This document shows positions 1-64,000 of a stretch of DNA of 64,000 nucleotides, one piece after another. How positions within the stretch are numbered: position 1 is the first letter of the stretch; every line of letters begins with the position of its first letter. This DNA is from Planctomycetes bacterium syqfu (lineage in GTDB: Bacteria; Planctomycetota; Phycisphaerae; Phycisphaerales; Phycisphaeraceae): assembly GCA_020974905.1 (NCBI GenBank), contig CP087563.1:4278001-4342000 (forward strand), read 5' to 3'. Both the position numbers and the translations under genes were made by a program. The notes below the pieces were generated by a model. The model did not search any database and was not told the DNA's origin. It saw nothing but the letters and a program-made list of their open reading frames with translations.

Positions 1-567
1 CCAGCAGTTACCGCTGCGGAAAACTTCGCCACCTTCAAACCAACTGATGAAGACTTGTTCATCGGGTGCGGGGATGTCGAAATATTCGCCGTACATTTCG
101 GTGTGTTCCAGTTCGAAGCATTCACCTTCCAGGCCGTCAGCGATGGGGTGACCGCTGTTGACGCACCAGATGATTTCGCGTTCTGCAGCTTCACGCCAAC
201 GCAGTGAGCAGGTGGTGCCCAACAGGCGCTTGAGAATCTTGGAGTAATGCCCGGAGTGGAGCACGATCAGACCCATGCCTTCGAGCACGCGCTTCTGGAC
301 CTTGTCGACGATTTCGTCTTTGACTTCACCATGTGCACAGTGCCCCCACCAGGTCATCACGTCGGTGTTGGCGAGGACTTCATCCGTCAGGCCATGTTCG
401 GGTTCATCGAGCGTCGCAGTGCGGACGACGACGTTGGTGCCCAGGTGTTCTTCGATGGCAGCTTTCATCACCATGTGCATGCCATCGGGATAGAGTTTTT
501 TAACTTCTTCGCTTGTGTGTTCGTGGCGGTATTCATGCCAAACGGTTACGCGGATCGGATTGGACAT
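1..567 (-). CDS. ThuA-domain protein (trehalose-utilisation family), partial
   Basis: The reading frame starts at ATG 567 and runs off the left edge, giving 189 codons without a stop. The N-terminus ([16 protein letters not shown]) and the segment around [14 protein letters not shown] are typical of ThuA, a class-I glutamine-amidotransferase-like fold. ThuA proteins are linked to sugar metabolism (disaccharide 3-keto derivatives or trehalose use), but the reaction is unknown for most members. No signal peptide is visible, so it is probably cytoplasmic. Planctomycetes carry many ThuA paralogues beside Gfo/Idh oxidoreductases and TIM-barrel isomerases; its downstream neighbours lie outside the window. 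Confidence 0.85.
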
Positions 568-655
568 CGTGCACTCCAGTTGGAAGTTCAGTGTTGGGGG
601 TTACGGAAAGATACAACTTTATCCGATGGCAGGGTGGATGCAAGTGTGAAGACAG

Positions 656-773
656 GGTGTATGGGGTGTCGGGTTTGGGGTGTGGGGTAAAAGACAGGAT
701 CAATCATTCTGTTCTCATATGTCATTTTCAAAATTTCCAACCCTACACCCTACACCCTACACCCCAAGCCCCA
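656..773. repeat. Inverted repeat of GGTGTAGG-like units
   Basis: The left part is a run of G-rich units (ggtgtatggggtgtcgggt) and the right part is its imperfect complement (accctacaccctacaccc), with about 50 bp between. Unit length is about 7. It fills the gap between the divergent ThuA and folD genes. It has the same architecture as the other tandem-unit inverted repeats in this window but a different unit sequence. Confidence 0.6.
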
Positions 774-792
774 ACGCCAGACATCCGTTATA

Positions 793-1668
793 ATGACCGG
801 CATGAGCAATACCCTCGATAACAAGATTCTCGGTAAACCCGTGGCAGACAGCATCATGCAGACCACGGCAGCCCGCGTTGCCAGGATCAAGGAGCAGACC
901 GGTGGTAAAACCGTCTGCCTGGCCACCGTCCTCGTTGGCGAAGATCCGGCATCGCACACCTACATCCGAATGAAACACAATCGCTGTGAGCAGGCAGGCA
1001 TCGCGTCGCGACACGTCAAGCTCGATGACACCACCACCACCGAACAGTTGGTGGCAACCATCACCGAACTGGGCAACGACCCGGACGTGCATGGCATCTT
1101 GCTTCAGCATCCGGTGCCCAAGCAGATTGACGAACGGGCTGCATTTGAAGCGATCCCCGTTGCCAAGGATGTCGACGGTGTGACCTATGGCAGCTTCAGT
1201 CGCATGTGGTTTGATGAGCCTGGCTGCTTCCCAAGCTGTACGCCCCAGGGCATCATGCTTTTGCTCGAGTCGGCCAACATTGATCTGTCGGGTAAGCATG
1301 CGGTGGTCATCGGTCGCTCGCCGATTCTCGGTAAGCCCATGGCCGGTTTGCTGCTTGCCAAAAATGCCACGGTGACCATCTGTCACAGCCGAACCAAGGA
1401 CCTCCCCCAGATGGTCAAGCAGGCTGACATCGTCGTTGCTGCCGTCGGCAAGTCTGAATTTGTCCAGGGCGATTGGCTTAAGGATGGCGCGATTGTCATG
1501 GACGCCGGCTACAACCCCGGCAATGTCGGCGATGTGCACTTTGAGTCCGCTGCCAAAGTCGCCAGCCTCATCACCCCCGTCCCCGGCGGCGTCGGCCCGA
1601 TGACGTTGGCGGTCCTCATGCAACAGACTTCATTGGCTGCAGCGCAACAACTGGGTGTTTCCGAATAA
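793..1668 (+). CDS. folD: Bifunctional methylene-THF dehydrogenase / methenyl-THF cyclohydrolase
   Basis: FolD interconverts 5,10-methylene-THF, 5,10-methenyl-THF and 10-formyl-THF with NADP in the cytoplasm. The family signatures are all visible: the catalytic Tyr/Lys segment SHTYIRMKHNRCEQAGI, the VDGV stretch, the substrate loop SCTPQGIM, the nucleotide site VVIGRSPILGKPMAGLLL and the C-terminal TPVPGGVGPMTLA. At 291 aa it has the normal length. Two in-frame ATGs exist, at 793 and 802; the second (MSNTLDNK) fits the family N-terminus better, but neither has a clear Shine-Dalgarno sequence. It appears to be monocistronic, followed by a palindromic repeat. Confidence 0.97.
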   Translation: MTGMSNTLDNKILGKPVADSIMQTTAARVARIKEQTGGKTVCLATVLVGEDPASHTYIRMKHNRCEQAGIASRHVKLDDTTTTEQLVATITELGNDPDVHGILLQHPVPKQIDERAAFEAIPVAKDVDGVTYGSFSRMWFDEPGCFPSCTPQGIMLLLESANIDLSGKHAVVIGRSPILGKPMAGLLLAKNATVTICHSRTKDLPQMVKQADIVVAAVGKSEFVQGDWLKDGAIVMDAGYNPGNVGDVHFESAAKVASLITPVPGGVGPMTLAVLMQQTSLAAAQQLGVSE

Positions 1669-1677
1669 AACCATTTG

Positions 1678-1757
1678 AACCGCCAAGACGCCAAGGACGC
1701 CAAGATCAATCAGAGTTTTTGACTCTCTTAACTTGGCGCTCTTGGCGTCTTGGCGGT
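1678..1757. repeat. CTTGGCG-unit inverted repeat
   Basis: Two 26-nt arms, aaccgccaagacgccaagg and its near-exact complement ending cttggcgtcttggcggt, are separated by about 28 nt. Each arm is made of degenerate units around CGCCAAGA. A larger copy of the same family lies at 11900-12183. The element follows folD and runs to within 14 nt of the next start codon. Confidence 0.8.
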
Positions 1758-1770
1758 AAAACAAAAAAAT

Positions 1771-2349
1771 ATGTCACAGTTAAACAACCCATATCAGATC
1801 CAGCGAACCACCGGCGTGTGTGCTTTTACCGAGCGTAAACTTGAGCCCGGTGAGGAGTATGTCGCAACACTCGTCGATGCGCCTTTGGAAGAAGGTCAAA
1901 AACCCGGCAAAGACGATCCGGGCTTTATTCGCATTGATATCTCCATGGAGGCATGGGAAGAAGGCAAGCGGCCGGACAATCTCTTTAGCTTCTGGAAGAC
2001 CACCGTCCCCGAACCGTCCAAGAAGAAAAAGCTCTTCGTCGACGACAGCGTGCTCATGAACCTGCTGCTGCGTCTGGCTGACGAAACACAACCGCAGCGT
2101 CAGGCTTTCCGCTTTGTCATCGCCTTGATTCTCATGCGTAAGAAACTCTTGCGTTACGACAAATCCGCCAAGCAGGAGGATGGCACGGAAGTCTGGACCA
2201 TGACGCCCAAGATGGATGTTACCAAGGGACACATGGGCAAGTGGGACGAAAAAAACAAGCTTCAGATCATCGACCCGCATCTGGATGAAGACCAAATCCA
2301 ACAGGTCTCCGACCAACTTGGTCAGATCCTCGAAGGCGAACTCGAATAA
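1771..2349 (+). CDS. Conserved hypothetical protein
   Basis: This is a 192-aa soluble protein with no signal peptide or membrane segment. The start is ATG 1771 (MSQLNNPYQIQRTTG); an upstream in-frame TTG lies inside the repeat and is unlikely. The N-terminal third contains TTGVCAFTERKLEPGEEY, which looks like a small Cys-containing recognition element; the rest is rich in charged residues, with a Lys-rich patch (PEPSKKKKLF) and a helical segment rich in Leu and Arg. I do not recognise the family. The next gene, 90 bp downstream on the same strand, encodes a lipoprotein, so the two may be co-transcribed and act together. Confidence 0.75.
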   Translation: MSQLNNPYQIQRTTGVCAFTERKLEPGEEYVATLVDAPLEEGQKPGKDDPGFIRIDISMEAWEEGKRPDNLFSFWKTTVPEPSKKKKLFVDDSVLMNLLLRLADETQPQRQAFRFVIALILMRKKLLRYDKSAKQEDGTEVWTMTPKMDVTKGHMGKWDEKNKLQIIDPHLDEDQIQQVSDQLGQILEGELE

Positions 2350-2439
2350 CACCGGCAAACTTGAGCAGCAGATGTCAATCTGGTGCAGGTTCACACCGTG
2401 GTCTAATGCTCTACATAACCTCATGAATCTAGGAACACG

Positions 2440-3372
2440 ATGAAAGACGCAACGCAATCACAAGGTTTGGCTTTCATACGTTATGCACTGCTGCTGACCG
2501 CCATGCTCTGCCTGGTTGGCTGTGAGCTTTTCCCCAAAAATAACAGCAACAACGCGGTCCCCGCTGCCTACAAGCGTCCGCCGATGATCATGCCCAGCTA
2601 TGGGAAATTGGTCGAAGGACATAACAGTCACATCAAGGGCCTCACCCGCGTCTGGGCCAAGGCCAACATCGATGTGACCTATCGCAATGAAGAGGGCAAA
2701 ACCAAAAAGGAGTCCGGCGATCAGTCCACCTTGATGATCGACCTACCCCAGAACGTTGCACTCTCACTGGGCAAGTTTGGGTTAGGCACACTGCTCTGGG
2801 CAGGCTGTGATGATGAACATTTCTGGTTCTTCGATCTCATCGGCGAAAAGAGTATGCTCTACGGTTCACACAGTTCCCTGTCGCATGTGAACATTCGCAA
2901 CTTACCATTACAGATCCGGCCAGCAGATATCCCGATGCTCCTCGGACTCTTGCCTTTGAATCCCAACGGGCAGGCCAAGGTCGGTTGGGAGCGTGGTTAC
3001 TTCACCATCCAGCCCACCGACACCAACGTCAAAATTCTCATCGACCCGGTTTCCTATGCCGTGCGTCAGGTGATTATTTTTGCCCCCAATGGTCAGCCTG
3101 CAGTGATCTCAACGCTCAATCAGCTTTACGGTTTACCTCTTGCTGATAGTGACGCCAAAGCCTATCTGCATCTTGCGATTCGCATTGACGTGCCTTCGGA
3201 GGGGTTCATGATGAACGCCAAACTCTCACAGGTCACCGACGCCAAACCCGGCGTGGACCGTGCCAAGGACAAAGCCTTCGCCCGCGGTTTTGATTGGCAT
3301 TACCTGGCAGACCGCGCGTTTAAAATCCCATTGGACCAACGTGTCAATCTGGATCAGCAATTACGATATTAG
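2440..3372 (+). CDS. Outer-membrane-type lipoprotein, possibly LolA/LolB-like fold
   Basis: This 310-aa protein has a lipoprotein signal peptide with the lipobox LVGC near residue 28. The mature part has the pattern of a LolA/LolB-like or DUF4292-like half-barrel: a start with an amphipathic alternation (VWAKANIDVTYRNEEGK), then STLMIDLPQNVALSLG, a DDEHFWFFDL strand pair, and a C-terminal stretch on how a value depends on coefficients (VKILIDPVSYAVRQVIIF). That fold binds lipids or lipoproteins, but the assignment here is by appearance only. It lies between a conserved unknown and a PrsW-type protease on the same strand. Confidence 0.75.
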   Translation: MKDATQSQGLAFIRYALLLTAMLCLVGCELFPKNNSNNAVPAAYKRPPMIMPSYGKLVEGHNSHIKGLTRVWAKANIDVTYRNEEGKTKKESGDQSTLMIDLPQNVALSLGKFGLGTLLWAGCDDEHFWFFDLIGEKSMLYGSHSSLSHVNIRNLPLQIRPADIPMLLGLLPLNPNGQAKVGWERGYFTIQPTDTNVKILIDPVSYAVRQVIIFAPNGQPAVISTLNQLYGLPLADSDAKAYLHLAIRIDVPSEGFMMNAKLSQVTDAKPGVDRAKDKAFARGFDWHYLADRAFKIPLDQRVNLDQQLRY

Positions 3373-3399
3373 TTAATTTTAAGTTTTCGGGGGTGAGCC

Positions 3400-5040
3400 A
3401 TGGGACATGCCCAATGGTCTGATAAGTCATACAGTCGACGCTTGCTCTGGCAAATCGTTATTGGCAGTTTCATCTTGGCTATCGCTGGTGCTTATGCGGT
3501 TGATTTTGTTCATCAACGATGGACTGAGGATCACCATCCTGATATTGATCTTCTCAATGAACAGTTTCGTCAAGCCATTGAGCAATTTGATCCGTCGATC
3601 TTCCTTCTATCCATTGCACGTCCCGAGCAAGAGACAAGCCAATCGCTGATCACTTTTCTGACGAAGCTGTCACCGGATGAAATGTGCCTCTGGTTGGAAC
3701 ATATTGCAAGGCATCATAATGATCAAGATTTAAAACTCATCAAGTCGATCATGGTCTTAGACGATGGTGCTTACGAATATCTCAAACTATACCGTGCACT
3801 TTGGACAAGCTTGCCAATAAAGCCCCATGACGCAACGCTGCCGGTGCAACTTGGCCAGTTACTTGAAGCTGACCCTATTAGCCGTTACGCGCATTTTGCA
3901 GTTGGTGTTTACTGGTTGCACCATCACCAGATTGATCCTGCCATAGAGGCTTATTGGGCTGAGGCCGAGCAATATGATGCGGACTATGCTCGGGAGCAGG
4001 TTGTCACTATCTGCTTTGCGTATGAACGCTATGACGCGATGGCAAAATGGGTTTCCGATCCATCTTACCAACCGCTGTTAACCGAGCATGACCGGATTGT
4101 CATTCATGCAGGCAATGGCAATTGGTGGGTTGTGTTCTGGCGGGTTCCGATATTGGTATGGGGAGATGTTTCGCCCTACCTTGCAGTCCTGAGTTTAATC
4201 GTGGGAAGCTTCTGGTTTGTATTTTTGATCCTGGCATCGCAGCCCGGTGATGCATTGCCAAGGCGGATTGGCTTGGGAATTGCGGCGGTGTGCCTGGGTA
4301 TTTTAAGTGTCTGGCCGACTATTTTCATGGCAATCTGGCAGGAATATGCATGGGGGTTGATCGAGGGTGAAACCCCTATTTCCAAGGTGCTATTTTACAT
4401 TCTGGGCGTGGGGCTGCGCGAGGAGTTAGCCAAGGCATTGTTGGTCTTGCCGCTGGTCCCCTGGCTTGCCAAACGAGACGATGGCTTGTGTATGCTTTTA
4501 ATCAGTGCATGTGTCGGGCTTGGTTTTGCAGTTGAAGAAAACATGCAATACTACGACCGGTTTGAGATGGGGAGTATTGCAGGCCGATTTTTGACAGCCA
4601 ATATCATGCACATGATGCTCACAGGTTGGGTTGGCATGGAGCTGTGCTGGCTATGGCGATATCCACGCAAACGCGCTGTGGAGTTTGTCAGCGTGTTTGC
4701 CCTGGCTGTAATTGGGCACGGCGCCTATGACGTGGCCTTTGACCTGGTCGACCCCCAGGACATGTTCCTGATGAGTATCGCGCCTTACGTCATTCTGCTT
4801 CTGATTGTCTATCGTTTTTTCCATCTCATTCGAAGCTACCGCCAGCCAAGTCAACAGGGCGTGAGTCTGATGTTTGTCTACACGCTTGGTGTTTGCGTTT
4901 CAGGTCTCGTGATGGTCTGGCTGCAAAGCTGGCTATTGGGTCCCGCCGAAGCCTTTACCACCATCTCCCAGGAAGTGATGTTTATGGGAATCATGTCCGT
5001 TGTCATGTTTCAGCAGATTCCCCAATCGCTTCGTGATTGA
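3400..5040 (+). CDS. PrsW-family intramembrane metalloprotease with N-terminal helical domain
   Basis: This 546-aa protein starts at ATG 3400, 27 bp after the lipoprotein gene, so the pair is probably an operon. An N-terminal membrane helix (about residues 15-35) is followed by a 200-residue helical, TPR-like extracytoplasmic part, then seven or eight membrane helices from about residue 250. The PrsW catalytic motifs are present: EELAK (E341, E342, K345), the second Glu pair in VEENMQYY (E379, E380), H404 in NIMHMM and H440 in VIGHGAYD. PrsW proteases cleave membrane anti-sigma factors or similar targets; the substrate here is unknown. The extra N-terminal domain is not part of the classic Bacillus protein and may recruit substrate. 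Confidence 0.85.
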   Translation: MGHAQWSDKSYSRRLLWQIVIGSFILAIAGAYAVDFVHQRWTEDHHPDIDLLNEQFRQAIEQFDPSIFLLSIARPEQETSQSLITFLTKLSPDEMCLWLEHIARHHNDQDLKLIKSIMVLDDGAYEYLKLYRALWTSLPIKPHDATLPVQLGQLLEADPISRYAHFAVGVYWLHHHQIDPAIEAYWAEAEQYDADYAREQVVTICFAYERYDAMAKWVSDPSYQPLLTEHDRIVIHAGNGNWWVVFWRVPILVWGDVSPYLAVLSLIVGSFWFVFLILASQPGDALPRRIGLGIAAVCLGILSVWPTIFMAIWQEYAWGLIEGETPISKVLFYILGVGLREELAKALLVLPLVPWLAKRDDGLCMLLISACVGLGFAVEENMQYYDRFEMGSIAGRFLTANIMHMMLTGWVGMELCWLWRYPRKRAVEFVSVFALAVIGHGAYDVAFDLVDPQDMFLMSIAPYVILLLIVYRFFHLIRSYRQPSQQGVSLMFVYTLGVCVSGLVMVWLQSWLLGPAEAFTTISQEVMFMGIMSVVMFQQIPQSLRD

Positions 5041-5061
5041 TTTTCCATTTGGCACACACAT

Positions 5062-5103
5062 AAAAAAAGCGGCTGTAACGGTTGGTGTTACAGTCGCTTT
5101 TTC
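5062..5103. terminator. Bidirectional intrinsic terminator
   Basis: The hairpin GCGGCTGTAAC / GTTACAGTCGC (one G-T pair) has a short loop, with seven A on the left and five or more T on the right. It lies between the convergent PrsW-like gene and the aldolase gene and can terminate both. Confidence 0.85.
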
Positions 5104-5157
5104 ATATCAATTGACCGGTGCATCATCACGATGCGGTATCACAGTCTTAAATTGCAA

Positions 5158-6132
5158 TCAAGTTTCGCTGGTGCACTTGTCGTAGAACTCAACGTACTTG
5201 TCTTTGTTTTCTTCGTCCGCACGACAGGCCATGGCTGCACGCGGGTGTTGATTCAGCAGTCCGCCGATGGCGTAGGGGATCGTCGGACCCCATTCCATTT
5301 CCTTGCGGAGATCGACAAAGTAATCCTGAAGCAGTTTGTAGATCGGGCGTTCGTGGAACTTGGGATTACGCAGGAATCCGATGAGTAGTTCCATCGGGCA
5401 GTTGCCTGCACCGCGACCCAGGCCCATCATCGTTGCGTCGATGCGGTTACAGCCGAGGATGATCGCTTCGATGGTGTTGGCAAAGGCAAGCTGCTGATTG
5501 TTGTGAGCATGGATGCCGATTTCCTTGCCGGTGGCAAAGCCCTGGTATTTCTTGACGAGGTAGTCGATCTGTTCACGGTACAAAGCACCGAAGCTGTCGA
5601 CGACGACGACTGTGCTGCACGGTGTCTGGGCGATGACTTCCAACGCCTGATCCAGTTCAGGTTCAGAAGCCGTGGAGACTGCCATGATGTTGCAGTAGAC
5701 TTCGTAGCCTTTTTCGTGAGCATCGTGAATCATGTCCACCGCGATGGGAATCTGGTGCAGGTAAGTTGCCACGCGAATGATATCGAGCACCGAATCACTC
5801 TTGGGCAGGATGTCCTTTTTGTAGTCGCACTTTTCAGCGTCGGCCATGACCGCGATTTTCAGGTCCGTGTCATTGTCGCCAACGATCTTGCGAATTTCTT
5901 CTTCGTCGGAGAATTTGAATGGGCCGAAGTCGTCGGTGCTAAAGAGTTTTTTGTCACCCTTGTAGCCGATTTCCATGGCATCGATCCCCGCTTCGACACA
6001 GGTCTGGTACACAGCCTTGACCAACTCAGGATCGAACTTGTGATTGTTCATCAGACCACCGTCACGGATCGTGCAGTCCAGAACCTGTAATTCAGGGCGA
6101 TAGGTCACCCACGGTGCTTTGGTTTCGCTCAT
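5158..6132 (-). CDS. HMGL/DmpG-type aldolase
   Basis: This 324-aa TIM-barrel enzyme has the DRE-TIM metallolyase signature: LDCTIRDGG near the N-terminus (Arg and Asp of the catalytic pair), an AMEIGYKG strand, and the metal-binding IGIHAHNNQQLAFANT (His-x-His). It resembles 4-hydroxy-2-oxovalerate aldolase and HMG-CoA lyase, in which a divalent metal and a base drive retro-aldol or retro-Claisen cleavage. The C-terminal part (MGLGRGAGNCPMELL) also fits the family. No acetaldehyde dehydrogenase partner (DmpF-like) is nearby, so the exact substrate cannot be inferred. Similar proteins in other bacteria sit with nucleotide-sugar genes. Confidence 0.8.
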   Translation of the reverse strand: MSETKAPWVTYRPELQVLDCTIRDGGLMNNHKFDPELVKAVYQTCVEAGIDAMEIGYKGDKKLFSTDDFGPFKFSDEEEIRKIVGDNDTDLKIAVMADAEKCDYKKDILPKSDSVLDIIRVATYLHQIPIAVDMIHDAHEKGYEVYCNIMAVSTASEPELDQALEVIAQTPCSTVVVVDSFGALYREQIDYLVKKYQGFATGKEIGIHAHNNQQLAFANTIEAIILGCNRIDATMMGLGRGAGNCPMELLIGFLRNPKFHERPIYKLLQDYFVDLRKEMEWGPTIPYAIGGLLNQHPRAAMACRADEENKDKYVEFYDKCTSET

Positions 6133-6251
6133 TTTTTTTCGCTTCCTTCTGTCTCACCGGAGATTTTCGGTGGGCAAAGATTGTATGGGTTGGGGCTCTG
6201 GATAGCAAAAAAGACTACGATGTCCATTGGCGGCCGGGCGATAAGAAATTG

Positions 6252-6401
6252 AACGCGAAGGCACGAAGGTCGCGAAGGACACAAAGGTTAAGACAAATTT
6301 TCAATTGATGCAGATGTGAACAGGCAAGTCGCGAAATCGGTTTGAACAAAAAGATTCTGTCTTGTCTTCGTGATCTTCGTGTCCTTTGCGCCTTTGCGTT
6401 A
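6252..6401. repeat. CGAAGGACA-unit inverted repeat
   Basis: The left arm, acgcgaaggcacgaaggtcg, and the right arm, cttcgtgatcttcgtgtcc, are imperfect complements made of degenerate 9-nt units. The loop is about 60 nt. The left arm is followed by TAAGACA (6289-6295), a heptamer also found just inside the arms of several other repeats here. A single arm of the same type is at 30839-30880. With flanks it fills the 300 bp between the aldolase and MFS genes. Confidence 0.7.
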
Positions 6402-6433
6402 AAAACATGATGTCACGAATATCGAGAACCCAA

Positions 6434-8305
6434 TCACTTCAAAGCCAGCATGCATTCGCGGAGTTCGGCTAATGCCTGGGCTTCGTCTGCGGTTTTGTCC
6501 ACCACCATCGGCTTGCCGAAGGTGACGGTGGTTTTACTTGGGCACAAAAAATGCCAGAGCATGTGATGCTTCAACGGTGTCCCCTCAATCCACACCGGCA
6601 CGATCACCGCGCCGGACTTCTTGGCGATCCACGTGATCCCCGATTGGAACTCCTTGAGTTCACGTTCTTCACGTTGCAACGCGCCTTCGGGAAAGAGACC
6701 GACGATGTCGCCTTGCTTGAGAATGTTTACCAGCAAGCGCACCTGTGACAACCGTGATTCGTCTTCGCTGATGGCAATGGGGTTGATTGCTTTCCACAAC
6801 GGTTCCATGGCTTTGTATTGGTAATTCTTCATCATCAACCAACGGACCATGCGCGTCACCCTGGCCTGCATGACAAACGGGTCCAAACCGGTGGTGTGGT
6901 TGGCTGCAAGAATCACCGCGCCGGTGTGCGGGACGTGATGTTGCCCGCGGACTTCCAGACGATGCCAGACGAAGCAGTACAGCCGTTCGATGCGCCAACA
7001 GGCATTGGCAATCGGATTGAGCATCGGACCGCTGCGTGCATAACGGATCAACTGCGACAACCCAAGCAGCAACAACACCGGCCCAAGAATCAGCATCACA
7101 TAGCGAATGTTCACATCTGCATTGGGTAACCGCCAGATACACAGATGCGTCAGCACACTGCAGGTGGTATTGGCCATAGAGTTGAGCCCCATGACCCGGC
7201 CGCGGATGAAATTGGCAGCACTGGTTTGAAGCAGCGTCATCACGCTGATGATGATCATGTTGCCAAAGAGTCCGATGCAGAACGCTGAAAGGTACATCAC
7301 CCACATCACAGGCACCAGTGCCATTGTCAACAGGAAAACACCGACAAACAGGAATGCCGTGAACATGATCAAGCCTGCTTCGCGTCGGGTTCGGACCCAT
7401 GCGATCACACCAGCGCCCACGAGCATGCCCACACCCAAGGTCGCAGTGACCATGGTGTAATGCTCCATGAGCGCTTTGTCCTGCAAATCGAAGTGGATTT
7501 TGGAGACCCCCAGAATGCTGCTGGTCACCACGGAGGCCACCGCCCAGACGAGCATGTTCATGACGATCAGCGAGGCAATGCGTTTGTGTTGCAGGCAGTA
7601 TTTGAGTGAATAACCAAACGCCTTGGCTTTGGGTTTTGGGGTGGGTTGATTGGTGTGCGTGTGGTGTTTGACGGGTTTGAGGAATGCAAAGAACCAGCCG
7701 GAGATCAGGTAGAACAGCGAGCCGATGATCAGGCCGGTGCGGATGGTGCTCGCCATTTCCGGGTCGATGATCTTGCCCCCGACGACAAGTCCGACCTGGG
7801 CGGCGATGATGGCAATGACGAGGATGATCGCGTTGCCTGCCTGGAGTTGAGAGCGTGGGATGATCTGCGGGATGATGGCATTGCGCGCGGGGTTGAAGAT
7901 GGCTGCAAAGCTGCCGATGGCAAAGAGCGATGCGTAAATCTTCCAGTGTTGATCATCAGGCAAGTGTGCACTACCCGTTGCCGAGGCGAGCAACCATGCA
8001 CAGTAAAGCATGATCAGGCCCCGCGACTCATCACAGCCGAGTAACACCCATTTGCGCGGGAGTCGGTCCGAGAGCCAGCCCCCGACGATGGAGAAAAACA
8101 GGTAGGGCAGGAAGAACCAGAACTGGGTCGCAGCATTGATCGCGGTCGCATCGGCATTGGCAGCCAAACCGCCCAGCAGCGTGAGACTGCCGAGCATGAT
8201 CATGCGATCGCCAAAGCCGCTGGCAGCGGTCGACGTCCACATCAGCGAGAAGTTGAGTTGTCGCCAAAGCGGTAAAGTTTTGCGGGAAGTTGGCCCGGTG
8301 TTCAT
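6434..8305 (-). CDS. MFS transporter fused to 1-acylglycerol-3-phosphate acyltransferase (LplT-Aas-like)
   Basis: The 623-aa product has an N-terminal 11-12 helix major-facilitator domain (about residues 10-415, with WLSDRLPRKWVLLGCDESRG after helix 2) and a C-terminal PlsC acyltransferase domain (about 430-615). The acyltransferase motifs are clear: NHTTGLDP (HX4D catalytic motif), GLFPEGAL (FPEG substrate motif) and VIVPVWIEGTP. The arrangement recalls E. coli LplT plus Aas, where a lysophospholipid flippase feeds a re-acylation enzyme, but without the AMP-ligase domain. The likely job is import and re-acylation of lysophospholipids at the inner membrane. The start MNTGPTSRK is the only sensible one. 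Confidence 0.87.
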   Translation of the reverse strand: MNTGPTSRKTLPLWRQLNFSLMWTSTAASGFGDRMIMLGSLTLLGGLAANADATAINAATQFWFFLPYLFFSIVGGWLSDRLPRKWVLLGCDESRGLIMLYCAWLLASATGSAHLPDDQHWKIYASLFAIGSFAAIFNPARNAIIPQIIPRSQLQAGNAIILVIAIIAAQVGLVVGGKIIDPEMASTIRTGLIIGSLFYLISGWFFAFLKPVKHHTHTNQPTPKPKAKAFGYSLKYCLQHKRIASLIVMNMLVWAVASVVTSSILGVSKIHFDLQDKALMEHYTMVTATLGVGMLVGAGVIAWVRTRREAGLIMFTAFLFVGVFLLTMALVPVMWVMYLSAFCIGLFGNMIIISVMTLLQTSAANFIRGRVMGLNSMANTTCSVLTHLCIWRLPNADVNIRYVMLILGPVLLLLGLSQLIRYARSGPMLNPIANACWRIERLYCFVWHRLEVRGQHHVPHTGAVILAANHTTGLDPFVMQARVTRMVRWLMMKNYQYKAMEPLWKAINPIAISEDESRLSQVRLLVNILKQGDIVGLFPEGALQREERELKEFQSGITWIAKKSGAVIVPVWIEGTPLKHHMLWHFLCPSKTTVTFGKPMVVDKTADEAQALAELRECMLALK

Positions 8306-8531
8306 GTTGCGAAGTGTACCAGAGGTCGCAGGGCGATGTGTGTTTTTGTTTCAGGTGTGTCGTGTGATGTCCACGCGGGATTGAGCGAAGCGCAAATGGG
8401 ATATGAGTGAACGTATTGAGATTCAAGTTAACCGACCGTTACCCCGCTGCGACACGCATGCGTGTTAATGCAACAGATGACGACTCAATGGTACAGGTGG
8501 ATTCTTGCAGTTGGCCTCAAATGCATCATTT

Positions 8532-8599
8532 CAAGGCAACCGAGCCAAGATGGCTCGGCTATATGCACATAGCCCGGTCATCTTGGCCGGGATTGCTTG
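8532..8599. repeat. Nested double-hairpin palindrome
   Basis: The element contains CCGAGCCA-aga-TGGCTCGG (perfect 8-bp stem) and CCCGGTCA-tct-TGGCCGGG. The two hairpins are flanked by CAAGGCAA / TTGCTTG and joined by CTAT-atgcac-ATAG, so the whole 68 nt can also fold as one long palindrome. It lies in the 400-bp gap between the divergent MFS-acyltransferase and P-loop ATPase genes; I see nothing else definite in that gap. Confidence 0.65.
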
Positions 8600-8704
8600 A
8601 AAACAAACGCCATGCAATGGACGGCTGGTGCTTCTGAGGGCGCAAAAATGCGTGGCTCCGGTTAAGATGGTGGCGGACCGTACTTTGCCAAGGGGCGCTA
8701 CACC

Positions 8705-10270
8705 ATGCAGATCGACAAACTCTTGTCACATCATGGCCTGTCACTCAACCCGTTTGTGGCTGAGGAAGCAAGGCACGACCCGGTCTTTGAGCAGTTGCTT
8801 GAAGACGCGATGCCGCATCACCCTGACTTTGCCAAAATCCTCGGGCAGATTCATCGTCCCAGCGCCGCGGTGGTCTTCGGTGAGAAAGGTTCGGGCAAGA
8901 CCGCCATCCGTCTGCACATCGGTCGGCAGGTTCGGTTACACAACGATCAAAACCCTGATAGCAAAGCCCTGCTTGTCCCCTATGACGATTTGAACCCGGT
9001 GCTTGACCGTGTGCTCAAACGCAAGCGAAACAGCCGCAAAGGCGCTCGGGCGGATGTCGAGGAACTGCTCAAACAATTCAGACTCGAAGAACATCAGGAT
9101 GTGATTCTCTCGCTGGCAATGACACGGTTGGTTAATTGTCTGCTCGGTGAGCCGGGCCTCGGCGAAGACCAGACGCAGTTACCTCACGATGCACTGACCA
9201 AGATCCGCAAAATGCCCAAACGCAAGCGCATTGATCTGTTGGTGTTGGCCATGCTCTATGACCAACCCAGAAGCGGTGATGTGGTGTCACGCTTTGAAAA
9301 ACTCCGTAAAGCGCTACGGATTCGCCGGTGGTTCCCATTGAGTTGGCGCCTCTATGGCAGCTTGATCATGACCGTCCTGGGCGGTGGCGCATTGGGTTTT
9401 GAATGGCTCAGCCGCAATGTCTTTGGCGGTGAATTGATCCCGATGCAATATCTCATCGGTGCAGGTGTCATTGGTGCATTGGGTCTGGGTGGCCTGGTGT
9501 CATGGCTGATTCAGACGGTCAAGACCAATCGTCTTGCTAAGAAGATTCATCACGAAACGCCTGCGGTTGAACGCAGTGTGGATCAGTTCAAGGAGATGCT
9601 GCCGCAGATTGCCTCCAAGGATTTGACCGGTCAGCCTTGGCCGGCGCAGGGTGCTGAGGACGCCAAGAACTCACGCTATGAGTTGACGGGCAATCTCATG
9701 GAGATCATCCCGTCGCTGGGCTACTCGGGCATGATGGTGCTTGTTGATCGCGTGGATGAACCGACGGTGATCGCCTCCAATGCCGAGCGTATGCGCAGCG
9801 TGCTTTGGCCGATGCTTGATAACAAGTTCCTGCAGCAGCCGGGCATTGGCGTGAAGATGCTCCTGCCGATTGAGCTGCGACATATGCTGGTGCGTGAGTC
9901 GCCCGCCTTTTTCCAGGAAGCACGTCTGGATAAGCAGAACCTCGTTGAGCGTCTGACCTGGTCGGGTGCAACGCTCTTTGACCTGTGTACTTCTCGCCTG
10001 CGTGCCTGTCAAAAGGAAGGTTCGGATCCGATCTATCTGACGGACCTGTTTGAAGCGGATGTCTCGCGGGAAATGGTGGTCGATGCCTTGGATCAAATGC
10101 ACCAGCCGCGCGACGCGTTCAAGTTCCTGTATTCAGTGATCCAGGAACACTGTCGCATGATCCCCGAAGACGAAGGCAAACCGCTGATTGCCCGAATCAC
10201 GCTTGAGACGGTTCGCCGAGATCAGGCCCGTCGCGTACAGGAACTCTACCGCGGTTTGTCACCCGCCTGA
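8705..10270 (+). CDS. Membrane-associated P-loop ATPase, function unknown
   Basis: This 521-aa protein has a clear Walker A motif, GEKGSGKT (residues 59-66), and a Walker B-like strand ending in acids (MMVLVDRVDEP, about 345-355). Between them is a pair of membrane helices (about 215-285: SLIMTVLGGGALGFEW and YLIGAGVIGALGLGGLVSW). The insertion of two membrane helices into a STAND/KAP-like NTPase core is typical of KAP P-loop NTPases, which often act at the membrane, but the sequence is too divergent for a firm call. The N-terminus (LLSHHGLSLNPF) resembles the start of ExeA-like ATPases. It seems to be monocistronic. Confidence 0.7.
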   Translation: MQIDKLLSHHGLSLNPFVAEEARHDPVFEQLLEDAMPHHPDFAKILGQIHRPSAAVVFGEKGSGKTAIRLHIGRQVRLHNDQNPDSKALLVPYDDLNPVLDRVLKRKRNSRKGARADVEELLKQFRLEEHQDVILSLAMTRLVNCLLGEPGLGEDQTQLPHDALTKIRKMPKRKRIDLLVLAMLYDQPRSGDVVSRFEKLRKALRIRRWFPLSWRLYGSLIMTVLGGGALGFEWLSRNVFGGELIPMQYLIGAGVIGALGLGGLVSWLIQTVKTNRLAKKIHHETPAVERSVDQFKEMLPQIASKDLTGQPWPAQGAEDAKNSRYELTGNLMEIIPSLGYSGMMVLVDRVDEPTVIASNAERMRSVLWPMLDNKFLQQPGIGVKMLLPIELRHMLVRESPAFFQEARLDKQNLVERLTWSGATLFDLCTSRLRACQKEGSDPIYLTDLFEADVSREMVVDALDQMHQPRDAFKFLYSVIQEHCRMIPEDEGKPLIARITLETVRRDQARRVQELYRGLSPA

Positions 10271-10889
10271 ACCGTCTCCGGAAGCTCCCGCAAGCCTCCG
10301 GAAGTCCCTGACAGCCCTGGGAAATATTCCTGGAAACATCCCCAGCAAGTACCCAAAACGTACCTGAGCCCTCACCGATGAGCCTGGATCACATGGTTCT
10401 TGATACGAAAAAGCAGGCGTGTTCAAAGCCATTTTCCCGTGGAAAACTCAAAAAACAGATTTTTTTTTCGAACAGGCAATCAGGCAACGCGTCTGATCGG
10501 TTATTTTTCGTTGTGTGATGGATCAGGAACAGGCATCATGTGCTGATCATTGTTCAATCCGTTATTTTGCGGTGATTTACAAATTTTATCGGGCGTCGGC
10601 ACAGGTGACATTTTTGTTGCAACCGACAAAATGCGCATTTTTGTAGCATGTCCAACCCCCTGCCCAAGTCTTAGGCACCTCAAAGACCGATTTTTGGTCA
10701 GAATTTTGTTTGCATTTTACGATGATTTGGTTAAAATAGTGTGCAAATCCCTAAATGTTAGGGGTCGTTGTGCAATCGGTCATTACGGGCATGCATGTGG
10801 CATGCTCTTTGCATTGTGACCAAAGTTGTCACAACTATCGCGTCAAACGGTTGGTAGGAAATTAACATTTGGTCAAGGAGAAAAAGATT
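10271..10889. other. 619-bp intergenic region
   Basis: The first 60 bp contain CCGGAAG microrepeats (tccggaagctcccg and cctccggaagtccc) similar to the 3' end of the ExbD gene near 58310. The middle has no recognisable coding. The last 180 bp hold a promoter-like pair and small hairpins, CCCTAA-atg-TTAGGG (about 10749-10763) and GCATGC-atgtg-GCATGC, which would lie in the 5' leader of the beta-barrel gene. Confidence 0.5.
10710..10737 (+). promoter_or_regulatory. Candidate sigma-70-type promoter for the beta-barrel gene
   Basis: TTGCAT (10710-10715) and TAAAAT (10732-10737) are 16 bp apart. The start of transcription would be near 10744, giving a leader of about 145 nt with two small hairpins before ATG 10890. 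The call is based on sequence match only. Confidence 0.4.
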
Positions 10890-11786
10890 ATGACGGCACG
10901 AATCATGTGTATGTGTGCTATCCTCGCAGCGCTGGTCAGCCCTGCGATGGCTCAAGAAGAAGCTGCTCCCGCCGGTCCCAATACCGGTGCAGTTTCCTTT
11001 ACTCTCGGCGTGGACTTCACCACCGCCTATTTCTATCGTGGTATCATTCAGGAAAATCAGGGTCTGATTATGCAGCCCTACGCTGATGCTACCTTCCAGC
11101 TCACCGACGCGCTTAGCGTCTACCTGGGCACCTGGAACTCCATTCAGGACAACCTGGCTGGTAGCGACTGGTACGAATCCGACTTCTTTGTCGGTGCCAG
11201 CTACTCCCTGAGCGAATGCCTCAGCGTCGACCTGAGCTACATCTGGCTCTACGGTCCCTCTGGTGGCGGCGAATTCACTCAGGAAATCAACATCGGTGTT
11301 GCCTATGACGACTCCGGTCTCTGGGGTGATGGCTTTGATGGCCTTCAGCCTTACGTCCTCGTTGGTATCGAAACCAGCGGTGGTTCGGACATGGGTGGCC
11401 TGCACGGCTCAGGCAGCAAGGGTACCTACCTTGAACTGGGCGTCGCTCCTTCATTCACCGTTGTCGAATCCGCTTCCAGCCCCATCACCCTGACCATCCC
11501 CGTGACGGTCGGCTTGGGTTGGGATTACTATGAAGCATTTTCCGATGCAACGCCTGGTGTGCTCGAAGATGATACCTTCGGCTATCTGGACATCGGTCTT
11601 GACTTCTCCATGCCCCTGAGCTTCGTTCCCGCTCAGTTCGGCAGCTGGGAAGCCGCCGCTGGCGTGCACTTCCTGTTGCTCGGTGACTCCACTGAAACCA
11701 TCAGTGGTAACCAAGGCACTTGGGGCGTTGGCTCCGGCGACGACTTTGAAGTCATCGGTACTTTTGGTATCAGCATGAGCTATTGA
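10890..11786 (+). CDS. Secreted outer-membrane beta-barrel protein, TorF/Gcw_chp-like putative porin
   Basis: ATG 10890 follows a good ribosome site (AAGGAG at 10875-10880); an upstream TTG would lie before that site. The 298-aa product has a signal peptide (cleavage after SPAMA) and a mature part of alternating strands typical of small beta-barrels: VSFTLGVDFTTAYFYRGI near the start, several Gly/Tyr-rich strands, and a C-terminal strand FGISMSY ending in an aromatic residue, as recognised by the Bam machinery. The opening strand with YRG is characteristic of the TorF/Gcw_chp family. The gene has its own promoter-like signals and a strong terminator, so it is probably well expressed. Confidence 0.85.
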   Translation: MTARIMCMCAILAALVSPAMAQEEAAPAGPNTGAVSFTLGVDFTTAYFYRGIIQENQGLIMQPYADATFQLTDALSVYLGTWNSIQDNLAGSDWYESDFFVGASYSLSECLSVDLSYIWLYGPSGGGEFTQEINIGVAYDDSGLWGDGFDGLQPYVLVGIETSGGSDMGGLHGSGSKGTYLELGVAPSFTVVESASSPITLTIPVTVGLGWDYYEAFSDATPGVLEDDTFGYLDIGLDFSMPLSFVPAQFGSWEAAAGVHFLLLGDSTETISGNQGTWGVGSGDDFEVIGTFGISMSY

Positions 11787-11837
11787 GCCTTTGTGCTCAC
11801 TGACGCGATAAAGACTATATAGCTCGTGCCAACCTCA

Positions 11838-11876
11838 GGGCTCGATCTCGCTTCGGCAAGATCGAGTCCTTTTTTT
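11838..11876 (+). terminator. Strong intrinsic terminator
   Basis: The stem GGGCTCGATCTCGC / GCAAGATCGAGTCC has a TTCG loop and is followed by seven T. It lies 50 bp after the beta-barrel gene. Confidence 0.92.
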
Positions 11877-11899
11877 ATGCGCACACAATACAAAAATTG

Positions 11900-12183
11900 T
11901 AACCGCCAAGACGCCAAGAGCGCCAAGGTAAGACAAAGGCGACAGTTGGTATTCAACACAATGTGAAAACCTTAAGCGTTTTGCGTCACGATTTACCGCT
12001 TTGTTGCGAATATCAAAAGCCGCTGGAAGCCGTAGGATTCCTGCGGGTGCCTTGAAGGCGGAAAGTCATAACGCAAACGGCTCTATCGTTCACATGTAGC
12101 CTCATCATTTGCCTGTCCCCAAAACGCAAAAGCAAGCAACTCAATCTCTCTTACCTTGGCGTTCTTGGCGTCTTGGCGGTTTG
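11900..12183. repeat. Large CTTGGCG-unit inverted repeat
   Basis: Arms of 32 nt, beginning aaccgccaagacgccaag and ending cttggcgtcttggcggtt, match with one mismatch and enclose about 220 bp. TAAGACA follows the left arm (about 11928). The interior contains a GC-rich hairpin segment (about 12011-12063) resembling the hairpins at 23241 and 55555. It looks like a non-autonomous (MITE-like) element; the right arm ends 38 bp before the next gene. Confidence 0.75.
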
Positions 12184-12221
12184 AAAATCTGTCATTCAAA
12201 CAATCCTGATACAATCACACC

Positions 12222-12980
12222 ATGAGTACGCCACTGTATCTGCCACCGGTCCCGCAACTGGGTCGCATTGATATTCACAGCCATCTGCTGCCCGGCATTG
12301 ATGACGGTTGTGAAGACGTCAACCAATGCATCGACTGCATCCGTCAACTCAAGGAAGCAGGCTATACCGGCTCGATTTGCACGCCGCACATCATCCCGCA
12401 TATGTTCCCCGACAACACCCGCGATAACATCATCCGCTGGGTCGAGAACCTGCGTATTGAACTGGTCAATCGCAATGTCGACTACACCCTTTGGCCCGGC
12501 GGGGAAGTCAATCTCCAGGAGAACATGCCCCAGTGGCTGGACGAACACGGCGTCCCCACGCTCGCTGGCTCCAACTGTGTCCTCATGGATCACTGGGCGG
12601 ACACCTGGCCGGACTGGTTCCCAACAGTCATACAATGGTTCATCGATAAAGGCTATCAGCCGATCCTTGCACACCCCGAACGCATGCGCTGCTGCTGGGA
12701 TCAGCCTGAGGGCCTGGACCAACTCCTTGACATGGGCGTTTGGCTGCAAGGTAACTTCCTGCCGATCACCGGTGAAGAAGGCTACGAACCCGACCAACTC
12801 TCTCGTCGGTACATTGAGAATCAGAATTACAAACTCATGGCCATGGACATGCACAAACCCGACAGCATCCCCAGTCGGATCGATGGCATGAAAATCGTCT
12901 TAACCGAGTATGGCAACCAACTCCTCGACCACTTCACCGTCGATGCCCCACGGCAATTGCTCCTCAGCCATTTGCTTTGA
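12222..12980 (+). CDS. CpsB/CapC-type PHP-domain tyrosine phosphatase
   Basis: This 252-aa protein has the PHP metal-binding motifs in order: DIHSHLLPGIDDG, CTPHIIPH, GGEVNL, LAHPERM and MAMDMH. This is the pattern of CpsB/YwqE manganese-dependent protein-tyrosine phosphatases, which dephosphorylate BY-kinases that control polysaccharide export. In the classic enzyme the last motif reads SDAH, here MDMH, a small deviation. No polysaccharide-export genes are adjacent, so the target is unknown. It is cytoplasmic and stands alone between a palindromic repeat and a transposase remnant. Confidence 0.83.
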   Translation: MSTPLYLPPVPQLGRIDIHSHLLPGIDDGCEDVNQCIDCIRQLKEAGYTGSICTPHIIPHMFPDNTRDNIIRWVENLRIELVNRNVDYTLWPGGEVNLQENMPQWLDEHGVPTLAGSNCVLMDHWADTWPDWFPTVIQWFIDKGYQPILAHPERMRCCWDQPEGLDQLLDMGVWLQGNFLPITGEEGYEPDQLSRRYIENQNYKLMAMDMHKPDSIPSRIDGMKIVLTEYGNQLLDHFTVDAPRQLLLSHLL

Positions 12981-13065
12981 CACGATGCTTTCTTTTTAAA
13001 GACATTTTTCACCGCAGAGCAGCTGTGTTGTTTGTCAAGGCCTTTGCCTCAAGCGCCAGCAGCTC

Positions 13066-13518
13066 TTATCCCCGGAAGGCAACGCCGTGAACTGTCTGCA
13101 AATGTTCAATGCCAAGCAGCGGCAAAATGCACAGACTCAACAACGTCCAATTGATCTGTACCGTCGCTCGTTGACCGGTGCGACAGTCGATCTTTGCTGA
13201 GCACAATATGCGTTTCAAACTGTGGCAAAACAGTTCAATGCCCCAACGCAACCGATACGCACGACAGACCATCGGCACGCTCAACTGACGCACGTTACCT
13301 ACGTTCGTCAACAGGTATACCGGTTTGTCAACAGTCCCCACTTTGATTAATCGCAACCGCAACAGCGGAACCTGACGCTGACGTTTGACAGGCCATGCGT
13401 AAACCCATTGTCCTTGACAAGTCACATCCAACTCCCGCCAAAGATCGCTGAGTAAGGGAAAGTCGACACGATGCAACTCGCCTGAACCGATAAACCAAGT
13501 CACAAAAAAACGCGGCAT
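13066..13518 (-). pseudogene. IS4-family transposase, C-terminal remnant
   Basis: The 150-aa frame contains the IS4 signature Y-x2-R-x3-E-x6-K exactly (YRLRWGIELFCHSLK), with a preceding segment (LLRLRLIKVGTVDKPVYLLTN) typical of the region after the second catalytic Asp. The N-terminal catalytic Asp residues are missing. The first codons (ATG CCG CGT TTT) lie inside the terminator of the neighbouring transporter gene, so the real insertion-sequence fragment begins near 13503. On the other side the stop at 13066 is followed by ttgacaaacaacacagctgc (about 13024-13043), which looks like the element's terminal sequence, and then a truncated CACCGCAGAG repeat arm. Confidence 0.85.
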
Positions 13519-13546
13519 GTCAAGATGAAGCTCGGCATGCCGCGTT
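13504..13546 (-). terminator. Intrinsic terminator of the AspT-type transporter gene
   Basis: On the minus strand AACGCGGCATG and its exact complement enclose a short loop and are followed by seven T. It lies 40 bp after the stop codon of the transporter gene. The transposase fragment joins directly at its end. Confidence 0.9.
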
Positions 13547-13586
13547 GTTGTTATTTGATTGTCGATCGTCTACACGATCAAACGTC

Positions 13587-16490
13587 TTAGCTCAGCAGGC
13601 TGATGACCAACTGGGCGAAGATGGTCATCAGAATCAATGCCACGGGATAAGCCGTTGCGTAGCTGACGACCGGGATGTCCGAATCGGTCTTGGCGGTGAT
13701 GGCACCCAGGCCCGGGGTCGAGGTCATACCACCACAGGTTCCGCCAAGCGTCTGAAGCAGGTTGAGCTTGAGCACCTTACGAGCAATCGGGTAACCAATG
13801 GCCATCGGGATCGCGGTGACAATTACACCCATGATAAAGAGCTTGATACCGTGTTCCTGAACCACCTCGACAAACGAGCTGCCGGCTTTGACACCTGCCC
13901 CCATCAGGAAGAGAACCAGGCCCAACTCGGTCATGAACAAACGCGAAGCGCGGGGCATGTAACCGGTCATGAAACCCAGTCGACCAAAGTGACCGAGAAT
14001 CAGCGAGACAAACAACGGACCGCCGGTCATCCCCAGGGCAAAGCTTGCGCCGGTGCCAAAGCCAAACGGCATCTTGCCCAGGATGATGCCCAGTGAAATA
14101 CCAATGCCCAGTGAAAGCAGATCGGTCTGTTCCAATGCCTTGGCACGGTGACCAGCTTCCTCAGAGAACTTGTCCATGTTGGCAGGCTCACCGACAACCG
14201 TCAGGGCATCGGCACGCTGAATGATGGTGTCGGCATTGGGGACGAAGCTTGCATCGTTACGCACGATACGTGAAACCGACACACCATACTTGCGAAGCAC
14301 GTCCAAGCCACGCAGACTGCGACCGACAAAGGCCGAGCTGGTGACGACGACCGTGCGGCGTTCGCGGTCAGCGTCCATAAAGAACGGCTCATCGCTACGG
14401 CGTCCAAGAAACTCTTCGACAATCTTGAGGTTTTCCTGCTTACCGACGACCAGGACCTTTTCACCTTCTTCAAGGATCACATCCGGGGTCACCGGAACCA
14501 TGCGGTCGTCCTTCTTGATACGGACAATCTGGCAGGAGTTCTGCTGAATGAAGTCCAGATCGACCAGGTGCTTGCCAATGGCAGCGGGGTTGGTGATCTC
14601 AACGAGCACACGCATGATCATTTTCTTCTGTGAACTCTGGGAAACGATTTCGCTGGAAAGTTTGTCCAGGTCAACGCCCATGAGCTTGGGCAGCAACTGC
14701 ACAAAAAGCACCACGCCCACAACACCGAAGGGATAGGCAACACCGTAACCCACCGACGCCAACGGGCCGGTTTCCTTGAGCATGTCCACCGCAGCAGCCA
14801 GTGCCGGTGTCGATGTCATTGAGCCAGCAAAGATACCGACGGACAGTTCGCATGGGATGGCAAAAAGTTTGCCACAGATGACGGTACATGCTGCACCGAT
14901 ACACACCAGGATCATGCCCATGATCGCCAGGTTTTTACCCTGACTGACAAAGGCGCGGAAGAAGCCGGGGCCGGCACCAAGACCGACGCCATAGACGAAG
15001 AGGATCAGACCCAACGTGCCGATCTTCGCGGGGATGGTCAACCCGAAGTGTCCAAAGAGCAGTGCTGCAAAAAGCACACCTGAACTACCCAGCGAAATCC
15101 CGCGGATGGAGATCGCACCAAAGCCCAACCCCACAGCCAGGATAGCGAACATGGCAAGCAACTGGTTTTCCAAAAGCATGCGAATCGTACCTGGCTTTTC
15201 AGCCGGTTTGGCAGCAGCCGGAGCCGCTTCGATCACCGGGAAAACCGTATCCGCAACATCGCCCTTGTAAAGCACCACCTTTGTGGGAGTGGTCGCCTGG
15301 TGATGATAGGCACCGAAGTTCATGAATTGAATCTTGCCCAACGGTGAAGGCATTACCAAGGTGTTTAGCGCGGTGAACACATCCGTCTTGCTGGCCTGTG
15401 CGTCCGCCAAGGCCTGGCCTGCAACAAGCATCGCCGTGTAGGCCTGCGTTGCGTGCGATTCAGGAACCGCATGATCGATCGCTTCTTTGAACATGTTGCG
15501 GAACCGCTGATCGTAGTCCTTGACCAATTCGTTGTTCGGATCAATCTGCCAGGGGGAGACAACGTACAGTCCCTTGGGATTGTCCGCAGCTTTGACCGAA
15601 GCAAACATACGAAACTCTGGGGTGGTAAACGCACCGTAAAGCCCCATGATCTTGTTGGTCGTCATAAATTGATTGACCAGCTTCTTGGCGTCCTTGGTCG
15701 AACGACCGAGCATGATCACCACGGTGTCAGGCTCAATTTCCAGATCCGCGATGGCCTTGGTAATCTGGCCAGGCAAATATGCGATGATCTGATTTTCATT
15801 CATCCCCTTGGAAACCAATGCACCAATCATGGCCTTGGCGGCAGAGCGACCGAACGGGTCGTCTTCGGCAAACATCAAAACCTTCTTGGCTTCCCACTTG
15901 GACCAGACTTTTTCCAGGTAACCCGCTGCCGTCTCCGACACCTTGTCCTGCGGAGCAGCAATGCGATAAACCACGGTATCCGGATCCTGATTGAGCTTGT
16001 CGATCGTGGCAACAGGCGTGACCACCGGCAGATTTAACTCACGAGCCGCGGCCTCCAGAGCCAACGCCTCTTCGGACGTGTAAGGCCCCACAATCACATC
16101 CGGCTTCCAATCGGCAACCGGACCCTTGACCAGGCTGGCCATATCAACCGCTTTGCCCGAATCAAAGTAACGCACTTCGGCGTTCTTGAGTACGCTTTCC
16201 TTGAGCACCACCGCACCAAGCGTGTAGCCCTGCTGAAGCAGCGACCCCGTGGTGGCATGTGTCCCCGAAAGCGGCAAAATCACAGCGATCTTGTTTGGCC
16301 CTGAGAGTTGAACTGGAGCAGTTACCTCAGCGCCATCAGTGGTCTTGGATTGGGCTGAATCAGTTGACTGCTGAGCCTGGGCAAAGGAGAAAACAGTCAA
16401 CGCCAAAAGCACCGACAACGCTGCACAAAATTTGAAAGAACCACAATTTACAGTTCGTTTAAAAAACGACACGAACGGTTTGGGATGCAT
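13587..16490 (-). CDS. Periplasmic LIV-type binding protein fused to an AspT/AAE-family antiporter
   Basis: The 967-aa product has three parts. Residues 1-39 are a signal peptide or anchor; 66-422 are a type-I periplasmic binding domain (IAVILPLSGTHATTG, WKPDVIVGPYTSEEA, DTVVYRIAAPQDKVSE); 440-967 are an aspartate:alanine exchanger-type transporter. The transporter shows both repeat signatures (GSMTSTPALAAA and GGMTSTPGLGAI) and two RCK_C regulatory domains (about 623-695 and 711-775) in the large central loop. AAE carriers exchange amino or dicarboxylic acids and work without binding proteins, so the fusion is unusual. I chose ATG 16490 (AGGA at good spacing) over two upstream starts. The adjacent gene carries the same binding domain on a different transporter. 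Confidence 0.9.
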   Translation of the reverse strand: MHPKPFVSFFKRTVNCGSFKFCAALSVLLALTVFSFAQAQQSTDSAQSKTTDGAEVTAPVQLSGPNKIAVILPLSGTHATTGSLLQQGYTLGAVVLKESVLKNAEVRYFDSGKAVDMASLVKGPVADWKPDVIVGPYTSEEALALEAAARELNLPVVTPVATIDKLNQDPDTVVYRIAAPQDKVSETAAGYLEKVWSKWEAKKVLMFAEDDPFGRSAAKAMIGALVSKGMNENQIIAYLPGQITKAIADLEIEPDTVVIMLGRSTKDAKKLVNQFMTTNKIMGLYGAFTTPEFRMFASVKAADNPKGLYVVSPWQIDPNNELVKDYDQRFRNMFKEAIDHAVPESHATQAYTAMLVAGQALADAQASKTDVFTALNTLVMPSPLGKIQFMNFGAYHHQATTPTKVVLYKGDVADTVFPVIEAAPAAAKPAEKPGTIRMLLENQLLAMFAILAVGLGFGAISIRGISLGSSGVLFAALLFGHFGLTIPAKIGTLGLILFVYGVGLGAGPGFFRAFVSQGKNLAIMGMILVCIGAACTVICGKLFAIPCELSVGIFAGSMTSTPALAAAVDMLKETGPLASVGYGVAYPFGVVGVVLFVQLLPKLMGVDLDKLSSEIVSQSSQKKMIMRVLVEITNPAAIGKHLVDLDFIQQNSCQIVRIKKDDRMVPVTPDVILEEGEKVLVVGKQENLKIVEEFLGRRSDEPFFMDADRERRTVVVTSSAFVGRSLRGLDVLRKYGVSVSRIVRNDASFVPNADTIIQRADALTVVGEPANMDKFSEEAGHRAKALEQTDLLSLGIGISLGIILGKMPFGFGTGASFALGMTGGPLFVSLILGHFGRLGFMTGYMPRASRLFMTELGLVLFLMGAGVKAGSSFVEVVQEHGIKLFIMGVIVTAIPMAIGYPIARKVLKLNLLQTLGGTCGGMTSTPGLGAITAKTDSDIPVVSYATAYPVALILMTIFAQLVISLLS

Positions 16491-16569
16491 GTTAATCCTG
16501 ACTTTCATAAGGGTTGGCGGAAAAAACAAACAAGAGGGCAGTGTACTCAACCATCATTAAAAAGCAAGT

Positions 16570-16598
16570 ATTATCTTTTTATGTGATCTCAAATTCAA
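16570..16598 (-). promoter_or_regulatory. Candidate promoter of the binding protein-AspT fusion gene
   Basis: On the minus strand TTGAAT (16598-16593) and GATAAT (16575-16570) are 17 bp apart. Transcription would start near 16563, about 70 nt before ATG 16490. This suggests the gene can be expressed separately from the upstream DASS fusion gene, although both lie on the same strand. Confidence 0.55.
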
Positions 16599-16788
16599 CC
16601 CGCAAGATCACAAAAAGTCAGGATCAAACCCAGACCATCCCAGCCTGTGGAAAAACACAATTTTATTTCAATTAAACATTTACAATCGTCCGCGCAAACG
16701 ACAGCCAAATCGACCGCAACAACCAAAGATTTTCCACATAAACCTTCGACGCATGCTGGTTGACGGATGAGAAATCAGCTTAGTGACA

Positions 16789-19284
16789 TCACCCTTCTGA
16801 CGGGTTCGCAGCCTTGAGCGTCGGGTAGATTGTTGTCGCTTTCCCGTTTGACAGTTGTTGGATCACCGCGGTGGTTGGATTCTGGTTGAAGTAACCTGCA
16901 AAGTCCAGGAAACGAACCTGGCCGACGGGCGTCGCCACAACCTGGCTGGCCAGCACCTGCTTGATGGGCACTTCCTGTTTGGCGGTCTGTTCCAGGACAT
17001 TGCCAGCGGTGATCAAGGCCGAGTATGCCAACGCAGCGTGATATTGAGGAGCGCTCTCGTAGAGTGCCTGGTACTGTTGGACAAAGTGCCTTGACTCGAG
17101 GTCTTGAACATCATCGCCCCACTGTGTCACACGGTAATAATTCTGATCTTCCAGGGCAGGTGTGGCAAACGCGCCCGCAAAACCGACCCGCAGCGGATGG
17201 TCCTTGAGCCGCTTAAGCAGTACCTTGGCGTCGGCGACATGACGCGTAACCATCACCACCACGGTTTGAGGCGTCAGTGCAAAGACCACGTCACCGGCCT
17301 GGCCATCGGCAAAAGTCTTTACCTGGGGTGCAGGCAAACCCCGCATGATGCAGTTACCCGAAAGCGACGAGATTGCCGACTTGCCATAACGCGAATCCTC
17401 GCCAAGAATCAGAATCGAATCAAAGTCCATGGCTGCCTGCTGTGATTGCAAAAAGTCCGCTGTCGACATCGACATCATCTGCATCGGCGGGGAAATGCGA
17501 TAAACAGCGCGCCCCGGCTGCTGGGTCAATTCATCGACATTGGCATTGGGGACGATCACCGGTGTCTGGCCCACTGCTTTGCCTACACTCATCGCTTCCT
17601 CGCTGGAGTAAGGTCCGACAATCACATCCGGACTCCAGGGCAGGACCTGCGTTTCGATGAACCCCGCCAATTTGCTGCCATGGTCAGCAGTGTCAAAGTA
17701 GCGCACTTCGATGTTCATTTTCCGGATCTGCGATTCTGCCAAACCGTAACCATTGCGCTGCAGCTCCCCCTTGTCGGCATGCTGGCCGGTCATCGGAAGA
17801 ATCACCGCCACACGACGGGTCAGCGATCGTTGAACCTGCGGGCTCGAGAGCATCATCGGGATAATCGTCCCCTGTCCCACCAGCAACACCACGCAGGCGA
17901 TCACCGATATCAAACCGCCCGAACGAATCATCGATGCAGCAGGGATATCACCCGTGGCAAAGGCAATGGCGTTGGGCGGTGTGGAGACGGGCATGGCCAT
18001 TGCAAACGATGCAGCCAACGCCGTCAACACCACCATCTGAACCGGCGAGCCGGGCGCCAGTCCCATCACAATGGGAACCAACAATGCCGTCGCTGCCGTG
18101 TGACTCATGAACGTCCCGAGTCCCAAGGTCAACGCCACCACGCCACAGGCAAGTAGGAATCCCGCCCACGGTCCGGGCATCGAATTGAGATTGCTGATCG
18201 CCGGACTTTGCACCAGGTAGTCCACCAGACCCGTCGCCTGCATGGCACCGCCCAATGACAAACCACCCCACATCAGAAGCAGCACGTTCCAGTCAATGTT
18301 GTCCACATCTTTCTTGTCCAGAACACGCAATGCCGTCAAGGCAGCAGCAGCCAACAGTGCGACCGCCGCATCGGAGATCCCGGTAATCTTGCTGGTGAGC
18401 CAGAGCAGAATCGTCAGACCCAGGATCAACAGCGTGAGTTTGCCCATGCCATCGAGATTCTCCGCCTTTTCAATCTCCGGCAATGCGATGTCTTTGGCTG
18501 GACGATAAAACCAAAGCAGCAACACCCCGGCCACAATCACCAACACCACCGCCAGCGGCACCGCCATGAGCATCCATTCCAAAAAGCCGATGTGATACCC
18601 CGCATCGCGCAGCGCACCCAACGCCACGGCATTGGGCGGGGTGCCGATCGGCGTACCAATGCCCCCGATGTTGGCACCGAAGGGAACCGCCAGAATCGCG
18701 CCTCGATGAAAACGATCCGACCGTGGCAACTTGGCCAACACCGGCGCGACAATCGCAAGCACCATCGCCGCCGTCGCCGTGTTACTCATCCACATCGAGA
18801 AAAACGCTGTGATCCCCAGGATGCCAAAGAGAAGTTTCGTCGGTGATGTGCTAAACGGCCTAAGCAACTTGGAAGCGATCACGCGATCCAAACCATGACG
18901 TGAGACCGCTGACGAAAGCAGAAAACCGCCCATAAACAGCATGATCACCGGCGCCGCCCACGATGTCAGAAAGGATTTGTAGCTTAAGTGAATCGCCTGC
19001 CCAGAAGCATTGGTCGGCCAGTCCGAGTGCATCGGCAAGATGTCGGCCATGCCCCCCTTGTCTGCCAGAAACACGATCTCAAAACCGATGATGCAAAGCG
19101 ACGTGGCGTATAACGGCAAGGCTTCGGTCGCCCAGAAAATCGCTGCGACCACAAAAATCGCTGCCGTCCGCCGAGCCAACTCATTCATGTCAGCAGGCAA
19201 CAGGTAATACGTGGCCACAGCCAATACAGCCGTGACCGCACAAATCGTCAGACTCCGCAACGGGGAACTCGGTTTCGCGCCCAT
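16789..19284 (-). CDS. DASS/SLC13-family transporter fused to a periplasmic LIV-type binding protein
   Basis: Residues 1 to about 480 of 831 form a divalent anion:sodium symporter domain with both substrate/sodium motifs: SNTATAAM and GTPIGTPPNAVA in the first half, SHTAATALL and STPPNAIAFATG in the second. From about residue 490 to the end there is a type-I periplasmic binding domain (VAVILPMTGQHADKG, WSPDVIVGPYSSEEA, AVYRISPPMQMMS) clearly homologous to the one in the neighbouring AspT fusion, but at the opposite end of the protein. DASS carriers normally end with their C-terminus outside, so the domain would be periplasmic. ATG 19284 has GGAG 8 nt upstream and is preferred to the TTG codons before it. 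Likely substrates are di- or tricarboxylates or acidic amino acids. Confidence 0.9.
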   Translation of the reverse strand: MGAKPSSPLRSLTICAVTAVLAVATYYLLPADMNELARRTAAIFVVAAIFWATEALPLYATSLCIIGFEIVFLADKGGMADILPMHSDWPTNASGQAIHLSYKSFLTSWAAPVIMLFMGGFLLSSAVSRHGLDRVIASKLLRPFSTSPTKLLFGILGITAFFSMWMSNTATAAMVLAIVAPVLAKLPRSDRFHRGAILAVPFGANIGGIGTPIGTPPNAVALGALRDAGYHIGFLEWMLMAVPLAVVLVIVAGVLLLWFYRPAKDIALPEIEKAENLDGMGKLTLLILGLTILLWLTSKITGISDAAVALLAAAALTALRVLDKKDVDNIDWNVLLLMWGGLSLGGAMQATGLVDYLVQSPAISNLNSMPGPWAGFLLACGVVALTLGLGTFMSHTAATALLVPIVMGLAPGSPVQMVVLTALAASFAMAMPVSTPPNAIAFATGDIPAASMIRSGGLISVIACVVLLVGQGTIIPMMLSSPQVQRSLTRRVAVILPMTGQHADKGELQRNGYGLAESQIRKMNIEVRYFDTADHGSKLAGFIETQVLPWSPDVIVGPYSSEEAMSVGKAVGQTPVIVPNANVDELTQQPGRAVYRISPPMQMMSMSTADFLQSQQAAMDFDSILILGEDSRYGKSAISSLSGNCIMRGLPAPQVKTFADGQAGDVVFALTPQTVVVMVTRHVADAKVLLKRLKDHPLRVGFAGAFATPALEDQNYYRVTQWGDDVQDLESRHFVQQYQALYESAPQYHAALAYSALITAGNVLEQTAKQEVPIKQVLASQVVATPVGQVRFLDFAGYFNQNPTTAVIQQLSNGKATTIYPTLKAANPSEG

Positions 19285-19739
19285 CAACAATCTCCATGCC
19301 CGGAGATTGGTCTATAGGAATACCAACCATCTGCAAACTCAAAACAGTTGTCACTTCTCCAGTCAACCAACCTCAAGGGGTACGACAGAAAAGTGCAAGA
19401 CCCAATTGGTCCTGCGAAAATCAGCCTTCAGAGACTCGTGTTTCCCTTGGTGAAGACTGGTACAACCAATGCTGATTTACATATGCACACAAACCGTGCC
19501 ACAAGACATGCCGACCGGCCGGATACATTGTGCAACAAGGTGAGACAGTCGGCAAGATAAAACAGACAAAAAACACTGAATATAAAGACGAGCAATATCG
19601 ACTCAGAACCTCAGGCGATCAACCTGACGGTGATCCACATGACCGCAATCTTCAATATGGCCCTTAAAACCAAGCTAAAATCACGATACGCAAAGATGTT
19701 TCATTCTTGAAAACCAATCGTGATCCAAGGCAATCATCA
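19285..19739. other. 455-bp intergenic region
   Basis: This stretch should contain the promoter of the DASS fusion gene and the 3' end of the mqnC transcript. I see no gene, no strong terminator and none of the repeat families found elsewhere in the window. Confidence 0.5.
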
Positions 19740-21104
19740 TCAGGACTCAGGCGAGGTGATCGTCAACTGCGTCAACGAATCGTCTTCATGACCATGCTGA
19801 TGCAGATGCGACACACGATGCTGCGACCAGTCGGTGACCATCAGGTCCGGCGACTGTTCTCCATCGTGAATCCGCAGAAAGCTGTAATCGTTGGCACGCT
19901 GGGCGGGTGTAAAACCACTGTTACGAATCAGCCGACATAATAAGGCCTCATCAAGGCAGTATGTCGTCCCCGCAGCACTAACAACATTCTCCTCGATCAT
20001 CACACTACCCATGTCATTGGCACCATAGAAGAGTCCAAGCTGACCAATGTGCGGCCCCATGGTCACCCACGACGCACCAATGCTATGCACGTTATCCAGA
20101 AACAGTCGGCTGATCGCCTGCATCCTCAAATAGTCCGTCGCCCCACTCATCCGCAAGACCTTGGCATACTGGGGATGGTTCACATCTTCACCAGCAAACG
20201 GCTCACCGCTATCCCGATCCCAATTCGGAAGCCGACCCATCGGCGTGTTCTCACGCTGAAACGGCCAGGAGATAAACGCCGTGTATTTGCCCGGCCAGTT
20301 GTTGGTAATCGCCTCATCCTGCGCATCTCGGATTTGCAGCATGTGATCAATGCGATCCGCAATCGACTCAATATGCCCAAACATCATGGTTGCAGAGGTA
20401 TTCATGCCATGACGGTGTGCACACTTCATCACATCAAGCCACTGCTTTGCCGTCGCTTTGCCCCGTCCAATGCGATCACGCACCGGCGTTGCAAAGATCT
20501 CACCACCCCCGCCGGGAATGGTATCCAACCCTGCTGCCTGCAAACGATCCATAATCACTTCAAGCTTCGCAGCCCAGACTTCCGGCTCCAACTCATGCGA
20601 TTTTCCAGGAGCAGTCTTCGGGAAGCCTGGCAAGTCAAATACTGCAACAAACTCCACGAACTCCGGCGGGCTGAATGCATGCAAGTGAATCGTCGGGAAC
20701 TCGGCCTTGAGCCAACTGAGTAAATCCTCGTAAAACGTGATCGGCAACTCCGGGTGCATCCCTCCCTGCATCAGCGCCTGTGTCCCCCCAAGATTCACCA
20801 ACTCCGTGAACTTGTTCTTGAGTTCTTCCTTGCTCAGCGTGTACGCATCGTGGTCATCGACATCACGACGAAACGCACAAAACGTACACCGCGCAGAACA
20901 CACGTTGGTGTAGTTGACATTGCGGTCAATCACGTAGCTGCGATACGTGTCGCCATGGATGCGGTTACACATCGCGCTGGACCAGCGGCCCAGGTCATGC
21001 AGTGACGCTTCATGGTAAAGTGCCATCGCCTGCTGAGCAGTGAGTCGCGCTTTACCTTCAACAACTTGATCAAGATGGTGGCGGTCAATCATCAGACCAG
21101 ACAT
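19740..21104 (-). CDS. mqnC: Radical-SAM cyclic dehypoxanthinyl futalosine synthase
   Basis: MqnC catalyses the radical cyclisation step of the futalosine menaquinone pathway. With the start at ATG 21104 (MSGLMIDRHHLD) the 454-aa protein has the radical-SAM cluster C69-x3-C73-x2-C76 in NVCSARCTFCAFRR. Further family marks are LMQGGMHPELP, HLHAFSPPEFVEF, AGLDTIPGGGGEIF, TSATMMFGHIES and FISWPFQRENTPMG; the last two favour MqnC over MqnE or CofH. The C-terminus is about 70 residues longer than usual and His/Asp-rich (HLHQHGHEDD). No other mqn gene lies in the window, so the pathway is scattered in this genome. Confidence 0.9.
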   Translation of the reverse strand: MSGLMIDRHHLDQVVEGKARLTAQQAMALYHEASLHDLGRWSSAMCNRIHGDTYRSYVIDRNVNYTNVCSARCTFCAFRRDVDDHDAYTLSKEELKNKFTELVNLGGTQALMQGGMHPELPITFYEDLLSWLKAEFPTIHLHAFSPPEFVEFVAVFDLPGFPKTAPGKSHELEPEVWAAKLEVIMDRLQAAGLDTIPGGGGEIFATPVRDRIGRGKATAKQWLDVMKCAHRHGMNTSATMMFGHIESIADRIDHMLQIRDAQDEAITNNWPGKYTAFISWPFQRENTPMGRLPNWDRDSGEPFAGEDVNHPQYAKVLRMSGATDYLRMQAISRLFLDNVHSIGASWVTMGPHIGQLGLFYGANDMGSVMIEENVVSAAGTTYCLDEALLCRLIRNSGFTPAQRANDYSFLRIHDGEQSPDLMVTDWSQHRVSHLHQHGHEDDSLTQLTITSPES

Positions 21105-21247
21105 TTTAGTGTAAATCCCACGCGAGGGGAAAACCGTCAAACACGCTCACTGATTTGCACTGATCAATCATCCATCCTGCCAATCTCACACCAACAACAA
21201 CGCTTCACAGGCTAAAAACCGTCCATTCCCCCATTTGATACCATTTT

Positions 21248-23176
21248 TTACCCTTCGTTTACCCAAACCGTCATACTGCCCACCTTCCGATTCCCCCACA
21301 GGCAATAGGGTACAGCGGTGATTTTCGTCCGCGTCAACTTCGGCTCGGTCACCGCATACAACCCCCCTTGCCAAGCCCCCGGATCATGGCGTAGGGCGTT
21401 ACCCGTGATCACCGTCGCGCCCCCAAGCAATCGCGGTCGATGTTCAATGGACAGTTTACTTTCGCGAGGCAACACCAAGGCTGACGGGTCAAACCCACAA
21501 TCCACTTCCTCAACACAGTACACCAGCGGCCCACGTTGCAGCGCAACCTTCCCGTGGTTCACCCGACAAGACGGATGCGTGTGCATGCGCTCCACCGGCA
21601 TCGCCAACACCAGCGTGACCGCATCACCCTTTTGCCACATCCGATCAAGCGTGACATAACCATTCTCAAGTTTGCTGCTGATGCGCTGCACCTTGCCGTT
21701 GACTTGCAACGTAGCCTTTCGACACCAGCCCGGCACGCGAAGACGCACCTTAAATCGCACCGCTTCACTCGGATCAACTTTCAACTCAATCGTCTCATCC
21801 CACGGATACCTGGTCTGTAAAGCAACCTTCACATCAACATCGTTGATCGACACCTGTGTCGTAGCATTGATGAATTGATGGACCACCAATTCGTCATCAT
21901 CACAAGCAAAGATGTACTGACCCAACGAAGCAAACAGCCGCGCGATGTTCGGCGGGCAACACGCACAACCAAACCATGCCTGACGACGATCACACACATG
22001 ACCCGGTTGATACGGCTGAGCCAACGATGGACTTGATCGCAACGGGTTGGCATAGAAGAACCGATCACCCTTGAGATTAATGCCGCTTAAAACACCATTA
22101 AACAAGGCTTTTTCGAGCACATCACCATATTCACCCTTGCGCTGGATCTGCGACATCCGATGTGCAAAGAACACCAGCGAGATCGCAGCACACGTCTCTG
22201 CATAGGCTGTCTCGTTGGGTAAGTCGTAATCAAACGTGAAGCGCTCGCCCATCGCCGTCGAACCCACCCCGCCGGTGATGTACATGCGCTTGGTGACGAT
22301 GTTGTCCCACAAGCGCTTGGCAGCACTCAGTAGCGACCGGTCCCCTGTGAGTGCTCCAACGTCTGCCATCCCGCTGTAAAGATACAACGCACGCACCGAA
22401 TGCCCACCAGCTGTTTTCTGCTTGCGGACCGGTAAGTGTGCTTGGTGATAGTCACCCTTAAACCACGCGTGATCGCGCCCATGTTCCCTGGCTTCTTCAA
22501 CAAAATACAACGGTTGTTGCCCACGCTCATCAATGAAGAATTGACTGAGTTTTAAGTACTTTTGGTTACCTGTCGCCTGATATAGCTTCACCAAAGCCAA
22601 CTCGATTTCCTCGTGTCCCGGATAACCCTTGAGCTTGTTCTTTTCCGGCCCAAAGACCGTATCAATGTAGTCGGCATACCGACACATCACATCAAGCAGT
22701 TTCCGATCGCCGAGTCCTTCATACACCGCAACCCCAGCTTCCATGAGATGCCCCGCACAGTAAAGCTCGTGATCATCGCGTAGATTCTTCCAGCGGTCCT
22801 GCGGGCGGACCACCGTGAAATGCGTGTTCAGATAACCGTCCTCCTGCTGAGCCGATGCAATCAAATCAATCACATTATCAAGCTTCTTTTGAAGTTCCTT
22901 ATCCGGATGCGTTGTAAGTGAGTAAGCTACCGCCTCAACCCACTTGGCCACGTCCGAGTCCCAAAACCGATCCGGGCAATGGGGATCACCCTCTTTCCAA
23001 TCCAGCTTAAACGCATCAATCCGCCCGGTCTTTTTGCACTGCTCATACTCAATGGGCAAGGTGACTTTCCGATTGGTCGTCACGCGCTTACCCCAGAATC
23101 CGTCAGTGATTTTCACCCGATCCCAACGCACTGGTTTTAACGTCTTAAGCGCCCCAGTTGTCTTACGTGTGGACAT
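21248..23176 (-). CDS. GH127-family glycoside hydrolase (beta-L-arabinofuranosidase type)
   Basis: This 642-aa protein has the GH127 (former DUF1680) pattern throughout: FWGKRVTTNRKVTLP at the N-terminus, DSDVAKWVEAVAY, AQQEDGYLNTHF, an alpha/alpha toroid and C-terminal beta domains. The metal/catalytic residues of HypBA1 can be placed: E327 and C329 in AETCAAIS, C406 and C407 in GCACCPPN. The E-to-C spacing of 79 matches HypBA1 E338-C417, with C406 as nucleophile. No signal peptide is seen, so it acts on imported oligosaccharides. An AraC-type regulator is encoded divergently 363 bp away and probably controls it. Confidence 0.92.
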   Translation of the reverse strand: MSTRKTTGALKTLKPVRWDRVKITDGFWGKRVTTNRKVTLPIEYEQCKKTGRIDAFKLDWKEGDPHCPDRFWDSDVAKWVEAVAYSLTTHPDKELQKKLDNVIDLIASAQQEDGYLNTHFTVVRPQDRWKNLRDDHELYCAGHLMEAGVAVYEGLGDRKLLDVMCRYADYIDTVFGPEKNKLKGYPGHEEIELALVKLYQATGNQKYLKLSQFFIDERGQQPLYFVEEAREHGRDHAWFKGDYHQAHLPVRKQKTAGGHSVRALYLYSGMADVGALTGDRSLLSAAKRLWDNIVTKRMYITGGVGSTAMGERFTFDYDLPNETAYAETCAAISLVFFAHRMSQIQRKGEYGDVLEKALFNGVLSGINLKGDRFFYANPLRSSPSLAQPYQPGHVCDRRQAWFGCACCPPNIARLFASLGQYIFACDDDELVVHQFINATTQVSINDVDVKVALQTRYPWDETIELKVDPSEAVRFKVRLRVPGWCRKATLQVNGKVQRISSKLENGYVTLDRMWQKGDAVTLVLAMPVERMHTHPSCRVNHGKVALQRGPLVYCVEEVDCGFDPSALVLPRESKLSIEHRPRLLGGATVITGNALRHDPGAWQGGLYAVTEPKLTRTKITAVPYCLWGNRKVGSMTVWVNEG

Positions 23177-23240
23177 ACTGTTTATACCTCAATCAATTTC
23201 GTTCAAATTTTCGTTTCACAAAAGCCCGTATCACACAAAA

Positions 23241-23275
23241 GCCGTGTCGCTCCTGCGGCACGGGTTGCCTTGGCA
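23241..23275. repeat. GC-rich hairpin, CCGTG-type
   Basis: The segment gccgtgtcgctcctgcggca can form CCGTG-t-CGC / GCG-g-CACGG. The continuation cgggttgccttg recurs at 55567-55580, where the same sequence belongs to a larger palindromic block. A decayed relative lies near 12030-12055. Confidence 0.5.
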
Positions 23276-23338
23276 TCCTGCACCATCATGTTCGCACCCG
23301 AAACCAAGACATCCTCAACCACAGGTGAAATCCGTATT

Positions 23339-23425
23339 CGTCATTCCCGCGAAGGCGGGAATCCAGTGGCATTCAGTGTACGCTTGCAAATTCCACTGGA
23401 CTCCCGCCTGCTCGGGAGTGACGGA
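23339..23425 (+). repeat. dRS3-like double-hairpin repeat, copy 1
   Basis: One hairpin is ATTCCCGCGAAGGCGGGAAT, the other ACTCCCGCCTGCTCGGGAGT, joined by about 40 nt (ccagtggcattcagtgtacg and on) that pair in part with each other. The order AT-type then AC-type hairpin defines the forward orientation. It lies in the divergent gap between the GH127 and AraC genes. Confidence 0.85.
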
Positions 23426-23539
23426 AAATGGGTTAAAAACACCCTGTGCGTTCACTTTCACTCTTGCATCTAGTTATATCTGAGAATAAGCTCTGCTCAA
23501 GAGACACATGATTTAGAAAAACGACACTATTCCGAGATC

Positions 23540-24376
23540 ATGGCAAAAACACGATACATCCTCCGACTCCCAACTGACACCCTGGCCCAATCGGTCAATG
23601 GTGGTTTATTTATCAGTCGCGGGACCGGTATCCATCCTTGCAGAGCCATCGATACATGGGAATTGATCCATGTCCGAAAAGGAACACTAAACCTGCGCGA
23701 AGGTAAACAGCACTTTGCGATCCACCAGCAACAGACTTTACTCTTACAACCCAACGTCGAACACGCTGGCACGCAACCCTACGACGCGGACCTATCGTTT
23801 TATTGGCTTCATTTTCATGTCCCCAGACAGGCCAATGCCCGACAAACCAACGCACTGAAACTCACGCAACACAGCCAACCCCGACGTCCGAATCGACTCA
23901 TGGAACTGATGCATCGGTTTCTTGATGAACAGGTCAATCAAACATTAACCCCACTATCAGGTAACTGTCTGTTGATGCTCATGCTCAATGAAGTTGCTGA
24001 CACCTTACCTTTAAATGAGCAGGCAACGGATCACATCAACAGTCTTGCGATGCGTGCTGAGCGTTACATCATGGCCAACGCCCATCAACCGATCAGCACC
24101 ATCGACATAGCTAGCGAACTGGACTGTCATCCTGATTACCTGGGGCAATGTTTTCGTCATACATTTGGCATGACCATCACGCAGGCAATCACACGGCTTC
24201 GTCTGGCTGAAGCCAAGCGCCTGCTGATGGACAGTGAACTCAACATCGATCAGATCGCCCGAACATCCGGCTTTGCCACCCCCGGCTACTTCCGTCGGAC
24301 TTTCAAAGCAGCAACAGGCATCACCCCCAGACAATACCGCAACAATCACCAGCGTTTACACATCAATTGGCGGTGA
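23540..24376 (+). CDS. AraC-family transcriptional regulator
   Basis: The 278-aa protein has an N-terminal cupin-like sensor (about 15-110; HVRKGTLNLREGKQHF and LQPNVEHAG) and a C-terminal double helix-turn-helix (about 170-270). The second HTH shows the AraC signature LNIDQIARTSGFATPGYFRRTFKAATGITPRQYR. It is divergent from the GH127 gene, so the likely effector is an arabinose- or pectin-derived sugar. The secreted unknown protein downstream on the same strand may also be under its control. Confidence 0.92.
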   Translation: MAKTRYILRLPTDTLAQSVNGGLFISRGTGIHPCRAIDTWELIHVRKGTLNLREGKQHFAIHQQQTLLLQPNVEHAGTQPYDADLSFYWLHFHVPRQANARQTNALKLTQHSQPRRPNRLMELMHRFLDEQVNQTLTPLSGNCLLMLMLNEVADTLPLNEQATDHINSLAMRAERYIMANAHQPISTIDIASELDCHPDYLGQCFRHTFGMTITQAITRLRLAEAKRLLMDSELNIDQIARTSGFATPGYFRRTFKAATGITPRQYRNNHQRLHINWR

Positions 24377-24466
24377 ATCACAGACAGATGAAAAAAGCTT
24401 TGTGGTTGTGCCCGACCATGTTATGCTTGAGGTAACACCACACGGACATCAATTGGGGGATACACC

Positions 24467-25648
24467 ATGATGTCGATCAAGCCCACTGTTAAAGTCTTGA
24501 GCCTGTTTTTGATCCTGTTGCTACCAACCCTTTGCTTTGCAGAAGGTGATGCGCAACACCCCATCAATTCAGCTCAAATTCTCAAAGCCACCGCGGAGAA
24601 ATTGCGTCTTACGTTTGATGATCTCCTGCGTGTTCCGGAGCACTATCGCGAGCTTGCCTTAAAGGACTGTGCGATCTTTCCCGAGGGACGTCTGTATCCG
24701 TTCACCTTGCCGGTGATGGGTTATGCGAACATGGCCATGGCAGGTGAGATTGAAAAAGCCCATGCGATCAAACAGATGCAAAAGCTCATCGACATGAGTA
24801 TCCCACTGACTGCTGAGCAACTCAACGCACCAGGCAATGACCTGATGAACCTGCGGAACACCAAACGCCAGGGCACGTTTCTGGGAATGTTCAACTATGG
24901 CCTGAGTTGCTATCGCATGGTCAGTGATGATGATCGCTACACGGCATTACACGAACATGTCACACGTTTACTGATTAACGAATTCATGAGTAAGGATGGA
25001 TGGCCGATTGATTCTTACCCGACGTACACATGGTATGTCGACTCGCTGGTTGCGCTAGCCTCCATCGATATGTGGGATCGCATCAATCACAAAAACATCA
25101 CCGCTGGACTGCTCAAAAAGCACCTGCAATGGCGGGACAAATTTGCCCTGACCGCCCAAGGCTTACCCAAGGCAACGGCCTATCAGACATCGCGTGGCTG
25201 TGACCTGTCCATGCAGATATGCCTGTTTGCCAACATGCAGCCGGAGATCGCCAAGGCGATGTATCCAGCTTATGTCAAAGCGCATTGGTTGGATCTGAAA
25301 TTCATCGCAGGCTTCACCGAGTGGCCCATTGGCGACCCGGGCTTACCCATGGGAGATATTGACTCAGGACCGATGTTCATGGGACTGGGCGCGACTGCGA
25401 CCGGCATGGGGATCGGTGCTACCATCGCTGCAGATGATCAAGCGCGTTTGGACATTTTGGCAAAGGAACTGGGGCAGGTTTCAACCATCATTCAAACCAT
25501 GATGAAGCTGGATGTGAATGACAACATCAAAAAATGGTTTGGCGATGAACTGACGCTGGATCAAAAATACATCTCCGGATTTCTCTACGGTGATGCAGCT
25601 TTGTTTTACTCCGTGACGTGGACGAAATTCCCCGATCGCGTGCGGTAA
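24467..25648 (+). CDS. Secreted helical protein, unknown function
   Basis: This 393-aa protein has a signal peptide (MMSIKPTVKVLSLFLILLLP, cleavage after LCFA). The mature part is all-helical with regularly spaced Gly and aromatic residues (LPVMGYANMAMAGEIEKAH, DSYPTYTWYVDSLVALASID, DSGPMFMGLGATATGMGIGA), which suggests an alpha/alpha-toroid of the kind found in glycosidases, lyases and linalool dehydratase-like enzymes. I cannot name a family. It stands 90 bp after the AraC gene on the same strand, so a role in the same carbohydrate locus is plausible but not shown. The ATG pair at 24467/24470 follows a GGGGGA ribosome site. Confidence 0.7.
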   Translation: MMSIKPTVKVLSLFLILLLPTLCFAEGDAQHPINSAQILKATAEKLRLTFDDLLRVPEHYRELALKDCAIFPEGRLYPFTLPVMGYANMAMAGEIEKAHAIKQMQKLIDMSIPLTAEQLNAPGNDLMNLRNTKRQGTFLGMFNYGLSCYRMVSDDDRYTALHEHVTRLLINEFMSKDGWPIDSYPTYTWYVDSLVALASIDMWDRINHKNITAGLLKKHLQWRDKFALTAQGLPKATAYQTSRGCDLSMQICLFANMQPEIAKAMYPAYVKAHWLDLKFIAGFTEWPIGDPGLPMGDIDSGPMFMGLGATATGMGIGATIAADDQARLDILAKELGQVSTIIQTMMKLDVNDNIKKWFGDELTLDQKYISGFLYGDAALFYSVTWTKFPDRVR

Positions 25649-25655
25649 ACAAACG

Positions 25656-27443
25656 TCAGATTTCGTAACTCCAACCTTCGACATCATCCTGATCCATAAT
25701 CTCACGGGCATCAATTGAGCCATGGATTAATTCCTTGGCACGATCCAGGGCGCGCTGGGCGGAAGTGAAAATGCCATACGTCGTCGGGAAAACATTCTCC
25801 GGCGTGATGGTGTCGACCAGGCCGTACTGCTTCATGTCTTGCATCAAATCTTCACGGACACCGCAGAGCACCACGTGACGGTCCTTCTCACTCATCTGTC
25901 GGGCGAAGTCTTCCATCACCTGCATCACTGTCGAATCAATCGCCAGCGTACGCTTGAGTCGGAAGATGACCACGCGACAGGGACTTTGCTGAATGCGGGT
26001 TAAACGGGTTCGTAACTCATCAGCAACACCAAAGAACAAATCACCTTCCATCTGCAAAAACAGAACCTGACGATTGCCGGACTTCTCGCGCAGCGGTCTT
26101 TCGATAAAGGGGCCGGCACTGCTGCGGACCATCTCGGCGATATGCAGGTGACTGGAGCGTTGGATGAACTGGGTGAGGTTCAGGAAAATACCGACGAACA
26201 CGGCATAACTCAGCGGGATAAACAGCGTGGCCAAAAACGTGATCGCAAAGACCATCGCATCGGAGCGATTGGATCGCATGAGTCTGAAAAAGTGCTTGAA
26301 ATCAAGGAGTCCAAAGGCGATGACAAAGAGAATCGCAGCCAAGGATGCCATGGGAATGCAGGTCGCCCAACGGGAGAAAAGCAGGAAGATCGCAGCGACG
26401 AATAGCGCGTTGAATATCCCGGCATAACCCGTGGCGGCACCGGCGTAGTGATTCAGTGCTGAGCGAGCAAAGCTGCCCGAACCGGGAATGCATTGGAAGA
26501 AACTCGAAACGGTGTTGGTCATGCCCTGGCTGAAGAGTTCCTGGTTGGCATTGATCTGCTGACCGGTCTTGGTCGCGATGGTTTTACCGATGCTGTAGGC
26601 TTCGAGTAAACCCAATAACGCCAACGCCAACGCGCCACCAAAAAGTTGTTCCACCTCGGACATGGTTAACTGCGGGACCTGGAAAATGCGCATCGCTTGG
26701 GTTGCAGTCGGAAGCTCAGGCATCAACGGCAAGTCCGTCGGACCATAACCATTGACCGCAACAAAAACACCGGCCAACACCACAGCAAGCAGCGGCCCCG
26801 GTGCGAGTTTGGCGATCCTGCGCGCACCGATGACGATCACCAGACACCCCACGCCCACCATCACCGACAGCGGTTTGATCTCACCCAGGTGCGGTAAAAG
26901 TCGTTGGACAATCCCCACGATCCCCGGCCACTGTTCCTTGGACCGCTCCACGGAAAAGCCCAGGAGCCAATTGACCTGCCCAGCAGCAATGAGCACACCG
27001 GCGCCCGCGGTGAAACCAGTGATCACACTTTGACTGACAAAGCGCACCAATCCCCCCAGCCGCGCCACCGCCATGATCATCTGCATCAATCCCTTGAGCA
27101 AGGTCAGCGCGATGACCAGTTGGAGATAGAGTTCGGGTTGACCGCCAGCTAAGCGCGTCACAGTTGAAGCGACGAGCAGGCTTTGCGTGTTGGTCGGACC
27201 CAGTGACAGGAATTTTTGACTGTTGAAAAGCGAGCCAATGAAACACTGAATGATGACGGCATAGACGCCGTACTGCATCGGTACGTTGGCGATAAACGCG
27301 TAGGCCATCGCCTGAGGCAGCGCGACAACCGAGACGGTCAAGCCGGCAAGCAAATCGCGCCGGAGTTTACTGCCGTTGTACCCGCGCGTGGATTCCCAGA
27401 AGGGTTCAAACGGTCGGCGGATCCAATGAGCCAGTGATGCCAC
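25656..27443 (-). CDS. SulP-family anion transporter with STAS domain
   Basis: The 595-aa product begins at GTG 27443, preceded by AAAGGAG at 9-10 nt; an in-frame GTG further upstream lacks such a site. The membrane domain has the SulP start (LLAGLTVSVVALPQAMAYAF), LSLGPTNTQSLL and QGMTNTVSSFFQCIPGSGSF, with about 12-14 helices. The C-terminal STAS domain (about 450-560) contains VVIFRLKRTLAIDSTVMQVM, like anti-sigma-factor antagonists. SulP proteins move sulfate, bicarbonate or dicarboxylates, usually with sodium or protons; the substrate cannot be read from sequence. It converges with the unknown secreted protein gene with a gap of 7 bp. Confidence 0.92.
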   Translation of the reverse strand: MASLAHWIRRPFEPFWESTRGYNGSKLRRDLLAGLTVSVVALPQAMAYAFIANVPMQYGVYAVIIQCFIGSLFNSQKFLSLGPTNTQSLLVASTVTRLAGGQPELYLQLVIALTLLKGLMQMIMAVARLGGLVRFVSQSVITGFTAGAGVLIAAGQVNWLLGFSVERSKEQWPGIVGIVQRLLPHLGEIKPLSVMVGVGCLVIVIGARRIAKLAPGPLLAVVLAGVFVAVNGYGPTDLPLMPELPTATQAMRIFQVPQLTMSEVEQLFGGALALALLGLLEAYSIGKTIATKTGQQINANQELFSQGMTNTVSSFFQCIPGSGSFARSALNHYAGAATGYAGIFNALFVAAIFLLFSRWATCIPMASLAAILFVIAFGLLDFKHFFRLMRSNRSDAMVFAITFLATLFIPLSYAVFVGIFLNLTQFIQRSSHLHIAEMVRSSAGPFIERPLREKSGNRQVLFLQMEGDLFFGVADELRTRLTRIQQSPCRVVIFRLKRTLAIDSTVMQVMEDFARQMSEKDRHVVLCGVREDLMQDMKQYGLVDTITPENVFPTTYGIFTSAQRALDRAKELIHGSIDAREIMDQDDVEGWSYEI

Positions 27444-27557
27444 GCGCGTGTGCTCCTTTCGGCTAAGCCCACACACGATAGCGGCAAAGGGCGACCTAAT
27501 GCAAAGTCATCGTCAAAATGTCTGAAAAATCAGGCTTCATTTCGATTTCGCAAGCCA

Positions 27558-27718
27558 TTAGAGCAATTCAAATAAATAATCTCCACTTTACGTCACTCCC
27601 GCGAATGCGGGAGTCCAGTGACATCTGCAAGCGTCAACAGAATGCCACTGGATTCCCGCCTGCGCGGGAATGACGAAATAAGAGATGGCATGGAGTTTAA
27701 CGATTTGATGTGCTCTAA
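27558..27718 (-). repeat. dRS3-like repeat copy 2 with outer terminal inverted repeats
   Basis: The core (27591-27676) has AC-type then AT-type hairpins and so is the reverse orientation. It is bracketed by outer inverted repeats that start TTAGAGCA (27558-27585 and 27691-27718; 22 of 28 positions match). The outer sequence recurs on one side of copy 6 (45343-45370). The right-hand TTAGAGCA supplies the TAG stop codon of the GH36-like gene. Confidence 0.8.
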
Positions 27719-29725
27719 TCCGTCGATGTTTCATAGTGCATGAATCGGAAATCTGCTGGTGTTTCAAGGCTCAACGTCAATTGCCCATCAACCAATGCTC
27801 TATCGCGTGACTGCCCCGTCAACAAGTCCGTCAGCTTGAGTTTGGCATCATTGGGTAAACCCACCAACGCCCATTGGCCTTGTGCCTGGGGGCAATCCAG
27901 TTCGCGGAACAGTGTGAGATAGCCTGACTGTGATGAGGCATGATGACATTGAAAACCGGTGAAGCTACTGCCGTCAGGGCAATCACCGATGGGGTGCACC
28001 ATGCCGGCGAGCATGTCGGTGCGATGCTTCTTGTAGACTTTGAGTAAGTCCGCAACCGGTTTGCGGTCCGCCGGATCAAGCGTGTGTGTCTCCATGAAAA
28101 ACGTGGGCAGACTCATGAGCGTGATGGCGGTGCAGTAGGCAGCAGAATGCTCAGACGCATTGGATAGCACGGGGTCGGTGGCGCGTGGGTCCTGCACATC
28201 ACCCAGAATTTGCCGCAGATCAAGATAGGTGGCTAGCTCCCACAAATCGCGCAACACCATATGCGGACGATACACCACGTTCGGCGGGCACATCGGCTTG
28301 CGGTTGGCGTAGTAAATCGCGCCATACTCACGACCCAGAAAGTATCCCAAGCGCGGGTTAACTTCCGTGGTGTCCCAGTTCACACGCGTCTTGTGATCAG
28401 CATACAACGCAAACGCACGCACCTTGGCAAGCAGCGCATCGAGCTTCTGACGATTCGTACAATTCATGAAGTCGAGTTTGTACCACTGAAAACCAACCGC
28501 ATCGAACGACTTTTGCAGGTAAGGTAAATCAATGCATTCACCTGCACACCAAAGCCCAAGTTTCACGCCAAGCGGCTTTGGCTTTTTCAGTGACGGGCGA
28601 CCAGCCATCGGGGTAACGCTCGGCGCAGGGTTCCCAGTGATCGTAGCTGTTGCCTTGCCAACCATCGTCAATTTGCAAAAGGTCAATGCCCAACTCGGCG
28701 CAGGATTCAAGCTCTCGCAGGACGTTATCCTGACCGGCTGCATCACGGTGTTGCAGGTAACCAATACTGCTGCCCCACGTGTTGGCCTGGATGACCGCAT
28801 ACTGCTCACTCATCGGGAAACGCGCGTGGTCAAACTGCTTGAAGGCGATCTGTCGATCACGGTCAGTATCCGCATAGACGATGGTCCAATGCGCCCAGGC
28901 GGTGATGAATTTTTCACTTAAATCACAGGGAAAAATGCCCAACCCGATCGCTTCAAGACCCGCTGACTGTCGGCAGACAAAGACGCCACCATCAATGCCC
29001 GGCTGGTTCACACAGCGATGCGACTCCTTGAGTAACCCCAGACCTTCGCCATCAGTTTCAACGCACAAAGCATTGGCCCAATCGCAGGTCTCCAACTTGC
29101 CCAGCGGTCGGTCGGTGACGTGTTCTTTGAGTAATGACGTATAGGTGTCATTGCGATATTGGAGATTGTTGTAAAAGCCCCATGCCCGACGTTTGGCGGT
29201 CCCGAATGTCACCGGCAAAAACGCGGCGCGACGGTAACCACGATCAAGCAATGCCATCACGTTTGCTTGATCCGTATTCTCTTTGTGGTGAAGCGTGGTG
29301 TCCCATGCAAAGCCATCGAGAGTTCGCAAAGCCAACTGCACATGCACGCCCGGCACGTTGGGATACACCCGCACACAGAACCTGGCCTGCAGTTTTTCCG
29401 ACGGATAATCCATGAGCATCGTCACCAGTAAATGCTCCGAGGTAAAACCGTCATCGTCTGAGATTGTCATCGACACATCGTTTAAGACAGCTTCTGGATT
29501 TTCATCTCGAAGTGTGGGCAGTTGCCAGTCTGCGTGATGGGTTACGTTGGTGTTCTGCCAGGTGTAGCCGGTTGCAAGACGCGTGATGGATTGAGTGAGC
29601 AGTCCCTTACCCGTCCACTGCCATCTCCGACGGAGTTTGCCGGTGGAGATGGTCAGTTGGTTGTTTTCGAACGTTGCATCAGCTTGATCAAGCGAAAGGG
29701 TGATGGGTGTGGACAAGGCTGGCAT
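27715..29725 (-). pseudogene. GH36-like alpha-galactosidase-type glycoside hydrolase, frameshifted
   Basis: Two frames of one gene overlap. The N-terminal frame covers 28538-29725 (beta-sandwich domain, then AELGIDLLQIDDGWQG and CAERYPDGWSPVTEKAKA). It stops soon after 28575. The next frame continues the family sequence with KPLGVKLGLWCAGECID, GFQWYKLDFMNC (candidate nucleophile Asp) and the rest of the barrel to 27717. The shift lies in GCCAAAGCCGCTTGG near 28570-28582, as if one extra base were present. It could be a real mutation, a sequencing error or, less likely, +1 frameshifting. ATG 29725 follows GGAG at 8 nt; a hydrophobic stretch upstream in frame could instead be an out-of-place signal peptide. 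An AraC gene is divergent. Confidence 0.82.
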
Positions 29726-29845
29726 GGGTTGACTCCAAAGAACGAGAATTAAGGCCGGTAACAATATTTGGCATGATATCTTGCTAAATTCCAGATAAAT
29801 ACGGACAATTTGCGGTATCAATGTTACATTTTGTTGGATACCCTC

Positions 29846-30694
29846 ATGACCGTGCATCAACATCCCCAGGAGTCCGTCGCGTATGTCCATCAATCGCCAC
29901 CCAATGTGCGACTGCTCTTGGCGGGACATCGCCATGAACCCCAATACCGACAACCGATGGTGCTTGCGCGCCCACATCTGCTGCTGACCTGGATTGAATC
30001 GGGTCTCGGGATGGTGCGTGATCAGACGGATCATGCGCTGAAAACCGGTGACTGGTATGTGCTGTTTCCTGATGAAGTGCTCTGGGTCAGTACGGATGCG
30101 CAAAAGCCGATGTGCTATTTCTGGATGGGGATTGCATGTGATGATGCGCTGGGTTTGATGCGACAATGCAACCTTACGCCACAGGCGCGCATCAAGGCAA
30201 CGTCATCCGTTGGCAAAACGCGACAGCTATTTAAGCAACTCATCAAACACCTTTCATTGGATTCACCACAAACACAGATGATGGCTACAGGATGCATGTG
30301 GCAACTGTTGGGAATGCTGGGCGACAGCGCGTCATCGACGGACACATCTGCTAACTCAGCCGGCCCGCGACATGCGGTGGATCAAGCCTGCCAGATCATG
30401 CAGCATCAATACGTCCATGGCATTAATGTCTCTGAGGTCGCGGACATGATCGACATGGATCGCAGTCACTTGTCCACGCGGTTTAAGGCTGTCATGGGAT
30501 TGACGATGCACGATTACCTGACCCAGCTTCGGATCAGTCGCGCCCAACTGTTACTCCGACATTCAGACTTGACCGTCAATCAAGTAGCCCAGGCAGTGGG
30601 TTACCGGGAATACCGATCTTTTATCCGCTGCTTTGAACAACGCACCGGCCACACACCGCGCGGCTATGCGAACCACGCGCGCGGACAATCATGA
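29846..30694 (+). CDS. AraC-family transcriptional regulator
   Basis: The 282-aa protein has an N-terminal AraC-type sugar-binding cupin (about 20-110, with TGDWYVLFPDEVLWVS) and a C-terminal double HTH (about 185-278: GINVSEVADMIDMDRSHLST and LTVNQVAQAVGYREYRSFIR). ATG 29846 (MTVHQHPQES) is chosen; the in-frame TTG at 29810 is a poor alternative. Only 120 bp separate it from the divergent GH36-like gene, so it probably controls that gene and itself from the shared region. Confidence 0.92.
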   Translation: MTVHQHPQESVAYVHQSPPNVRLLLAGHRHEPQYRQPMVLARPHLLLTWIESGLGMVRDQTDHALKTGDWYVLFPDEVLWVSTDAQKPMCYFWMGIACDDALGLMRQCNLTPQARIKATSSVGKTRQLFKQLIKHLSLDSPQTQMMATGCMWQLLGMLGDSASSTDTSANSAGPRHAVDQACQIMQHQYVHGINVSEVADMIDMDRSHLSTRFKAVMGLTMHDYLTQLRISRAQLLLRHSDLTVNQVAQAVGYREYRSFIRCFEQRTGHTPRGYANHARGQS

Positions 30695-30838
30695 TCATTG
30701 TGATTTGTGTATGTCATGACATGATCAAGTCACTGCGGTGACACGACTTTGCCTTATACACACATTGCTTGAATCCAGCCCAGCTTATCAGTCGCTCAAT
30801 ATGAATGAATCAAATTGTATGGCATATTGTGCGATTTA

Positions 30839-30880
30839 TTTTTACGAAGATCACGAAGGACACGAAGACAAGACAGAAAG
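30839..30880. repeat. Single arm of the CGAAGGACA-unit repeat
   Basis: The sequence tacgaagatcacgaaggac continues with cacgaagacaagacagaa. It matches the arms at 6252-6401, including the CAAGACA end (TAAGACA in other copies), but no second arm is nearby. It lies 27 bp before the 3' end of the zinc-ribbon protein gene. Confidence 0.6.
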
Positions 30881-30906
30881 AGCGGTGCTCAAAGTAAGTG
30901 GTTGGC

Positions 30907-32430
30907 TTACTTGGCGATGTCGAGGCCAAAGCCCAGATCACTTGCAGCGGCTTTGAGTTTCTGCAGATCATCGAAATGAAAGCGAGCGCATTTGAAGGTG
31001 CCGTCTTCGGTCTTGACGCGGAGTCCGGCCATGGTGCCGTCGGCACGGATGATCAATTGGGCATTGGTGCCGAATTCGACCTGGCCCTGGCGATGGAATT
31101 TTTTGTAGATCAGTCGACGATCGGTGAGGACGACGCCGGCAAGGCCTTCGTCTTTCTTGGGCATGTCCGCATCGTTGATGAAGTAGCGGAACTTTTCACC
31201 ATCCAGGAAATGCGCCCAGACTTCAATGCGGCGACGGACGGTTTCATCCAGGCCGGTCCATTCGTCTTGCCAGAGGTGAGCCACATCACGTGAGAGCAGA
31301 TCGTACTCCCTGCCACAAACACCGTTGACATGTCGCAGCCAACGCAAAGCCATCGGTCCATCAGGGATGGTGACATGTGCCAGCAACGGACCTTCGCCCT
31401 TCTTGCTGGTGAAGCATTTGATGGACATGTTGGAATGATCAGTGCGGACGTAGTACGGGAACGGGAACCGGAAAGGTTCGGGGAGTTGTTCGATGACGCC
31501 CATGCGGGAAAGCATTTCCTTGCCGGTGATGGACTGGGTGAGTTTGGCTTCGTGTCCGGCTTCGATGTCATAGGCATTGCGAATCTCACCGCGCGCCTGA
31601 TCCAGAAACGCCAGCGGTCTGGCGATGAGTTTGGCGCGATCGGACTCGCCGGTAAAGGCACAGGCTAACGGCATGGAAAGTCGGAAGCCGTCGTGCTTGA
31701 GGAAGTTGCTGTTGAAGGTCAGTTCGACACCGCTTTGCGTGCACCTGGTCACCAGCAGATACGGGCGCGGCTCGGTCACCACCAACTCGGTGGGATAGGC
31801 ATCCTTGTGTGATTGGCGGGGCGCTTTGACCTGCTTGGGGGCGATGGTCTGATGCTGGGTTTCGGACGCTGCTTGAGCAGACTCAGGTGTCGAAACCGGC
31901 GCGGCATTGGACTGGGCAACGGGCGAAGGCTGCGATTGCGTGGGGGCGACGGTTGCGGTGTCGAGTGTTTTTTCCTGTGTCTGTGTGGGTGCACTTTGCA
32001 CGTTGGCGGCCGGCGCCAAAGGACGCTGCGGACTTTGCGGCGAAGCAGGTTGATCCACCGTGGCGGTACTCTGCGTGGACATGGCAGCCGCCGCCATGCT
32101 TGCAGCTTCCTCATGGGTCAACTGCTTGTGGGTTGCCATGATTTTTTCGATCTCGCGCGCGGTGGCATTACGCCGATGTTCCTCTTCGCGGGCACGACGG
32201 ATGGCTTCGTCTTTCAGACGCTGCTGCCATTCGTTGTCGATCTCTTCTGCCAGATCATCGATGTCATCCTCGATCCATGAGGATGCGGTCTGTTCTGCAA
32301 TCTCATCTTCCGTGGGAACCAAAAAGGTGGCATGACAGAGTGGACAGCGAGCAACATGACCCGCTGCTGAGATCGGCACAGTTAGAGTGGCCCGACACGC
32401 TGCGGTCGGACAGTGAACCTTCAGATCCAT
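30907..32430 (-). CDS. Zinc-ribbon protein with long Ala/Gln/Pro-rich linker, function unknown
   Basis: This 507-aa protein opens with an MJ0042-like zinc ribbon (C7 and C12 in HCPTAACRATL; C29 and C32 in RCPLCHATFLVP). An acidic coiled-coil segment (about 45-105, EWQQRLKDEAIRRAREEEHR) and a disordered Ala/Gln/Thr/Pro-rich linker (about 110-220) follow. The C-terminal 280 residues form a compact domain (YLLVTRCTQSGVELTFNSNF, LTDRRLIYKKFHRQGQVEF); the last part resembles PH-like or GRAM-like domains with a DRRLIY strand. Zinc ribbon plus linker is common in planctomycetal proteins. No membrane segment is visible. Confidence 0.8.
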   Translation of the reverse strand: MDLKVHCPTAACRATLTVPISAAGHVARCPLCHATFLVPTEDEIAEQTASSWIEDDIDDLAEEIDNEWQQRLKDEAIRRAREEEHRRNATAREIEKIMATHKQLTHEEAASMAAAAMSTQSTATVDQPASPQSPQRPLAPAANVQSAPTQTQEKTLDTATVAPTQSQPSPVAQSNAAPVSTPESAQAASETQHQTIAPKQVKAPRQSHKDAYPTELVVTEPRPYLLVTRCTQSGVELTFNSNFLKHDGFRLSMPLACAFTGESDRAKLIARPLAFLDQARGEIRNAYDIEAGHEAKLTQSITGKEMLSRMGVIEQLPEPFRFPFPYYVRTDHSNMSIKCFTSKKGEGPLLAHVTIPDGPMALRWLRHVNGVCGREYDLLSRDVAHLWQDEWTGLDETVRRRIEVWAHFLDGEKFRYFINDADMPKKDEGLAGVVLTDRRLIYKKFHRQGQVEFGTNAQLIIRADGTMAGLRVKTEDGTFKCARFHFDDLQKLKAAASDLGFGLDIAK

Positions 32431-32591
32431 CCGCCTTCCTCCATCCCCATCACAGGATTTCAGGCGATCTCTCCCAAATCTTCAAGTCAGAAATGCTTAC
32501 GTTAACTAACCAAATTCTAAACGAATCCAGATGATTAAACAATGGTTATTTTCATTGGAGACATCAAGTTAATGCCGCAACGGTGTTCAGG

Positions 32592-33212
32592 TCATAACGC
32601 TGTTGCCATGGAAACCAGTCGGCGGGCAAACGCGGTTTTGTCCATGGCATCCAGGGCCAGCGAACTGCCGTCGGCGGTGATCCACGTGGGGGAAATGTCC
32701 GGCGCATCCATCGTGGCTAACGGGTTGGCAACGATGGCGTCCACACCCTTGCGCTTCATCTTGGCGGTAGCGCGCTCGATGAGGACATCTGCATCTTCCA
32801 ACGCAAAGGCAACCACGCGCTGGTGCGTCTGTTTGGACTGGGCAGCCTGCTTGACCAGATCGGGCGTTGGCGTCAGATGCAGCATCATATCCTTGCCCCG
32901 TTCAAGCTTGCCGTCATGCCACTGATTGGGGCGATAGTCGGCCACGGCAGCAGCCATGATCAACAGATCGTGTGCCGGCCAGTGTTCAGCCAGCAACGCT
33001 TCAAGGTCACTGCAGGATTCAAACCGTTGAAGCAGAATCTCTTCATGCAGTCGGACATCACCGATGGGACCCAGCAGCAAGGTGACTTCATGCCCTGCTT
33101 CGATGGCAGCCTGCGCGATGGCCAGTCCCATCTTGCCACTGGATCGGTTGGACAGATAACGCACCCCATCAATGGGTTCACGCGTGGGTCCGGCTGTGAT
33201 GAGAATATGCAT
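32592..33212 (-). CDS. coaB: Phosphopantothenate-cysteine ligase (stand-alone CoaB domain)
   Basis: The 206-aa protein corresponds to the C-terminal half of CoaBC. It shows TAGPTREPIDGVRYLSNRSS (dimer and CTP-binding start), GLAIAQAAIEAGHEV, MAAAVADYRPNQ (the conserved Asn/Asp substrate region), the PTPDLVKQ segment and DAIVANPL. The enzyme joins 4'-phosphopantothenate and cysteine using CTP or ATP in coenzyme A synthesis. The flavin decarboxylase part (CoaC) is not fused and is not in the window, so the two activities are encoded separately here. Confidence 0.9.
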   Translation of the reverse strand: MHILITAGPTREPIDGVRYLSNRSSGKMGLAIAQAAIEAGHEVTLLLGPIGDVRLHEEILLQRFESCSDLEALLAEHWPAHDLLIMAAAVADYRPNQWHDGKLERGKDMMLHLTPTPDLVKQAAQSKQTHQRVVAFALEDADVLIERATAKMKRKGVDAIVANPLATMDAPDISPTWITADGSSLALDAMDKTAFARRLVSMATAL

Positions 33213-33235
33213 GGTGAAACTATTTTACACGGAGA

Positions 33236-33283
33236 TTTATTTTTTTACCGCAGAGGCAGAGCACACGGAGATTCAAGGCAAAG
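33236..33283. repeat. Decayed CACAGAG-unit repeat arm
   Basis: The stretch tttttttaccgcagaggcag followed by agcacacggagattcaagg has the T-run and ACCGCAGAG start of the elements at 43466 and 42289 but no convincing second arm. Confidence 0.5.
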
Positions 33284-33358
33284 AAGCATGCTGCGTTCCT
33301 GTTTAAAGACGACACATGACTGAGCATACGTTACGAATTTTCACAAGTACACAGATTG

Positions 33359-33452
33359 CGTCATTCCCGCGCCCCCGGAAGGCGGGAATCCAGTGGCATT
33401 GCGTTGACGCTTGCAGTTCTCACTGGACTCCCGCCTGCGCGGGAGTGACGAG
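33359..33452 (+). repeat. dRS3-like double-hairpin repeat, copy 3
   Basis: Forward orientation (AT-type then AC-type hairpin). The left hairpin carries a 7-nt insertion, giving GCGCCCCCGGAAGGCGGGA instead of GCGCAGGCGGGA; the inserted part completes the 10-mer CCCCCGGAAG (33372-33381). Confidence 0.85.
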
Positions 33453-33542
33453 AAAATGTGTTGCTTTAGAGAAGCAAAAACATCTCGTATTCAAACCTGT
33501 AATAACACTGCGATCTCAACGTCTCTACGATTAAATCCCATC

Positions 33543-34772
33543 TCACACCGTCAGCGCATCAGGCCCGATGGTGATGATCGTCATCGCGCCGGGGACGTTG
33601 GCTTTGACATATTCGTTGAGTTTATCCAGCGTCACGGCATCGACCTGGGCAATGAGCTGGTCCAACGTGCGGGGTTGGCCGAACGTGTGTTGATCCATGG
33701 CAATGGCCGACGCCCGGGCGCGGGTGGATTCACCTTGCATGACCAAACGGGTCTTCATGCCCACCATCGCGCGGTCGAACTCGTTTTGCTCGATACCTTC
33801 GGATAAGCGGACAAACTCGCCACGCATGACATCCAGCGTTTCCTGTGCACGCTGCGGGGTCGTACCTGCATAACCGAGCACCACGCCCATGAGTTTGTTG
33901 CTGGCATAGGTTCCGTAAACGGCATAGCAAAGCCCGCGCTTTTCACGGACTTCGGTAAACAGGCGACCACTCATGCCCCCTGAGAGCACGGCAATGGCAG
34001 CACGCTGGAGCATCGCCGCTTCTTCATCCGTCTCATCGACCGCGTCGTAGGCCATGCCGATGTGCACCTGCTGGGACTCGGCGGTGATGTGTTCATACCC
34101 CCGCGCCGGTTCGCCGGAGAGCTTGGCTTCGTCGCAGCTTCCCTGCCAATCACCAAGAAGCTGGCCAACCTTGGCTTTGAGATGTTCAAAGTCGAACTGG
34201 CCAGCGAAGGAAAGAATCGTGCCACCGGGGACGAAGGTTTTGTCCTTGTAGGCTTTGACTTGTTCGATGGTCATCTTCTCGATCGCGTCGATCTCACCGA
34301 ACGTGCAACGGTTCATGGGATAGCGGTAATGACGCTGACGCAGCGCGATGAACGTCTTTTGCTGCGGTTCGTCATCAAGGGCTTCGAGTCCCTGGATCGC
34401 AAGGTCCCGTGCAGGCTCAAGCGTTTCAGCGGTCAATGCAGGTTGTAAAACCATGTCAAAAAGCAGTGGCAGGGCGTCATCGAGCTTCGTGTGAATCATC
34501 GTTGCGTTGAGCCTGAGAAACAGACTGTCGACGGCGGTCACACGATCCAGCCCCAGGTCATCCATGGCATCGGAATGCTCGCGGGTTGCCATGGACTCCG
34601 TGCCACGGAACATCATGTCCGAAAGCAGCGTTGCCACACCGATCTGGTCATCGGGTTCGTAAGCGGTGCCTGCAGGCAGAAGCATGGTCATGGCCAGGGA
34701 TTGGGCGGATTCGATTTTCTCAGCCACAAGGACCAAGCCGTTATCAAAGCGGTGGGTTTGGATTTGATTCAT
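33543..34772 (-). CDS. M16-family peptidase-like protein lacking the zinc motif
   Basis: The 409-aa protein has the M16 double-domain build: DNGLVLVAEKIESAQSLAMT at the N-terminus and GGMSGRLFTEVREKRGLCYAVYG with the Arg/Tyr pair in the second half. The catalytic HxxEH, normally in A-HLLEHM-FKGT, reads ATLLSDMMFRGT here, so both His and the Glu are replaced. Such proteins often pair with a catalytic partner (like mitochondrial processing peptidase alpha) or act as chaperones. No active M16 gene is adjacent. No signal peptide is visible. Confidence 0.88.
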   Translation of the reverse strand: MNQIQTHRFDNGLVLVAEKIESAQSLAMTMLLPAGTAYEPDDQIGVATLLSDMMFRGTESMATREHSDAMDDLGLDRVTAVDSLFLRLNATMIHTKLDDALPLLFDMVLQPALTAETLEPARDLAIQGLEALDDEPQQKTFIALRQRHYRYPMNRCTFGEIDAIEKMTIEQVKAYKDKTFVPGGTILSFAGQFDFEHLKAKVGQLLGDWQGSCDEAKLSGEPARGYEHITAESQQVHIGMAYDAVDETDEEAAMLQRAAIAVLSGGMSGRLFTEVREKRGLCYAVYGTYASNKLMGVVLGYAGTTPQRAQETLDVMRGEFVRLSEGIEQNEFDRAMVGMKTRLVMQGESTRARASAIAMDQHTFGQPRTLDQLIAQVDAVTLDKLNEYVKANVPGAMTIITIGPDALTV

Positions 34773-35068
34773 AGACAGGTGATTGTAATGCAGATGCCGA
34801 TGGATGTCTTATTGTGGGGTGACGTGATCAAGGATGTGTTGAATGGTTGATGTGACTGTCGCATTGCAGCCCATCCACAAACGCTTACATGCAAATCGTT
34901 CATACATGACAAGGCACCAGCGTTGCGTCGCAACGCGGCTACTGAACCTGTTTTTTCAATAGCCGCATGCCGACTTGCATGCGCGTCGACACGCTCGTTG
35001 AACTGAACACGCACATGGTTCCAATAACCCACCATCTCTCAATCATCAAAAATTTTTCACTCACACCC

Positions 35069-35119
35069 TTGACTTTCGGAGCGTTCCGACAAAGAATGTT
35101 TTCTGTCGGAGCGATCCGA
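35069..35119 (+). promoter_or_regulatory. Promoter with two phased LacI-like operators
   Basis: TTGACT (35069-35074) and AAGAAT (35092-35097) are 17 bp apart. Two copies of the palindrome TCGGAnCGnTCCGA, with the central CG typical of LacI-family operators, lie at 35076-35089 (inside the spacer) and 35106-35119 (around the start of transcription). Their centres are exactly 30 bp apart, about three helical turns. The arrangement suits repression by the LacI-family protein encoded two genes downstream. Confidence 0.7.
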
Positions 35120-35220
35120 AACACGAGAAACAGGACAATCCCTAAAATCCGCACCAGACTCGGCAACATGAGCAAAATCGCACCGAGACCTGGCTTTAAC
35201 CGACCTGAAAAGGACGCGCG

Positions 35221-36468
35221 ATGGCTACGCTTAAACCCATTCTCATCCTGCTGCTGGTTCTGATGCCGGCCCTGTCACTGCATGCTGATACCGCTGAAAA
35301 AGGTCAACGCATCTGGATGGATGACCCCGGCTTTGACACCCCCAAGGCCAACAAGTGGTGGCTTAACCATGCTCAACGGATTGAATCGGATAAGCATGAC
35401 GGCTCACATGCGTTGGCATTACCCAAAGCCCGGACGCGCGCCGTCTCCAACTTCCCCTTTGCCATCCACACCCAACTGCCCTGCGTCCGCATGGAACTCT
35501 GGGCCAAGAACCGTGACAGCAAGGAGTCGCAACTTCTGGTAAAACTGGATGTCCGTCAGCGCCAGACCAACAAGTGGGTGGCCACCGAGCAGGTCGCTAA
35601 AATCGACATTCCCGTCGGTGACGCCTGGCAGAAAATGACGGTGACATTCGACGTCCCCAAGTACGATGATCAAGCCAACTACTGCAAGCTTGAACTCTAC
35701 AACAACTGGGGGGACATACTCATCGATTCGATCAAGGCTTACTCCACCATGCAGGATCACAGCGACCAATCCAAGACCGACAAACCGGTCGAACAATCCC
35801 AACACTACACCCCCGATGCCGACAAGCAGGGCCAATGGATCACACACGCCCAGGCAGGTTTGCCCAACGTGTTGATCATCGGTGATTCCATTTCGATTGG
35901 ATACACGCGACTGGTTGCTGCCAATCTCAAAGGAATCGCCAACGTTTACCGCCCGATCTATCCCAAGGGTGATGCACCGATCAACTGTGGCGATACCCGC
36001 CTGGGACTTGCCCAACTAAGCAACTGGCTTGACGGTCAAACGTGGGACGTGATCCATTTCAACTGGGGTCTGCATGACCTGTGTTACCGTCACCCCGATG
36101 CCAAGGTCTACGGCAATCGTGACAAGATCAACGGCACGATTTCCGTCCCGCTCGACCAATACCAAACCAACCTTGCCAAACTCATCACCCAACTCCAATC
36201 CACCGGCGCCAAACTCATCTGGGCCAACACCACGCTCGTCCCATCAGGCGAAGCGGGTCGGATCGTAGGTGACGAAATCAAGTACAACGCCATCGCTTTG
36301 GAACTGGCTCAAAAGCACAACATTGCAGTCAACGACTTGCATCAACTCACTGCCAACATGGATCAAGCGATGTTCTCAGCCCCCGGTGATGTCCACTTGA
36401 CCCAAGCCGGTTATCAGCAGTTGGCCATGCAGGTCAGCCAAGCCATCAAAGCTCAATTACCCCAGTAA
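35221..36468 (+). CDS. Secreted SGNH/GDSL-type esterase with N-terminal carbohydrate-binding-like domain
   Basis: The 415-aa protein has a signal peptide (cleavage near SLHA), a beta-rich N-terminal domain (about 25-180; RMELWAKNRDSKESQLLVKL, GDILIDSIKAYS) like a jelly-roll carbohydrate-binding module, and an SGNH hydrolase domain (about 215-412). The catalytic blocks are NVLIIGDSISIGYT (Ser), FNWGLHDL (Asn block) and GDVHLTQAG (Asp-x-x-His). It probably removes acyl groups from a polysaccharide. It is first in a same-strand set with a LacI regulator, an AGE-type epimerase, a prepilin-like protein and a GH39-like hydrolase. Confidence 0.88.
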   Translation: MATLKPILILLLVLMPALSLHADTAEKGQRIWMDDPGFDTPKANKWWLNHAQRIESDKHDGSHALALPKARTRAVSNFPFAIHTQLPCVRMELWAKNRDSKESQLLVKLDVRQRQTNKWVATEQVAKIDIPVGDAWQKMTVTFDVPKYDDQANYCKLELYNNWGDILIDSIKAYSTMQDHSDQSKTDKPVEQSQHYTPDADKQGQWITHAQAGLPNVLIIGDSISIGYTRLVAANLKGIANVYRPIYPKGDAPINCGDTRLGLAQLSNWLDGQTWDVIHFNWGLHDLCYRHPDAKVYGNRDKINGTISVPLDQYQTNLAKLITQLQSTGAKLIWANTTLVPSGEAGRIVGDEIKYNAIALELAQKHNIAVNDLHQLTANMDQAMFSAPGDVHLTQAGYQQLAMQVSQAIKAQLPQ

Positions 36469-36505
36469 AATAGGCCTTTTAACACCAACCCAGAACACGA
36501 CCATC

Positions 36506-37594
36506 ATGACCAAAGCCCAATCCAACCCGAAAGTCACACTGCCCAAACGTCCAGCAAGACGGCGGGTGACATTGGAGCAGGTTGCCATCGCAGCCGGCGT
36601 CGGGCGGACCACGGTGTCGGATATTCTCAACCGCAACGCTGCAGACAAGTATCAGCCCGAGACGCGCCAGCGCGTTCAAGACGCGGTCGCCAAACTCGGT
36701 TACACCGCATCACGTGCCGCCCAACAGCTAGCACGCGGTCGCTCGGGGATGATCGGTTTGATTCTCACGCGCGACTTATCCAACCCCGTCTTTGCTAGCC
36801 GCGTGGAAGTCGTCGAAAAGGCCATCAAACAACGTGGCTATCGCATGCAGCTTGCCTTTACCGACGGTGATCCTGCGATGGAAGCCAGTTGCGTTGAACA
36901 GATGCAGGCTGATGCAGTCGAAGGTCTGATCATGGGGCCGGTGTATGAATCACTGGACCTTGAGCAGCATAAGCAAATTCTCCAAGGCAACCTGCCGGTG
37001 GTGCTTTTTGGTGGCACACTCGGTAGTCAGTTCGACGAAGTGGGCTTGCATCCCGATGCGTCGATTCATTTGGCCGTCAAGCATCTTCTGAGTAAAGGTC
37101 ACAAACGCGTAGGCTTTCTCGGCGCACCCAAGCCACGTACAGCAGAAGGTCCCAGTCGTTTGTTTGAAACGTATCTCAAGGAAGCGGGTCTGAAAAATCC
37201 CGGACCGATCATCTGGTCCCCTGACACCGATCACTACGACGACTATTACCCGATCTCTGAAGCCTTCGTCAAGCAGTGGCAGAGCATGCCCAAGAATCAG
37301 CGTCCGACCGCGATGCTCTGTCACAATGACCAGATGGCCCAGACGACCATCTCGGCCTGTCATAAGGTTGGCATCCGCGTCCCTGAAGACCTGTCCCTGG
37401 TCGGATATGAAAATGCACCCGGCAGTGCCTATCTGATTCCCGCACTGACCACCGTGGACAGTCGTGGTGATGAACAGATGCGACAAGCCATTGAACTACT
37501 GATGGACCGACTTCAAAAACCGCGAAAAACCAGTGAAAAACGTGTCATTTACCCGCAGTTGATCGAACGTGATTCGGTTTTTGATTTGCGATGA
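36506..37594 (+). CDS. LacI-family transcriptional regulator
   Basis: The 362-aa protein has the LacI HTH (about 22-45: VTLEQVAIAAGVGRTTVSDI), hinge helix with AAQQLARGRS, and the periplasmic-binding-protein-like sensor domain (IGLILTRDLSNPVFASRV, RVGFLGAPKPRTAEGPSRL, TAMLCHNDQMAQTTIS, DLSLVGYENAP). It lies 37 bp after the esterase gene, whose promoter carries two LacI-like operators, so autoregulation of the whole locus is likely. Confidence 0.94.
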   Translation: MTKAQSNPKVTLPKRPARRRVTLEQVAIAAGVGRTTVSDILNRNAADKYQPETRQRVQDAVAKLGYTASRAAQQLARGRSGMIGLILTRDLSNPVFASRVEVVEKAIKQRGYRMQLAFTDGDPAMEASCVEQMQADAVEGLIMGPVYESLDLEQHKQILQGNLPVVLFGGTLGSQFDEVGLHPDASIHLAVKHLLSKGHKRVGFLGAPKPRTAEGPSRLFETYLKEAGLKNPGPIIWSPDTDHYDDYYPISEAFVKQWQSMPKNQRPTAMLCHNDQMAQTTISACHKVGIRVPEDLSLVGYENAPGSAYLIPALTTVDSRGDEQMRQAIELLMDRLQKPRKTSEKRVIYPQLIERDSVFDLR

Positions 37595-37678
37595 ATATAA
37601 CCAAGTTCGGGAATGAGAGTAAAAAAAGTACGAAAGATATGTACCAGGATCAGCACTAACATTTAATCGCGACCTTCC

Positions 37679-37770
37679 GTCACTCCCGCGCAGGCGGGAG
37701 TCCAGTGAGAACTGCAAGCGTCAACAGAATGCCACTGGATTCCTAACTTCCGGGGGCGTGGGAATGACGA
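37679..37770 (-). repeat. dRS3-like double-hairpin repeat, copy 4
   Basis: Reverse orientation (AC-type then AT-type). The second hairpin is remodelled to ATTCC-TAACTTCCGGGGG-CGTGGGAAT and contains the 10-mer CTTCCGGGGG (37747-37756). It ends 29 bp before the chosen start codon of the epimerase gene; upstream in-frame GTG and ATG codons lie within it. Confidence 0.85.
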
Positions 37771-37799
37771 AACACAAACAAAACAGGTCATCTGACATC

Positions 37800-39125
37800 A
37801 TGCCCAAACGCCGTTTCCATTTTCTGATGCTTTGCGTGTCTGTCTTGTTGCTGCAAGCCCATGTCCATGCAGGTGACAAGCGCATGACGCAACTGCGCGA
37901 TGAAGTCCGAGAGCAGATGCTCGATCATCTGGACACGTGGTTCCCCCGATGTATTGATCTGGAGCATGGCGGTTTTCACGCATCCTTTGCACATGACTGG
38001 ACGAAGCTCCCGGACAAAGAAAAGTTGCTCACGTTCCAATCGCGCATGACATGGGTTGCAGCGATGGCAGCCCAGCAACTGCCCGATCAACGCGATCGCT
38101 TTTTGCCAATCGTTGAACATGGCGTTGCGATGCTCACCGACAAACTCGTCGACAAGCAGCACGGTGGACTGCTTTGGAACATTCCCATCCACGATGAAGA
38201 TGCAGCCAAACTCAACCCGTGGTGGCGATCACACAAGCATGCATACGCGATGAGCTTCGCGCTATATGCCTTGGCCAAGTCCTATGAAGTGACCGGCGAT
38301 GAGGCGATACTCGACTTCGCCAAGCAGCAGTTTCACTGGTTTGATCAACATGCCCATGACACGGTCAACGGCGGGTATCACGAAGCGCTCACCGCTGATG
38401 GCAAGCCGGTGACCATCCCCGCGGACATCGCGTTGAATCCCAAGTGGGATCACATCGGCACGCTGCGTGGCTACAAATCCATGAACACGCACATTCATTT
38501 ACTCGAATCATTCGGAGCGCTCCACCACGTTTGGAAAGACCCAACTCTCGAAGCGCGATTCAAAGAACTCTTTGCCATTGTCTGCGAAAAAATCTATGTC
38601 GCCCCCGGATGTCTGAATCAGGTCTTCACCGCCAGTTGGCAACCCATCCCCACCGGAGATTCGTTTGGTCATGATGTCGAAACCGCGTATCTGCTCGTGG
38701 AGTCCGCTGAGTTGTTGGGCATACCCCAGGACACACGGACCTGGCAAATCGCACGCAACCTTGTGGATCACGCGCTGGCCTTCGGCTTTGATGCAACGTC
38801 CGGCGGATTCTATGACGAAGGGGCTGCACACAAACCCGCGTATCACAAAACCAAGTATTGGTGGACACAGGCTGAAGCGCTCAACGCGCTATCCATCATG
38901 GACAAACAGTTCGGCAAGCAGACGCCACACTACCGTGATGCGATGCTCAAACATTGGACCTACATCAAAAACCATCAACTCGATTCAGACTTCGGCGGTT
39001 GGCATGGCGTGATCCTCCCGGATAACACCGTCCCGACCCCGCCGGGCAAAAAAGGACATAACTGGAAAGGTGCGTATCACACCTTCCGGGCGTTGGTGCT
39101 CACGAGTCAACGGCTGAATGAATGA
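37800..39125 (+). CDS. Secreted AGE-family (N-acylglucosamine 2-epimerase-like) enzyme
   Basis: With ATG 37800 (MPKRRFHFLMLCVSVLLLQ) the 441-aa protein has a signal peptide cut after VHA. The mature part is an alpha6/alpha6 barrel of the AGE / cellobiose 2-epimerase superfamily: LEHGGFHASF, WRSHKHAYAMSFALYAL, VNGGYHEALTADG, KSMNTHIHLLESFGAL, GHDVETAYLLVESAEL and TKYWWTQAEALNALS with the catalytic-type His/Glu residues. Most family members are cytoplasmic, so an exported form is noteworthy; it may act on oligosaccharides in the periplasm. Upstream start codons fall in a repeat and are rejected. Confidence 0.87.
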   Translation: MPKRRFHFLMLCVSVLLLQAHVHAGDKRMTQLRDEVREQMLDHLDTWFPRCIDLEHGGFHASFAHDWTKLPDKEKLLTFQSRMTWVAAMAAQQLPDQRDRFLPIVEHGVAMLTDKLVDKQHGGLLWNIPIHDEDAAKLNPWWRSHKHAYAMSFALYALAKSYEVTGDEAILDFAKQQFHWFDQHAHDTVNGGYHEALTADGKPVTIPADIALNPKWDHIGTLRGYKSMNTHIHLLESFGALHHVWKDPTLEARFKELFAIVCEKIYVAPGCLNQVFTASWQPIPTGDSFGHDVETAYLLVESAELLGIPQDTRTWQIARNLVDHALAFGFDATSGGFYDEGAAHKPAYHKTKYWWTQAEALNALSIMDKQFGKQTPHYRDAMLKHWTYIKNHQLDSDFGGWHGVILPDNTVPTPPGKKGHNWKGAYHTFRALVLTSQRLNE

Positions 39126-39143
39126 CTTGAAAACTGTCTTCGT

Positions 39144-39188
39144 GAGCCGGACCGTGTCGGTCCGGAACGGCTCGATACGAGCCGGCTC
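39144..39188. repeat. Nested double-hairpin palindrome
   Basis: CCGGACCG-tgt-CGGTCCGG (perfect 8-bp stem) and CGGCTCG-ata-CGAGCCG lie next to each other, with outer GAGCCGG / CCGGCTC pairing. The layout recalls the palindromes at 8532 and 61918. It lies between the epimerase and prepilin-like genes and may act as a terminator-like structure, though no T-run follows. Confidence 0.6.
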
Positions 39189-39272
39189 GCAGAAACATAC
39201 AGAGCAGATCAAACGCAAACCAACCCGACCTCGCATACATTCATATGGCATGATTGAAACAGGAAACAAGCC

Positions 39273-40025
39273 ATGAAACGCACGACATGCAAAAATCTCA
39301 CGACACATCATCACGCATTCACACTCATCGAGTTACTCGTGGTGATTTCAATCATCTCAATACTGATCTCGATTCTGCTGCCTGCGTTGGGTGCGGCTCG
39401 CAAGAGTGCGCGTAATGCACAATGTCAATCCAATCTGCATAGCATGATGGTGACGTTTGGTGTTTACGCAGCAGAGGAGAAGGAATGGATCATGCCGGTG
39501 CTCATGGCCGATCCCGGTGACAGTGCATCGGATACCTGGAATCGACAGCGCAGCTGGTGGCTGATGCGTATCCGCAAGTACATGCCCAACACTGGTTCGA
39601 TCCAGACGTATGATCATGGTACCCCCAGCGTGCTGCGTTGCCCGACAGTTGCCGTGACCGGCTCGAATCAGGAAGTGACTTATGGTTTGAACCAGCATGC
39701 CGGCTGGGGTCCCGTCGGACAATGGGGCTATTCGTCACCGGTGCGTTACAGCCAGGTGCTGCGCCCCAGTGACAAGCTTCTGATTGCCGATGGCAACCGT
39801 TATGCCAAGGGCAATTACTCGGCCCACTTCCTTAAAGTCTATGCCTCATGGATCGACACAGCGACCTATGGCGAATGGCTCGTCTCACGCCGACATCAAG
39901 GTGAGTCGGCCAACTACAGCTTTGTGGATGGGCATGTCACTTCCTCCAAGGAACTTTCCGGTGATGGTTTGGGTTCCACCGCACTTGCCGAACTCAAAGC
40001 CAAACACTGGACGCTGGTTAACTGA
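39273..40025 (+). CDS. Prepilin-type N-terminal cleavage/methylation protein (DUF1559-like)
   Basis: The 250-aa protein begins with a class III signal: a short basic leader, then [20 protein letters not shown], the classical type IV pilin/pseudopilin helix with Glu at +5 after the cleavage site. The C-terminal part ([18 protein letters not shown]) has the H-x(n)-FVDGHV ending common in the large planctomycetal prepilin-like families. These proteins may be pseudopilins of type II secretion-like machines or surface proteins; their partners are unknown. Its place between an epimerase and a GH39-like hydrolase suggests a role at the cell surface in polysaccharide capture. Confidence 0.9.
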
Positions 40026-40079
40026 TTCCTTGTTTCCCTTGATTTTCATAACCAACTCAAACTATTCTGGAGCACCCTT

Positions 40080-41372
40080 GTGATACGCACGCTTCCTTCT
40101 CAATTCGTCTACTTACTAGTCCTGCTTGGCATGAGTCTTGGTACGGCCTGTGCAGGCGAGCCGGTGACGATTCAAATCGCCCCCACGCAGCAACCCATTG
40201 TCAGCAAGCTGCAACTGGGCGTTACGCACACCCATGTCAGCACGGATCACGAAGATGCCAAACCGGCTGCGGTGGACCGTGCGATTGCCAGCATCAAGCC
40301 GGTGATCCGTTGGCAAAACACGCACATCATTGGCTGGGGGCCGCATGACATCAACCCCGAACCCGGTGTTTATGACTGGTCAACACTCGATCAACGCATG
40401 GAACACATGAAGCGATTCGAGGCGCCGTTGGTGATGACACTCTGCACCGCGCCGGGTTGGATGAAACGCCATGGCAAAACCTGGGAGATGGGTGACCGTC
40501 CCAAGCCTGAGCACTTTGACGACTTTGCAAAGCTGTGTGTCGAGGTGGCCAAGCGTTATCCACATGTGCGACATTACCAGGTGTGGAACGAGTTCAAGGG
40601 ATTCTGGAGTGTCGAAAATAACGCGTGGGACGTGGAGCTTTACACCGAGTTTTACAACAAGGTCTACAGCGCACTCAAAGCCCATGATCCGGATTTGAAG
40701 GTCGGCGGATTCTACCTCGTGGTTTCAGGGACCGGCTCGAACCTGCCGGGCATTGATACCGGTGTTGCGATTCTCAAGAAGGAACGCCGTCTGTTTGAAT
40801 ATTGGATCAAGCACAAAGTCGGCGCGGACTTTATCTGCGTGGACAAAGCCATCAAAGACTATCACGATAAAAACACATACACCGCTGACGAACTGCTGGG
40901 TTACACCGATTCCTACCAACGCATTGCCAAACAGATTCACGAGATGTGCGACCTGCCGATCTGGTGGGCGGAGTACTACGGTATCGGTGGCCCCAAACAT
41001 GGCATCACCATGGCGCAGCAAACCGTCGGATTTGCGTCGATCTACTATCACATGATCACCGGCGGGACCAGTGTCGGTCTGCTCTGGAATCCGGTGGAAG
41101 GTGAAGTTGCCCACGCGCTGGTCACCGACGTGCGTCAACCCGATGGCGGCCAGCAGCTACCCCACACGCAACTGATGGGCATCATCAATACCTACTTCGG
41201 CAAAGGCACTTCCATCTACCCGATCACCAGCAGTGACGAACGCGTGGAAGCCATCGTCTCCTCGACGCATGCACTACTGATCAACAAGAACAACGTGCCC
41301 GTGTCGGTGACGTTTGCAGGCAAAACGATCGACATGGATGCGTACGCATTCGCGTTGGTGCCGCGACAGTAA
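40080..41372 (+). CDS. Secreted GH39-like glycoside hydrolase
   Basis: The 430-aa protein starts at GTG 40080 after GGAG and has a signal peptide (cleavage near TACA). It is a clan GH-A TIM barrel: QVWNEFKG supplies the acid/base Glu (E171) after the canonical Asn, and WWAEYYG the nucleophile (E298). NPEPGVYDWSTLDQRMEHM and APLVMTLCTAPGWMK are typical of beta-xylosidase / GH39 and related families. A small beta domain ends the protein (VPVSVTFAGKTIDMDAYAF). It closes the LacI-controlled polysaccharide locus that starts at 35221. Confidence 0.85.
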   Translation: MIRTLPSQFVYLLVLLGMSLGTACAGEPVTIQIAPTQQPIVSKLQLGVTHTHVSTDHEDAKPAAVDRAIASIKPVIRWQNTHIIGWGPHDINPEPGVYDWSTLDQRMEHMKRFEAPLVMTLCTAPGWMKRHGKTWEMGDRPKPEHFDDFAKLCVEVAKRYPHVRHYQVWNEFKGFWSVENNAWDVELYTEFYNKVYSALKAHDPDLKVGGFYLVVSGTGSNLPGIDTGVAILKKERRLFEYWIKHKVGADFICVDKAIKDYHDKNTYTADELLGYTDSYQRIAKQIHEMCDLPIWWAEYYGIGGPKHGITMAQQTVGFASIYYHMITGGTSVGLLWNPVEGEVAHALVTDVRQPDGGQQLPHTQLMGIINTYFGKGTSIYPITSSDERVEAIVSSTHALLINKNNVPVSVTFAGKTIDMDAYAFALVPRQ

Positions 41373-41408
41373 ACTTAATTTTGAAACATTCATGCAGGCT
41401 GTAACAGT

Positions 41409-41500
41409 CGTCGCTCCCGCGTAGGCGGGAGTCCAGTGAGAACTGCAAGCGTCTACAAAATACCACTGGATTCCTAACTTCCGGGGCGCGGGAATGACGG
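41409..41500 (-). repeat. dRS3-like double-hairpin repeat, copy 5
   Basis: Reverse orientation. The right hairpin is remodelled like copy 4 (ATTCC-TAACTTCCGGGG-CGCGGGAAT), but with one G fewer, so it has nine of the ten bases of CTTCCGGGGG. Confidence 0.82.
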
Positions 41501-41525
41501 ATCATAGTCACACGTAAAATTCGCC

Positions 41526-41573
41526 CCGTCAGATTCATTCCCTTCGGTCATTCATCTGGCGGCTTGTGTCGTT
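41526..41573. repeat. CCGTCAGAT hairpin repeat, copy 1
   Basis: CCGTCAGAT and ATCTGGCGG pair (one G-T) around a 20-nt loop and are followed by CTTGTGT-n-GTT. A second copy at 43562-43600 has the same stem and flank but a shorter loop. With the dRS3-like copy before it, it fills the gap between the GH39-like and ACT genes. Confidence 0.7.
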
Positions 41574-41697
41574 GAGAATCAAACAACGACGACATCATCA
41601 CAAACATGTGCGACACTGCAATGCACGCAAAAATAGTTGCGTCACGGTGTGACGCTGAGTCGCGTTGAAGTTGCACGAAAAAGTGATGTGTGAAAAC

Positions 41698-42207
41698 TCA
41701 GTTAATCGACGGATCACCGGGGGTCATGTTATCCCCAAGGTCATTTTCCCCAAGCACGGTGAACATGCGTCGGCGGAGAATCTGGCAGGCCAACACCGGG
41801 TCGTCACAGTGAATGACGATCGCAGGTTTATCCTGCGGGTGATCGATCAGTGAGTAAGCGTAGAAAATGTTGAGTTCGGCACGCAGCAGTGCATCACAGA
41901 GATTGGCAATGGTGAACGCCGGCTCCAGTTGCACAACCAGTACGTCGGTCTCACTGAAAACGAAATTGTTCCGCACCAGTAATCTGCGAGCCAACTCGGC
42001 ACGCGATGTGAGTATGCGCACCACAGCATGGTCCGCCGAGTCCACCACGCTCATGGCCACCACGCGCAAGGCCACCGCGTCGAGCGCTTCGATCAACTCC
42101 ATGAGTTTGCCCACCCGGTTATCCAGAAAGACACTGAACTGAATGTTACGCGGGGGCTCAAATCCACGAGCCGTCGCATCGGAAATTACTGCTTCTGCCA
42201 TGCCCAT
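41698..42207 (-). CDS. Tandem ACT-domain protein
   Basis: The 169-aa protein begins at ATG 42207 (MGMAEAVIS); longer versions run into a palindromic repeat. Two ACT-like units are seen: IQFSVFLDNRVGKLMELIEA with VRVVAMSVV and DHAVVRILTS (about 25-85), and VLVVQLEPAFTIANLCDALL with YAYSLIDHPQDKPAIVIHCD (about 95-155). ACT domains bind amino acids or other small ligands and regulate metabolic enzymes. Stand-alone tandem ACT proteins occur near acetate or amino-acid metabolism genes; no such neighbour exists here, so its partner is unknown. Confidence 0.83.
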   Translation of the reverse strand: MGMAEAVISDATARGFEPPRNIQFSVFLDNRVGKLMELIEALDAVALRVVAMSVVDSADHAVVRILTSRAELARRLLVRNNFVFSETDVLVVQLEPAFTIANLCDALLRAELNIFYAYSLIDHPQDKPAIVIHCDDPVLACQILRRRMFTVLGENDLGDNMTPGDPSIN

Positions 42208-42288
42208 GATCCTAACGAATCTGGCTGAAAATGCGAGAGAAATTACCCTGTGAATCGTTAACTTTTGCCATACCAGCTTGGATGGCTG

Positions 42289-42371
42289 AACCACAGAGAC
42301 ACAGAGCCCGAATAAGACAGAGAAAAAATATTTAAACATTTCTCTCTCTGTGTCTCTGTGACTCTGTGGTA
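42289..42371. repeat. CACAGAG-unit inverted repeat
   Basis: The left arm aaccacagagacacagag pairs with the right arm ctgtgtctctgtgactctgt and tggt. TAAGACA (42313-42319) follows the left arm. It sits upstream of the ACT gene and after the start-proximal region of none; it fills most of the gap to the epimerase gene. Confidence 0.8.
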
Positions 42372-42435
42372 AAGACTGATACGCTTGATCACACAGGAAG
42401 TTCTCAAAAACCATCTCTGGCGATACAAGCAAACT

Positions 42436-43440
42436 TTACCCCAACTGCTGCTTGTACCAATCGAGTGTCACCTGCAGACCTTCGTCAAAATCGACGATCG
42501 GTTCATAGCCCAGGACTTCCCTGGCACGTTCCAGACCGGCCAGTGATTCCTTGACATCACCGGCACGCGGCGGGCCGAACACCGGCTCAAGATCTTCGCG
42601 GCCGAGCATCTTGGCGATGGTGCGGGCGAGTTGTTCGATGGTGATCTTCACACCACAGGCGACATTGATCACTTCGCCGTTGATCGGCTTGTCACTTCGC
42701 ATGGCAAGCAGATTCGCATGCACGGCGTTGGCGACGAATGTGAAGTCACGCGAGACATCTTCGCCATTAATGGTGACCGGCTGACCTTGAATCAGACGCG
42801 TGCAGAAAATCGCAATGACGCCCGAGTAAACGCTGTTGGCATTTTGACGGGGACCGAAAATGTTGAAGTACCGAAGCGATGCAGCATCCAGATCGTAGCA
42901 ATTGGCATAGGCGCGCATCATGGTCTCGCCAGCAAGCTTGTTGGCAGCGTACGGACTCTTGGGAAGCGGGGGCATGTTCTCGATCTTGGGCATGGTCGGT
43001 GAATCGCCATAGGCCGAGGAACTGGCTGCAAAGGTCACACGTTTGACGCCACCGGCGCGGGCGGCTTCGAGCACGTTGAGCGTGCCGGTGACGTTGTTGT
43101 TGTGAAACTCAACGGGCATCTCAATGCTGCGTGGAACCGAGGGGATCGCTGCCTGGTGGAAGACAAACGCGCAATCGTTGGTGACCTTCTGCAAGGTATC
43201 CTGATCGAGAATCGAGCCTTCGACAAATTCGAGCTTGCCGGGATACCTGGACGGGTCATCGAAGTAGAAGTCGAGATTACCTTTTTCGCTGCCGGACAGG
43301 TTATCGAGGATGGTGACCTCTGCTCCGAGTGTGACCAATGCTTCAGCGATATGCGATCCGATAAACCCGGTCCCGCCGGTGATCAGTGCTTTTTGGTTGG
43401 AGAAAAAGTCACCGTGTAATGCCTGCCAGTTAGCGCTCAT
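42436..43440 (-). CDS. NAD-dependent nucleotide-sugar epimerase/dehydratase
   Basis: This 334-aa short-chain dehydrogenase (extended type) has the Rossmann motif ITGGTGFIGSHIAEAL, FVFHQAAIPSVPRS, the catalytic SSSAYG and SPYAANKLAGE (Tyr-x3-Lys), RYFNIFGPRQNANS and SRDFTFVANAV. It is most like UDP-GlcNAc/UDP-glucose 4-epimerases of the WbpP/GalE group, which supply sugars for surface polysaccharides. Substrate cannot be decided from sequence alone. It has a normal length and stands between two palindromic repeats. Confidence 0.9.
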   Translation of the reverse strand: MSANWQALHGDFFSNQKALITGGTGFIGSHIAEALVTLGAEVTILDNLSGSEKGNLDFYFDDPSRYPGKLEFVEGSILDQDTLQKVTNDCAFVFHQAAIPSVPRSIEMPVEFHNNNVTGTLNVLEAARAGGVKRVTFAASSSAYGDSPTMPKIENMPPLPKSPYAANKLAGETMMRAYANCYDLDAASLRYFNIFGPRQNANSVYSGVIAIFCTRLIQGQPVTINGEDVSRDFTFVANAVHANLLAMRSDKPINGEVINVACGVKITIEQLARTIAKMLGREDLEPVFGPPRAGDVKESLAGLERAREVLGYEPIVDFDEGLQVTLDWYKQQLG

Positions 43441-43452
43441 GTGTCTGCCCTG

Positions 43453-43655
43453 TTTTCAAAGACATTTTTACCGCAGAGACGCAGAGGACTCAGAGACAGG
43501 AGAGAAAACAAAATCAAGAAAACAAATCAATCTGTCATCATGAATGCTGAAGTTGATTCATCCGTCAGATTCACGTTGTTCATCTGGCGGCTTGTGTAGT
43601 TATAACTTTGAAATCTCTCTTAGCTCTGAGTCCTCTGCGTCTCTGTGGTGAAAAA
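43453..43655. repeat. CGCAGAG-unit inverted repeat containing a CCGTCAGAT hairpin
   Basis: The left arm tttttaccgcagagacgcag (43466 on) pairs with ctgcgtctctgtggtgaaaa (to 43655). The left flank tttcaaagacatttttacc also appears at 57739 and at 12998 beside the transposase remnant. Between the arms lies the second CCGTCAGAT hairpin (43562-43600), as if one repeat had inserted into the other. Confidence 0.75.
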
Positions 43656-43669
43656 GAATGGTCAAAAAA

Positions 43670-44056
43670 TCAATACCGTGTCATCCCCGGTTCGATGTCG
43701 ATTGCCCAGAGGTCGATGCCCCCTGCCATGGTCCAGGCGTCGGGGACACCGGCATCGCGGAGGATGGCTGCCATCTGGAAACTGCGTGCACCCTTGTGAC
43801 AGTAGCACACGACTTTGCTGTCCGCATAATCATCGACAAGGTCCGGCAGTTCCTGTCCCACTTTTTGCAGGATATGTAACTTGGACCCATCAATGTGAAC
43901 CAGGTTGTATTCGGCTTCCATGCGACAGTCGATGAGCACAAAGTCCTCACCATCATCGAGCATCTGCTTGACCTGTCGCGGGGTGACTTCCCAATCTTCC
44001 TTGAGGAAGTAGCCTTCGGGTAATCCCTGATCGTTTAAGGCGGGGCGATCATTCAT
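43670..44056 (-). CDS. Rhodanese-domain protein
   Basis: The 128-aa protein is a single rhodanese domain: VTPRQVKQMLDDGEDFVLID with CR, AEYNLVHIDGS, the active-site loop CYCHKGARSFQMA (catalytic C86) and GVPDAWTMAGGIDLWA. Single-domain rhodaneses transfer sulfur from thiosulfate or persulfides. It starts 2 nt after the stop codon of the TIM-barrel isomerase gene, so the two form an operon, but a metabolic link is not obvious. Confidence 0.92.
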   Translation of the reverse strand: MNDRPALNDQGLPEGYFLKEDWEVTPRQVKQMLDDGEDFVLIDCRMEAEYNLVHIDGSKLHILQKVGQELPDLVDDYADSKVVCYCHKGARSFQMAAILRDAGVPDAWTMAGGIDLWAIDIEPGMTRY

Positions 44057-44058
44057 GC

Positions 44059-44934
44059 TTATAAACTTTCAAAGACCCGACGAATGGCCTTGGAGGCTTC
44101 ACGCAACCGCAGCGCGCCGGGTTTATTGAGGGTGTAATCTTCAATGAGCATCGGCACAGTCACTTGAGCTTCGACCAACGCCTTGATCCAGTCGGGAATG
44201 TAAAGATTCGATTCGGTAAGTGGTGCCATCATGCGTTGACGGGTCGCAAAGCCGTTGGCATCGTAGCCGGTGTTGTTGATCTGCATGCCACCGATGTGAA
44301 TGTGATCGATGTAATCCTTAAGCACCGCGATGGCAAGGTTGGGCTGAAGTCCGCCTTCGAAATTGAAATTGGCAATGTCAAAAATCACGCCAATCTCGTC
44401 GGGGCTAAACGCTTTGCAAAGGTTCAACGCCAGACCCGGGCCGGAGACGAAACTGCCGACGTGGGTTTCCATGACGATTTTCTGTTCGTAGGGTTTGGCC
44501 AACTCCACCGCTTTGACGAAGCACTCGATTTCTTCTTCCAGGCGGGTCTCGTAGTTGAACGGTCCCTTGGGATAGACACGTGGCGACACACGCACGCGAC
44601 CGGCACCGACCGCAGCAGCACCTTCAAAGTGCAGCTTCAATTCGTCAACGGGTGCATCGACCAACACCGCAGGCACCGAGCCGAACACCGTCAAGCCGGC
44701 ATCTTCAATCTGCTTCTTGATCGTTGATGCTTCCGCGACCAGACGCTGGGGCGTCAGATCAAAGGCATGATTGCCCCAGTTGCTGTAGGGCTTGCCAACG
44801 TGTTCTTCGGGAATGATGCGCGGGCGGACACAGTAATGCGTGACGCCCAATTCACTGCACAGCGCGATCTGCTGCTCAAAGTTCAACTCGGGCAACATCA
44901 CGGCAGTCACGCCCAGGGGCATTGGTAACGACAT
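44059..44934 (-). CDS. Sugar phosphate isomerase/epimerase family TIM-barrel protein
   Basis: The 291-aa protein has the AP-endonuclease-2/xylose-isomerase-like barrel: FEQQIALCSELGVTHYCVRP, VRVSPRVYPKGPFNYE, KIVMETHVGSFVSGPGLALN (metal-binding Glu), GVIFDIANFNFEGG (Asp), IDHIHIGGMQ (His) and a final Glu in MLIEDYTL. Such enzymes isomerise or epimerise keto-sugars with a divalent metal; planctomycetes have many paralogues. No signal peptide is present. It is first in an operon with the rhodanese gene and may share a promoter with the small protein gene upstream. Confidence 0.85.
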   Translation of the reverse strand: MSLPMPLGVTAVMLPELNFEQQIALCSELGVTHYCVRPRIIPEEHVGKPYSNWGNHAFDLTPQRLVAEASTIKKQIEDAGLTVFGSVPAVLVDAPVDELKLHFEGAAAVGAGRVRVSPRVYPKGPFNYETRLEEEIECFVKAVELAKPYEQKIVMETHVGSFVSGPGLALNLCKAFSPDEIGVIFDIANFNFEGGLQPNLAIAVLKDYIDHIHIGGMQINNTGYDANGFATRQRMMAPLTESNLYIPDWIKALVEAQVTVPMLIEDYTLNKPGALRLREASKAIRRVFESL

Positions 44935-44977
44935 GGATCAAACTCCAAATGATCGGCGGGATGGGTGGGTAAAAAAA

Positions 44978-45259
44978 TCAGTCAATTGCGTCTGCAGCTT
45001 TTTCGACTTCAACCAACTCGATATGCGTGTACTGATCCATGTTGATGGTGACGATTTCGCCGTCATCGAGCTTGAGGATCAAGCGGTCGAGCCAGAGCTT
45101 GTCATCCTTGCTGTGAGCAAACCACGAGCCGGTCTTCTGGCGTTCGCACTTGGTAACCGTGCCGATGATGGTATTGGTCCACGTGTCATCGACCTGCGCA
45201 ATCTGCTGCGTGACTTTGACACGTTGGCCGGCGGTAAATTGATCAAGGGTCTGGCCCAT
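44978..45259 (-). CDS. Small conserved protein, unknown
   Basis: This 93-aa protein has no signal peptide. The middle looks like an SH3-type barrel: GQRVKVTQQIAQVDDTWTNT, IIGTVTKCERQKTGSWFA, WLDRLILKLDDGEIVTINMD. It resembles small barrel proteins with nucleic-acid or protein binding roles, but I recognise no family. A clear start (MGQTLDQF) with GGAG upstream supports that it is a real gene. It lies 43 bp before the TIM-barrel isomerase on the same strand. Confidence 0.75.
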   Translation of the reverse strand: MGQTLDQFTAGQRVKVTQQIAQVDDTWTNTIIGTVTKCERQKTGSWFAHSKDDKLWLDRLILKLDDGEIVTINMDQYTHIELVEVEKAADAID

Positions 45260-45342
45260 GGATGGTCTCCTGTTGGTTCAAGAGACACAGTTTAAGAGAT
45301 TTGGTGACAGACGGAAACTTCACGCAGCAGTCGACAGGCAAA

Positions 45343-45478
45343 TTAGAGCAGTTCAAGCAATTAACCTCCACGCTGTCTTCGAGTTCGTCATTCCCGCGCA
45401 GGCGGGAATCCAGTGGCATTCTGTGCACACTTGCAAGTTCCACTGGACTCCCGCCTTCCGGGGGCGCGGGAGTGACGG
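45343..45478 (+). repeat. dRS3-like double-hairpin repeat, copy 6, with left outer flank
   Basis: The core (45386-45478) is in forward orientation. Its right hairpin carries the 7-nt insertion TCCGGGG, forming CTTCCGGGGG at 45455-45464. The left flank TTAGAGCAGTTCAAGCAATT (45343 on) matches the outer repeats of copy 2. Confidence 0.85.
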
Positions 45479-45523
45479 AAGGTGGGGATTCATTTTGCGG
45501 ACCACTCCAATGCGATCAAACAA

Positions 45524-45979
45524 TCACCGCAGCACGTCGTCGCTATCCAGCCAGATTGTCACCGGGCCGTCATTGACCAACGCAACCTTCATGTCCGCGC
45601 CGAAGATCCCGGCTTGAACCGGCGAGACACCCAATTGCGCCAACTGCTGGGCAAACCGGTCACACAGCGGTGAAGCGATCGCCGGCTTGGCAGCATCGGT
45701 GTAGCTGGGACGCCTCCCCTTGCGAGCGTCGGCATAAAGTGTGAACTGGCTGACCACCAGCGCCCCGCCGTTGACATCCAGCAGCGACAAATTAAACTTC
45801 CCATCGTCATCGGAAAAAATCCGCAGATTCGCAACCTTGGCTGCCATCTTGTCAACAATCTCCGGCGTATCGTCATGACCGACACCGGTTAGAAGCAGTA
45901 AACCGTGATCGATCTTGCCGACGACATTTTGATCGACCGTGACCGAAGCAGACGAAACTCGTTGGAGACAAACACGCAT
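45524..45979 (-). CDS. dtd: D-aminoacyl-tRNA deacylase
   Basis: The 151-aa protein has the two Dtd signatures: [17 protein letters not shown] (with the catalytic-site SQFTL) and the cross-subunit [11 protein letters not shown]. The N-terminus [16 protein letters not shown] is canonical. The enzyme removes D-amino acids and glycine mischarged on tRNA, acting as a homodimer in the cytoplasm. It stands alone between two dRS3-like repeats. Confidence 0.97.
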
Positions 45980-46120
45980 GGGAATGATTTCGGATGTTGG
46001 ATGTTGGATTTGTAAAAAAACCGCTTGCGGTTTATCGCGTCTGTCATGATCAATGACCGTGGTCGATCAATGCAAGATCATGCCAGTGTCGTCCAAACAC
46101 TGCCGAGCGGACTTTATTTT

Positions 46121-46205
46121 CGTCATTCCCGCGCAGGCGGGAATCCAGTGATATACAGTTGACGCCTGCAGATGCCACTGGACTCCCGCCTGCGCGGGAG
46201 TGACG
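46121..46205 (+). repeat. dRS3-like double-hairpin repeat, copy 7
   Basis: Forward orientation, with intact ATTCCCGCGCAGGCGGGAAT and ACTCCCGCCTGCGCGGGAGT hairpins; this copy is close to the consensus. Confidence 0.87.
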
Positions 46206-46261
46206 GAAAAAGCAGATGACTCGTGTGAAATACGCTAAACCGCAAGCGGTTCGCATTTCAC

Positions 46262-46300
46262 GGGAAAAACTTCCGGGGGAAACTTCCGGGGGGGGGCGGA
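46262..46300. repeat. Tandem CTTCCGGGGG boxes
   Basis: Two copies of aaacttccggggg follow one another (10-mers at 46270-46279 and 46283-46292), just after the stop codon of the VWA protein gene. The same 10-mer is inserted into dRS3-like copies 3, 4 and 6. Confidence 0.7.
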
Positions 46301-48205
46301 TCAATACAACGTGGTGAGGTTGTATTGTTTCTTGAGGGCTTCGATCTGGGCCTTGACGCGTTCGGATTCGCCGCGGCGGAGCATTTCACTGTACAGGTGA
46401 TGCAGCTTCCAAAAGGCCCAGTCAAAGGGCATTTCCTTGGCACCTTCGGTGGCATCGGAGATGTCCTTGCCAAAGGTCAGGTCCAGCACACGGCGTCCGT
46501 TGTGGCCGACCACACGCATGGTGAACTTGCGCACGCGGTCATACCGGCCGTAAATCTCAAACTTCTCACCCTGATACAAGTTGGGCAAATCCTTGGGATA
46601 CACATCTTCGGGGTCGATCCCAAGCAGACTCATGCGCACGTCTTTCATGAGCGGATATCGCAGACGGCTTGCCAGATCGCGGATGGTCTGAGCGACCTGC
46701 ACTTCGCTGTCAGCATAGACGCAAAAGCCCTTGTTGCGATAAGCCAGGAACTCAAGCAGTGAGCGGTTCTGACGATTGGTCACGCCGACGCAGTAGATGC
46801 TTGCCACCTGATCGTTGTCACGGGTGATGAGATTGATCAGTTCGCGTGTATCCATGACACCCCGCGTCGGGCGTCCGTCGGAGATCATCACCAGGTTGTA
46901 GACACGGGCGACTGCCAGATCGCGCACGAGCAGGCGGGACAGCGCGTGGTTCACGTCGGTCATGCCTTCGGAGTTACGGTCCTGGAGGAACTGTCGCGCT
47001 TTAGCCAGGTTTTCGTCGGTGGCCTCCTGAATCTGGTTGGGGCTGAAAATCACCGGCGATTCGGAGAAGAAGACGATGTTGAATCGGTCTTCCTTATTCA
47101 GTGATGCCAGCGAATCGCGCACGCCACGGACGATCTGGTCCACCCACGTCTGAGGCACAGAGCCTGAGATGTCGATCAGGTAGACAACGTCCTTGGGCAT
47201 GGTGGGTAGACGCTTAAGCGACTTACGCGGGACAATCTCAACTTTGAAGTAACCCCGCCCATCGTCGGTAAACTCAGGCTTGCGGCCGAACCAACCGGTG
47301 TTGGTCTGCTGCGGGGCGACATAGCGGGTGATGTAGTAGTCAAAGTCGTGGTCGAGTTTTTCGGGAATGTTGACCTTGGCCCCCTGCTCCATGGCCAACT
47401 CGGTGAAGTCGACTTCGGGCATTTTCAGCGGGGCATCGACGATGGCATTGTCGACGGTCACATCATGGGCCTCTTCAATCTTGGGCGGTTCGAGTTTACG
47501 CGGCTGGGGATTCATGCCTGCAACGAGGCCGCTACCGAGAAGCGCGTTCTGGGCGCTGCCACTGGCAAAGGCAATGCCGCCTTCACCTGAGCCTGACCCT
47601 TCGCCGTCCCCTTCGTCACCCGTGCCGGTGCCTGGGGTGAACTTGATGTCCAAGGGGATCTGCACGTTCTGAGAGGCCTTGACCGAACTGGGCAGATCGA
47701 CTTCGGGGAAACCCTGGGCGAGTTTGCCTTCATCGAGATTGTCTGCGGGTTTCTCGTCCGTCACATTGCTCAGTTCCACGTCCTCCGTCACGGCCTGAGA
47801 TTGGGCAGGCTGCGGCGGAGCGTTATCCAAAAGGGCTTCGGACATGGCAACGAGGGTGTCCTCATTGACCGTCTGATCCAAAGGCTCGGTGGGTTCTTCA
47901 GGCTTGGTTGGGTCGACCTGTTCTTCGGGGACCGGCTCGACAATGGTGTCCATCTCAGGCACACGTTCGACAACGATCAACTCCCGATCCTGTCCCAGCA
48001 GGTTCGGGTCCATATGCACAAACGATGAGTCCGCGTACTTGAGCAGCAGACCACCATGCGCAATGACGCTGAGTACCAACGCCATCGCGAAGATCAATGC
48101 TGCATGTTCGGCCCAGACGAAATGCTTGGGCATGTTCAAGGCTGATGACACAGCCGTGCGCGGGTCAGTGTCCTGTAAATTGTTTGGGGTTCCGGGGGTG
48201 GGCAT
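46301..48205 (-). CDS. TonB-like VWA-domain protein (module A energy transducer, proposed)
   Basis: The 634-aa protein has one N-terminal membrane helix (about 32-54) containing S46-x3-H50 in VLSVIAHGG, the motif by which TonB and TolA couple to ExbB/TolQ. A Pro/Glu-rich stretch follows (TIVEPVPEEQVDPTKPEEPT), then a Gly-rich region and a VWA domain from about residue 337. The metal site DISGS has D345, S347 and S349. A C-terminal helix ends in QIEALKKQYNLTTLY. Start ATG 48205 has GGAGGAG upstream. It is the last gene of an operon after exbB, two exbD-type genes and a TPR gene. TonB-like coupling is inferred, not shown. Confidence 0.88.
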   Translation of the reverse strand: MPTPGTPNNLQDTDPRTAVSSALNMPKHFVWAEHAALIFAMALVLSVIAHGGLLLKYADSSFVHMDPNLLGQDRELIVVERVPEMDTIVEPVPEEQVDPTKPEEPTEPLDQTVNEDTLVAMSEALLDNAPPQPAQSQAVTEDVELSNVTDEKPADNLDEGKLAQGFPEVDLPSSVKASQNVQIPLDIKFTPGTGTGDEGDGEGSGSGEGGIAFASGSAQNALLGSGLVAGMNPQPRKLEPPKIEEAHDVTVDNAIVDAPLKMPEVDFTELAMEQGAKVNIPEKLDHDFDYYITRYVAPQQTNTGWFGRKPEFTDDGRGYFKVEIVPRKSLKRLPTMPKDVVYLIDISGSVPQTWVDQIVRGVRDSLASLNKEDRFNIVFFSESPVIFSPNQIQEATDENLAKARQFLQDRNSEGMTDVNHALSRLLVRDLAVARVYNLVMISDGRPTRGVMDTRELINLITRDNDQVASIYCVGVTNRQNRSLLEFLAYRNKGFCVYADSEVQVAQTIRDLASRLRYPLMKDVRMSLLGIDPEDVYPKDLPNLYQGEKFEIYGRYDRVRKFTMRVVGHNGRRVLDLTFGKDISDATEGAKEMPFDWAFWKLHHLYSEMLRRGESERVKAQIEALKKQYNLTTLY

Positions 48206-48207
48206 GT

Positions 48208-50757
48208 TTATTGAACTCCTCCCAGGACTTTGAGCTGATTGTCGATACGGGTCAACAGACGCGGGTCGACATTTTCCTGCTCACGGATTTTCTTGAATAG
48301 ACTCGTTGCTGCGATCTTCTGATCCTTGAGCATCGACAGACGTGCGGTGGCATAGGTGCCATAAACACTATCCGGGTAGGCTTCGACCATCTCCTGAAGT
48401 GTTGCTTTGGCTTCGTCGACGTTTTCCATTTCAATGGCAAGCTCAGCCAACTGAATGTTGGCAAGCTCGGGCAGCGGGGAAACTTCCGGGAAGCTGTAAA
48501 GCAGAACCAATCGCTTAAAGCTCATCATCGCAGCTTCGCGTTCGGCGGTGGCGCCAGCAGCATCACTTTCACGCAGGCGAACCTGAACCAACTGGCGATG
48601 AAGCTCACCACTTTCATAGAGCGCCTGACACGCAATGGCGGTCTGCTCCGCGGAGATCAATGACTGGTATTCATCCAGCGCCATTTGATGCTGCCCTGCC
48701 ATGGCAAGGGTCTTGGCCAACTGGATACGCGCTTCGTAACCGTGACCGACACTCATGGCAACGACTTCGCGGAAGGCATCAATCGCTTGATCCAATTTGT
48801 TCTGAGCACGCAACGCCTGGGCACCGAGCATCAACGCCTTGGACAGTTCGCTACGCGAAGCAGTAAGATTCCCATCGAGAATCGGCTTGAGATATTTCAT
48901 CGCCAAATCCGGCTGATTACGCTTGGTGCAGTATTCACCGATCCAGATCAGTTCACGGATGTTCAGGCCGGTGATCCCGACGAGTTTTTCAAGTTCGACA
49001 AGGGTTGCTGCCGCCTGATCATCCTTCTTGTCCTGACGCTGAAGCAGTGAAGCAAAACGCAGGGCATTGACTTTCAAAGGCTTTGCCAACGTCTGAGCCG
49101 CTGCCGCTTCCTTGAAGTCCGCCAAAGCCAGGTCGGTCTTCTTGATGGTGAGATTCAAAAGGCCGCGATAGTAAATGCTATCAGCACGGTAATGGTTCTG
49201 CGGATACTTATCGAGCAATGCCGAAAGGGTCGCAATGGCTTTATCGAACTGCTTAAGTTGGATCAAGGCCAACCCGCGACGGTAGTAACCTTCGGCTTCG
49301 ACCAATGGGTCAAGACCATCAATTTCCAGCAACTTGGCAGCCGCCTGATCTGCCGCTTCAAAGCGGCTGATCTGGTAGTTCAAATCCACCAGTCGGATCA
49401 TCGCCTGGGCGACGGTGTCATCGCCGAGCTTGACCTGATTTTCAGCAGACGGGTACACCGCAGCGTAGGTTTCATAGTCGGTGACGGCATGTTCAAATTG
49501 GTTGATCGATTCATACAGACGGGCGCGTTGGAGCAGAGCCTGTGTGTAGAACGGGTGACGCTGACCTGAGTCGATGATGGCGGTGAGACGCGCTGCTGCA
49601 AGGTTGTTGTCGCCCTGCTTGATCGCTGCCATCGCCAGCAGGTATCCGGCATCGGCTAAACGTGAGGAGTCGGGGAAAGCCTTGCGGAGTTTGGCGATGG
49701 TCTGGGTCATGCCACCGAACTGACCGATCTGATATTGACTGGATGCCAGGCGGTAAAGCACTTTGTCTTCCAGGTCCGAACCGGATGCAGCAGCAAGGAT
49801 GGCACCAAAGAGTGCGACCGCCTTGTTGTGATCACCCATTGATTGATACGAAGCACCCGCAAGATACCAGCCGGTGACGCGGTCCTGATTGCTCAGATGC
49901 TTTTTGTATTGGTCGAAGGCTGCCAGAACTTGGCCGTATTGCTTCTGTTCATAGAGAGACCAAAGCATGCCGGTGATCGCAGGGCCAAGGTGCTGGGAGC
50001 TGGTGTACTGCGTCATGACGACGTTGTAGTACTCGGAGGCCTGATCGTACATTTTCAGTTCAAACGCCAGATCACCTGCAAGGCGACCGGCTTCGGCGGA
50101 GACCTGCGGGTTATTGAGGGTCAGACATTTTTTGAGTGTTGCCAGCGCATCTGCCGGGAGTTTCATGAGCACTTGGATGCGCGCCAGGTCAAGCATCGCC
50201 TGAGCCTTGAGCGAGGAATCAAACTTGATGACTTCCTTAAGCTGTGTTGCAGCAGCGGGCAGGTTGTTCAGGCCGCGATAGCCCTTACCCCGCAGATAGA
50301 AAATCGATGCCTTGGTATCCGAATCCAGATTCTGCAGGTCGATGGATTCAAGGGACTGGACTGCTTTTTCATGTTGGTTCAGATCGGTGTAAACCTGTCC
50401 CTTAAGCAAAAGCACCGCGTGATCGGGGACGTGCATCGGGGCGACGTTTTGTTCGAGGTACTGGATCGCCTGCTGGTTCTGGCCGGTGTTTCGGCAGAGT
50501 AGCGCCCGGTAGTACAACGCGTCACCGCGTTTTTCGTCTTCAGGATAACGTGCCAGGTATTCGTCGAACGCCTGGGCGGAGAGTTGATATTCCTGACGCT
50601 GAAGCAGGCGGTAGGCAAAGACGAACTGCTGATGGGCAGCGGAGTTTTGCGCCTGTGCCGAGTCGGTGACAAAACCGGTAAAGAGCAGCGCGACGAGCAG
50701 CGTTAAACCGCAAGCGGTTTTGAAACGGGGACATGAGAACCGTTGGACATTGATCAT
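48208..50757 (-). CDS. Exported TPR-repeat protein (module A)
   Basis: The 849-aa protein has a signal peptide (cleavage near SAQA) and then about 20 tetratricopeptide repeats, e.g. DALYYRALLCRNTGQNQQAI, QAMLDLARIQVLMKLPADAL, DSIYYRGLLNLTIKKTDLAL. TPR solenoids bind protein partners; in Tol systems the periplasmic TPR protein CpoB/YbgF links energy use to envelope synthesis. The stop codon lies 2 nt before the VWA gene start and its 3' end contains that gene's ribosome site, so translation is coupled. It is probably a periplasmic scaffold for the VWA protein. Confidence 0.88.
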   Translation of the reverse strand: MINVQRFSCPRFKTACGLTLLVALLFTGFVTDSAQAQNSAAHQQFVFAYRLLQRQEYQLSAQAFDEYLARYPEDEKRGDALYYRALLCRNTGQNQQAIQYLEQNVAPMHVPDHAVLLLKGQVYTDLNQHEKAVQSLESIDLQNLDSDTKASIFYLRGKGYRGLNNLPAAATQLKEVIKFDSSLKAQAMLDLARIQVLMKLPADALATLKKCLTLNNPQVSAEAGRLAGDLAFELKMYDQASEYYNVVMTQYTSSQHLGPAITGMLWSLYEQKQYGQVLAAFDQYKKHLSNQDRVTGWYLAGASYQSMGDHNKAVALFGAILAAASGSDLEDKVLYRLASSQYQIGQFGGMTQTIAKLRKAFPDSSRLADAGYLLAMAAIKQGDNNLAAARLTAIIDSGQRHPFYTQALLQRARLYESINQFEHAVTDYETYAAVYPSAENQVKLGDDTVAQAMIRLVDLNYQISRFEAADQAAAKLLEIDGLDPLVEAEGYYRRGLALIQLKQFDKAIATLSALLDKYPQNHYRADSIYYRGLLNLTIKKTDLALADFKEAAAAQTLAKPLKVNALRFASLLQRQDKKDDQAAATLVELEKLVGITGLNIRELIWIGEYCTKRNQPDLAMKYLKPILDGNLTASRSELSKALMLGAQALRAQNKLDQAIDAFREVVAMSVGHGYEARIQLAKTLAMAGQHQMALDEYQSLISAEQTAIACQALYESGELHRQLVQVRLRESDAAGATAEREAAMMSFKRLVLLYSFPEVSPLPELANIQLAELAIEMENVDEAKATLQEMVEAYPDSVYGTYATARLSMLKDQKIAATSLFKKIREQENVDPRLLTRIDNQLKVLGGVQ

Positions 50758-50760
50758 GGT

Positions 50761-51174
50761 TTACAACTCACTGTTGTTGGTATTGGATGTCGCCACGCTG
50801 ATCTGAGTCAGACCGGCTTTTTTCGCAGCATCCATCAAGGCGATGGCATCACTGAAAGGCGTGTTGGGATCGGCCTTGATCACAAGCGTCTGCTTAGCGT
50901 CCTGCTGAGCCAACTGGCCCATGAGCGCATCGACCTGATTGGCGGTGTAGGTTTTGCCCTTGCAGGAAATCTGGCCATGGGCATCAAGGTGGATCACCGT
51001 CGTACCGGGTTGGCTGACAGTTTGCTGAGGCTTGGCAACGGAGCAGGATTGCGAGCAGGCACAACCACCGAGCATGACCAATGACAAGGCTGCGACACAC
51101 CCCATGAAAATGCCAACCGGACGATTGGCCGGGAAACGGTGTTGTGAAGTTGGCTTGTCATTGAGCTTGATCAT
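50761..51174 (-). CDS. ExbD/TolR-like periplasmic domain on a lipoprotein (module A)
   Basis: The 137-aa protein (ATG 51174 with AGGAG just upstream) ends in an ExbD/TolR-type peptidoglycan-binding domain: TTVIHLDAHGQISCKGKTYT, LVIKADPNTPFSDAIALMDA, AGLTQISVAT. Its only hydrophobic segment, IFMGCVAALSLVMLGGCACS, lacks the proton-relaying Asp of ExbD and looks like a lipoprotein signal (LGGC). The mature protein would then be a Cys-rich lipoprotein rather than a channel subunit. It follows the true exbD by 24 nt and the TPR gene starts 3 nt after it. It may hold or sense the cell wall for the motor. Confidence 0.8.
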   Translation of the reverse strand: MIKLNDKPTSQHRFPANRPVGIFMGCVAALSLVMLGGCACSQSCSVAKPQQTVSQPGTTVIHLDAHGQISCKGKTYTANQVDALMGQLAQQDAKQTLVIKADPNTPFSDAIALMDAAKKAGLTQISVATSNTNNSEL

Positions 51175-51198
51175 GGGCACTCCTGTTGCTGTCAGGGA

Positions 51199-51621
51199 TC
51201 ACAATTCGCTTTGGAGTTTGGAGGTGGCAATGCTGATGTTACGCAGACCCGACGCACGGGCCACGTCCATCACCTGGACCGCCAAACCAAATGCCGAACC
51301 TTTATCGCCACGGACGACAACGGTTTCATTGGGGAACTGCTGGGCAAGCTTGGCCATCGTCGCCTGAAGCTGTTCAAGCTTGTAGGGGCGATCACCAATG
51401 TAAATCTCACCGGTCTCCGTGATCGTCACGATGATCGGCGTCTTGGACTGGGGCGCGGTGGCAGTCTGCGTGTCAGGCAGCGAGATATCAATCTGCTTTT
51501 CCTGTTCACGGAAGACTGAAACCGTCATGAAAAACACCAGCAGCAAAAACAGCATGTCAACCATGGCTGACAGCGGCAAGACCGGCTGAGAGCGTCCTCG
51601 GGTTTCAGCAGCAAAACTCAT
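51199..51621 (-). CDS. exbD: ExbD/TolR-family motor subunit (module A)
   Basis: The 140-aa protein has the ExbD layout: a short cytoplasmic tail, one helix with the conserved Asp (D22 in LSAMVDMLFLLLVFFM), and a periplasmic domain (IDISLPDTQTAT, IIVTITETGEIYIGDRPYKL, VVVRGDKGSAFGLAVQVMDV). ExbD forms a dimer inside the ExbB pentamer and converts proton flow into motion. Its ATG overlaps the stop codon of exbB (ATGA), indicating coupled translation. Confidence 0.93.
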   Translation of the reverse strand: MSFAAETRGRSQPVLPLSAMVDMLFLLLVFFMTVSVFREQEKQIDISLPDTQTATAPQSKTPIIVTITETGEIYIGDRPYKLEQLQATMAKLAQQFPNETVVVRGDKGSAFGLAVQVMDVARASGLRNISIATSKLQSEL

Positions 51622-52379
51622 GCATCACCCCGCTTCATGTGGTCGGCCAATGAGTGAACGACTTCCTCAGCCGAAGCCAGGCTGCGGGTCAGACGACTCT
51701 TGACGATGGAGTAGCAGAAAGTAGCCAAAATGGCGACGATCAGACCGAACATGGTGGTGGCCATTGCCTGACCGATGCTGGTGCTCAGAGCGCTGGATGA
51801 AGCTGAGAGTGATTCAAACTTCATGGCAAAGAAGGCCTTGATCATCCCCAGCACGGTGCCGAGCAGTCCGAGCATGGGCGCGACGTTGGCGATGTCCGCC
51901 AGGTAGCTGATGCGGTTCCAGAGGATGTCGCTGCGACGCTTGCCTTCGGAGTCCACCATGTCCATGATGACCGAGTGATCCTTGCCGGCGTTCTCGACAC
52001 AGCGTTGGATGATCGAAGCGACAAAGATTTTCTGATGGGTTCGGCAGAAGTGAGCGGCTTCGTCAAACTTCTTGGCCAGGACGAGCTTGTTCACATCATC
52101 GACAAAGCGGCAGGGCGCCAGCGTGGAGGTGTTGATGGTGGCAACGAAGAAGAGGAAGAAGAGGATGGCAAAGACGGAGAGCGCCAGGATGATGCCGTTG
52201 ATGATGGGGCTGGTCTGGTAGAGTTCGATGATGGTCGGGCCTTTGCCGGTCGCCGCATCGATGCCGCCGAGTTCTTCCTGGGCCATGACGACGGTGGTCG
52301 CGAGCATGGTAAACACTGCCATTGCCAATCCGACCATGCGGAAAGGAAATCGGTCGGTCATGGTACGTTGCTTCATCAT
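51618..52379 (-). CDS. exbB: ExbB/TolQ/MotA-family proton channel (module A)
   Basis: The 253-aa protein has an N-terminal signal-like helix and then the ExbB core with three helices. The conserved lining is present: NVAPMLGLLGTVLGMIKAFF and GQAMATTMFGLIVAILATF with the Thr residues that surround the ExbD Asp. The start MMKQRTMTD follows GAGG closely. It heads a five-gene operon exbB-exbD-exbD-like lipoprotein-TPR-VWA. ExbB proteins with N-terminal extensions are common in planctomycetes. Confidence 0.93.
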   Translation of the reverse strand: MMKQRTMTDRFPFRMVGLAMAVFTMLATTVVMAQEELGGIDAATGKGPTIIELYQTSPIINGIILALSVFAILFFLFFVATINTSTLAPCRFVDDVNKLVLAKKFDEAAHFCRTHQKIFVASIIQRCVENAGKDHSVIMDMVDSEGKRRSDILWNRISYLADIANVAPMLGLLGTVLGMIKAFFAMKFESLSASSSALSTSIGQAMATTMFGLIVAILATFCYSIVKSRLTRSLASAEEVVHSLADHMKRGDA

Positions 52380-52576
52380 TCATTTACCTCGTGTTGGGTG
52401 TGTGTGCGTTGCCGGACGCAGGTGCAGGCAGATACGCCATGTGTCCTACCCGGCAGATGCGATCAACCTGATCCAATGGAAAATTGCCCTGAGTCCCTCT
52501 TAACCGTGTGAATGACGCAGTGAACCTCCGACTGGCAAGCTGTACCATCGAGATGGACGTTCGGCTGCGTTTGGTG

Positions 52577-52635
52577 TTGGGTCACCGTTGAATCAGTCAC
52601 CCAACCCACCATTACCTGACCCGCTCGATCAGGTT
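52577..52635. other. Two adjacent hairpins upstream of the exbB operon
   Basis: GTTGGGT / ACCCAAC (52577-52583 and 52600-52606) and ACCTGA / TCAGGT (52615-52620 and 52630-52635) lie in the 546-bp gap before exbB of module A, about 200 bp upstream. They could belong to a leader RNA, but I match no known riboswitch or small RNA. The rest of the gap holds another hairpin and a repeat, described separately. Confidence 0.3.
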
Positions 52636-52737
52636 TCGCTATTGTAAGCCTCGCAGGGCATGATGCAACAATGAACGTCGATCATTTTCCGATTTCAGCC
52701 CCATATTGACGCAGATAAGCCCGTCTGATCAAAAGAC

Positions 52738-52770
52738 ATAAGCCCGCAACCGGATGGGTCACGGGCTTAT
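52738..52770 (+). terminator. Hairpin ATAAGCCCG / CGGGCTTAT with weak T-run
   Basis: A perfect 9-bp stem with a 15-nt loop is followed by TGTTGTTT. No plus-strand gene ends just before it, so a terminator role is uncertain. It could end antisense or leader transcription. Confidence 0.4.
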
Positions 52771-52811
52771 TGTTGTTTCATGCGTCACATACAAAAAAGC
52801 TTGTGACACTT

Positions 52812-52888
52812 GAGCACCGGATGTGAATCCGGTGTAGGTGTTTGTCATGTGCGTCATGAGACCTGCACCGGGTTAACACCCGGTGCTC
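52812..52888. repeat. GAGCACCGG double-hairpin repeat, copy 1
   Basis: CACCGGAT-gtga-ATCCGGTG and GCACCGGGT-taac-ACCCGGTGC are separated by about 30 nt; the ends GAGC and GCTC are complementary, so the entire element is also one long palindrome. It lies just after the 3' end of the small protein gene at 52926. Confidence 0.85.
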
Positions 52889-52925
52889 TAAATCATCAAT
52901 TGATGATTAATGACTATTCGTCTGC

Positions 52926-53255
52926 TTACCGCGAAGTCCGGCCGCCGCCGCCGCCGGTTGCGTTGATGCGACCGAAATACTGGGCGAGGTTAATGTTCTG
53001 GACCAGGCGCAGTTGCTTGCGGGCGACGTCGGTGTTGTAAATCAACAGACGTTGGCTGGTGTTTTCGAGAATGCAGAGCACTTCGTCATTGTCGCGGGCG
53101 CGGAGGGTCATGGCACTGACCGGGGCGTCGTTGACGACCATCGCCGCGTTTGCCTCGGCGAGAATACTTTTATCCTGCAGTTGCATAAAGACCATCGCTG
53201 CCAACACAAAAGCTGACGCGAGCAGAGAATAACAGGCCAGGGTGGTTCTGTTCAT
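52926..53255 (-). CDS. Small exported or membrane-anchored protein, unknown
   Basis: The 109-aa protein has an N-terminal hydrophobic helix (LLASAFVLAAMVFMQLQ), a short beta-rich middle (AMTLRARDNDEVLCILENTS, RLLIYNTDVARKQLRLVQNI) and a Gly/Arg tail (FGRINATGGGGGRTSR). I recognise no family. A GAAAGGA-type site precedes the start. It forms a same-strand cluster with two other tiny exported proteins (53280 and 53748) between the two Exb modules, which hints at a common role. Confidence 0.7.
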   Translation of the reverse strand: MNRTTLACYSLLASAFVLAAMVFMQLQDKSILAEANAAMVVNDAPVSAMTLRARDNDEVLCILENTSQRLLIYNTDVARKQLRLVQNINLAQYFGRINATGGGGGRTSR

Positions 53256-53279
53256 GATGCGTATCCTTTCGTGTTGGGG

Positions 53280-53562
53280 TTAGTTACCGCGCAAAGCACC
53301 GAGCATGCTTGCACCGTCGATCGGTTCCCATGTATCGGTGGCGGAGTTGTAAAACGCCGCCACGATTCGGGCCGAGTTCATTTCAATGATGTAGATGACA
53401 TCCTGCTGACCGCGACCCTGTGTGGGGCCGGAGACCATCAGGAAACGCGCTGCGGCAAAGCCTTGAGCCTGCGCCGGCTGGGGAGCCAACGTCGTCAAAA
53501 CCAATGCCAGGAGCAGCACAACATTCAGCGCAATCAGCGGCTGGTAGTGAGCGTTTACCCAT
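53280..53562 (-). pseudogene. Small exported protein, unknown, with start out of frame
   Basis: The conserved-looking frame encodes a signal peptide (LIALNVVLLLALVLTTLAP, cleavage near QPAQA) and a short mature part (MVSGPTQGRGQQDVIYIIEM, NSARIVAAFYNSATDTWEPI). The part DVIYIIEMNSARI parallels LCILENTSQRLLIYN in the neighbouring small protein. An excellent ribosome site (AGGAGG) and ATG lie at 53562, but that ATG is in another frame, so a one-base shift would be needed to read MGKRSL into the signal peptide. In-frame alternatives are only a distant TTG at 53612. It is either a frameshift, a sequencing error or an unusual start. Confidence 0.55.
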
Positions 53563-53747
53563 CGTATTACCTCCTGTGATGTTAAACCGTCATGTTCGGG
53601 TTGAAGTTGCAATAAGGCGGGGCCGACTGGTCATTTACCGTGAGAAGTCGGAGATCAGGCATGTCCAGTGTCATGCACCTGTGACACCTCATTCGTCCAT
53701 CACATCACGTCGCGGACGATCAGGGCAAGGGCATCGTTACGTCAAAC

Positions 53748-53954
53748 TCAGTCCTGGTGTCCACGGCGAGAACCCCAGACGCTGGCCACGATAATCGCCA
53801 CCGACAGAATAAACGCAATAAACGCTGAAAGCCTGTAGCCTTTTTCCGGTGCCTTGTCCACGCTCAGGGCCTGCGCCCAGATTGGGGATGCTGTCACCAT
53901 CAAAGTCATCAAGGCCACGATAATGGATTGAAGCTTTTTCACAGACATGATCAT
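53748..53954 (-). CDS. Small membrane protein with signal peptide, unknown
   Basis: From ATG 53954 (MIMSVKKLQS) the 68-aa protein has a signal peptide (IIVALMTLMVTASPIWAQ) and one further helix near the C-terminus (LSAFIAFILSVAIIVASVWG) ending in basic residues (SRRGHQD). That topology resembles small subunits of membrane complexes. It belongs to the tiny-protein cluster between the two Exb modules. The start is uncertain because the ribosome site is weak; 53948 is an alternative. Confidence 0.55.
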   Translation of the reverse strand: MIMSVKKLQSIIVALMTLMVTASPIWAQALSVDKAPEKGYRLSAFIAFILSVAIIVASVWGSRRGHQD

Positions 53955-54146
53955 ACGACAGGTCCGGGGGGGGTTCAAGATGTTGGTCCAACAACCGTGA
54001 TCAATATCAACCATGCATAAAGCCAACACAAGCCGCCAGATGAATGACCAAGATCATGAAACAGCCGGTTTGTGAGCACCAAGAGCCGCGCACGCAGTAA
54101 GCGGATGCCCTGGGAGATGGACATGATGCCAGTCGTATTCAAAATT

Positions 54147-54220
54147 GAGCACCGGATGTTAATCCGGTGCCCGTTGTGCATATGTCAATCCAAGGGGCAC
54201 CGGGTTGACACCCGGTGCTC
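54147..54220. repeat. GAGCACCGG double-hairpin repeat, copy 2
   Basis: CACCGGAT-gtta-ATCCGGTG and GCACCGGGT-tgac-ACCCGGTGC show the same stems as copy 1 with different loops and linker. It lies in the 620-bp gap between the small membrane protein and PEP-CTERM genes; that gap otherwise holds one dRS3-like copy and a terminator. Confidence 0.85.
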
Positions 54221-54308
54221 AATGTCTCCTGGTCTGTGTCAAGTCAATTCGACCCTTAAAAACATCAACAATCTTAATTCATGAAAACACTTGTGACATG
54301 ACATGCAT

Positions 54309-54389
54309 CATGTCCGCAGGCGGGAATCCAGTGGCATTCTGTACGCACTTGCAAATATCACTGGACTCCCGCCTGCGCGGGAGTGACGG
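54309..54389 (+). repeat. dRS3-like double-hairpin repeat, copy 8
   Basis: Forward orientation, but the left hairpin has lost its first half: the GTCATTCCCGC start is replaced by an unrelated sequence. The right ACTCCCGCCTGCGCGGGAGT hairpin is intact. Confidence 0.82.
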
Positions 54390-54502
54390 AGAGTGGAGAC
54401 TCTTGGTCTGAGCTACTGGGCATCCGCTTACTACGTGCGCGGCTCATTGTGACGCCCCATCCCACGTTGACATAACACAACTCACCCAAAAATTCGCGCA
54501 TG

Positions 54503-54536
54503 AAAAAAGACTGCCAACATTCATCGGCAGCCTTTG
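54503..54536 (-). terminator. Intrinsic terminator of the PEP-CTERM gene
   Basis: On the minus strand AAAGGCTGCC and GGCAGTCTTT pair with one mismatch and are followed by a run of T. It lies 40 bp after the PEP-CTERM stop codon. Confidence 0.8.
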
Positions 54537-54574
54537 AGGGGTTGATTTTTAACTCAGAGTTTCAAACGATCGAA

Positions 54575-55309
54575 TCAGTGAACCTGACCACGACGGGGCT
54601 TGCGGTTGCGACCGAGCAACATGCCTGCACCGATGACCAACAGGGCTGCACTGGCCGGTTCGGGGACACCTGCGACATTGACCTTGAAGATCACGTCGTT
54701 GTAGTCCTGATCACCAAGCTTGCCGGAGCTCTTGTTGTAGCGGATGTCTTCCAGACCCACGAGCAGGCCCTGGTCGGTGTCGAAGATCAGGAAGTGATCG
54801 GTGACACGCGAGCCCTTGTTGTCTTCGTTCATGTCGTTGATGCTGTAGAACTGTTCATTGCCGGAGTTGACGTTGACGTAGAAGGCGAAGATGGAGTCTT
54901 CTTCGACGGTCACGGTTGCGATCGTGCCCACCGGGTCAATGTTGTTGGTAAAAGCATGGAGGTATGAGAAGTTCGACGGATCGGACAACGGAGCCCAGGC
55001 AACACCAAGCTGGTTGTTGTAGCTGGCGGAGGAACCGAGGTATTCGAAGGTGACATTGGCAGCACCGCCGGTGACGGTAAAGGCCTGCCACTGTGTCTGA
55101 TCGTTGGCAACGCTCAGGTCGTTACCTGCCACGGTAAAGCCGTAGGCATCAGCAACACTTTGCAGGGAGGGGTCAGCACTGTTGTAGACGGTATCACTGC
55201 CCGAGTCACCGAGTGTCAAGCCGGTGATGACTGCGGCATTGGCGGTCGAGAAGCTGCCAACAAGCACAGCCAGGCCGGTGAGAACTGTTTTGAGAATCTT
55301 CTTTTGCAT
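54575..55309 (-). CDS. PEP-CTERM sorted exported protein with DUF4114-like domain
   Basis: From ATG 55309 (MQKKILKTVLTGLAVLVGSF) the 244-aa protein has a signal peptide cut after NANA or ANA. The mature domain ends with GDQDYNDVIFKVNV, the acidic DxDxND loop typical of DUF4114 and similar calcium-binding domains. The C-terminus VPEPASAALLVIGAGMLLG followed by NRKPRR is a complete PEP-CTERM sorting signal: motif, membrane helix, basic tail. Exosortase (not in this window) would cut at the PEP motif and release or anchor the protein, usually together with exopolysaccharide. It stands alone between the two Exb modules. Confidence 0.9.
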   Translation of the reverse strand: MQKKILKTVLTGLAVLVGSFSTANAAVITGLTLGDSGSDTVYNSADPSLQSVADAYGFTVAGNDLSVANDQTQWQAFTVTGGAANVTFEYLGSSASYNNQLGVAWAPLSDPSNFSYLHAFTNNIDPVGTIATVTVEEDSIFAFYVNVNSGNEQFYSINDMNEDNKGSRVTDHFLIFDTDQGLLVGLEDIRYNKSSGKLGDQDYNDVIFKVNVAGVPEPASAALLVIGAGMLLGRNRKPRRGQVH

Positions 55310-55792
55310 GAGGTGTTCGCTTTCGTTTGCGGGTTCAAGCGTCGTGGCCAATAAACGGGTGGACTCTGACGCCAGAGTGCCCTGGACCTGTGTGAACCAA
55401 ACGATTTGGAAAATGCAATTGCCAAACAAAAAGATTCAAAATCCGCCCCAGACGTCCGGCTGTGACGGCTGCGGGAAGTTGGTAAAGATGGTCAGCTAAA
55501 AGGGACTAGAAACTAGAGACTTGGGACTAGGGTAAAGGCAGTGAAAAGCCTTGTCCCTCCCGGGGCACGGGTTGCCTTGCGTCACACCGGTGATGCGACC
55601 CGTGACGCAGGAGCGTCACGGCTTTCAAAGCCAACTCCCCGATTTTGCCGGTCACACTGCCCAGCCAAGAAGACAATTCACTAACGACCGATAATCCGCG
55701 TTGAATCCGACATCGCAATGCGTTAACGTGCATCAATCGCATCCATATAAAGACAACCAAACCCACCAAGCGGGTTTTCAGGGACGAAACCG
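55310..55792. other. 483-bp intergenic region between the PEP-CTERM gene and module B
   Basis: This gap must hold the promoter of the PEP-CTERM gene and that of module B. About 55555-55624 is a GC-rich palindromic block with GTGACGC-agga-GCGTCAC; its cgggttgccttg is shared with the hairpin at 23241. I see no gene and no convincing promoter. Confidence 0.5.
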
Positions 55793-56869
55793 TTGGAAGA
55801 CAAGGGATTTATTGACCAATCGCAGTGGCAGGCCATCCTGGATCAACAGGCCTCTGTCACTGCGCCGGATCAGAATCGCCCGATACCTTCGCCGGTGACG
55901 CCTTCCCGACGCATCGGCCCGTGGGCGTTGTCGATCCTGTTGCATGTCGTGCTGGTTGCCATCGCCTTGATCTGGGTCTGGCGTGACAAACCCCAACAGC
56001 GCATCCAACCTGTCATCCCCACCGCAACGCTCTCTGCCATGGCAGGTGGTCCGGCCATCGCGCCCGATCATCAGACGGTCGACGCGCTCCCCGAAGTGGA
56101 TATGCAGAAAATCATGACGCCCACCTTCGACGCCTTACCGGGCCTGGACACCGCACCAGGTGCTGACACCGCCTCCCTGCTCGCCCCCTTGCCCACTCCG
56201 ACTGCCATCGCCCCCAAACCCCAACCGATCGCACCCACCCCGACACCCACGCGCACCAACCCCTTTGCAGGCATCATGCCCCAGGCACTGGAACCGGCTG
56301 CCGCCTTCTTCGGTGTCGCAGGCAATGCCAAGCGCATCGTCTATGTCGTTGACGCGTCGGGCTCACTGGTCGACACGCTCCCTTACGTGCTCACGGAACT
56401 CAGTCGCTCCATCAGTCGCCTCGACAAGCAGCAGCAATTCACCGTGCTGTTTTTCCAGGGCAATGATCTACTGGAACTCCCCCCTGCCGGGACCGGCTTG
56501 CGACATGCCACCGCGGTGAACATCAACACGGCTGTGAAATGGATCACCCCCGAAGCGGGCAATCTCTTTGCCAAGGGGCGCTCCAACCCGTTACCTGCCA
56601 TCCGCAAAGCGTTGGGGTATCAGCCGGAGATGCTCTTCCTGCTCACCGACAACCTCGCTGCCCAGCAGACCGGCGTGCAGGATGATGCAGCATTGCTCGA
56701 TCAGATCACCCAAGCCAACACCACCCACGCTGCGATCCACACCATTCAGTTCCTTTACAGGGACGCAACGGATCAACAAGCTGAGAACGTGCCACTGCTC
56801 AAACAACTCGCAGACCGCAACGGCGGGAAATACACCTTCGTCGATGCCAAGGACCTTAAAACACCATGA
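55793..56869 (+). CDS. TonB-like VWA-domain protein (module B energy transducer, proposed)
   Basis: The 358-aa protein begins at TTG 55793, preceded by AGGGA. A cytoplasmic segment of 40 residues leads to one membrane helix (about 42-63) with S47-x3-H51 in ALSILLHVVL, the TonB/TolA coupling motif. A Pro/Thr-rich linker follows (PKPQPIAPTPTPTRTNPF), then a VWA domain from about residue 180 with RIVYVVDASGS (D187, S189, S191). It is shorter than the module A protein but has the same order of parts. Its stop overlaps the exbB start (ATGA). Here the VWA gene is first in the operon, whereas in module A it is last. Confidence 0.87.
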   Translation: MEDKGFIDQSQWQAILDQQASVTAPDQNRPIPSPVTPSRRIGPWALSILLHVVLVAIALIWVWRDKPQQRIQPVIPTATLSAMAGGPAIAPDHQTVDALPEVDMQKIMTPTFDALPGLDTAPGADTASLLAPLPTPTAIAPKPQPIAPTPTPTRTNPFAGIMPQALEPAAAFFGVAGNAKRIVYVVDASGSLVDTLPYVLTELSRSISRLDKQQQFTVLFFQGNDLLELPPAGTGLRHATAVNINTAVKWITPEAGNLFAKGRSNPLPAIRKALGYQPEMLFLLTDNLAAQQTGVQDDAALLDQITQANTTHAAIHTIQFLYRDATDQQAENVPLLKQLADRNGGKYTFVDAKDLKTP

Positions 56870-57723
56870 CCCCCGGAAGCCCCCAAACCAGCACAACGCC
56901 ATGCCACCTGCCTGGTCGATCCAAGTATCGATTGATCAGCACGGTCGGCTTATTCGTCACCGCGGTTTTATCACTCACCGCAACGCTCCACGCACAGGAC
57001 ACCCCTGCCAGTGACGGCTCGACTTTCGCTGCCATGTTCCTCTCCAGTGATGACGTGATCGGCCTGGCCATCATCTGGTTACTCTTAGCCATGAGCACCG
57101 TGAGCATTGCCTGGTCGCTTTGGCTGATGCTCAACGTCAAGCGTGCGATCCTCATCCCCACGCAGACCCAGGAGCAGGTGAGCATGATGCTCGCGGAGAA
57201 GCAGTACCGCCAGGCCATCGACTTTGCGCAGACGGATCATTCCTATCTGGGTCAACTCATCCGTGCTGCATTGGGTGAAGCAAGTAGTGGGTATGCTGCC
57301 ATGCAAAACGCCTTGGAAGAAACCGCGGACATTCAGACGGCGCGACTGCTCCGTCCTGTCGAATACCTCAACGTGCTGGGCAACATCGCCCCCATGATCG
57401 GACTCTTTGGCACGGTGTACGGGATGATCGTCGCTTTCCAGAAACTCGTCGCAGCAGGTGGTAAACCCAACCCCGCTGAACTGGCCGACGGCATCAGCAC
57501 CGCATTGGTCACCACCTTCTGGGGACTCGTCGTGGCCATCCCAGCGCTCGCCGCCTACGCCGTCCTGCGTAACCGCATCGAAGCACTCACCAGTGAAGGC
57601 TTACTCGCTGCTGACGAACTCATCCGCCCGTTCAAACCGGTCATGAAGTCCGCCGCCCCCGCTACACAGGCGATGCAAAACGCAGCAAGACCCCAACCGC
57701 GCCCGCATGGAGAGAATGGTTAA
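56866..57723 (+). CDS. exbB: ExbB/TolQ/MotA-family proton channel (module B)
   Basis: The 285-aa protein has an N-terminal signal-like helix (TVGLFVTAVLSLTATLHAQ) and then the ExbB core: IAPMIGLFGTVYGMIVAFQ and ISTALVTTFWGLVVAIPALA with the conserved Thr residues, ending in a Pro/Ala-rich tail. It is homologous to the module A channel but clearly diverged. The start codon lies in the stop of the VWA gene. The 10-mer CCCCCGGAAG sits right after its start codon (56870-56879). Confidence 0.93.
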   Translation: MTPGSPQTSTTPCHLPGRSKYRLISTVGLFVTAVLSLTATLHAQDTPASDGSTFAAMFLSSDDVIGLAIIWLLLAMSTVSIAWSLWLMLNVKRAILIPTQTQEQVSMMLAEKQYRQAIDFAQTDHSYLGQLIRAALGEASSGYAAMQNALEETADIQTARLLRPVEYLNVLGNIAPMIGLFGTVYGMIVAFQKLVAAGGKPNPAELADGISTALVTTFWGLVVAIPALAAYAVLRNRIEALTSEGLLAADELIRPFKPVMKSAAPATQAMQNAARPQPRPHGENG

Positions 57724-57743
57724 TCCAACGTTTCTGGTTTAAA

Positions 57744-57850
57744 GATTTTTACCACAGATGAACACAGATAAACACAGATGTAAGACAGTGATTCACAGAG
57801 AAGCCAATCCGCTTCTTATCTGTGTTCATCTGTGTTTATCTGTGGTTAAA
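57744..57850. repeat. CACAGATGAA-unit inverted repeat inside the module B operon
   Basis: The left arm accacagatgaacacagata pairs with the right arm tctgtgttcatctgtgttta and tctgtggt. TAAGACA (57781-57787) follows the left arm and aaagatttttacc precedes it. The element separates exbB from exbD in an operon in which the other junctions overlap, so it probably inserted there. Confidence 0.85.
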
Positions 57851-57875
57851 TTGCCTTGAACACAAGCGACTTGTT

Positions 57876-58382
57876 ATGTCACGCAGACTCCATAAATCCG
57901 AACCTGTCTCACCGCAGATGAACATGACGCCGTTGATTGACGTGACGTTTCAGTTGATCATTTTCTTCATGTTGGTGAGTAACATCATTGGCCAGGAAGC
58001 CGTGCCGATGAAGGTTCCGCAGTTGTTTGATCCGCAGACGCGGCAACTGGGCGAATCGGATCGCGTGGTCGTCAACGTCATCCCCAACGATGATGCAACT
58101 TTGAGTCCATGGGTGCAGGTCGGCTTAACGCGACTTCGCAGCACCGATCGCATCGCTATCAACGAAGCACTCACCGAAGCGGTGTCGAAGAATGCCAACG
58201 TGCAGGTCGTGCTGCGAGCTGATGGCTCACTGAACTATCAACAGGTCCGGCCGATCATCACTGCGATCCGAGATGCTGGCGTGAGTATCGTGCATCTGGT
58301 TGCTCAAGACGCCCCCGGAACTCCCGGAAGCCTCGAAAGCCCCGCAAATGCTGAGGGCTCCGGCGAAGGGGGCACACCATGA
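57876..58382 (+). CDS. exbD: ExbD/TolR-family motor subunit 1 (module B)
   Basis: From ATG 57876 (MSRRLHKSEP) the 168-aa protein has the ExbD helix with the conserved Asp (D22 in MNMTPLIDVTFQLIIFFML) and the periplasmic domain (RVVVNVIPNDDATLSPWVQV, VQVVLRADGSLNYQQVRPII). A longer upstream frame reads through the preceding repeat and is rejected. The C-terminus has a low-complexity Gly/Ser/Pro tail (GTPGSLESPANAEGSGEGG) whose DNA contains CCGGAAG microrepeats. Its stop overlaps the next gene's ATG. Confidence 0.92.
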   Translation: MSRRLHKSEPVSPQMNMTPLIDVTFQLIIFFMLVSNIIGQEAVPMKVPQLFDPQTRQLGESDRVVVNVIPNDDATLSPWVQVGLTRLRSTDRIAINEALTEAVSKNANVQVVLRADGSLNYQQVRPIITAIRDAGVSIVHLVAQDAPGTPGSLESPANAEGSGEGGTP

Positions 58383-58885
58383 GTGGACACACCTACGATC
58401 AGGCGACGTTAGCCAAGCGGTTTGCATCACGACGTGCAGCCAAGCGCAAGAGTCCGGTGATGCGGCTGAATCTGACGGCCATGATTGATGTGATTTTTTT
58501 GCTGCTGGTTTACTTCGTGGTCACCGCCAATTTTGCGACCGGTGAAGGTGTGTTGACGACGAATTTGCCAAGCAACGCTGCGGGTGATTTTGCGATTGAC
58601 GCCCCACCGGTGATGCCGTTGCGTGTGTATTTGTATGCCGGTGACAATGCACAAGCTTCCGGGGGCGAAGGATACAAAATCCGCATCGTCGGCCAAACCG
58701 ATCAACCCCAAACCTTCAGCGCGTTAGCAACGACACTGGAGCAACTCAGCAAGCACATGAATACGTCTGACCCCGTGATCATCCAGCCGGTAGGGCAGGT
58801 GAAATGGGAACACGTGTTAGGTGCGTTTAACGCTGCCGTCAAAGCCAAATTCCAGAACGTCCAATTCGGGGAGCAGACGCAGTGA
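58379..58885 (+). CDS. exbD: ExbD/TolR-family motor subunit 2 (module B)
   Basis: The 168-aa protein has a longer basic N-terminus (FASRRAAKRKSPVMRLNLTA), the helix with its Asp (D37 in AMIDVIFLLLVYFVV) and a periplasmic domain (VMPLRVYLYAGDNAQASGGE, DPVIIQPVGQVKWEHVLGAF). Two different ExbD proteins per ExbB suggest a heterodimeric core in the channel. The gene overlaps both neighbours: ATGA with the first exbD and TGATG with the TPR gene. Confidence 0.92.
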   Translation: MSGHTYDQATLAKRFASRRAAKRKSPVMRLNLTAMIDVIFLLLVYFVVTANFATGEGVLTTNLPSNAAGDFAIDAPPVMPLRVYLYAGDNAQASGGEGYKIRIVGQTDQPQTFSALATTLEQLSKHMNTSDPVIIQPVGQVKWEHVLGAFNAAVKAKFQNVQFGEQTQ

Positions 58886-61860
58886 TGAAACATGCAAGCA
58901 ACACGCGAGCTTCTTTCCATGAGCACCGCATGTCAATGCGGTGCAGGTCGAACATGCGTATGCGCAACGACAACCTGCACCGGATTCACATCCGGTGCTC
59001 CATGCTCGTGATGTTGATCATGTTCGTCATTTCACTACTCATGCCCAACAAACTCTCTGCACAGGACGATGTGATTGCACTGGGTTTGAAAATCGAACGC
59101 ATGCGTTTGCAGCAGCAGACCGATGAGCTTTACGCATTCAGAGATGACATTGCACTGCGCCAAAAACCAACACTCGGTGAATATGCTGCATGGTGCGCCC
59201 GACTGATTGTCGAGCGCCAACGCAATGACGTGCGATTGCTCAATATGATCTCCAATTCGATTCAATCCATGCCGGAAGATCATCCCTGTGCCCCACTATG
59301 GACCATGCTTGGCGTCGAATCATTCCTCTATGACATCTGTGCAACACACCCCATTGATCCAGCCACAATCACCGCTCTGGGGTATCCAACGGATGCACAA
59401 CGGCAAAACATCCATGAATTCTCAGCCAAGCTCCAACCCAAACTTGCCAACGCATATAAGCAACTCGAGCAATTCCCCATCGAAGCCCGGGCAATCATGC
59501 AACAGCGATGTGCTTTTCTGCTTGCACAAACCAATTACCTGCTGGCACTTTCCCATGAGGATGTTGATCGCAAGGCATTACTCACACAAGCACACGAGGT
59601 CTTACAACCATTACTCACAACGGTGATTGATGAATGGCAGATGCAGAATCGCGCGATTTGGTTAGACACGTTGATTCGTCTTGCTTTGGGCAATGTCGAC
59701 GCATCGCCAATCATCACGCCACATGAACAGGACAACATCCAAACCCGACTTATTCACGCCAAAACAATGGCAACCATCGGCAAGACCCAAACCGCAGACG
59801 CGTTATTAAACACATTGGCACAAGCAGTCGATACAGACGATCCGACGATGCAACTTGCCATCGCTGACAGTATGCATCAACTCTGGTTTGCGCGTGGTGA
59901 TTACCAACGTGCTTTTGGCATGTATCTGCGACTGCTCAACAACAAGCCCTCACAAACACTCTACGATGCCATTGCATCACGCTGGCATATGCCACAAGTC
60001 ACTGGTAATGCACTTGAAGTTTTGCCGGATGATGTTCTCTTTGTGATCGCCCAACAGATGTCCGACATCACGCGTTTCAATCTACATCACCAAAAACAAT
60101 CATTGATAATTGCCATCAAGATGCTTGTCATGTTACGTGATCGAGATAAAGCAATTGAGATACTCAATAAAAATGCAAAACTACTCACCATCAACGATCC
60201 CAACATCCAACAGGTATTGAAAGAGACGAAACAGCAACTCAAAGTACCTTACAACCAAACAACCCGAACAGTCTTATCAAAATTTGTGAAGTTCTTAGAA
60301 GATCATGATCCGCAAACCTTCTCCAATCTAATGCGATCTCCTCAAGATCGCAGAGGTTTATTTGCTTATGATTTTTCCGACCTCTCGACTCACAAATTCA
60401 ACCAGGCACAACAAGCCACAAAATCCAGTGAACAAGCCATGTCGCTGGCAATCAAGTACCTGACCACCTTACGCCAGCGAGAGTCCGTGGTGAATAGTCC
60501 GATGCATCAGCGAGTGCAATTGCTTTGGGCGAGGATCATGCCGATGCGTCAACCGGATGATGTTGGCGTTGCTTTGGAATCGCTGGGTATGCTCAGCGAA
60601 CTGGCATCGCACACCAACGACCAAGCATTGGTTTACGATGCACTGAATCAAGCCATCGAACATTGTAACGCATTACTCAAACAGAACGATGCCAATCTCA
60701 AGGCGCAGGTAATCAGCAGCTATCAACCCATCGCACGAATTCTGTTTGGTCGGTTCAACACCAGTGAATTAGCAGACAACACGCGACTGTTCGACGTCGT
60801 GGCTGTGCGACTTCCTGCTAAGGAATATGCTTTGGCGTTGCAGCGGTTGGCGGATATGCCTGCCAATCATCCGCAGTATTGGCAGAGTTTGCGGTACCAA
60901 TTGGGGATTTACCGACAGCTTGCCAATCATCCGGATTGGCCATCGGAGCGGATTGTTGCAGCGATCGCGCCGATTCGGGATCAGGCGGTGAGACATCTGC
61001 CGGGAGCGAACAATGAGCAGCAGCAGACCATCGCGCAGGTGGCCATCGAAGCCTCGGGTATGCTCTGGCAAGCGGCGGTGAAAAATCAGGATTGGCAAAG
61101 TGCAGCAGACCAACTGCAATGGCTCGAATCGTCTCGCCAAATCACTGCCCAAACCAAACGCACCTGGCTCACCCGCCGACTGGTGAGTCTGCAACGTGCA
61201 GCAATGTGGCAGGCGACGAACCGGTTGGCAACACAGCTACTCCATGACGATGGCAGAGCAAGCTTCCCGGTCATCATGCAAATCATGGAAGTGATGCAGC
61301 AACAACGCCGATCCCAAACGCACGCGGTGATGCTTGGTAAACGTGATGCGATTGATGCGGCATTGCTCGATGCGTTAAGCGGGCTATCGCAAAGCGCAGT
61401 CAAATGGGCGATGGTCAACGTGGAAGATGAACACCAGGTGCTGCTTGCCAAGATCATCTGGGCAGCGTGTCTCAAGGAGTCGGGGCAGACGCGCGATGCG
61501 CTGGCTTTGCTCACGCCATTAACCGGGCAGTTTGGTGATGAGCCTGATTTACTCATGACGATTGCTGAGTGTCATTTCAAATTGGCATCGCCTGCCAACT
61601 TTCAGCAGGCCGCCAAGCTGTATCATCAAATCATTTCAAGAAGTCTGCCGGATGCCAAGGGCAAATTTCCTTCACGGTATTGGCAGGCGTGGACGCGGTA
61701 CCTGCAAATCTGTGATCGGACCAAACAGCATACCGATGTGATCGCCTCGCGCATCAACAGTCTCAAAGCTGAAGATCCGACGCTCGGCGGAGAGCCATGG
61801 GCAGTGCTTCTTGGCAGCTTGTTTGAACGCTATACTGCATCGCAGACACCGATAAAATAG
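58885..61860 (+). CDS. Large exported TPR-like protein (module B)
   Basis: The 991-aa protein is helical throughout with degenerate TPR units (LLNTLAQAVDTDDPTMQLAI, MLGKRDAIDAALLDALSGLS, DEPDLLMTIAECHFKLASPA). ATG 58885 overlaps the exbD stop (TGATG), so translation is coupled. The first 39 residues are encoded by a GAGCACCGG repeat read in frame, giving an Arg/His-rich leader; a typical signal peptide (MLVMLIMFVISLLMPNKLSA) starts only at residue 40 (ATG 59002). Either the repeat inserted into the start region and is tolerated, or the true start is 59002. It is the counterpart of the module A TPR protein. Confidence 0.85.
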   Translation: MKHASNTRASFHEHRMSMRCRSNMRMRNDNLHRIHIRCSMLVMLIMFVISLLMPNKLSAQDDVIALGLKIERMRLQQQTDELYAFRDDIALRQKPTLGEYAAWCARLIVERQRNDVRLLNMISNSIQSMPEDHPCAPLWTMLGVESFLYDICATHPIDPATITALGYPTDAQRQNIHEFSAKLQPKLANAYKQLEQFPIEARAIMQQRCAFLLAQTNYLLALSHEDVDRKALLTQAHEVLQPLLTTVIDEWQMQNRAIWLDTLIRLALGNVDASPIITPHEQDNIQTRLIHAKTMATIGKTQTADALLNTLAQAVDTDDPTMQLAIADSMHQLWFARGDYQRAFGMYLRLLNNKPSQTLYDAIASRWHMPQVTGNALEVLPDDVLFVIAQQMSDITRFNLHHQKQSLIIAIKMLVMLRDRDKAIEILNKNAKLLTINDPNIQQVLKETKQQLKVPYNQTTRTVLSKFVKFLEDHDPQTFSNLMRSPQDRRGLFAYDFSDLSTHKFNQAQQATKSSEQAMSLAIKYLTTLRQRESVVNSPMHQRVQLLWARIMPMRQPDDVGVALESLGMLSELASHTNDQALVYDALNQAIEHCNALLKQNDANLKAQVISSYQPIARILFGRFNTSELADNTRLFDVVAVRLPAKEYALALQRLADMPANHPQYWQSLRYQLGIYRQLANHPDWPSERIVAAIAPIRDQAVRHLPGANNEQQQTIAQVAIEASGMLWQAAVKNQDWQSAADQLQWLESSRQITAQTKRTWLTRRLVSLQRAAMWQATNRLATQLLHDDGRASFPVIMQIMEVMQQQRRSQTHAVMLGKRDAIDAALLDALSGLSQSAVKWAMVNVEDEHQVLLAKIIWAACLKESGQTRDALALLTPLTGQFGDEPDLLMTIAECHFKLASPANFQQAAKLYHQIISRSLPDAKGKFPSRYWQAWTRYLQICDRTKQHTDVIASRINSLKAEDPTLGGEPWAVLLGSLFERYTASQTPIK
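58921..59000. repeat. GAGCACCGG double-hairpin repeat, copy 3, inside a coding region
   Basis: CACCGCAT-gtca-ATGCGGTG and GCACCGGAT-tcac-ATCCGGTGC. Compared with copies 1 and 2 both stems carry compensatory changes (G-C to C-G in the first, G-C to A-T in the second), so pairing is kept. The element is read in frame as the extended N-terminus of the TPR protein. Confidence 0.85.
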
Positions 61861-61917
61861 ACTTGACCATTGGCAAAAATATCCATACCGTAGCGGTACG
61901 AGGATGCCTTGACGCCA

Positions 61918-62047
61918 TCAGGCGAGCCGCGTTGTGTCAACGCGGATTTGACCGAAGGTCAAACGGGAAAGCAGGACGAGGCAAGCATTTGTCACGATGA
62001 TGTTGAGCTTTGCTCAATCCTGCGTTGACACAACGCGGCTCGCCTGA
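61918..62047. repeat. 26-bp perfect inverted repeat with nested hairpins
   Basis: The arms begin TCAGGCGAGCCGCGTTGTGT at 61918 and, inverted, end at 62047; 26 nt are identical. Each arm holds the hairpin CCGCGTTG-tgt-CAACGCGG. Between them lie two more perfect hairpins, TTGACC-gaa-GGTCAA and TTGAGC-ttt-GCTCAA. It separates the end of module B from the lacI-type gene and may act as a transcription barrier. Confidence 0.75.
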
Positions 62048-62131
62048 GAGCAAGACGTAAGTCGCGATCATTTTTCTCAGATGTTTGGCAGTCAAACTGC
62101 TAAGAGATTTTGGACAGGAACCCCGACGCCT

Positions 62132-63148
62132 ATGGCCACCATCACTGACATTGCCAAAGCCACCGGGATGGCGCGCACCACCGTTGCAGAGATTCTCCGC
62201 AACAAGCCCGGTTACAACGAAAAGACACGTCAGCGCGTGTTGGCTGCTGCCAAGAAACTCAACTACCAACCCAACTATTTGAGTAAAGCGTTGGCAGGGG
62301 GCAAGAGTATGACCATCGGTCTGGTCATGTCTTCGATTACCACGCCGGTGACGTTTTCCAAGGTGTTGGCCATTGAGTCCAAGGCGCGCGAGTATGGGTA
62401 TCTGACATACCTTGCTGGCTGGGGTGAATCCGATGACCGTGAGATGGCGGACTACATCCGTGACCTGCTTGCAAGGCGGGTGGATGGGATCATTGCCTAT
62501 CACCTGTATGACTTACCTGACAATGCCATCGAGATGCTTAACCAGGCGCAGATTCCCGTTGCGTATCTGGATTGGGGGCCCAGGGATTCGCCGCGTGTGA
62601 TGATCGATCGTCAGCCGGGTATCGACGAACTTGTCGGACACCTGGCAGAACTGGGACACAAGCACGTGGCATTTCTGCATACCGAGGAAGACCGACAGAT
62701 CAAATCACTCAAGGCCGATCGTTACATGCAGGCTTGCATGGCTCATGACGTGAAGTTGAACTTTGACAAGGACTGGTGTCTGGGTGCACCGAGCGTGTCG
62801 ACGGATGCGGACGTGGTGAGTAACACGATCAAGCAAGCGATGGCCAAGCACAAACCCACTGCGGTGCTCTGCCCCAATGACCAGGTGGCCGGGTTGTCGG
62901 TGGGGGCGCTGTTGGATTTGGGATACAAGGTGCCTGACGATGTGTCGGTAGCCGGCTTTGACGATATGCCTGTTGCGCAGATTCCCAGGCCACAGATCAC
63001 GACGGTGCGTCAGCCGCGTGGCGAAGCAGGCAGCGCGGTCGTGGAGTTGTTGATGGCGATGATGCACGACAAGCCATTACCCGAGTATCCGCCGGTGTTC
63101 CCATGTCGGCTATTGGTGCGTCAGTCTACGGGAAAAGTACGCGCTTGA
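62132..63148 (+). CDS. LacI-family transcriptional regulator
   Basis: From ATG 62132 the 338-aa protein has the LacI HTH (MATITDIAKATGMARTTVAE, with ILRNKPGYNEKTRQRVL after it), the hinge (YLSKALAGGKS) and the sensor domain (IGLVMSSITTPVTFSKVLAI, GIIAYHLYDLPDNAI, VAFLHTEEDRQ, AVLCPNDQVAGLSVGALLDL, DVSVAGFDDMPVAQI). The TTG-to-ATG stretch upstream in frame is not family-like. Its target is unknown; the neighbouring genes are a PEP-CTERM-like protein downstream and module B upstream. Confidence 0.94.
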   Translation: MATITDIAKATGMARTTVAEILRNKPGYNEKTRQRVLAAAKKLNYQPNYLSKALAGGKSMTIGLVMSSITTPVTFSKVLAIESKAREYGYLTYLAGWGESDDREMADYIRDLLARRVDGIIAYHLYDLPDNAIEMLNQAQIPVAYLDWGPRDSPRVMIDRQPGIDELVGHLAELGHKHVAFLHTEEDRQIKSLKADRYMQACMAHDVKLNFDKDWCLGAPSVSTDADVVSNTIKQAMAKHKPTAVLCPNDQVAGLSVGALLDLGYKVPDDVSVAGFDDMPVAQIPRPQITTVRQPRGEAGSAVVELLMAMMHDKPLPEYPPVFPCRLLVRQSTGKVRA

Positions 63149-63398
63149 TCGACAGATTGAAAGTCGCAACGCTTAATAATCCATGGTTTATATGTAAGCA
63201 AAACCACCCAATGCCTTGACGATATTGATCTTTCCAATAGCCGTAACCGCTACAAGCCTACCATTAGCTGAGCTTTTATATGTCTTTTAATTAAGTTGGC
63301 TTGCCGACAGGTTATTTTTGTGATGAGATGGGTTCAACAAGAATGACACACCGGGTTGTCATTGAAATATTCCGGCCCATGAACGGGGGAGAACCTTC

Positions 63399-64000
63399 AT
63401 GTTTCGCAACACACTATCACTACTCGTGCTCATTGCACTGAGCCTGTCATCCAGTCATTTGTTCGCCGCTGTACAAAAAACCATTGGCACCAGCGACACG
63501 TCCGGCGAATTAACCCTTCAGGAAATCTTGAACAACAACGGTTATACCATCAATGGCAATCCCATTGACGTAACCGCCGATCAGGCTGGATATAAAACCT
63601 TCAGTTCAACCCAAACCACCCCAAAGTACTATGGCGCACAACTCATAGATTCTTATTACACACAACCCATCTCGGTAATCTATGTCCGCGATAGTAATAA
63701 GTACAACTTCTACTACGAAACCATGTTCGATACTTCCGTAGATAGCAACGGTGATACTTTTAATTTCAGCTTGCCTGGTGTTGGCACATACTATGGCGAA
63801 ACGTACCTTTGGTTTCAGTTTGTCTTTGATGATGATGGCAACCTTTACTCTGGACTCGACGACAACTCCTATGACTATCTGACCTTCAACACCGATCAAG
63901 GCTATATTATCGCGGGCGACTTCGGCTATGCGTCGACCTCCGCGGGTGCTCCCAGGGATTCGGACTTCAACGATATGGTGTTCCAGCTCAATGTCCCCGA
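63399..64000 (+). CDS. Exported protein with DUF4114-like C-terminal loop, partial
   Basis: ATG 63399 follows GGGGGA at a good distance. The visible 200 residues start with a signal peptide (MFRNTLSLLVLIALSLSSSH, cleavage near LFA) and continue with a Tyr/Asp-rich beta domain. The last visible part, GAPRDSDFNDMVFQLNVP, matches GDQDYNDVIFKVNV of the PEP-CTERM protein at 54575, and the frame leaves the window at a codon for Glu after VP, exactly where VPEP would begin. So it is probably a second PEP-CTERM protein. The 250 bp before it hold no other feature I can name. Confidence 0.85.
   Translation, partial: MFRNTLSLLVLIALSLSSSHLFAAVQKTIGTSDTSGELTLQEILNNNGYTINGNPIDVTADQAGYKTFSSTQTTPKYYGAQLIDSYYTQPISVIYVRDSNKYNFYYETMFDTSVDSNGDTFNFSLPGVGTYYGETYLWFQFVFDDDGNLYSGLDDNSYDYLTFNTDQGYIIAGDFGYASTSAGAPRDSDFNDMVFQLNVP

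Follow-up and report, generated by a model that had tools for sequence, protein, structure and literature searches.

Two gene clusters pairing ExbB-ExbD-type motors with von Willebrand A proteins as candidate force-transducing arms in a phycisphaeral planctomycete

The analysed window, a stretch of 64,000 nucleotides from Planctomycetes bacterium syqfu (contig CP087563.1, positions 4,278,001 to 4,342,000), contains two gene clusters in which a gene for a von Willebrand A (VWA) protein lies with genes for ExbB/TolQ-like and ExbD/TolR-like subunits and for a large TPR or TPR-type protein. The features are as follows, with the ten cluster proteins of the window being those covered by the Pfam scan.

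Cluster 1
46301..48205, reverse strand: VWA1, with a membrane helix at residues 35-57 carrying S46/H50, a mostly disordered linker, a VWA domain at about 338-515 and a C-terminal strand/helix part that is ITIH-like
48208..50757, reverse strand: TPR1, a large TPR protein, probably exported, whose place between exbD and VWA is conserved (TPR and YbgF-type matches, synteny)
50761..51180, reverse strand: exbD1b, an ExbD periplasmic domain with a lipoprotein-type signal (PF02472 positions 44-127 only, alignments)
51199..51621, reverse strand: exbD1a, an ExbD/TolR-like subunit with the membrane Asp present (PF02472 E 6e-30, Asp column)
51618..52379, reverse strand: exbB1, an ExbB/TolQ-like motor pentamer subunit (PF01618 E 4e-25, column alignment, conservation)
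Upstream of exbB1
52926..53255, reverse strand: sA, a small single-TM protein (iterated search)
53280..53612, reverse strand: sB, a small single-TM protein (iterated search)
53748..54029, reverse strand: sC, a small membrane protein (iterated search)
Cluster 2
55793..56869, forward strand: VWA2, with a membrane helix at residues 42-64 carrying S47/H51, a Pro-rich linker and a bare VWA domain at about 181-350
56866..57723, forward strand: exbB2, an ExbB/TolQ-like subunit with the TM1 Ser kept (PF01618 E 6e-30)
57822..58382, forward strand: exbD2a, membrane Asp present; an ATG further downstream could be its real start (PF02472)
58379..58885, forward strand: exbD2b, membrane Asp present (PF02472)
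58882..61860, forward strand: TPR2-type large protein with a weak TPR signal (PF13432, weak)

There are four 4-base overlaps between neighbouring genes across both clusters in the ORF map, and exbB and exbD adjoin in each, bearing out the original prediction that both VWA genes are encoded with exbB and exbD. Besides VWA1, exbB and exbD, the interval 46301-52379 holds the TPR gene and the second ExbD-like gene, which the original description had left out. The small genes sA, sB and sC co-occur, being found by iterated search at the same 12 of 36 VWA1 loci; sA and sB have no Pfam match and sC has weak sub-threshold matches only.

The VWA domain is best known from adhesion proteins. It was recognised by Pfam in VWA1 at residues 339-507 (VWA, E 8e-11), the VWA_3 match of VWA2 was sub-threshold (25.4 bits against a cut-off of 27), and the fold is backed in both proteins by AlphaFold2 prediction and Foldseek, with the DxSxS metal site intact in each. 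There were no matches to the TonB or TolA C-terminal domains in either protein in the Pfam scan, in agreement with the earlier proposal that a VWA domain with an intact DxSxS metal site replaces the TonB C-terminal domain, and VWA1 and VWA2 were rejected as canonical TonB or TolA for want of either domain. Two separate TonB_C proteins are encoded in the genome at places other than the clusters, one of the two with Ser-x3-His. The linkers of both VWA proteins are predicted to be long and mostly disordered, and their description as Pro-rich suits VWA2 (about 19% Pro) and not VWA1, which is 10% Pro and more acidic. The C-terminal part of VWA1 shows homology to ITIH (inter-alpha-trypsin-inhibitor) proteins. 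Membership of VWA1 in TIGR03788 was rejected (129 bits against a cut-off of 552), as was a secreted VWA protein of the sortase-target type, the distant matches L196-L204 being without the motif and without exbBD in 9/9 cases. A cytoplasmic VWA domain was also rejected, since Arg/Lys pairs, read by eye, precede the helix in many Hydrogenedentota rows, which argues that the N-terminus lies inside.

The positions S46/H50 and S47/H51, predicted as a Ser-x3-His motif in a single N-terminal membrane helix, were correctly numbered and fall inside the predicted helices. Conservation of the motif in homologues, likewise anticipated, was observed at VWA1 loci with an N-terminus (His 32/33, Ser 29/33) and in VWA2 proteins with an N-terminus (His 47/48, Ser 40/48), with His being the best-kept helix position in the two families alike. 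These counts, which omit truncated N-termini (L089, L092 and one L215 fragment), were read by eye from printed helices, an automatic hydrophobicity threshold having missed several true cases, and a recount used hand-set VWA1 positions. They were not drawn from the alignments A1 and A2, which overstate motif conservation because they were built from [ST]x3H rows only; filtered out of the alignments were L103, L109, one L122 and one L126 protein and the truncated L089 and L092, and the motif-bearing L090 (A1) and L108 (A2) were not entered. A chance motif was rejected on a background of only 4 in 428 control hydrophobic segments, taken one per ORF of at least 150 residues from the same loci, where some ORFs are not real genes.

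On the motor side, HMMER alignments to solved structures place the TM1 Ser68 column of exbB1 on TolQ Ser28. Ser68 is the counterpart of TolQ Ser28 and ExbB Ser34, which contact the Ser and His of TolA and TonB in the cryo-EM structures described in PMC12215075. This Ser is kept in 28/29 cluster-1-type and 33/33 cluster-2-type ExbB proteins, the pore Thr residues are invariant in a 12-row alignment and kept in exbB1, and the membrane Asp is present in 100/103 ExbD proteins. With ExbD Asp, pore Thr and TM1 Ser retained, both motors appear from their sequences to be intact. Where E. coli ExbB/TolQ has its Trp partner, these ExbB proteins have Leu, Phe, Ile or other residues. The exbD1b product has an LGGC lipobox and is without the membrane (channel) Asp; its gene is present in 3/4 genomes of the genus and absent from G002.

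The expectation that VWA genes would lie beside exbBD in other genomes was upheld for both families. Fourteen loci whose contigs equalled in length those of genomes already included were excluded as duplicates. At 30/31 assessable loci in three phyla, exbB, exbD and TPR genes lie within 6 kb of VWA1 and share one strand; at one VWA1 locus (L195) TPR adjoins and exbBD does not, and the VWA1 clusters observed outside the window's genus have one exbD. For VWA2, exbB plus at least two exbD genes adjoin at 33/40 loci, with a TPR2-type match near VWA2 at 30 of the 33 loci with exbB. Six VWA2 loci in two other families have the motif and no exbB match in the stretch examined, which for one of them (L220) includes only 1.3 kb of downstream sequence, and a seventh VWA2-profile match (L214) has neither motif nor exbB. 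A VWA1-type arm was found in 60/68 Hydrogenedentota genomes searched (E 1e-30), with exbB, exbD and TPR beside it in 45/58 regions, the remaining 13 reaching the contig end. Across the class, VWA1 matches at E 1e-30 occurred in 24/150 genomes, many via the VWA part alone. Across the phylum, with the best 4 to 8 candidates per genome scored, the VWA2 profile matched 12/294 genomes at E 1e-35 and the VWA1 profile 14/294 at E 1e-60, several of the latter via the VWA part alone.

The two families differ in distribution, VWA2 having matches in 41/41 relatives at E 0.001 as against 17/41 for strong VWA1 matches (E < 1e-90), and an alignment between them covers the VWA domains only. Together with the ITIH homology of VWA1 and its extra genes sA-sC, this is consistent with unrelated jobs for the two arms, VWA2 driving a general envelope system and VWA1 a specialised surface machine, for example one for adhesion or Agl/Glt-CglB-like gliding. 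Such a division, which is compatible with the main reading below, is possible and rather more doubtful than probable; no adhesion or gliding family was recognised by eye in the recurring flank genes among the matches listed. When the genes in the flanks were clustered, none of the matches listed stood out as a clear target of the arm; among those matches, genes named by eye as dtd- and bioB-like recur.

An indication of contact between arm and motor came from Hydrogenedentota relatives of VWA1, in which the transducer His is often Tyr; the coupling described here belongs to these relatives and not to the window's own lineage, and on the VWA2 side the ExbB Ser is invariant and there is no covariation. 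Across 44 VWA/ExbB pairs (44 of 59 Hydrogenedentota loci, the other 15 missing one of the two positions) the combinations were His/Ser 14, His/Gly 4, Tyr/Gly 24, Tyr/Ala 1, Gln/Gly 1 and Tyr/Ser 0, giving a Fisher p of 2.7e-8 with kinship ignored. At L314 the ExbB gene lies at the start of its contig, where it is a fragment and out of gene order. By normalised mutual information (MI), the ExbB Ser column has its best partner, out of 582 VWA columns, in the His, and the transducer His has its best, out of 215, in that Ser column. Among 87,360 column pairs the His-Ser pair ranks 7 by normalised MI with APC and 9 by MIp, and without background correction 465 by normalised MI and 31,927 by raw MI. 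The observed coupling was reached in 0/400 tree simulations in either direction. A stricter test on phylogenetically independent pairs had too few of them for significance, 3 where branches were well supported and 6 when all branches counted; on average the ExbB trait changed the same way in 0.9 pairs, the opposite way in 0.0 and showed no difference in 2.1. The coupled variation is indirect support for the His docking where TonB binds its motor, and the natural occurrence of Tyr with a compensating small ExbB residue argues for packing against ExbB. It also bears on the alternative that the genes are linked functionally with a VWA helix that does not touch ExbB and is a plain anchor of the BatA/BatB type, its Ser-x3-His being inherited baggage. 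The pairing of VWA with TPR genes resembles Bat operons, and the motif-bearing VWA2 genes that have no exbB in the stretch examined would suit such an anchor; it is nonetheless highly improbable, given that His is the best-kept helix position in both families and varies together with the exact ExbB position that contacts the His in TonB-ExbB.

The original reading of the helix as a TonB-like coupling helix thus fits motif conservation, synteny, the predicted folds, the missing TonB_C domain and the coupled variation. The main reading, to which a probability of about 0.75 is given, is that each cluster is a proton-driven motor with its own vWA force transducer arm docked at the TonB/TolA site. 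Each cluster would encode a 5:2 motor, an ExbB pentamer around an ExbD dimer, and a dedicated transducer whose helix, with its N-terminus inside, would dock at that site against the exterior of an ExbB subunit, the His and usually also the Ser packing on the conserved ExbB TM1 Ser. A strand, the 'motor box' described by Williams-Jones et al. (PMC12204202), is probably formed by the first residues beyond the helix and would be gripped by the ExbD periplasmic domain. The mostly unstructured linker would extend into the periplasm, where the metal-site VWA domain would bind its ligand, for which the TPR protein encoded alongside or a partner in the outer membrane is the likeliest candidate. Turned or tilted by proton flow, the motor would tug on the VWA module and so perform mechanical work at the outer envelope.

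The helix, motif and synteny data also fit a VWA protein that docks on ExbBD as a sensor or regulator, its ligand gating or assembling the motor while ExbD works on the cell wall. VWA domains are often ligand-binding modules, and the Ser-His network is discussed as a signal path in the E. coli Ton/Tol cryo-EM work (PMC12215075). However, the long, mostly disordered, TonB/TolA-like linkers suit reach and pulling, and the nearest known counterparts act as force transducers, making a sensor fairly unlikely. An extension of the force-transducer reading, itself speculative and quite unlikely in its entirety, is a periplasmic or surface gripping motor that would combine a re-engineered interface (His/Ser to Tyr/Gly, a natural orthogonal lock at the TonB site), the Asp-less ExbD lipoprotein as a membrane-tethered clutch or cap competing with ExbD for the arm, and the ITIH-like metal-dependent module as the part that is pulled.

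If the force-transducer reading is right, TonB and TolA would be two cases of a general design, an ExbBD-type motor with interchangeable arms. Whether the TonB/TolA membrane His serves to pack on ExbB or performs His-specific chemistry can be tested directly with the Tyr/Gly variants. The passages of PMC12204202 on vWA arms report no deletion phenotype as of 2025, yet the VWA1-type arm is common in Hydrogenedentota.

With TonB-ExbBD the two clusters share the Ser-x3-His helix, the linker, the ExbB and ExbD partners and a putative docking pair with the ExbB TM1 Ser, which covaries in relatives; they differ in VWA proteins without a TonB C-terminal domain, a Trp38 equivalent that is not conserved and a dedicated TPR partner. 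With TolA-TolQR (Tol-Pal) they share the helix motif and the TolQ/TolR homologues, and TPR1 exceeds the YbgF model cut-off; the VWA proteins differ in having no TolA C-terminal domain, and there were no Pfam matches to TolB or Pal among the ten cluster proteins scanned. The AglRQS-Glt-CglB system of Myxococcus is described as having one MotA/TolQ-like and two MotB/TolR-like proteins (AglR and AglQ/S; PMC9389320) and a VWA protein, CglB (PMC13104615), which is described as a surface protein, whereas the arm here is predicted to be transmembrane and docked on the motor. A second family in PMC12204202, the TPH-vWA proteins, shares a VWA domain with a TolQ-like motor, but its members are described with an ExbD-like helix that bears the Asp and without a tolR gene, in contrast to the separate exbD genes with Asp seen here. 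The closest match is the "vWA force transducer" class of Williams-Jones et al. 2025 (PMC12204202), described from synteny and AlphaFold3 and reported in Planctomycetes and other phyla. The class is therefore not new, having been first described in 2025, and VWA1 and VWA2 match its description of a single TM helix with an SHLS-type Ser/His, a disordered linker, a C-terminal vWA domain and no TolA/TonB C-terminal domain, with adjacent TolQ-like, TolR-like and TPR genes. The paired TolR-like genes of the description are present in cluster 2 (exbD2a and exbD2b), whereas cluster 1 has one ordinary exbD and, as an addition in the window's genus, the Asp-less ExbD lipoprotein; the vWA fold is likened there to E. 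coli YfbK, and the C-terminal part of VWA1 is ITIH-like. The vWA-transducer section and passages of that paper contain no sequence covariation. To the class described in 2025 these genome comparisons contribute an independent covariation test of arm docking and, through it, further, if indirect, evidence that the arm docks on its motor.

Each of the two von Willebrand A (VWA) domain proteins in the window, VWA1 and VWA2, is encoded within its own cluster of motor-type genes, and four pairs of adjacent cluster genes overlap by 4 bases.

Genes of the two clusters, as positions within the window
51618-52379, minus strand: exbB, cluster 1
51199-51621, minus strand: exbD, cluster 1
50761-51180, minus strand: ExbD-like gene, cluster 1
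48208-50757, minus strand: TPR gene, cluster 1
46301-48205, minus strand: VWA1, cluster 1
55793-56869, plus strand: VWA2, cluster 2
56866-57723, plus strand: exbB, cluster 2
about 57822-58382, plus strand: first exbD, cluster 2
58379-58885, plus strand: second exbD, cluster 2
58882-61860, plus strand: weakly TPR-like gene, cluster 2

The host genome, a single contig of 7.38 Mb, contains 13 MotA/ExbB and 16 ExbD matches along with two TonB_C proteins located outside the clusters, one of which has a like helix motif (SVTLH) and the other of which (L226, C1:365613-365849) has no Ser-x3-His in its helix. By eye, two further genes were seen near the clusters, one pilin-like with a type IV prepilin-type N-terminus (39273-40025) and the other encoding a PEP-CTERM-like protein (54575-55429).

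The AlphaFold2 model of VWA1 comprises a helix at residues 35-57, a mostly low-confidence region to about residue 280, and then the VWA domain with a C-terminal strand/helix part. Its top solved-structure match, by both fold and sequence profile, was inter-alpha-trypsin inhibitor heavy chain (ITIH; profile E-values of 8e-40 for H4 and 6e-35 for H1). In VWA2, the helix spans residues 42-64 and is joined by a low-confidence linker to a bare VWA domain, and in profile comparison of the two families the VWA domains alone aligned. The TonB-type Ser-x3-His motif of the N-terminal helix was strongly conserved in both families, against a background of 4 in 428 control hydrophobic segments. Among the 33 VWA1 loci with an N-terminus, His was present in 32, the exception being a Hydrogenedentota locus (L192) with Tyr, and Ser in 29, the remainder having Thr (two), Gly or Val (one each). 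Among the 48 VWA2-type proteins with an N-terminus, His was present in 47, and the Ser position was occupied by Ser (40), Ala (6) or Met (1); the helix was absent from the 1058-residue frame of L214. Tandem VWA2-type arms, two or three per exbB, were observed at L119, L122, L124, L126, L213, L215 and L216, some with Ser replaced by Ala or Met and all retaining His wherever the N-terminus was present.

Matches to VWA2 were found in all 41 relatives at an E-value of 0.001 and to VWA1 in 33 of 41, the latter being strong (E below 1e-90) in 17 genomes, some as contig fragments. Of 150 genomes from the class, 24 had a VWA1 match at 1e-30, and across the phylum at strict cut-offs the VWA2 and VWA1 profiles matched 12 and 14 of 294 genomes, respectively, with the farther VWA1 matches covering the VWA part alone. 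Beyond near relatives, the arms are thus patchily distributed at strict cut-offs.

Gene neighbourhoods were conserved. An exbB, an exbD and a TPR gene occurred on the same strand within 6 kb at 30 of 31 assessable VWA1 loci, in Planctomycetota, Hydrogenedentota and Auribacterota; four further loci stop at a contig end and lie outside the 31, and the lone exception, L195 (Verrucomicrobia), had the TPR gene only, with other genes upstream. These results bear out the original reading of VWA proteins that carry the TonB coupling motif and are encoded with exbB and exbD, and show the system to be real and conserved. At 33 of 40 VWA2 loci (41 minus L108, which a contig end truncates), the arm adjoined exbB and two or more exbD genes, and a TPR-type match was also present at 30 of these 33. 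No exbB match was present in the fetched stretch of six motif-bearing loci (L217, L219, L220, L221, L207 and L224) belonging to two other families, L220 having a contig end only 1.3 kb downstream, and L214 had neither motif nor exbB match in the stretch fetched. Nine distant secreted VWA proteins (L196-L204) likewise had no motif and no exbBD. An extra TPR-like gene recurred in 24 of 41 VWA2 loci (L109-L125 and others), adjoining VWA2 on the exbB side in 14 loci with positions among the matches listed; in the window's genus, the gap housing it is missing from all three genomes that cover that stretch. Three small membrane-protein genes upstream of the cluster 1 exbB (52926-54029) co-occurred in the same 12 of 36 VWA1 loci; in Pfam, two had no match and the third had weak sub-threshold matches.

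The membrane Asp of ExbD was retained in 100 of 103 sequences from the first set of loci, and an Asp motif in all 47 Hydrogenedentota ExbD tested. The three Asp-less sequences are the 50761-51180 protein and its orthologues from two genomes of the genus; in these, an ExbD periplasmic domain follows a lipoprotein-type signal with LGGC at its end. The gene is present in three of the four genomes of the genus and absent from the fourth.

In E. coli cryo-EM structures, the arm Ser and His are described as touching ExbB Ser34/Trp38 in TonB-ExbBD and TolQ Ser28/Trp32 in TolQRA (PMC12215075). The ExbB column analysed lined up with TolQ Ser28 when solved TolQ chains were aligned by HMMER; this segment was a separate low-scoring piece for E. 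coli TolQ and lay inside the main alignment for another TolQ. Ser occupied the column in 28 of 29 cluster-1-type and 33 of 33 cluster-2-type ExbB, and the lone Gly belonged to L192, whose arm carries Tyr; a non-cognate ExbB in the same genome retained Ser, by eye. Given this pairing, 68 genomes of its phylum, Hydrogenedentota, were searched, and the arm was found in 60 at an E-value of 1e-30, with a complete exbB-exbD-TPR-VWA arrangement in 45 of 58 fetched regions and the remaining 13 hitting a contig end. The 44 loci with both positions readable comprised arm/ExbB pairs of His/Ser (14), His/Gly (4), Tyr/Gly (24), Tyr/Ala (1) and Gln/Gly (1), with no Tyr/Ser, an association of arm His with ExbB Ser at Fisher p 2.7e-8 when kinship is ignored. 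When columns were ranked by normalised mutual information, that of the His was the top predictor of the ExbB position among 582 VWA columns, and the ExbB Ser column the top predictor of the arm position among 215. Of all 87,360 column pairs, the His/Ser pair ranked 7 or 9 with background correction, and 465 (normalised) or 31,927 (raw) without it. None of 400 tree simulations matched the observed association in either direction, and a strict independent-pairs test yielded just three supported pairs, too few to inform. The arm Ser was kept in 14 of 14 loci with ExbB Ser versus 12 of 30 without, and of the 44 loci, 23 had Leu and 9 had Phe at the ExbB Trp position. Because His and ExbB Ser vary together, these alignments provide evidence that the arm may dock at the TonB site and that its His may work through packing, the covariation coming from VWA1 relatives and the pair being invariant in the window's own lineage. 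This covariation was not reported in the titles or abstract openings of the open-licence papers listed for VWA with ExbB/ExbD/TonB or TolQ/TolR, Hydrogenedentota or coevolution. Force generation by the motor and a target for the arm are both putative.

The window's VWA system is a member of an already described class, the vWA force transducers of the PVC group (Williams-Jones et al. 2025, PMC12204202). These are reported to share its anatomy and Ser/His motif and to be accompanied by TPR and TolQ-like genes and by TolR-like genes in pairs. That class was defined from synteny and AlphaFold3, and a gliding role was proposed for it by analogy; its text there gives AglZ as the VWA protein, and the title of the work cited for this has CglB. 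The present analysis extends the published class with the covariation evidence and with its detection in 60 of 68 genomes from Hydrogenedentota; it also adds an ITIH-like module, an ExbD lipoprotein that lacks the Asp, and three small companion genes.
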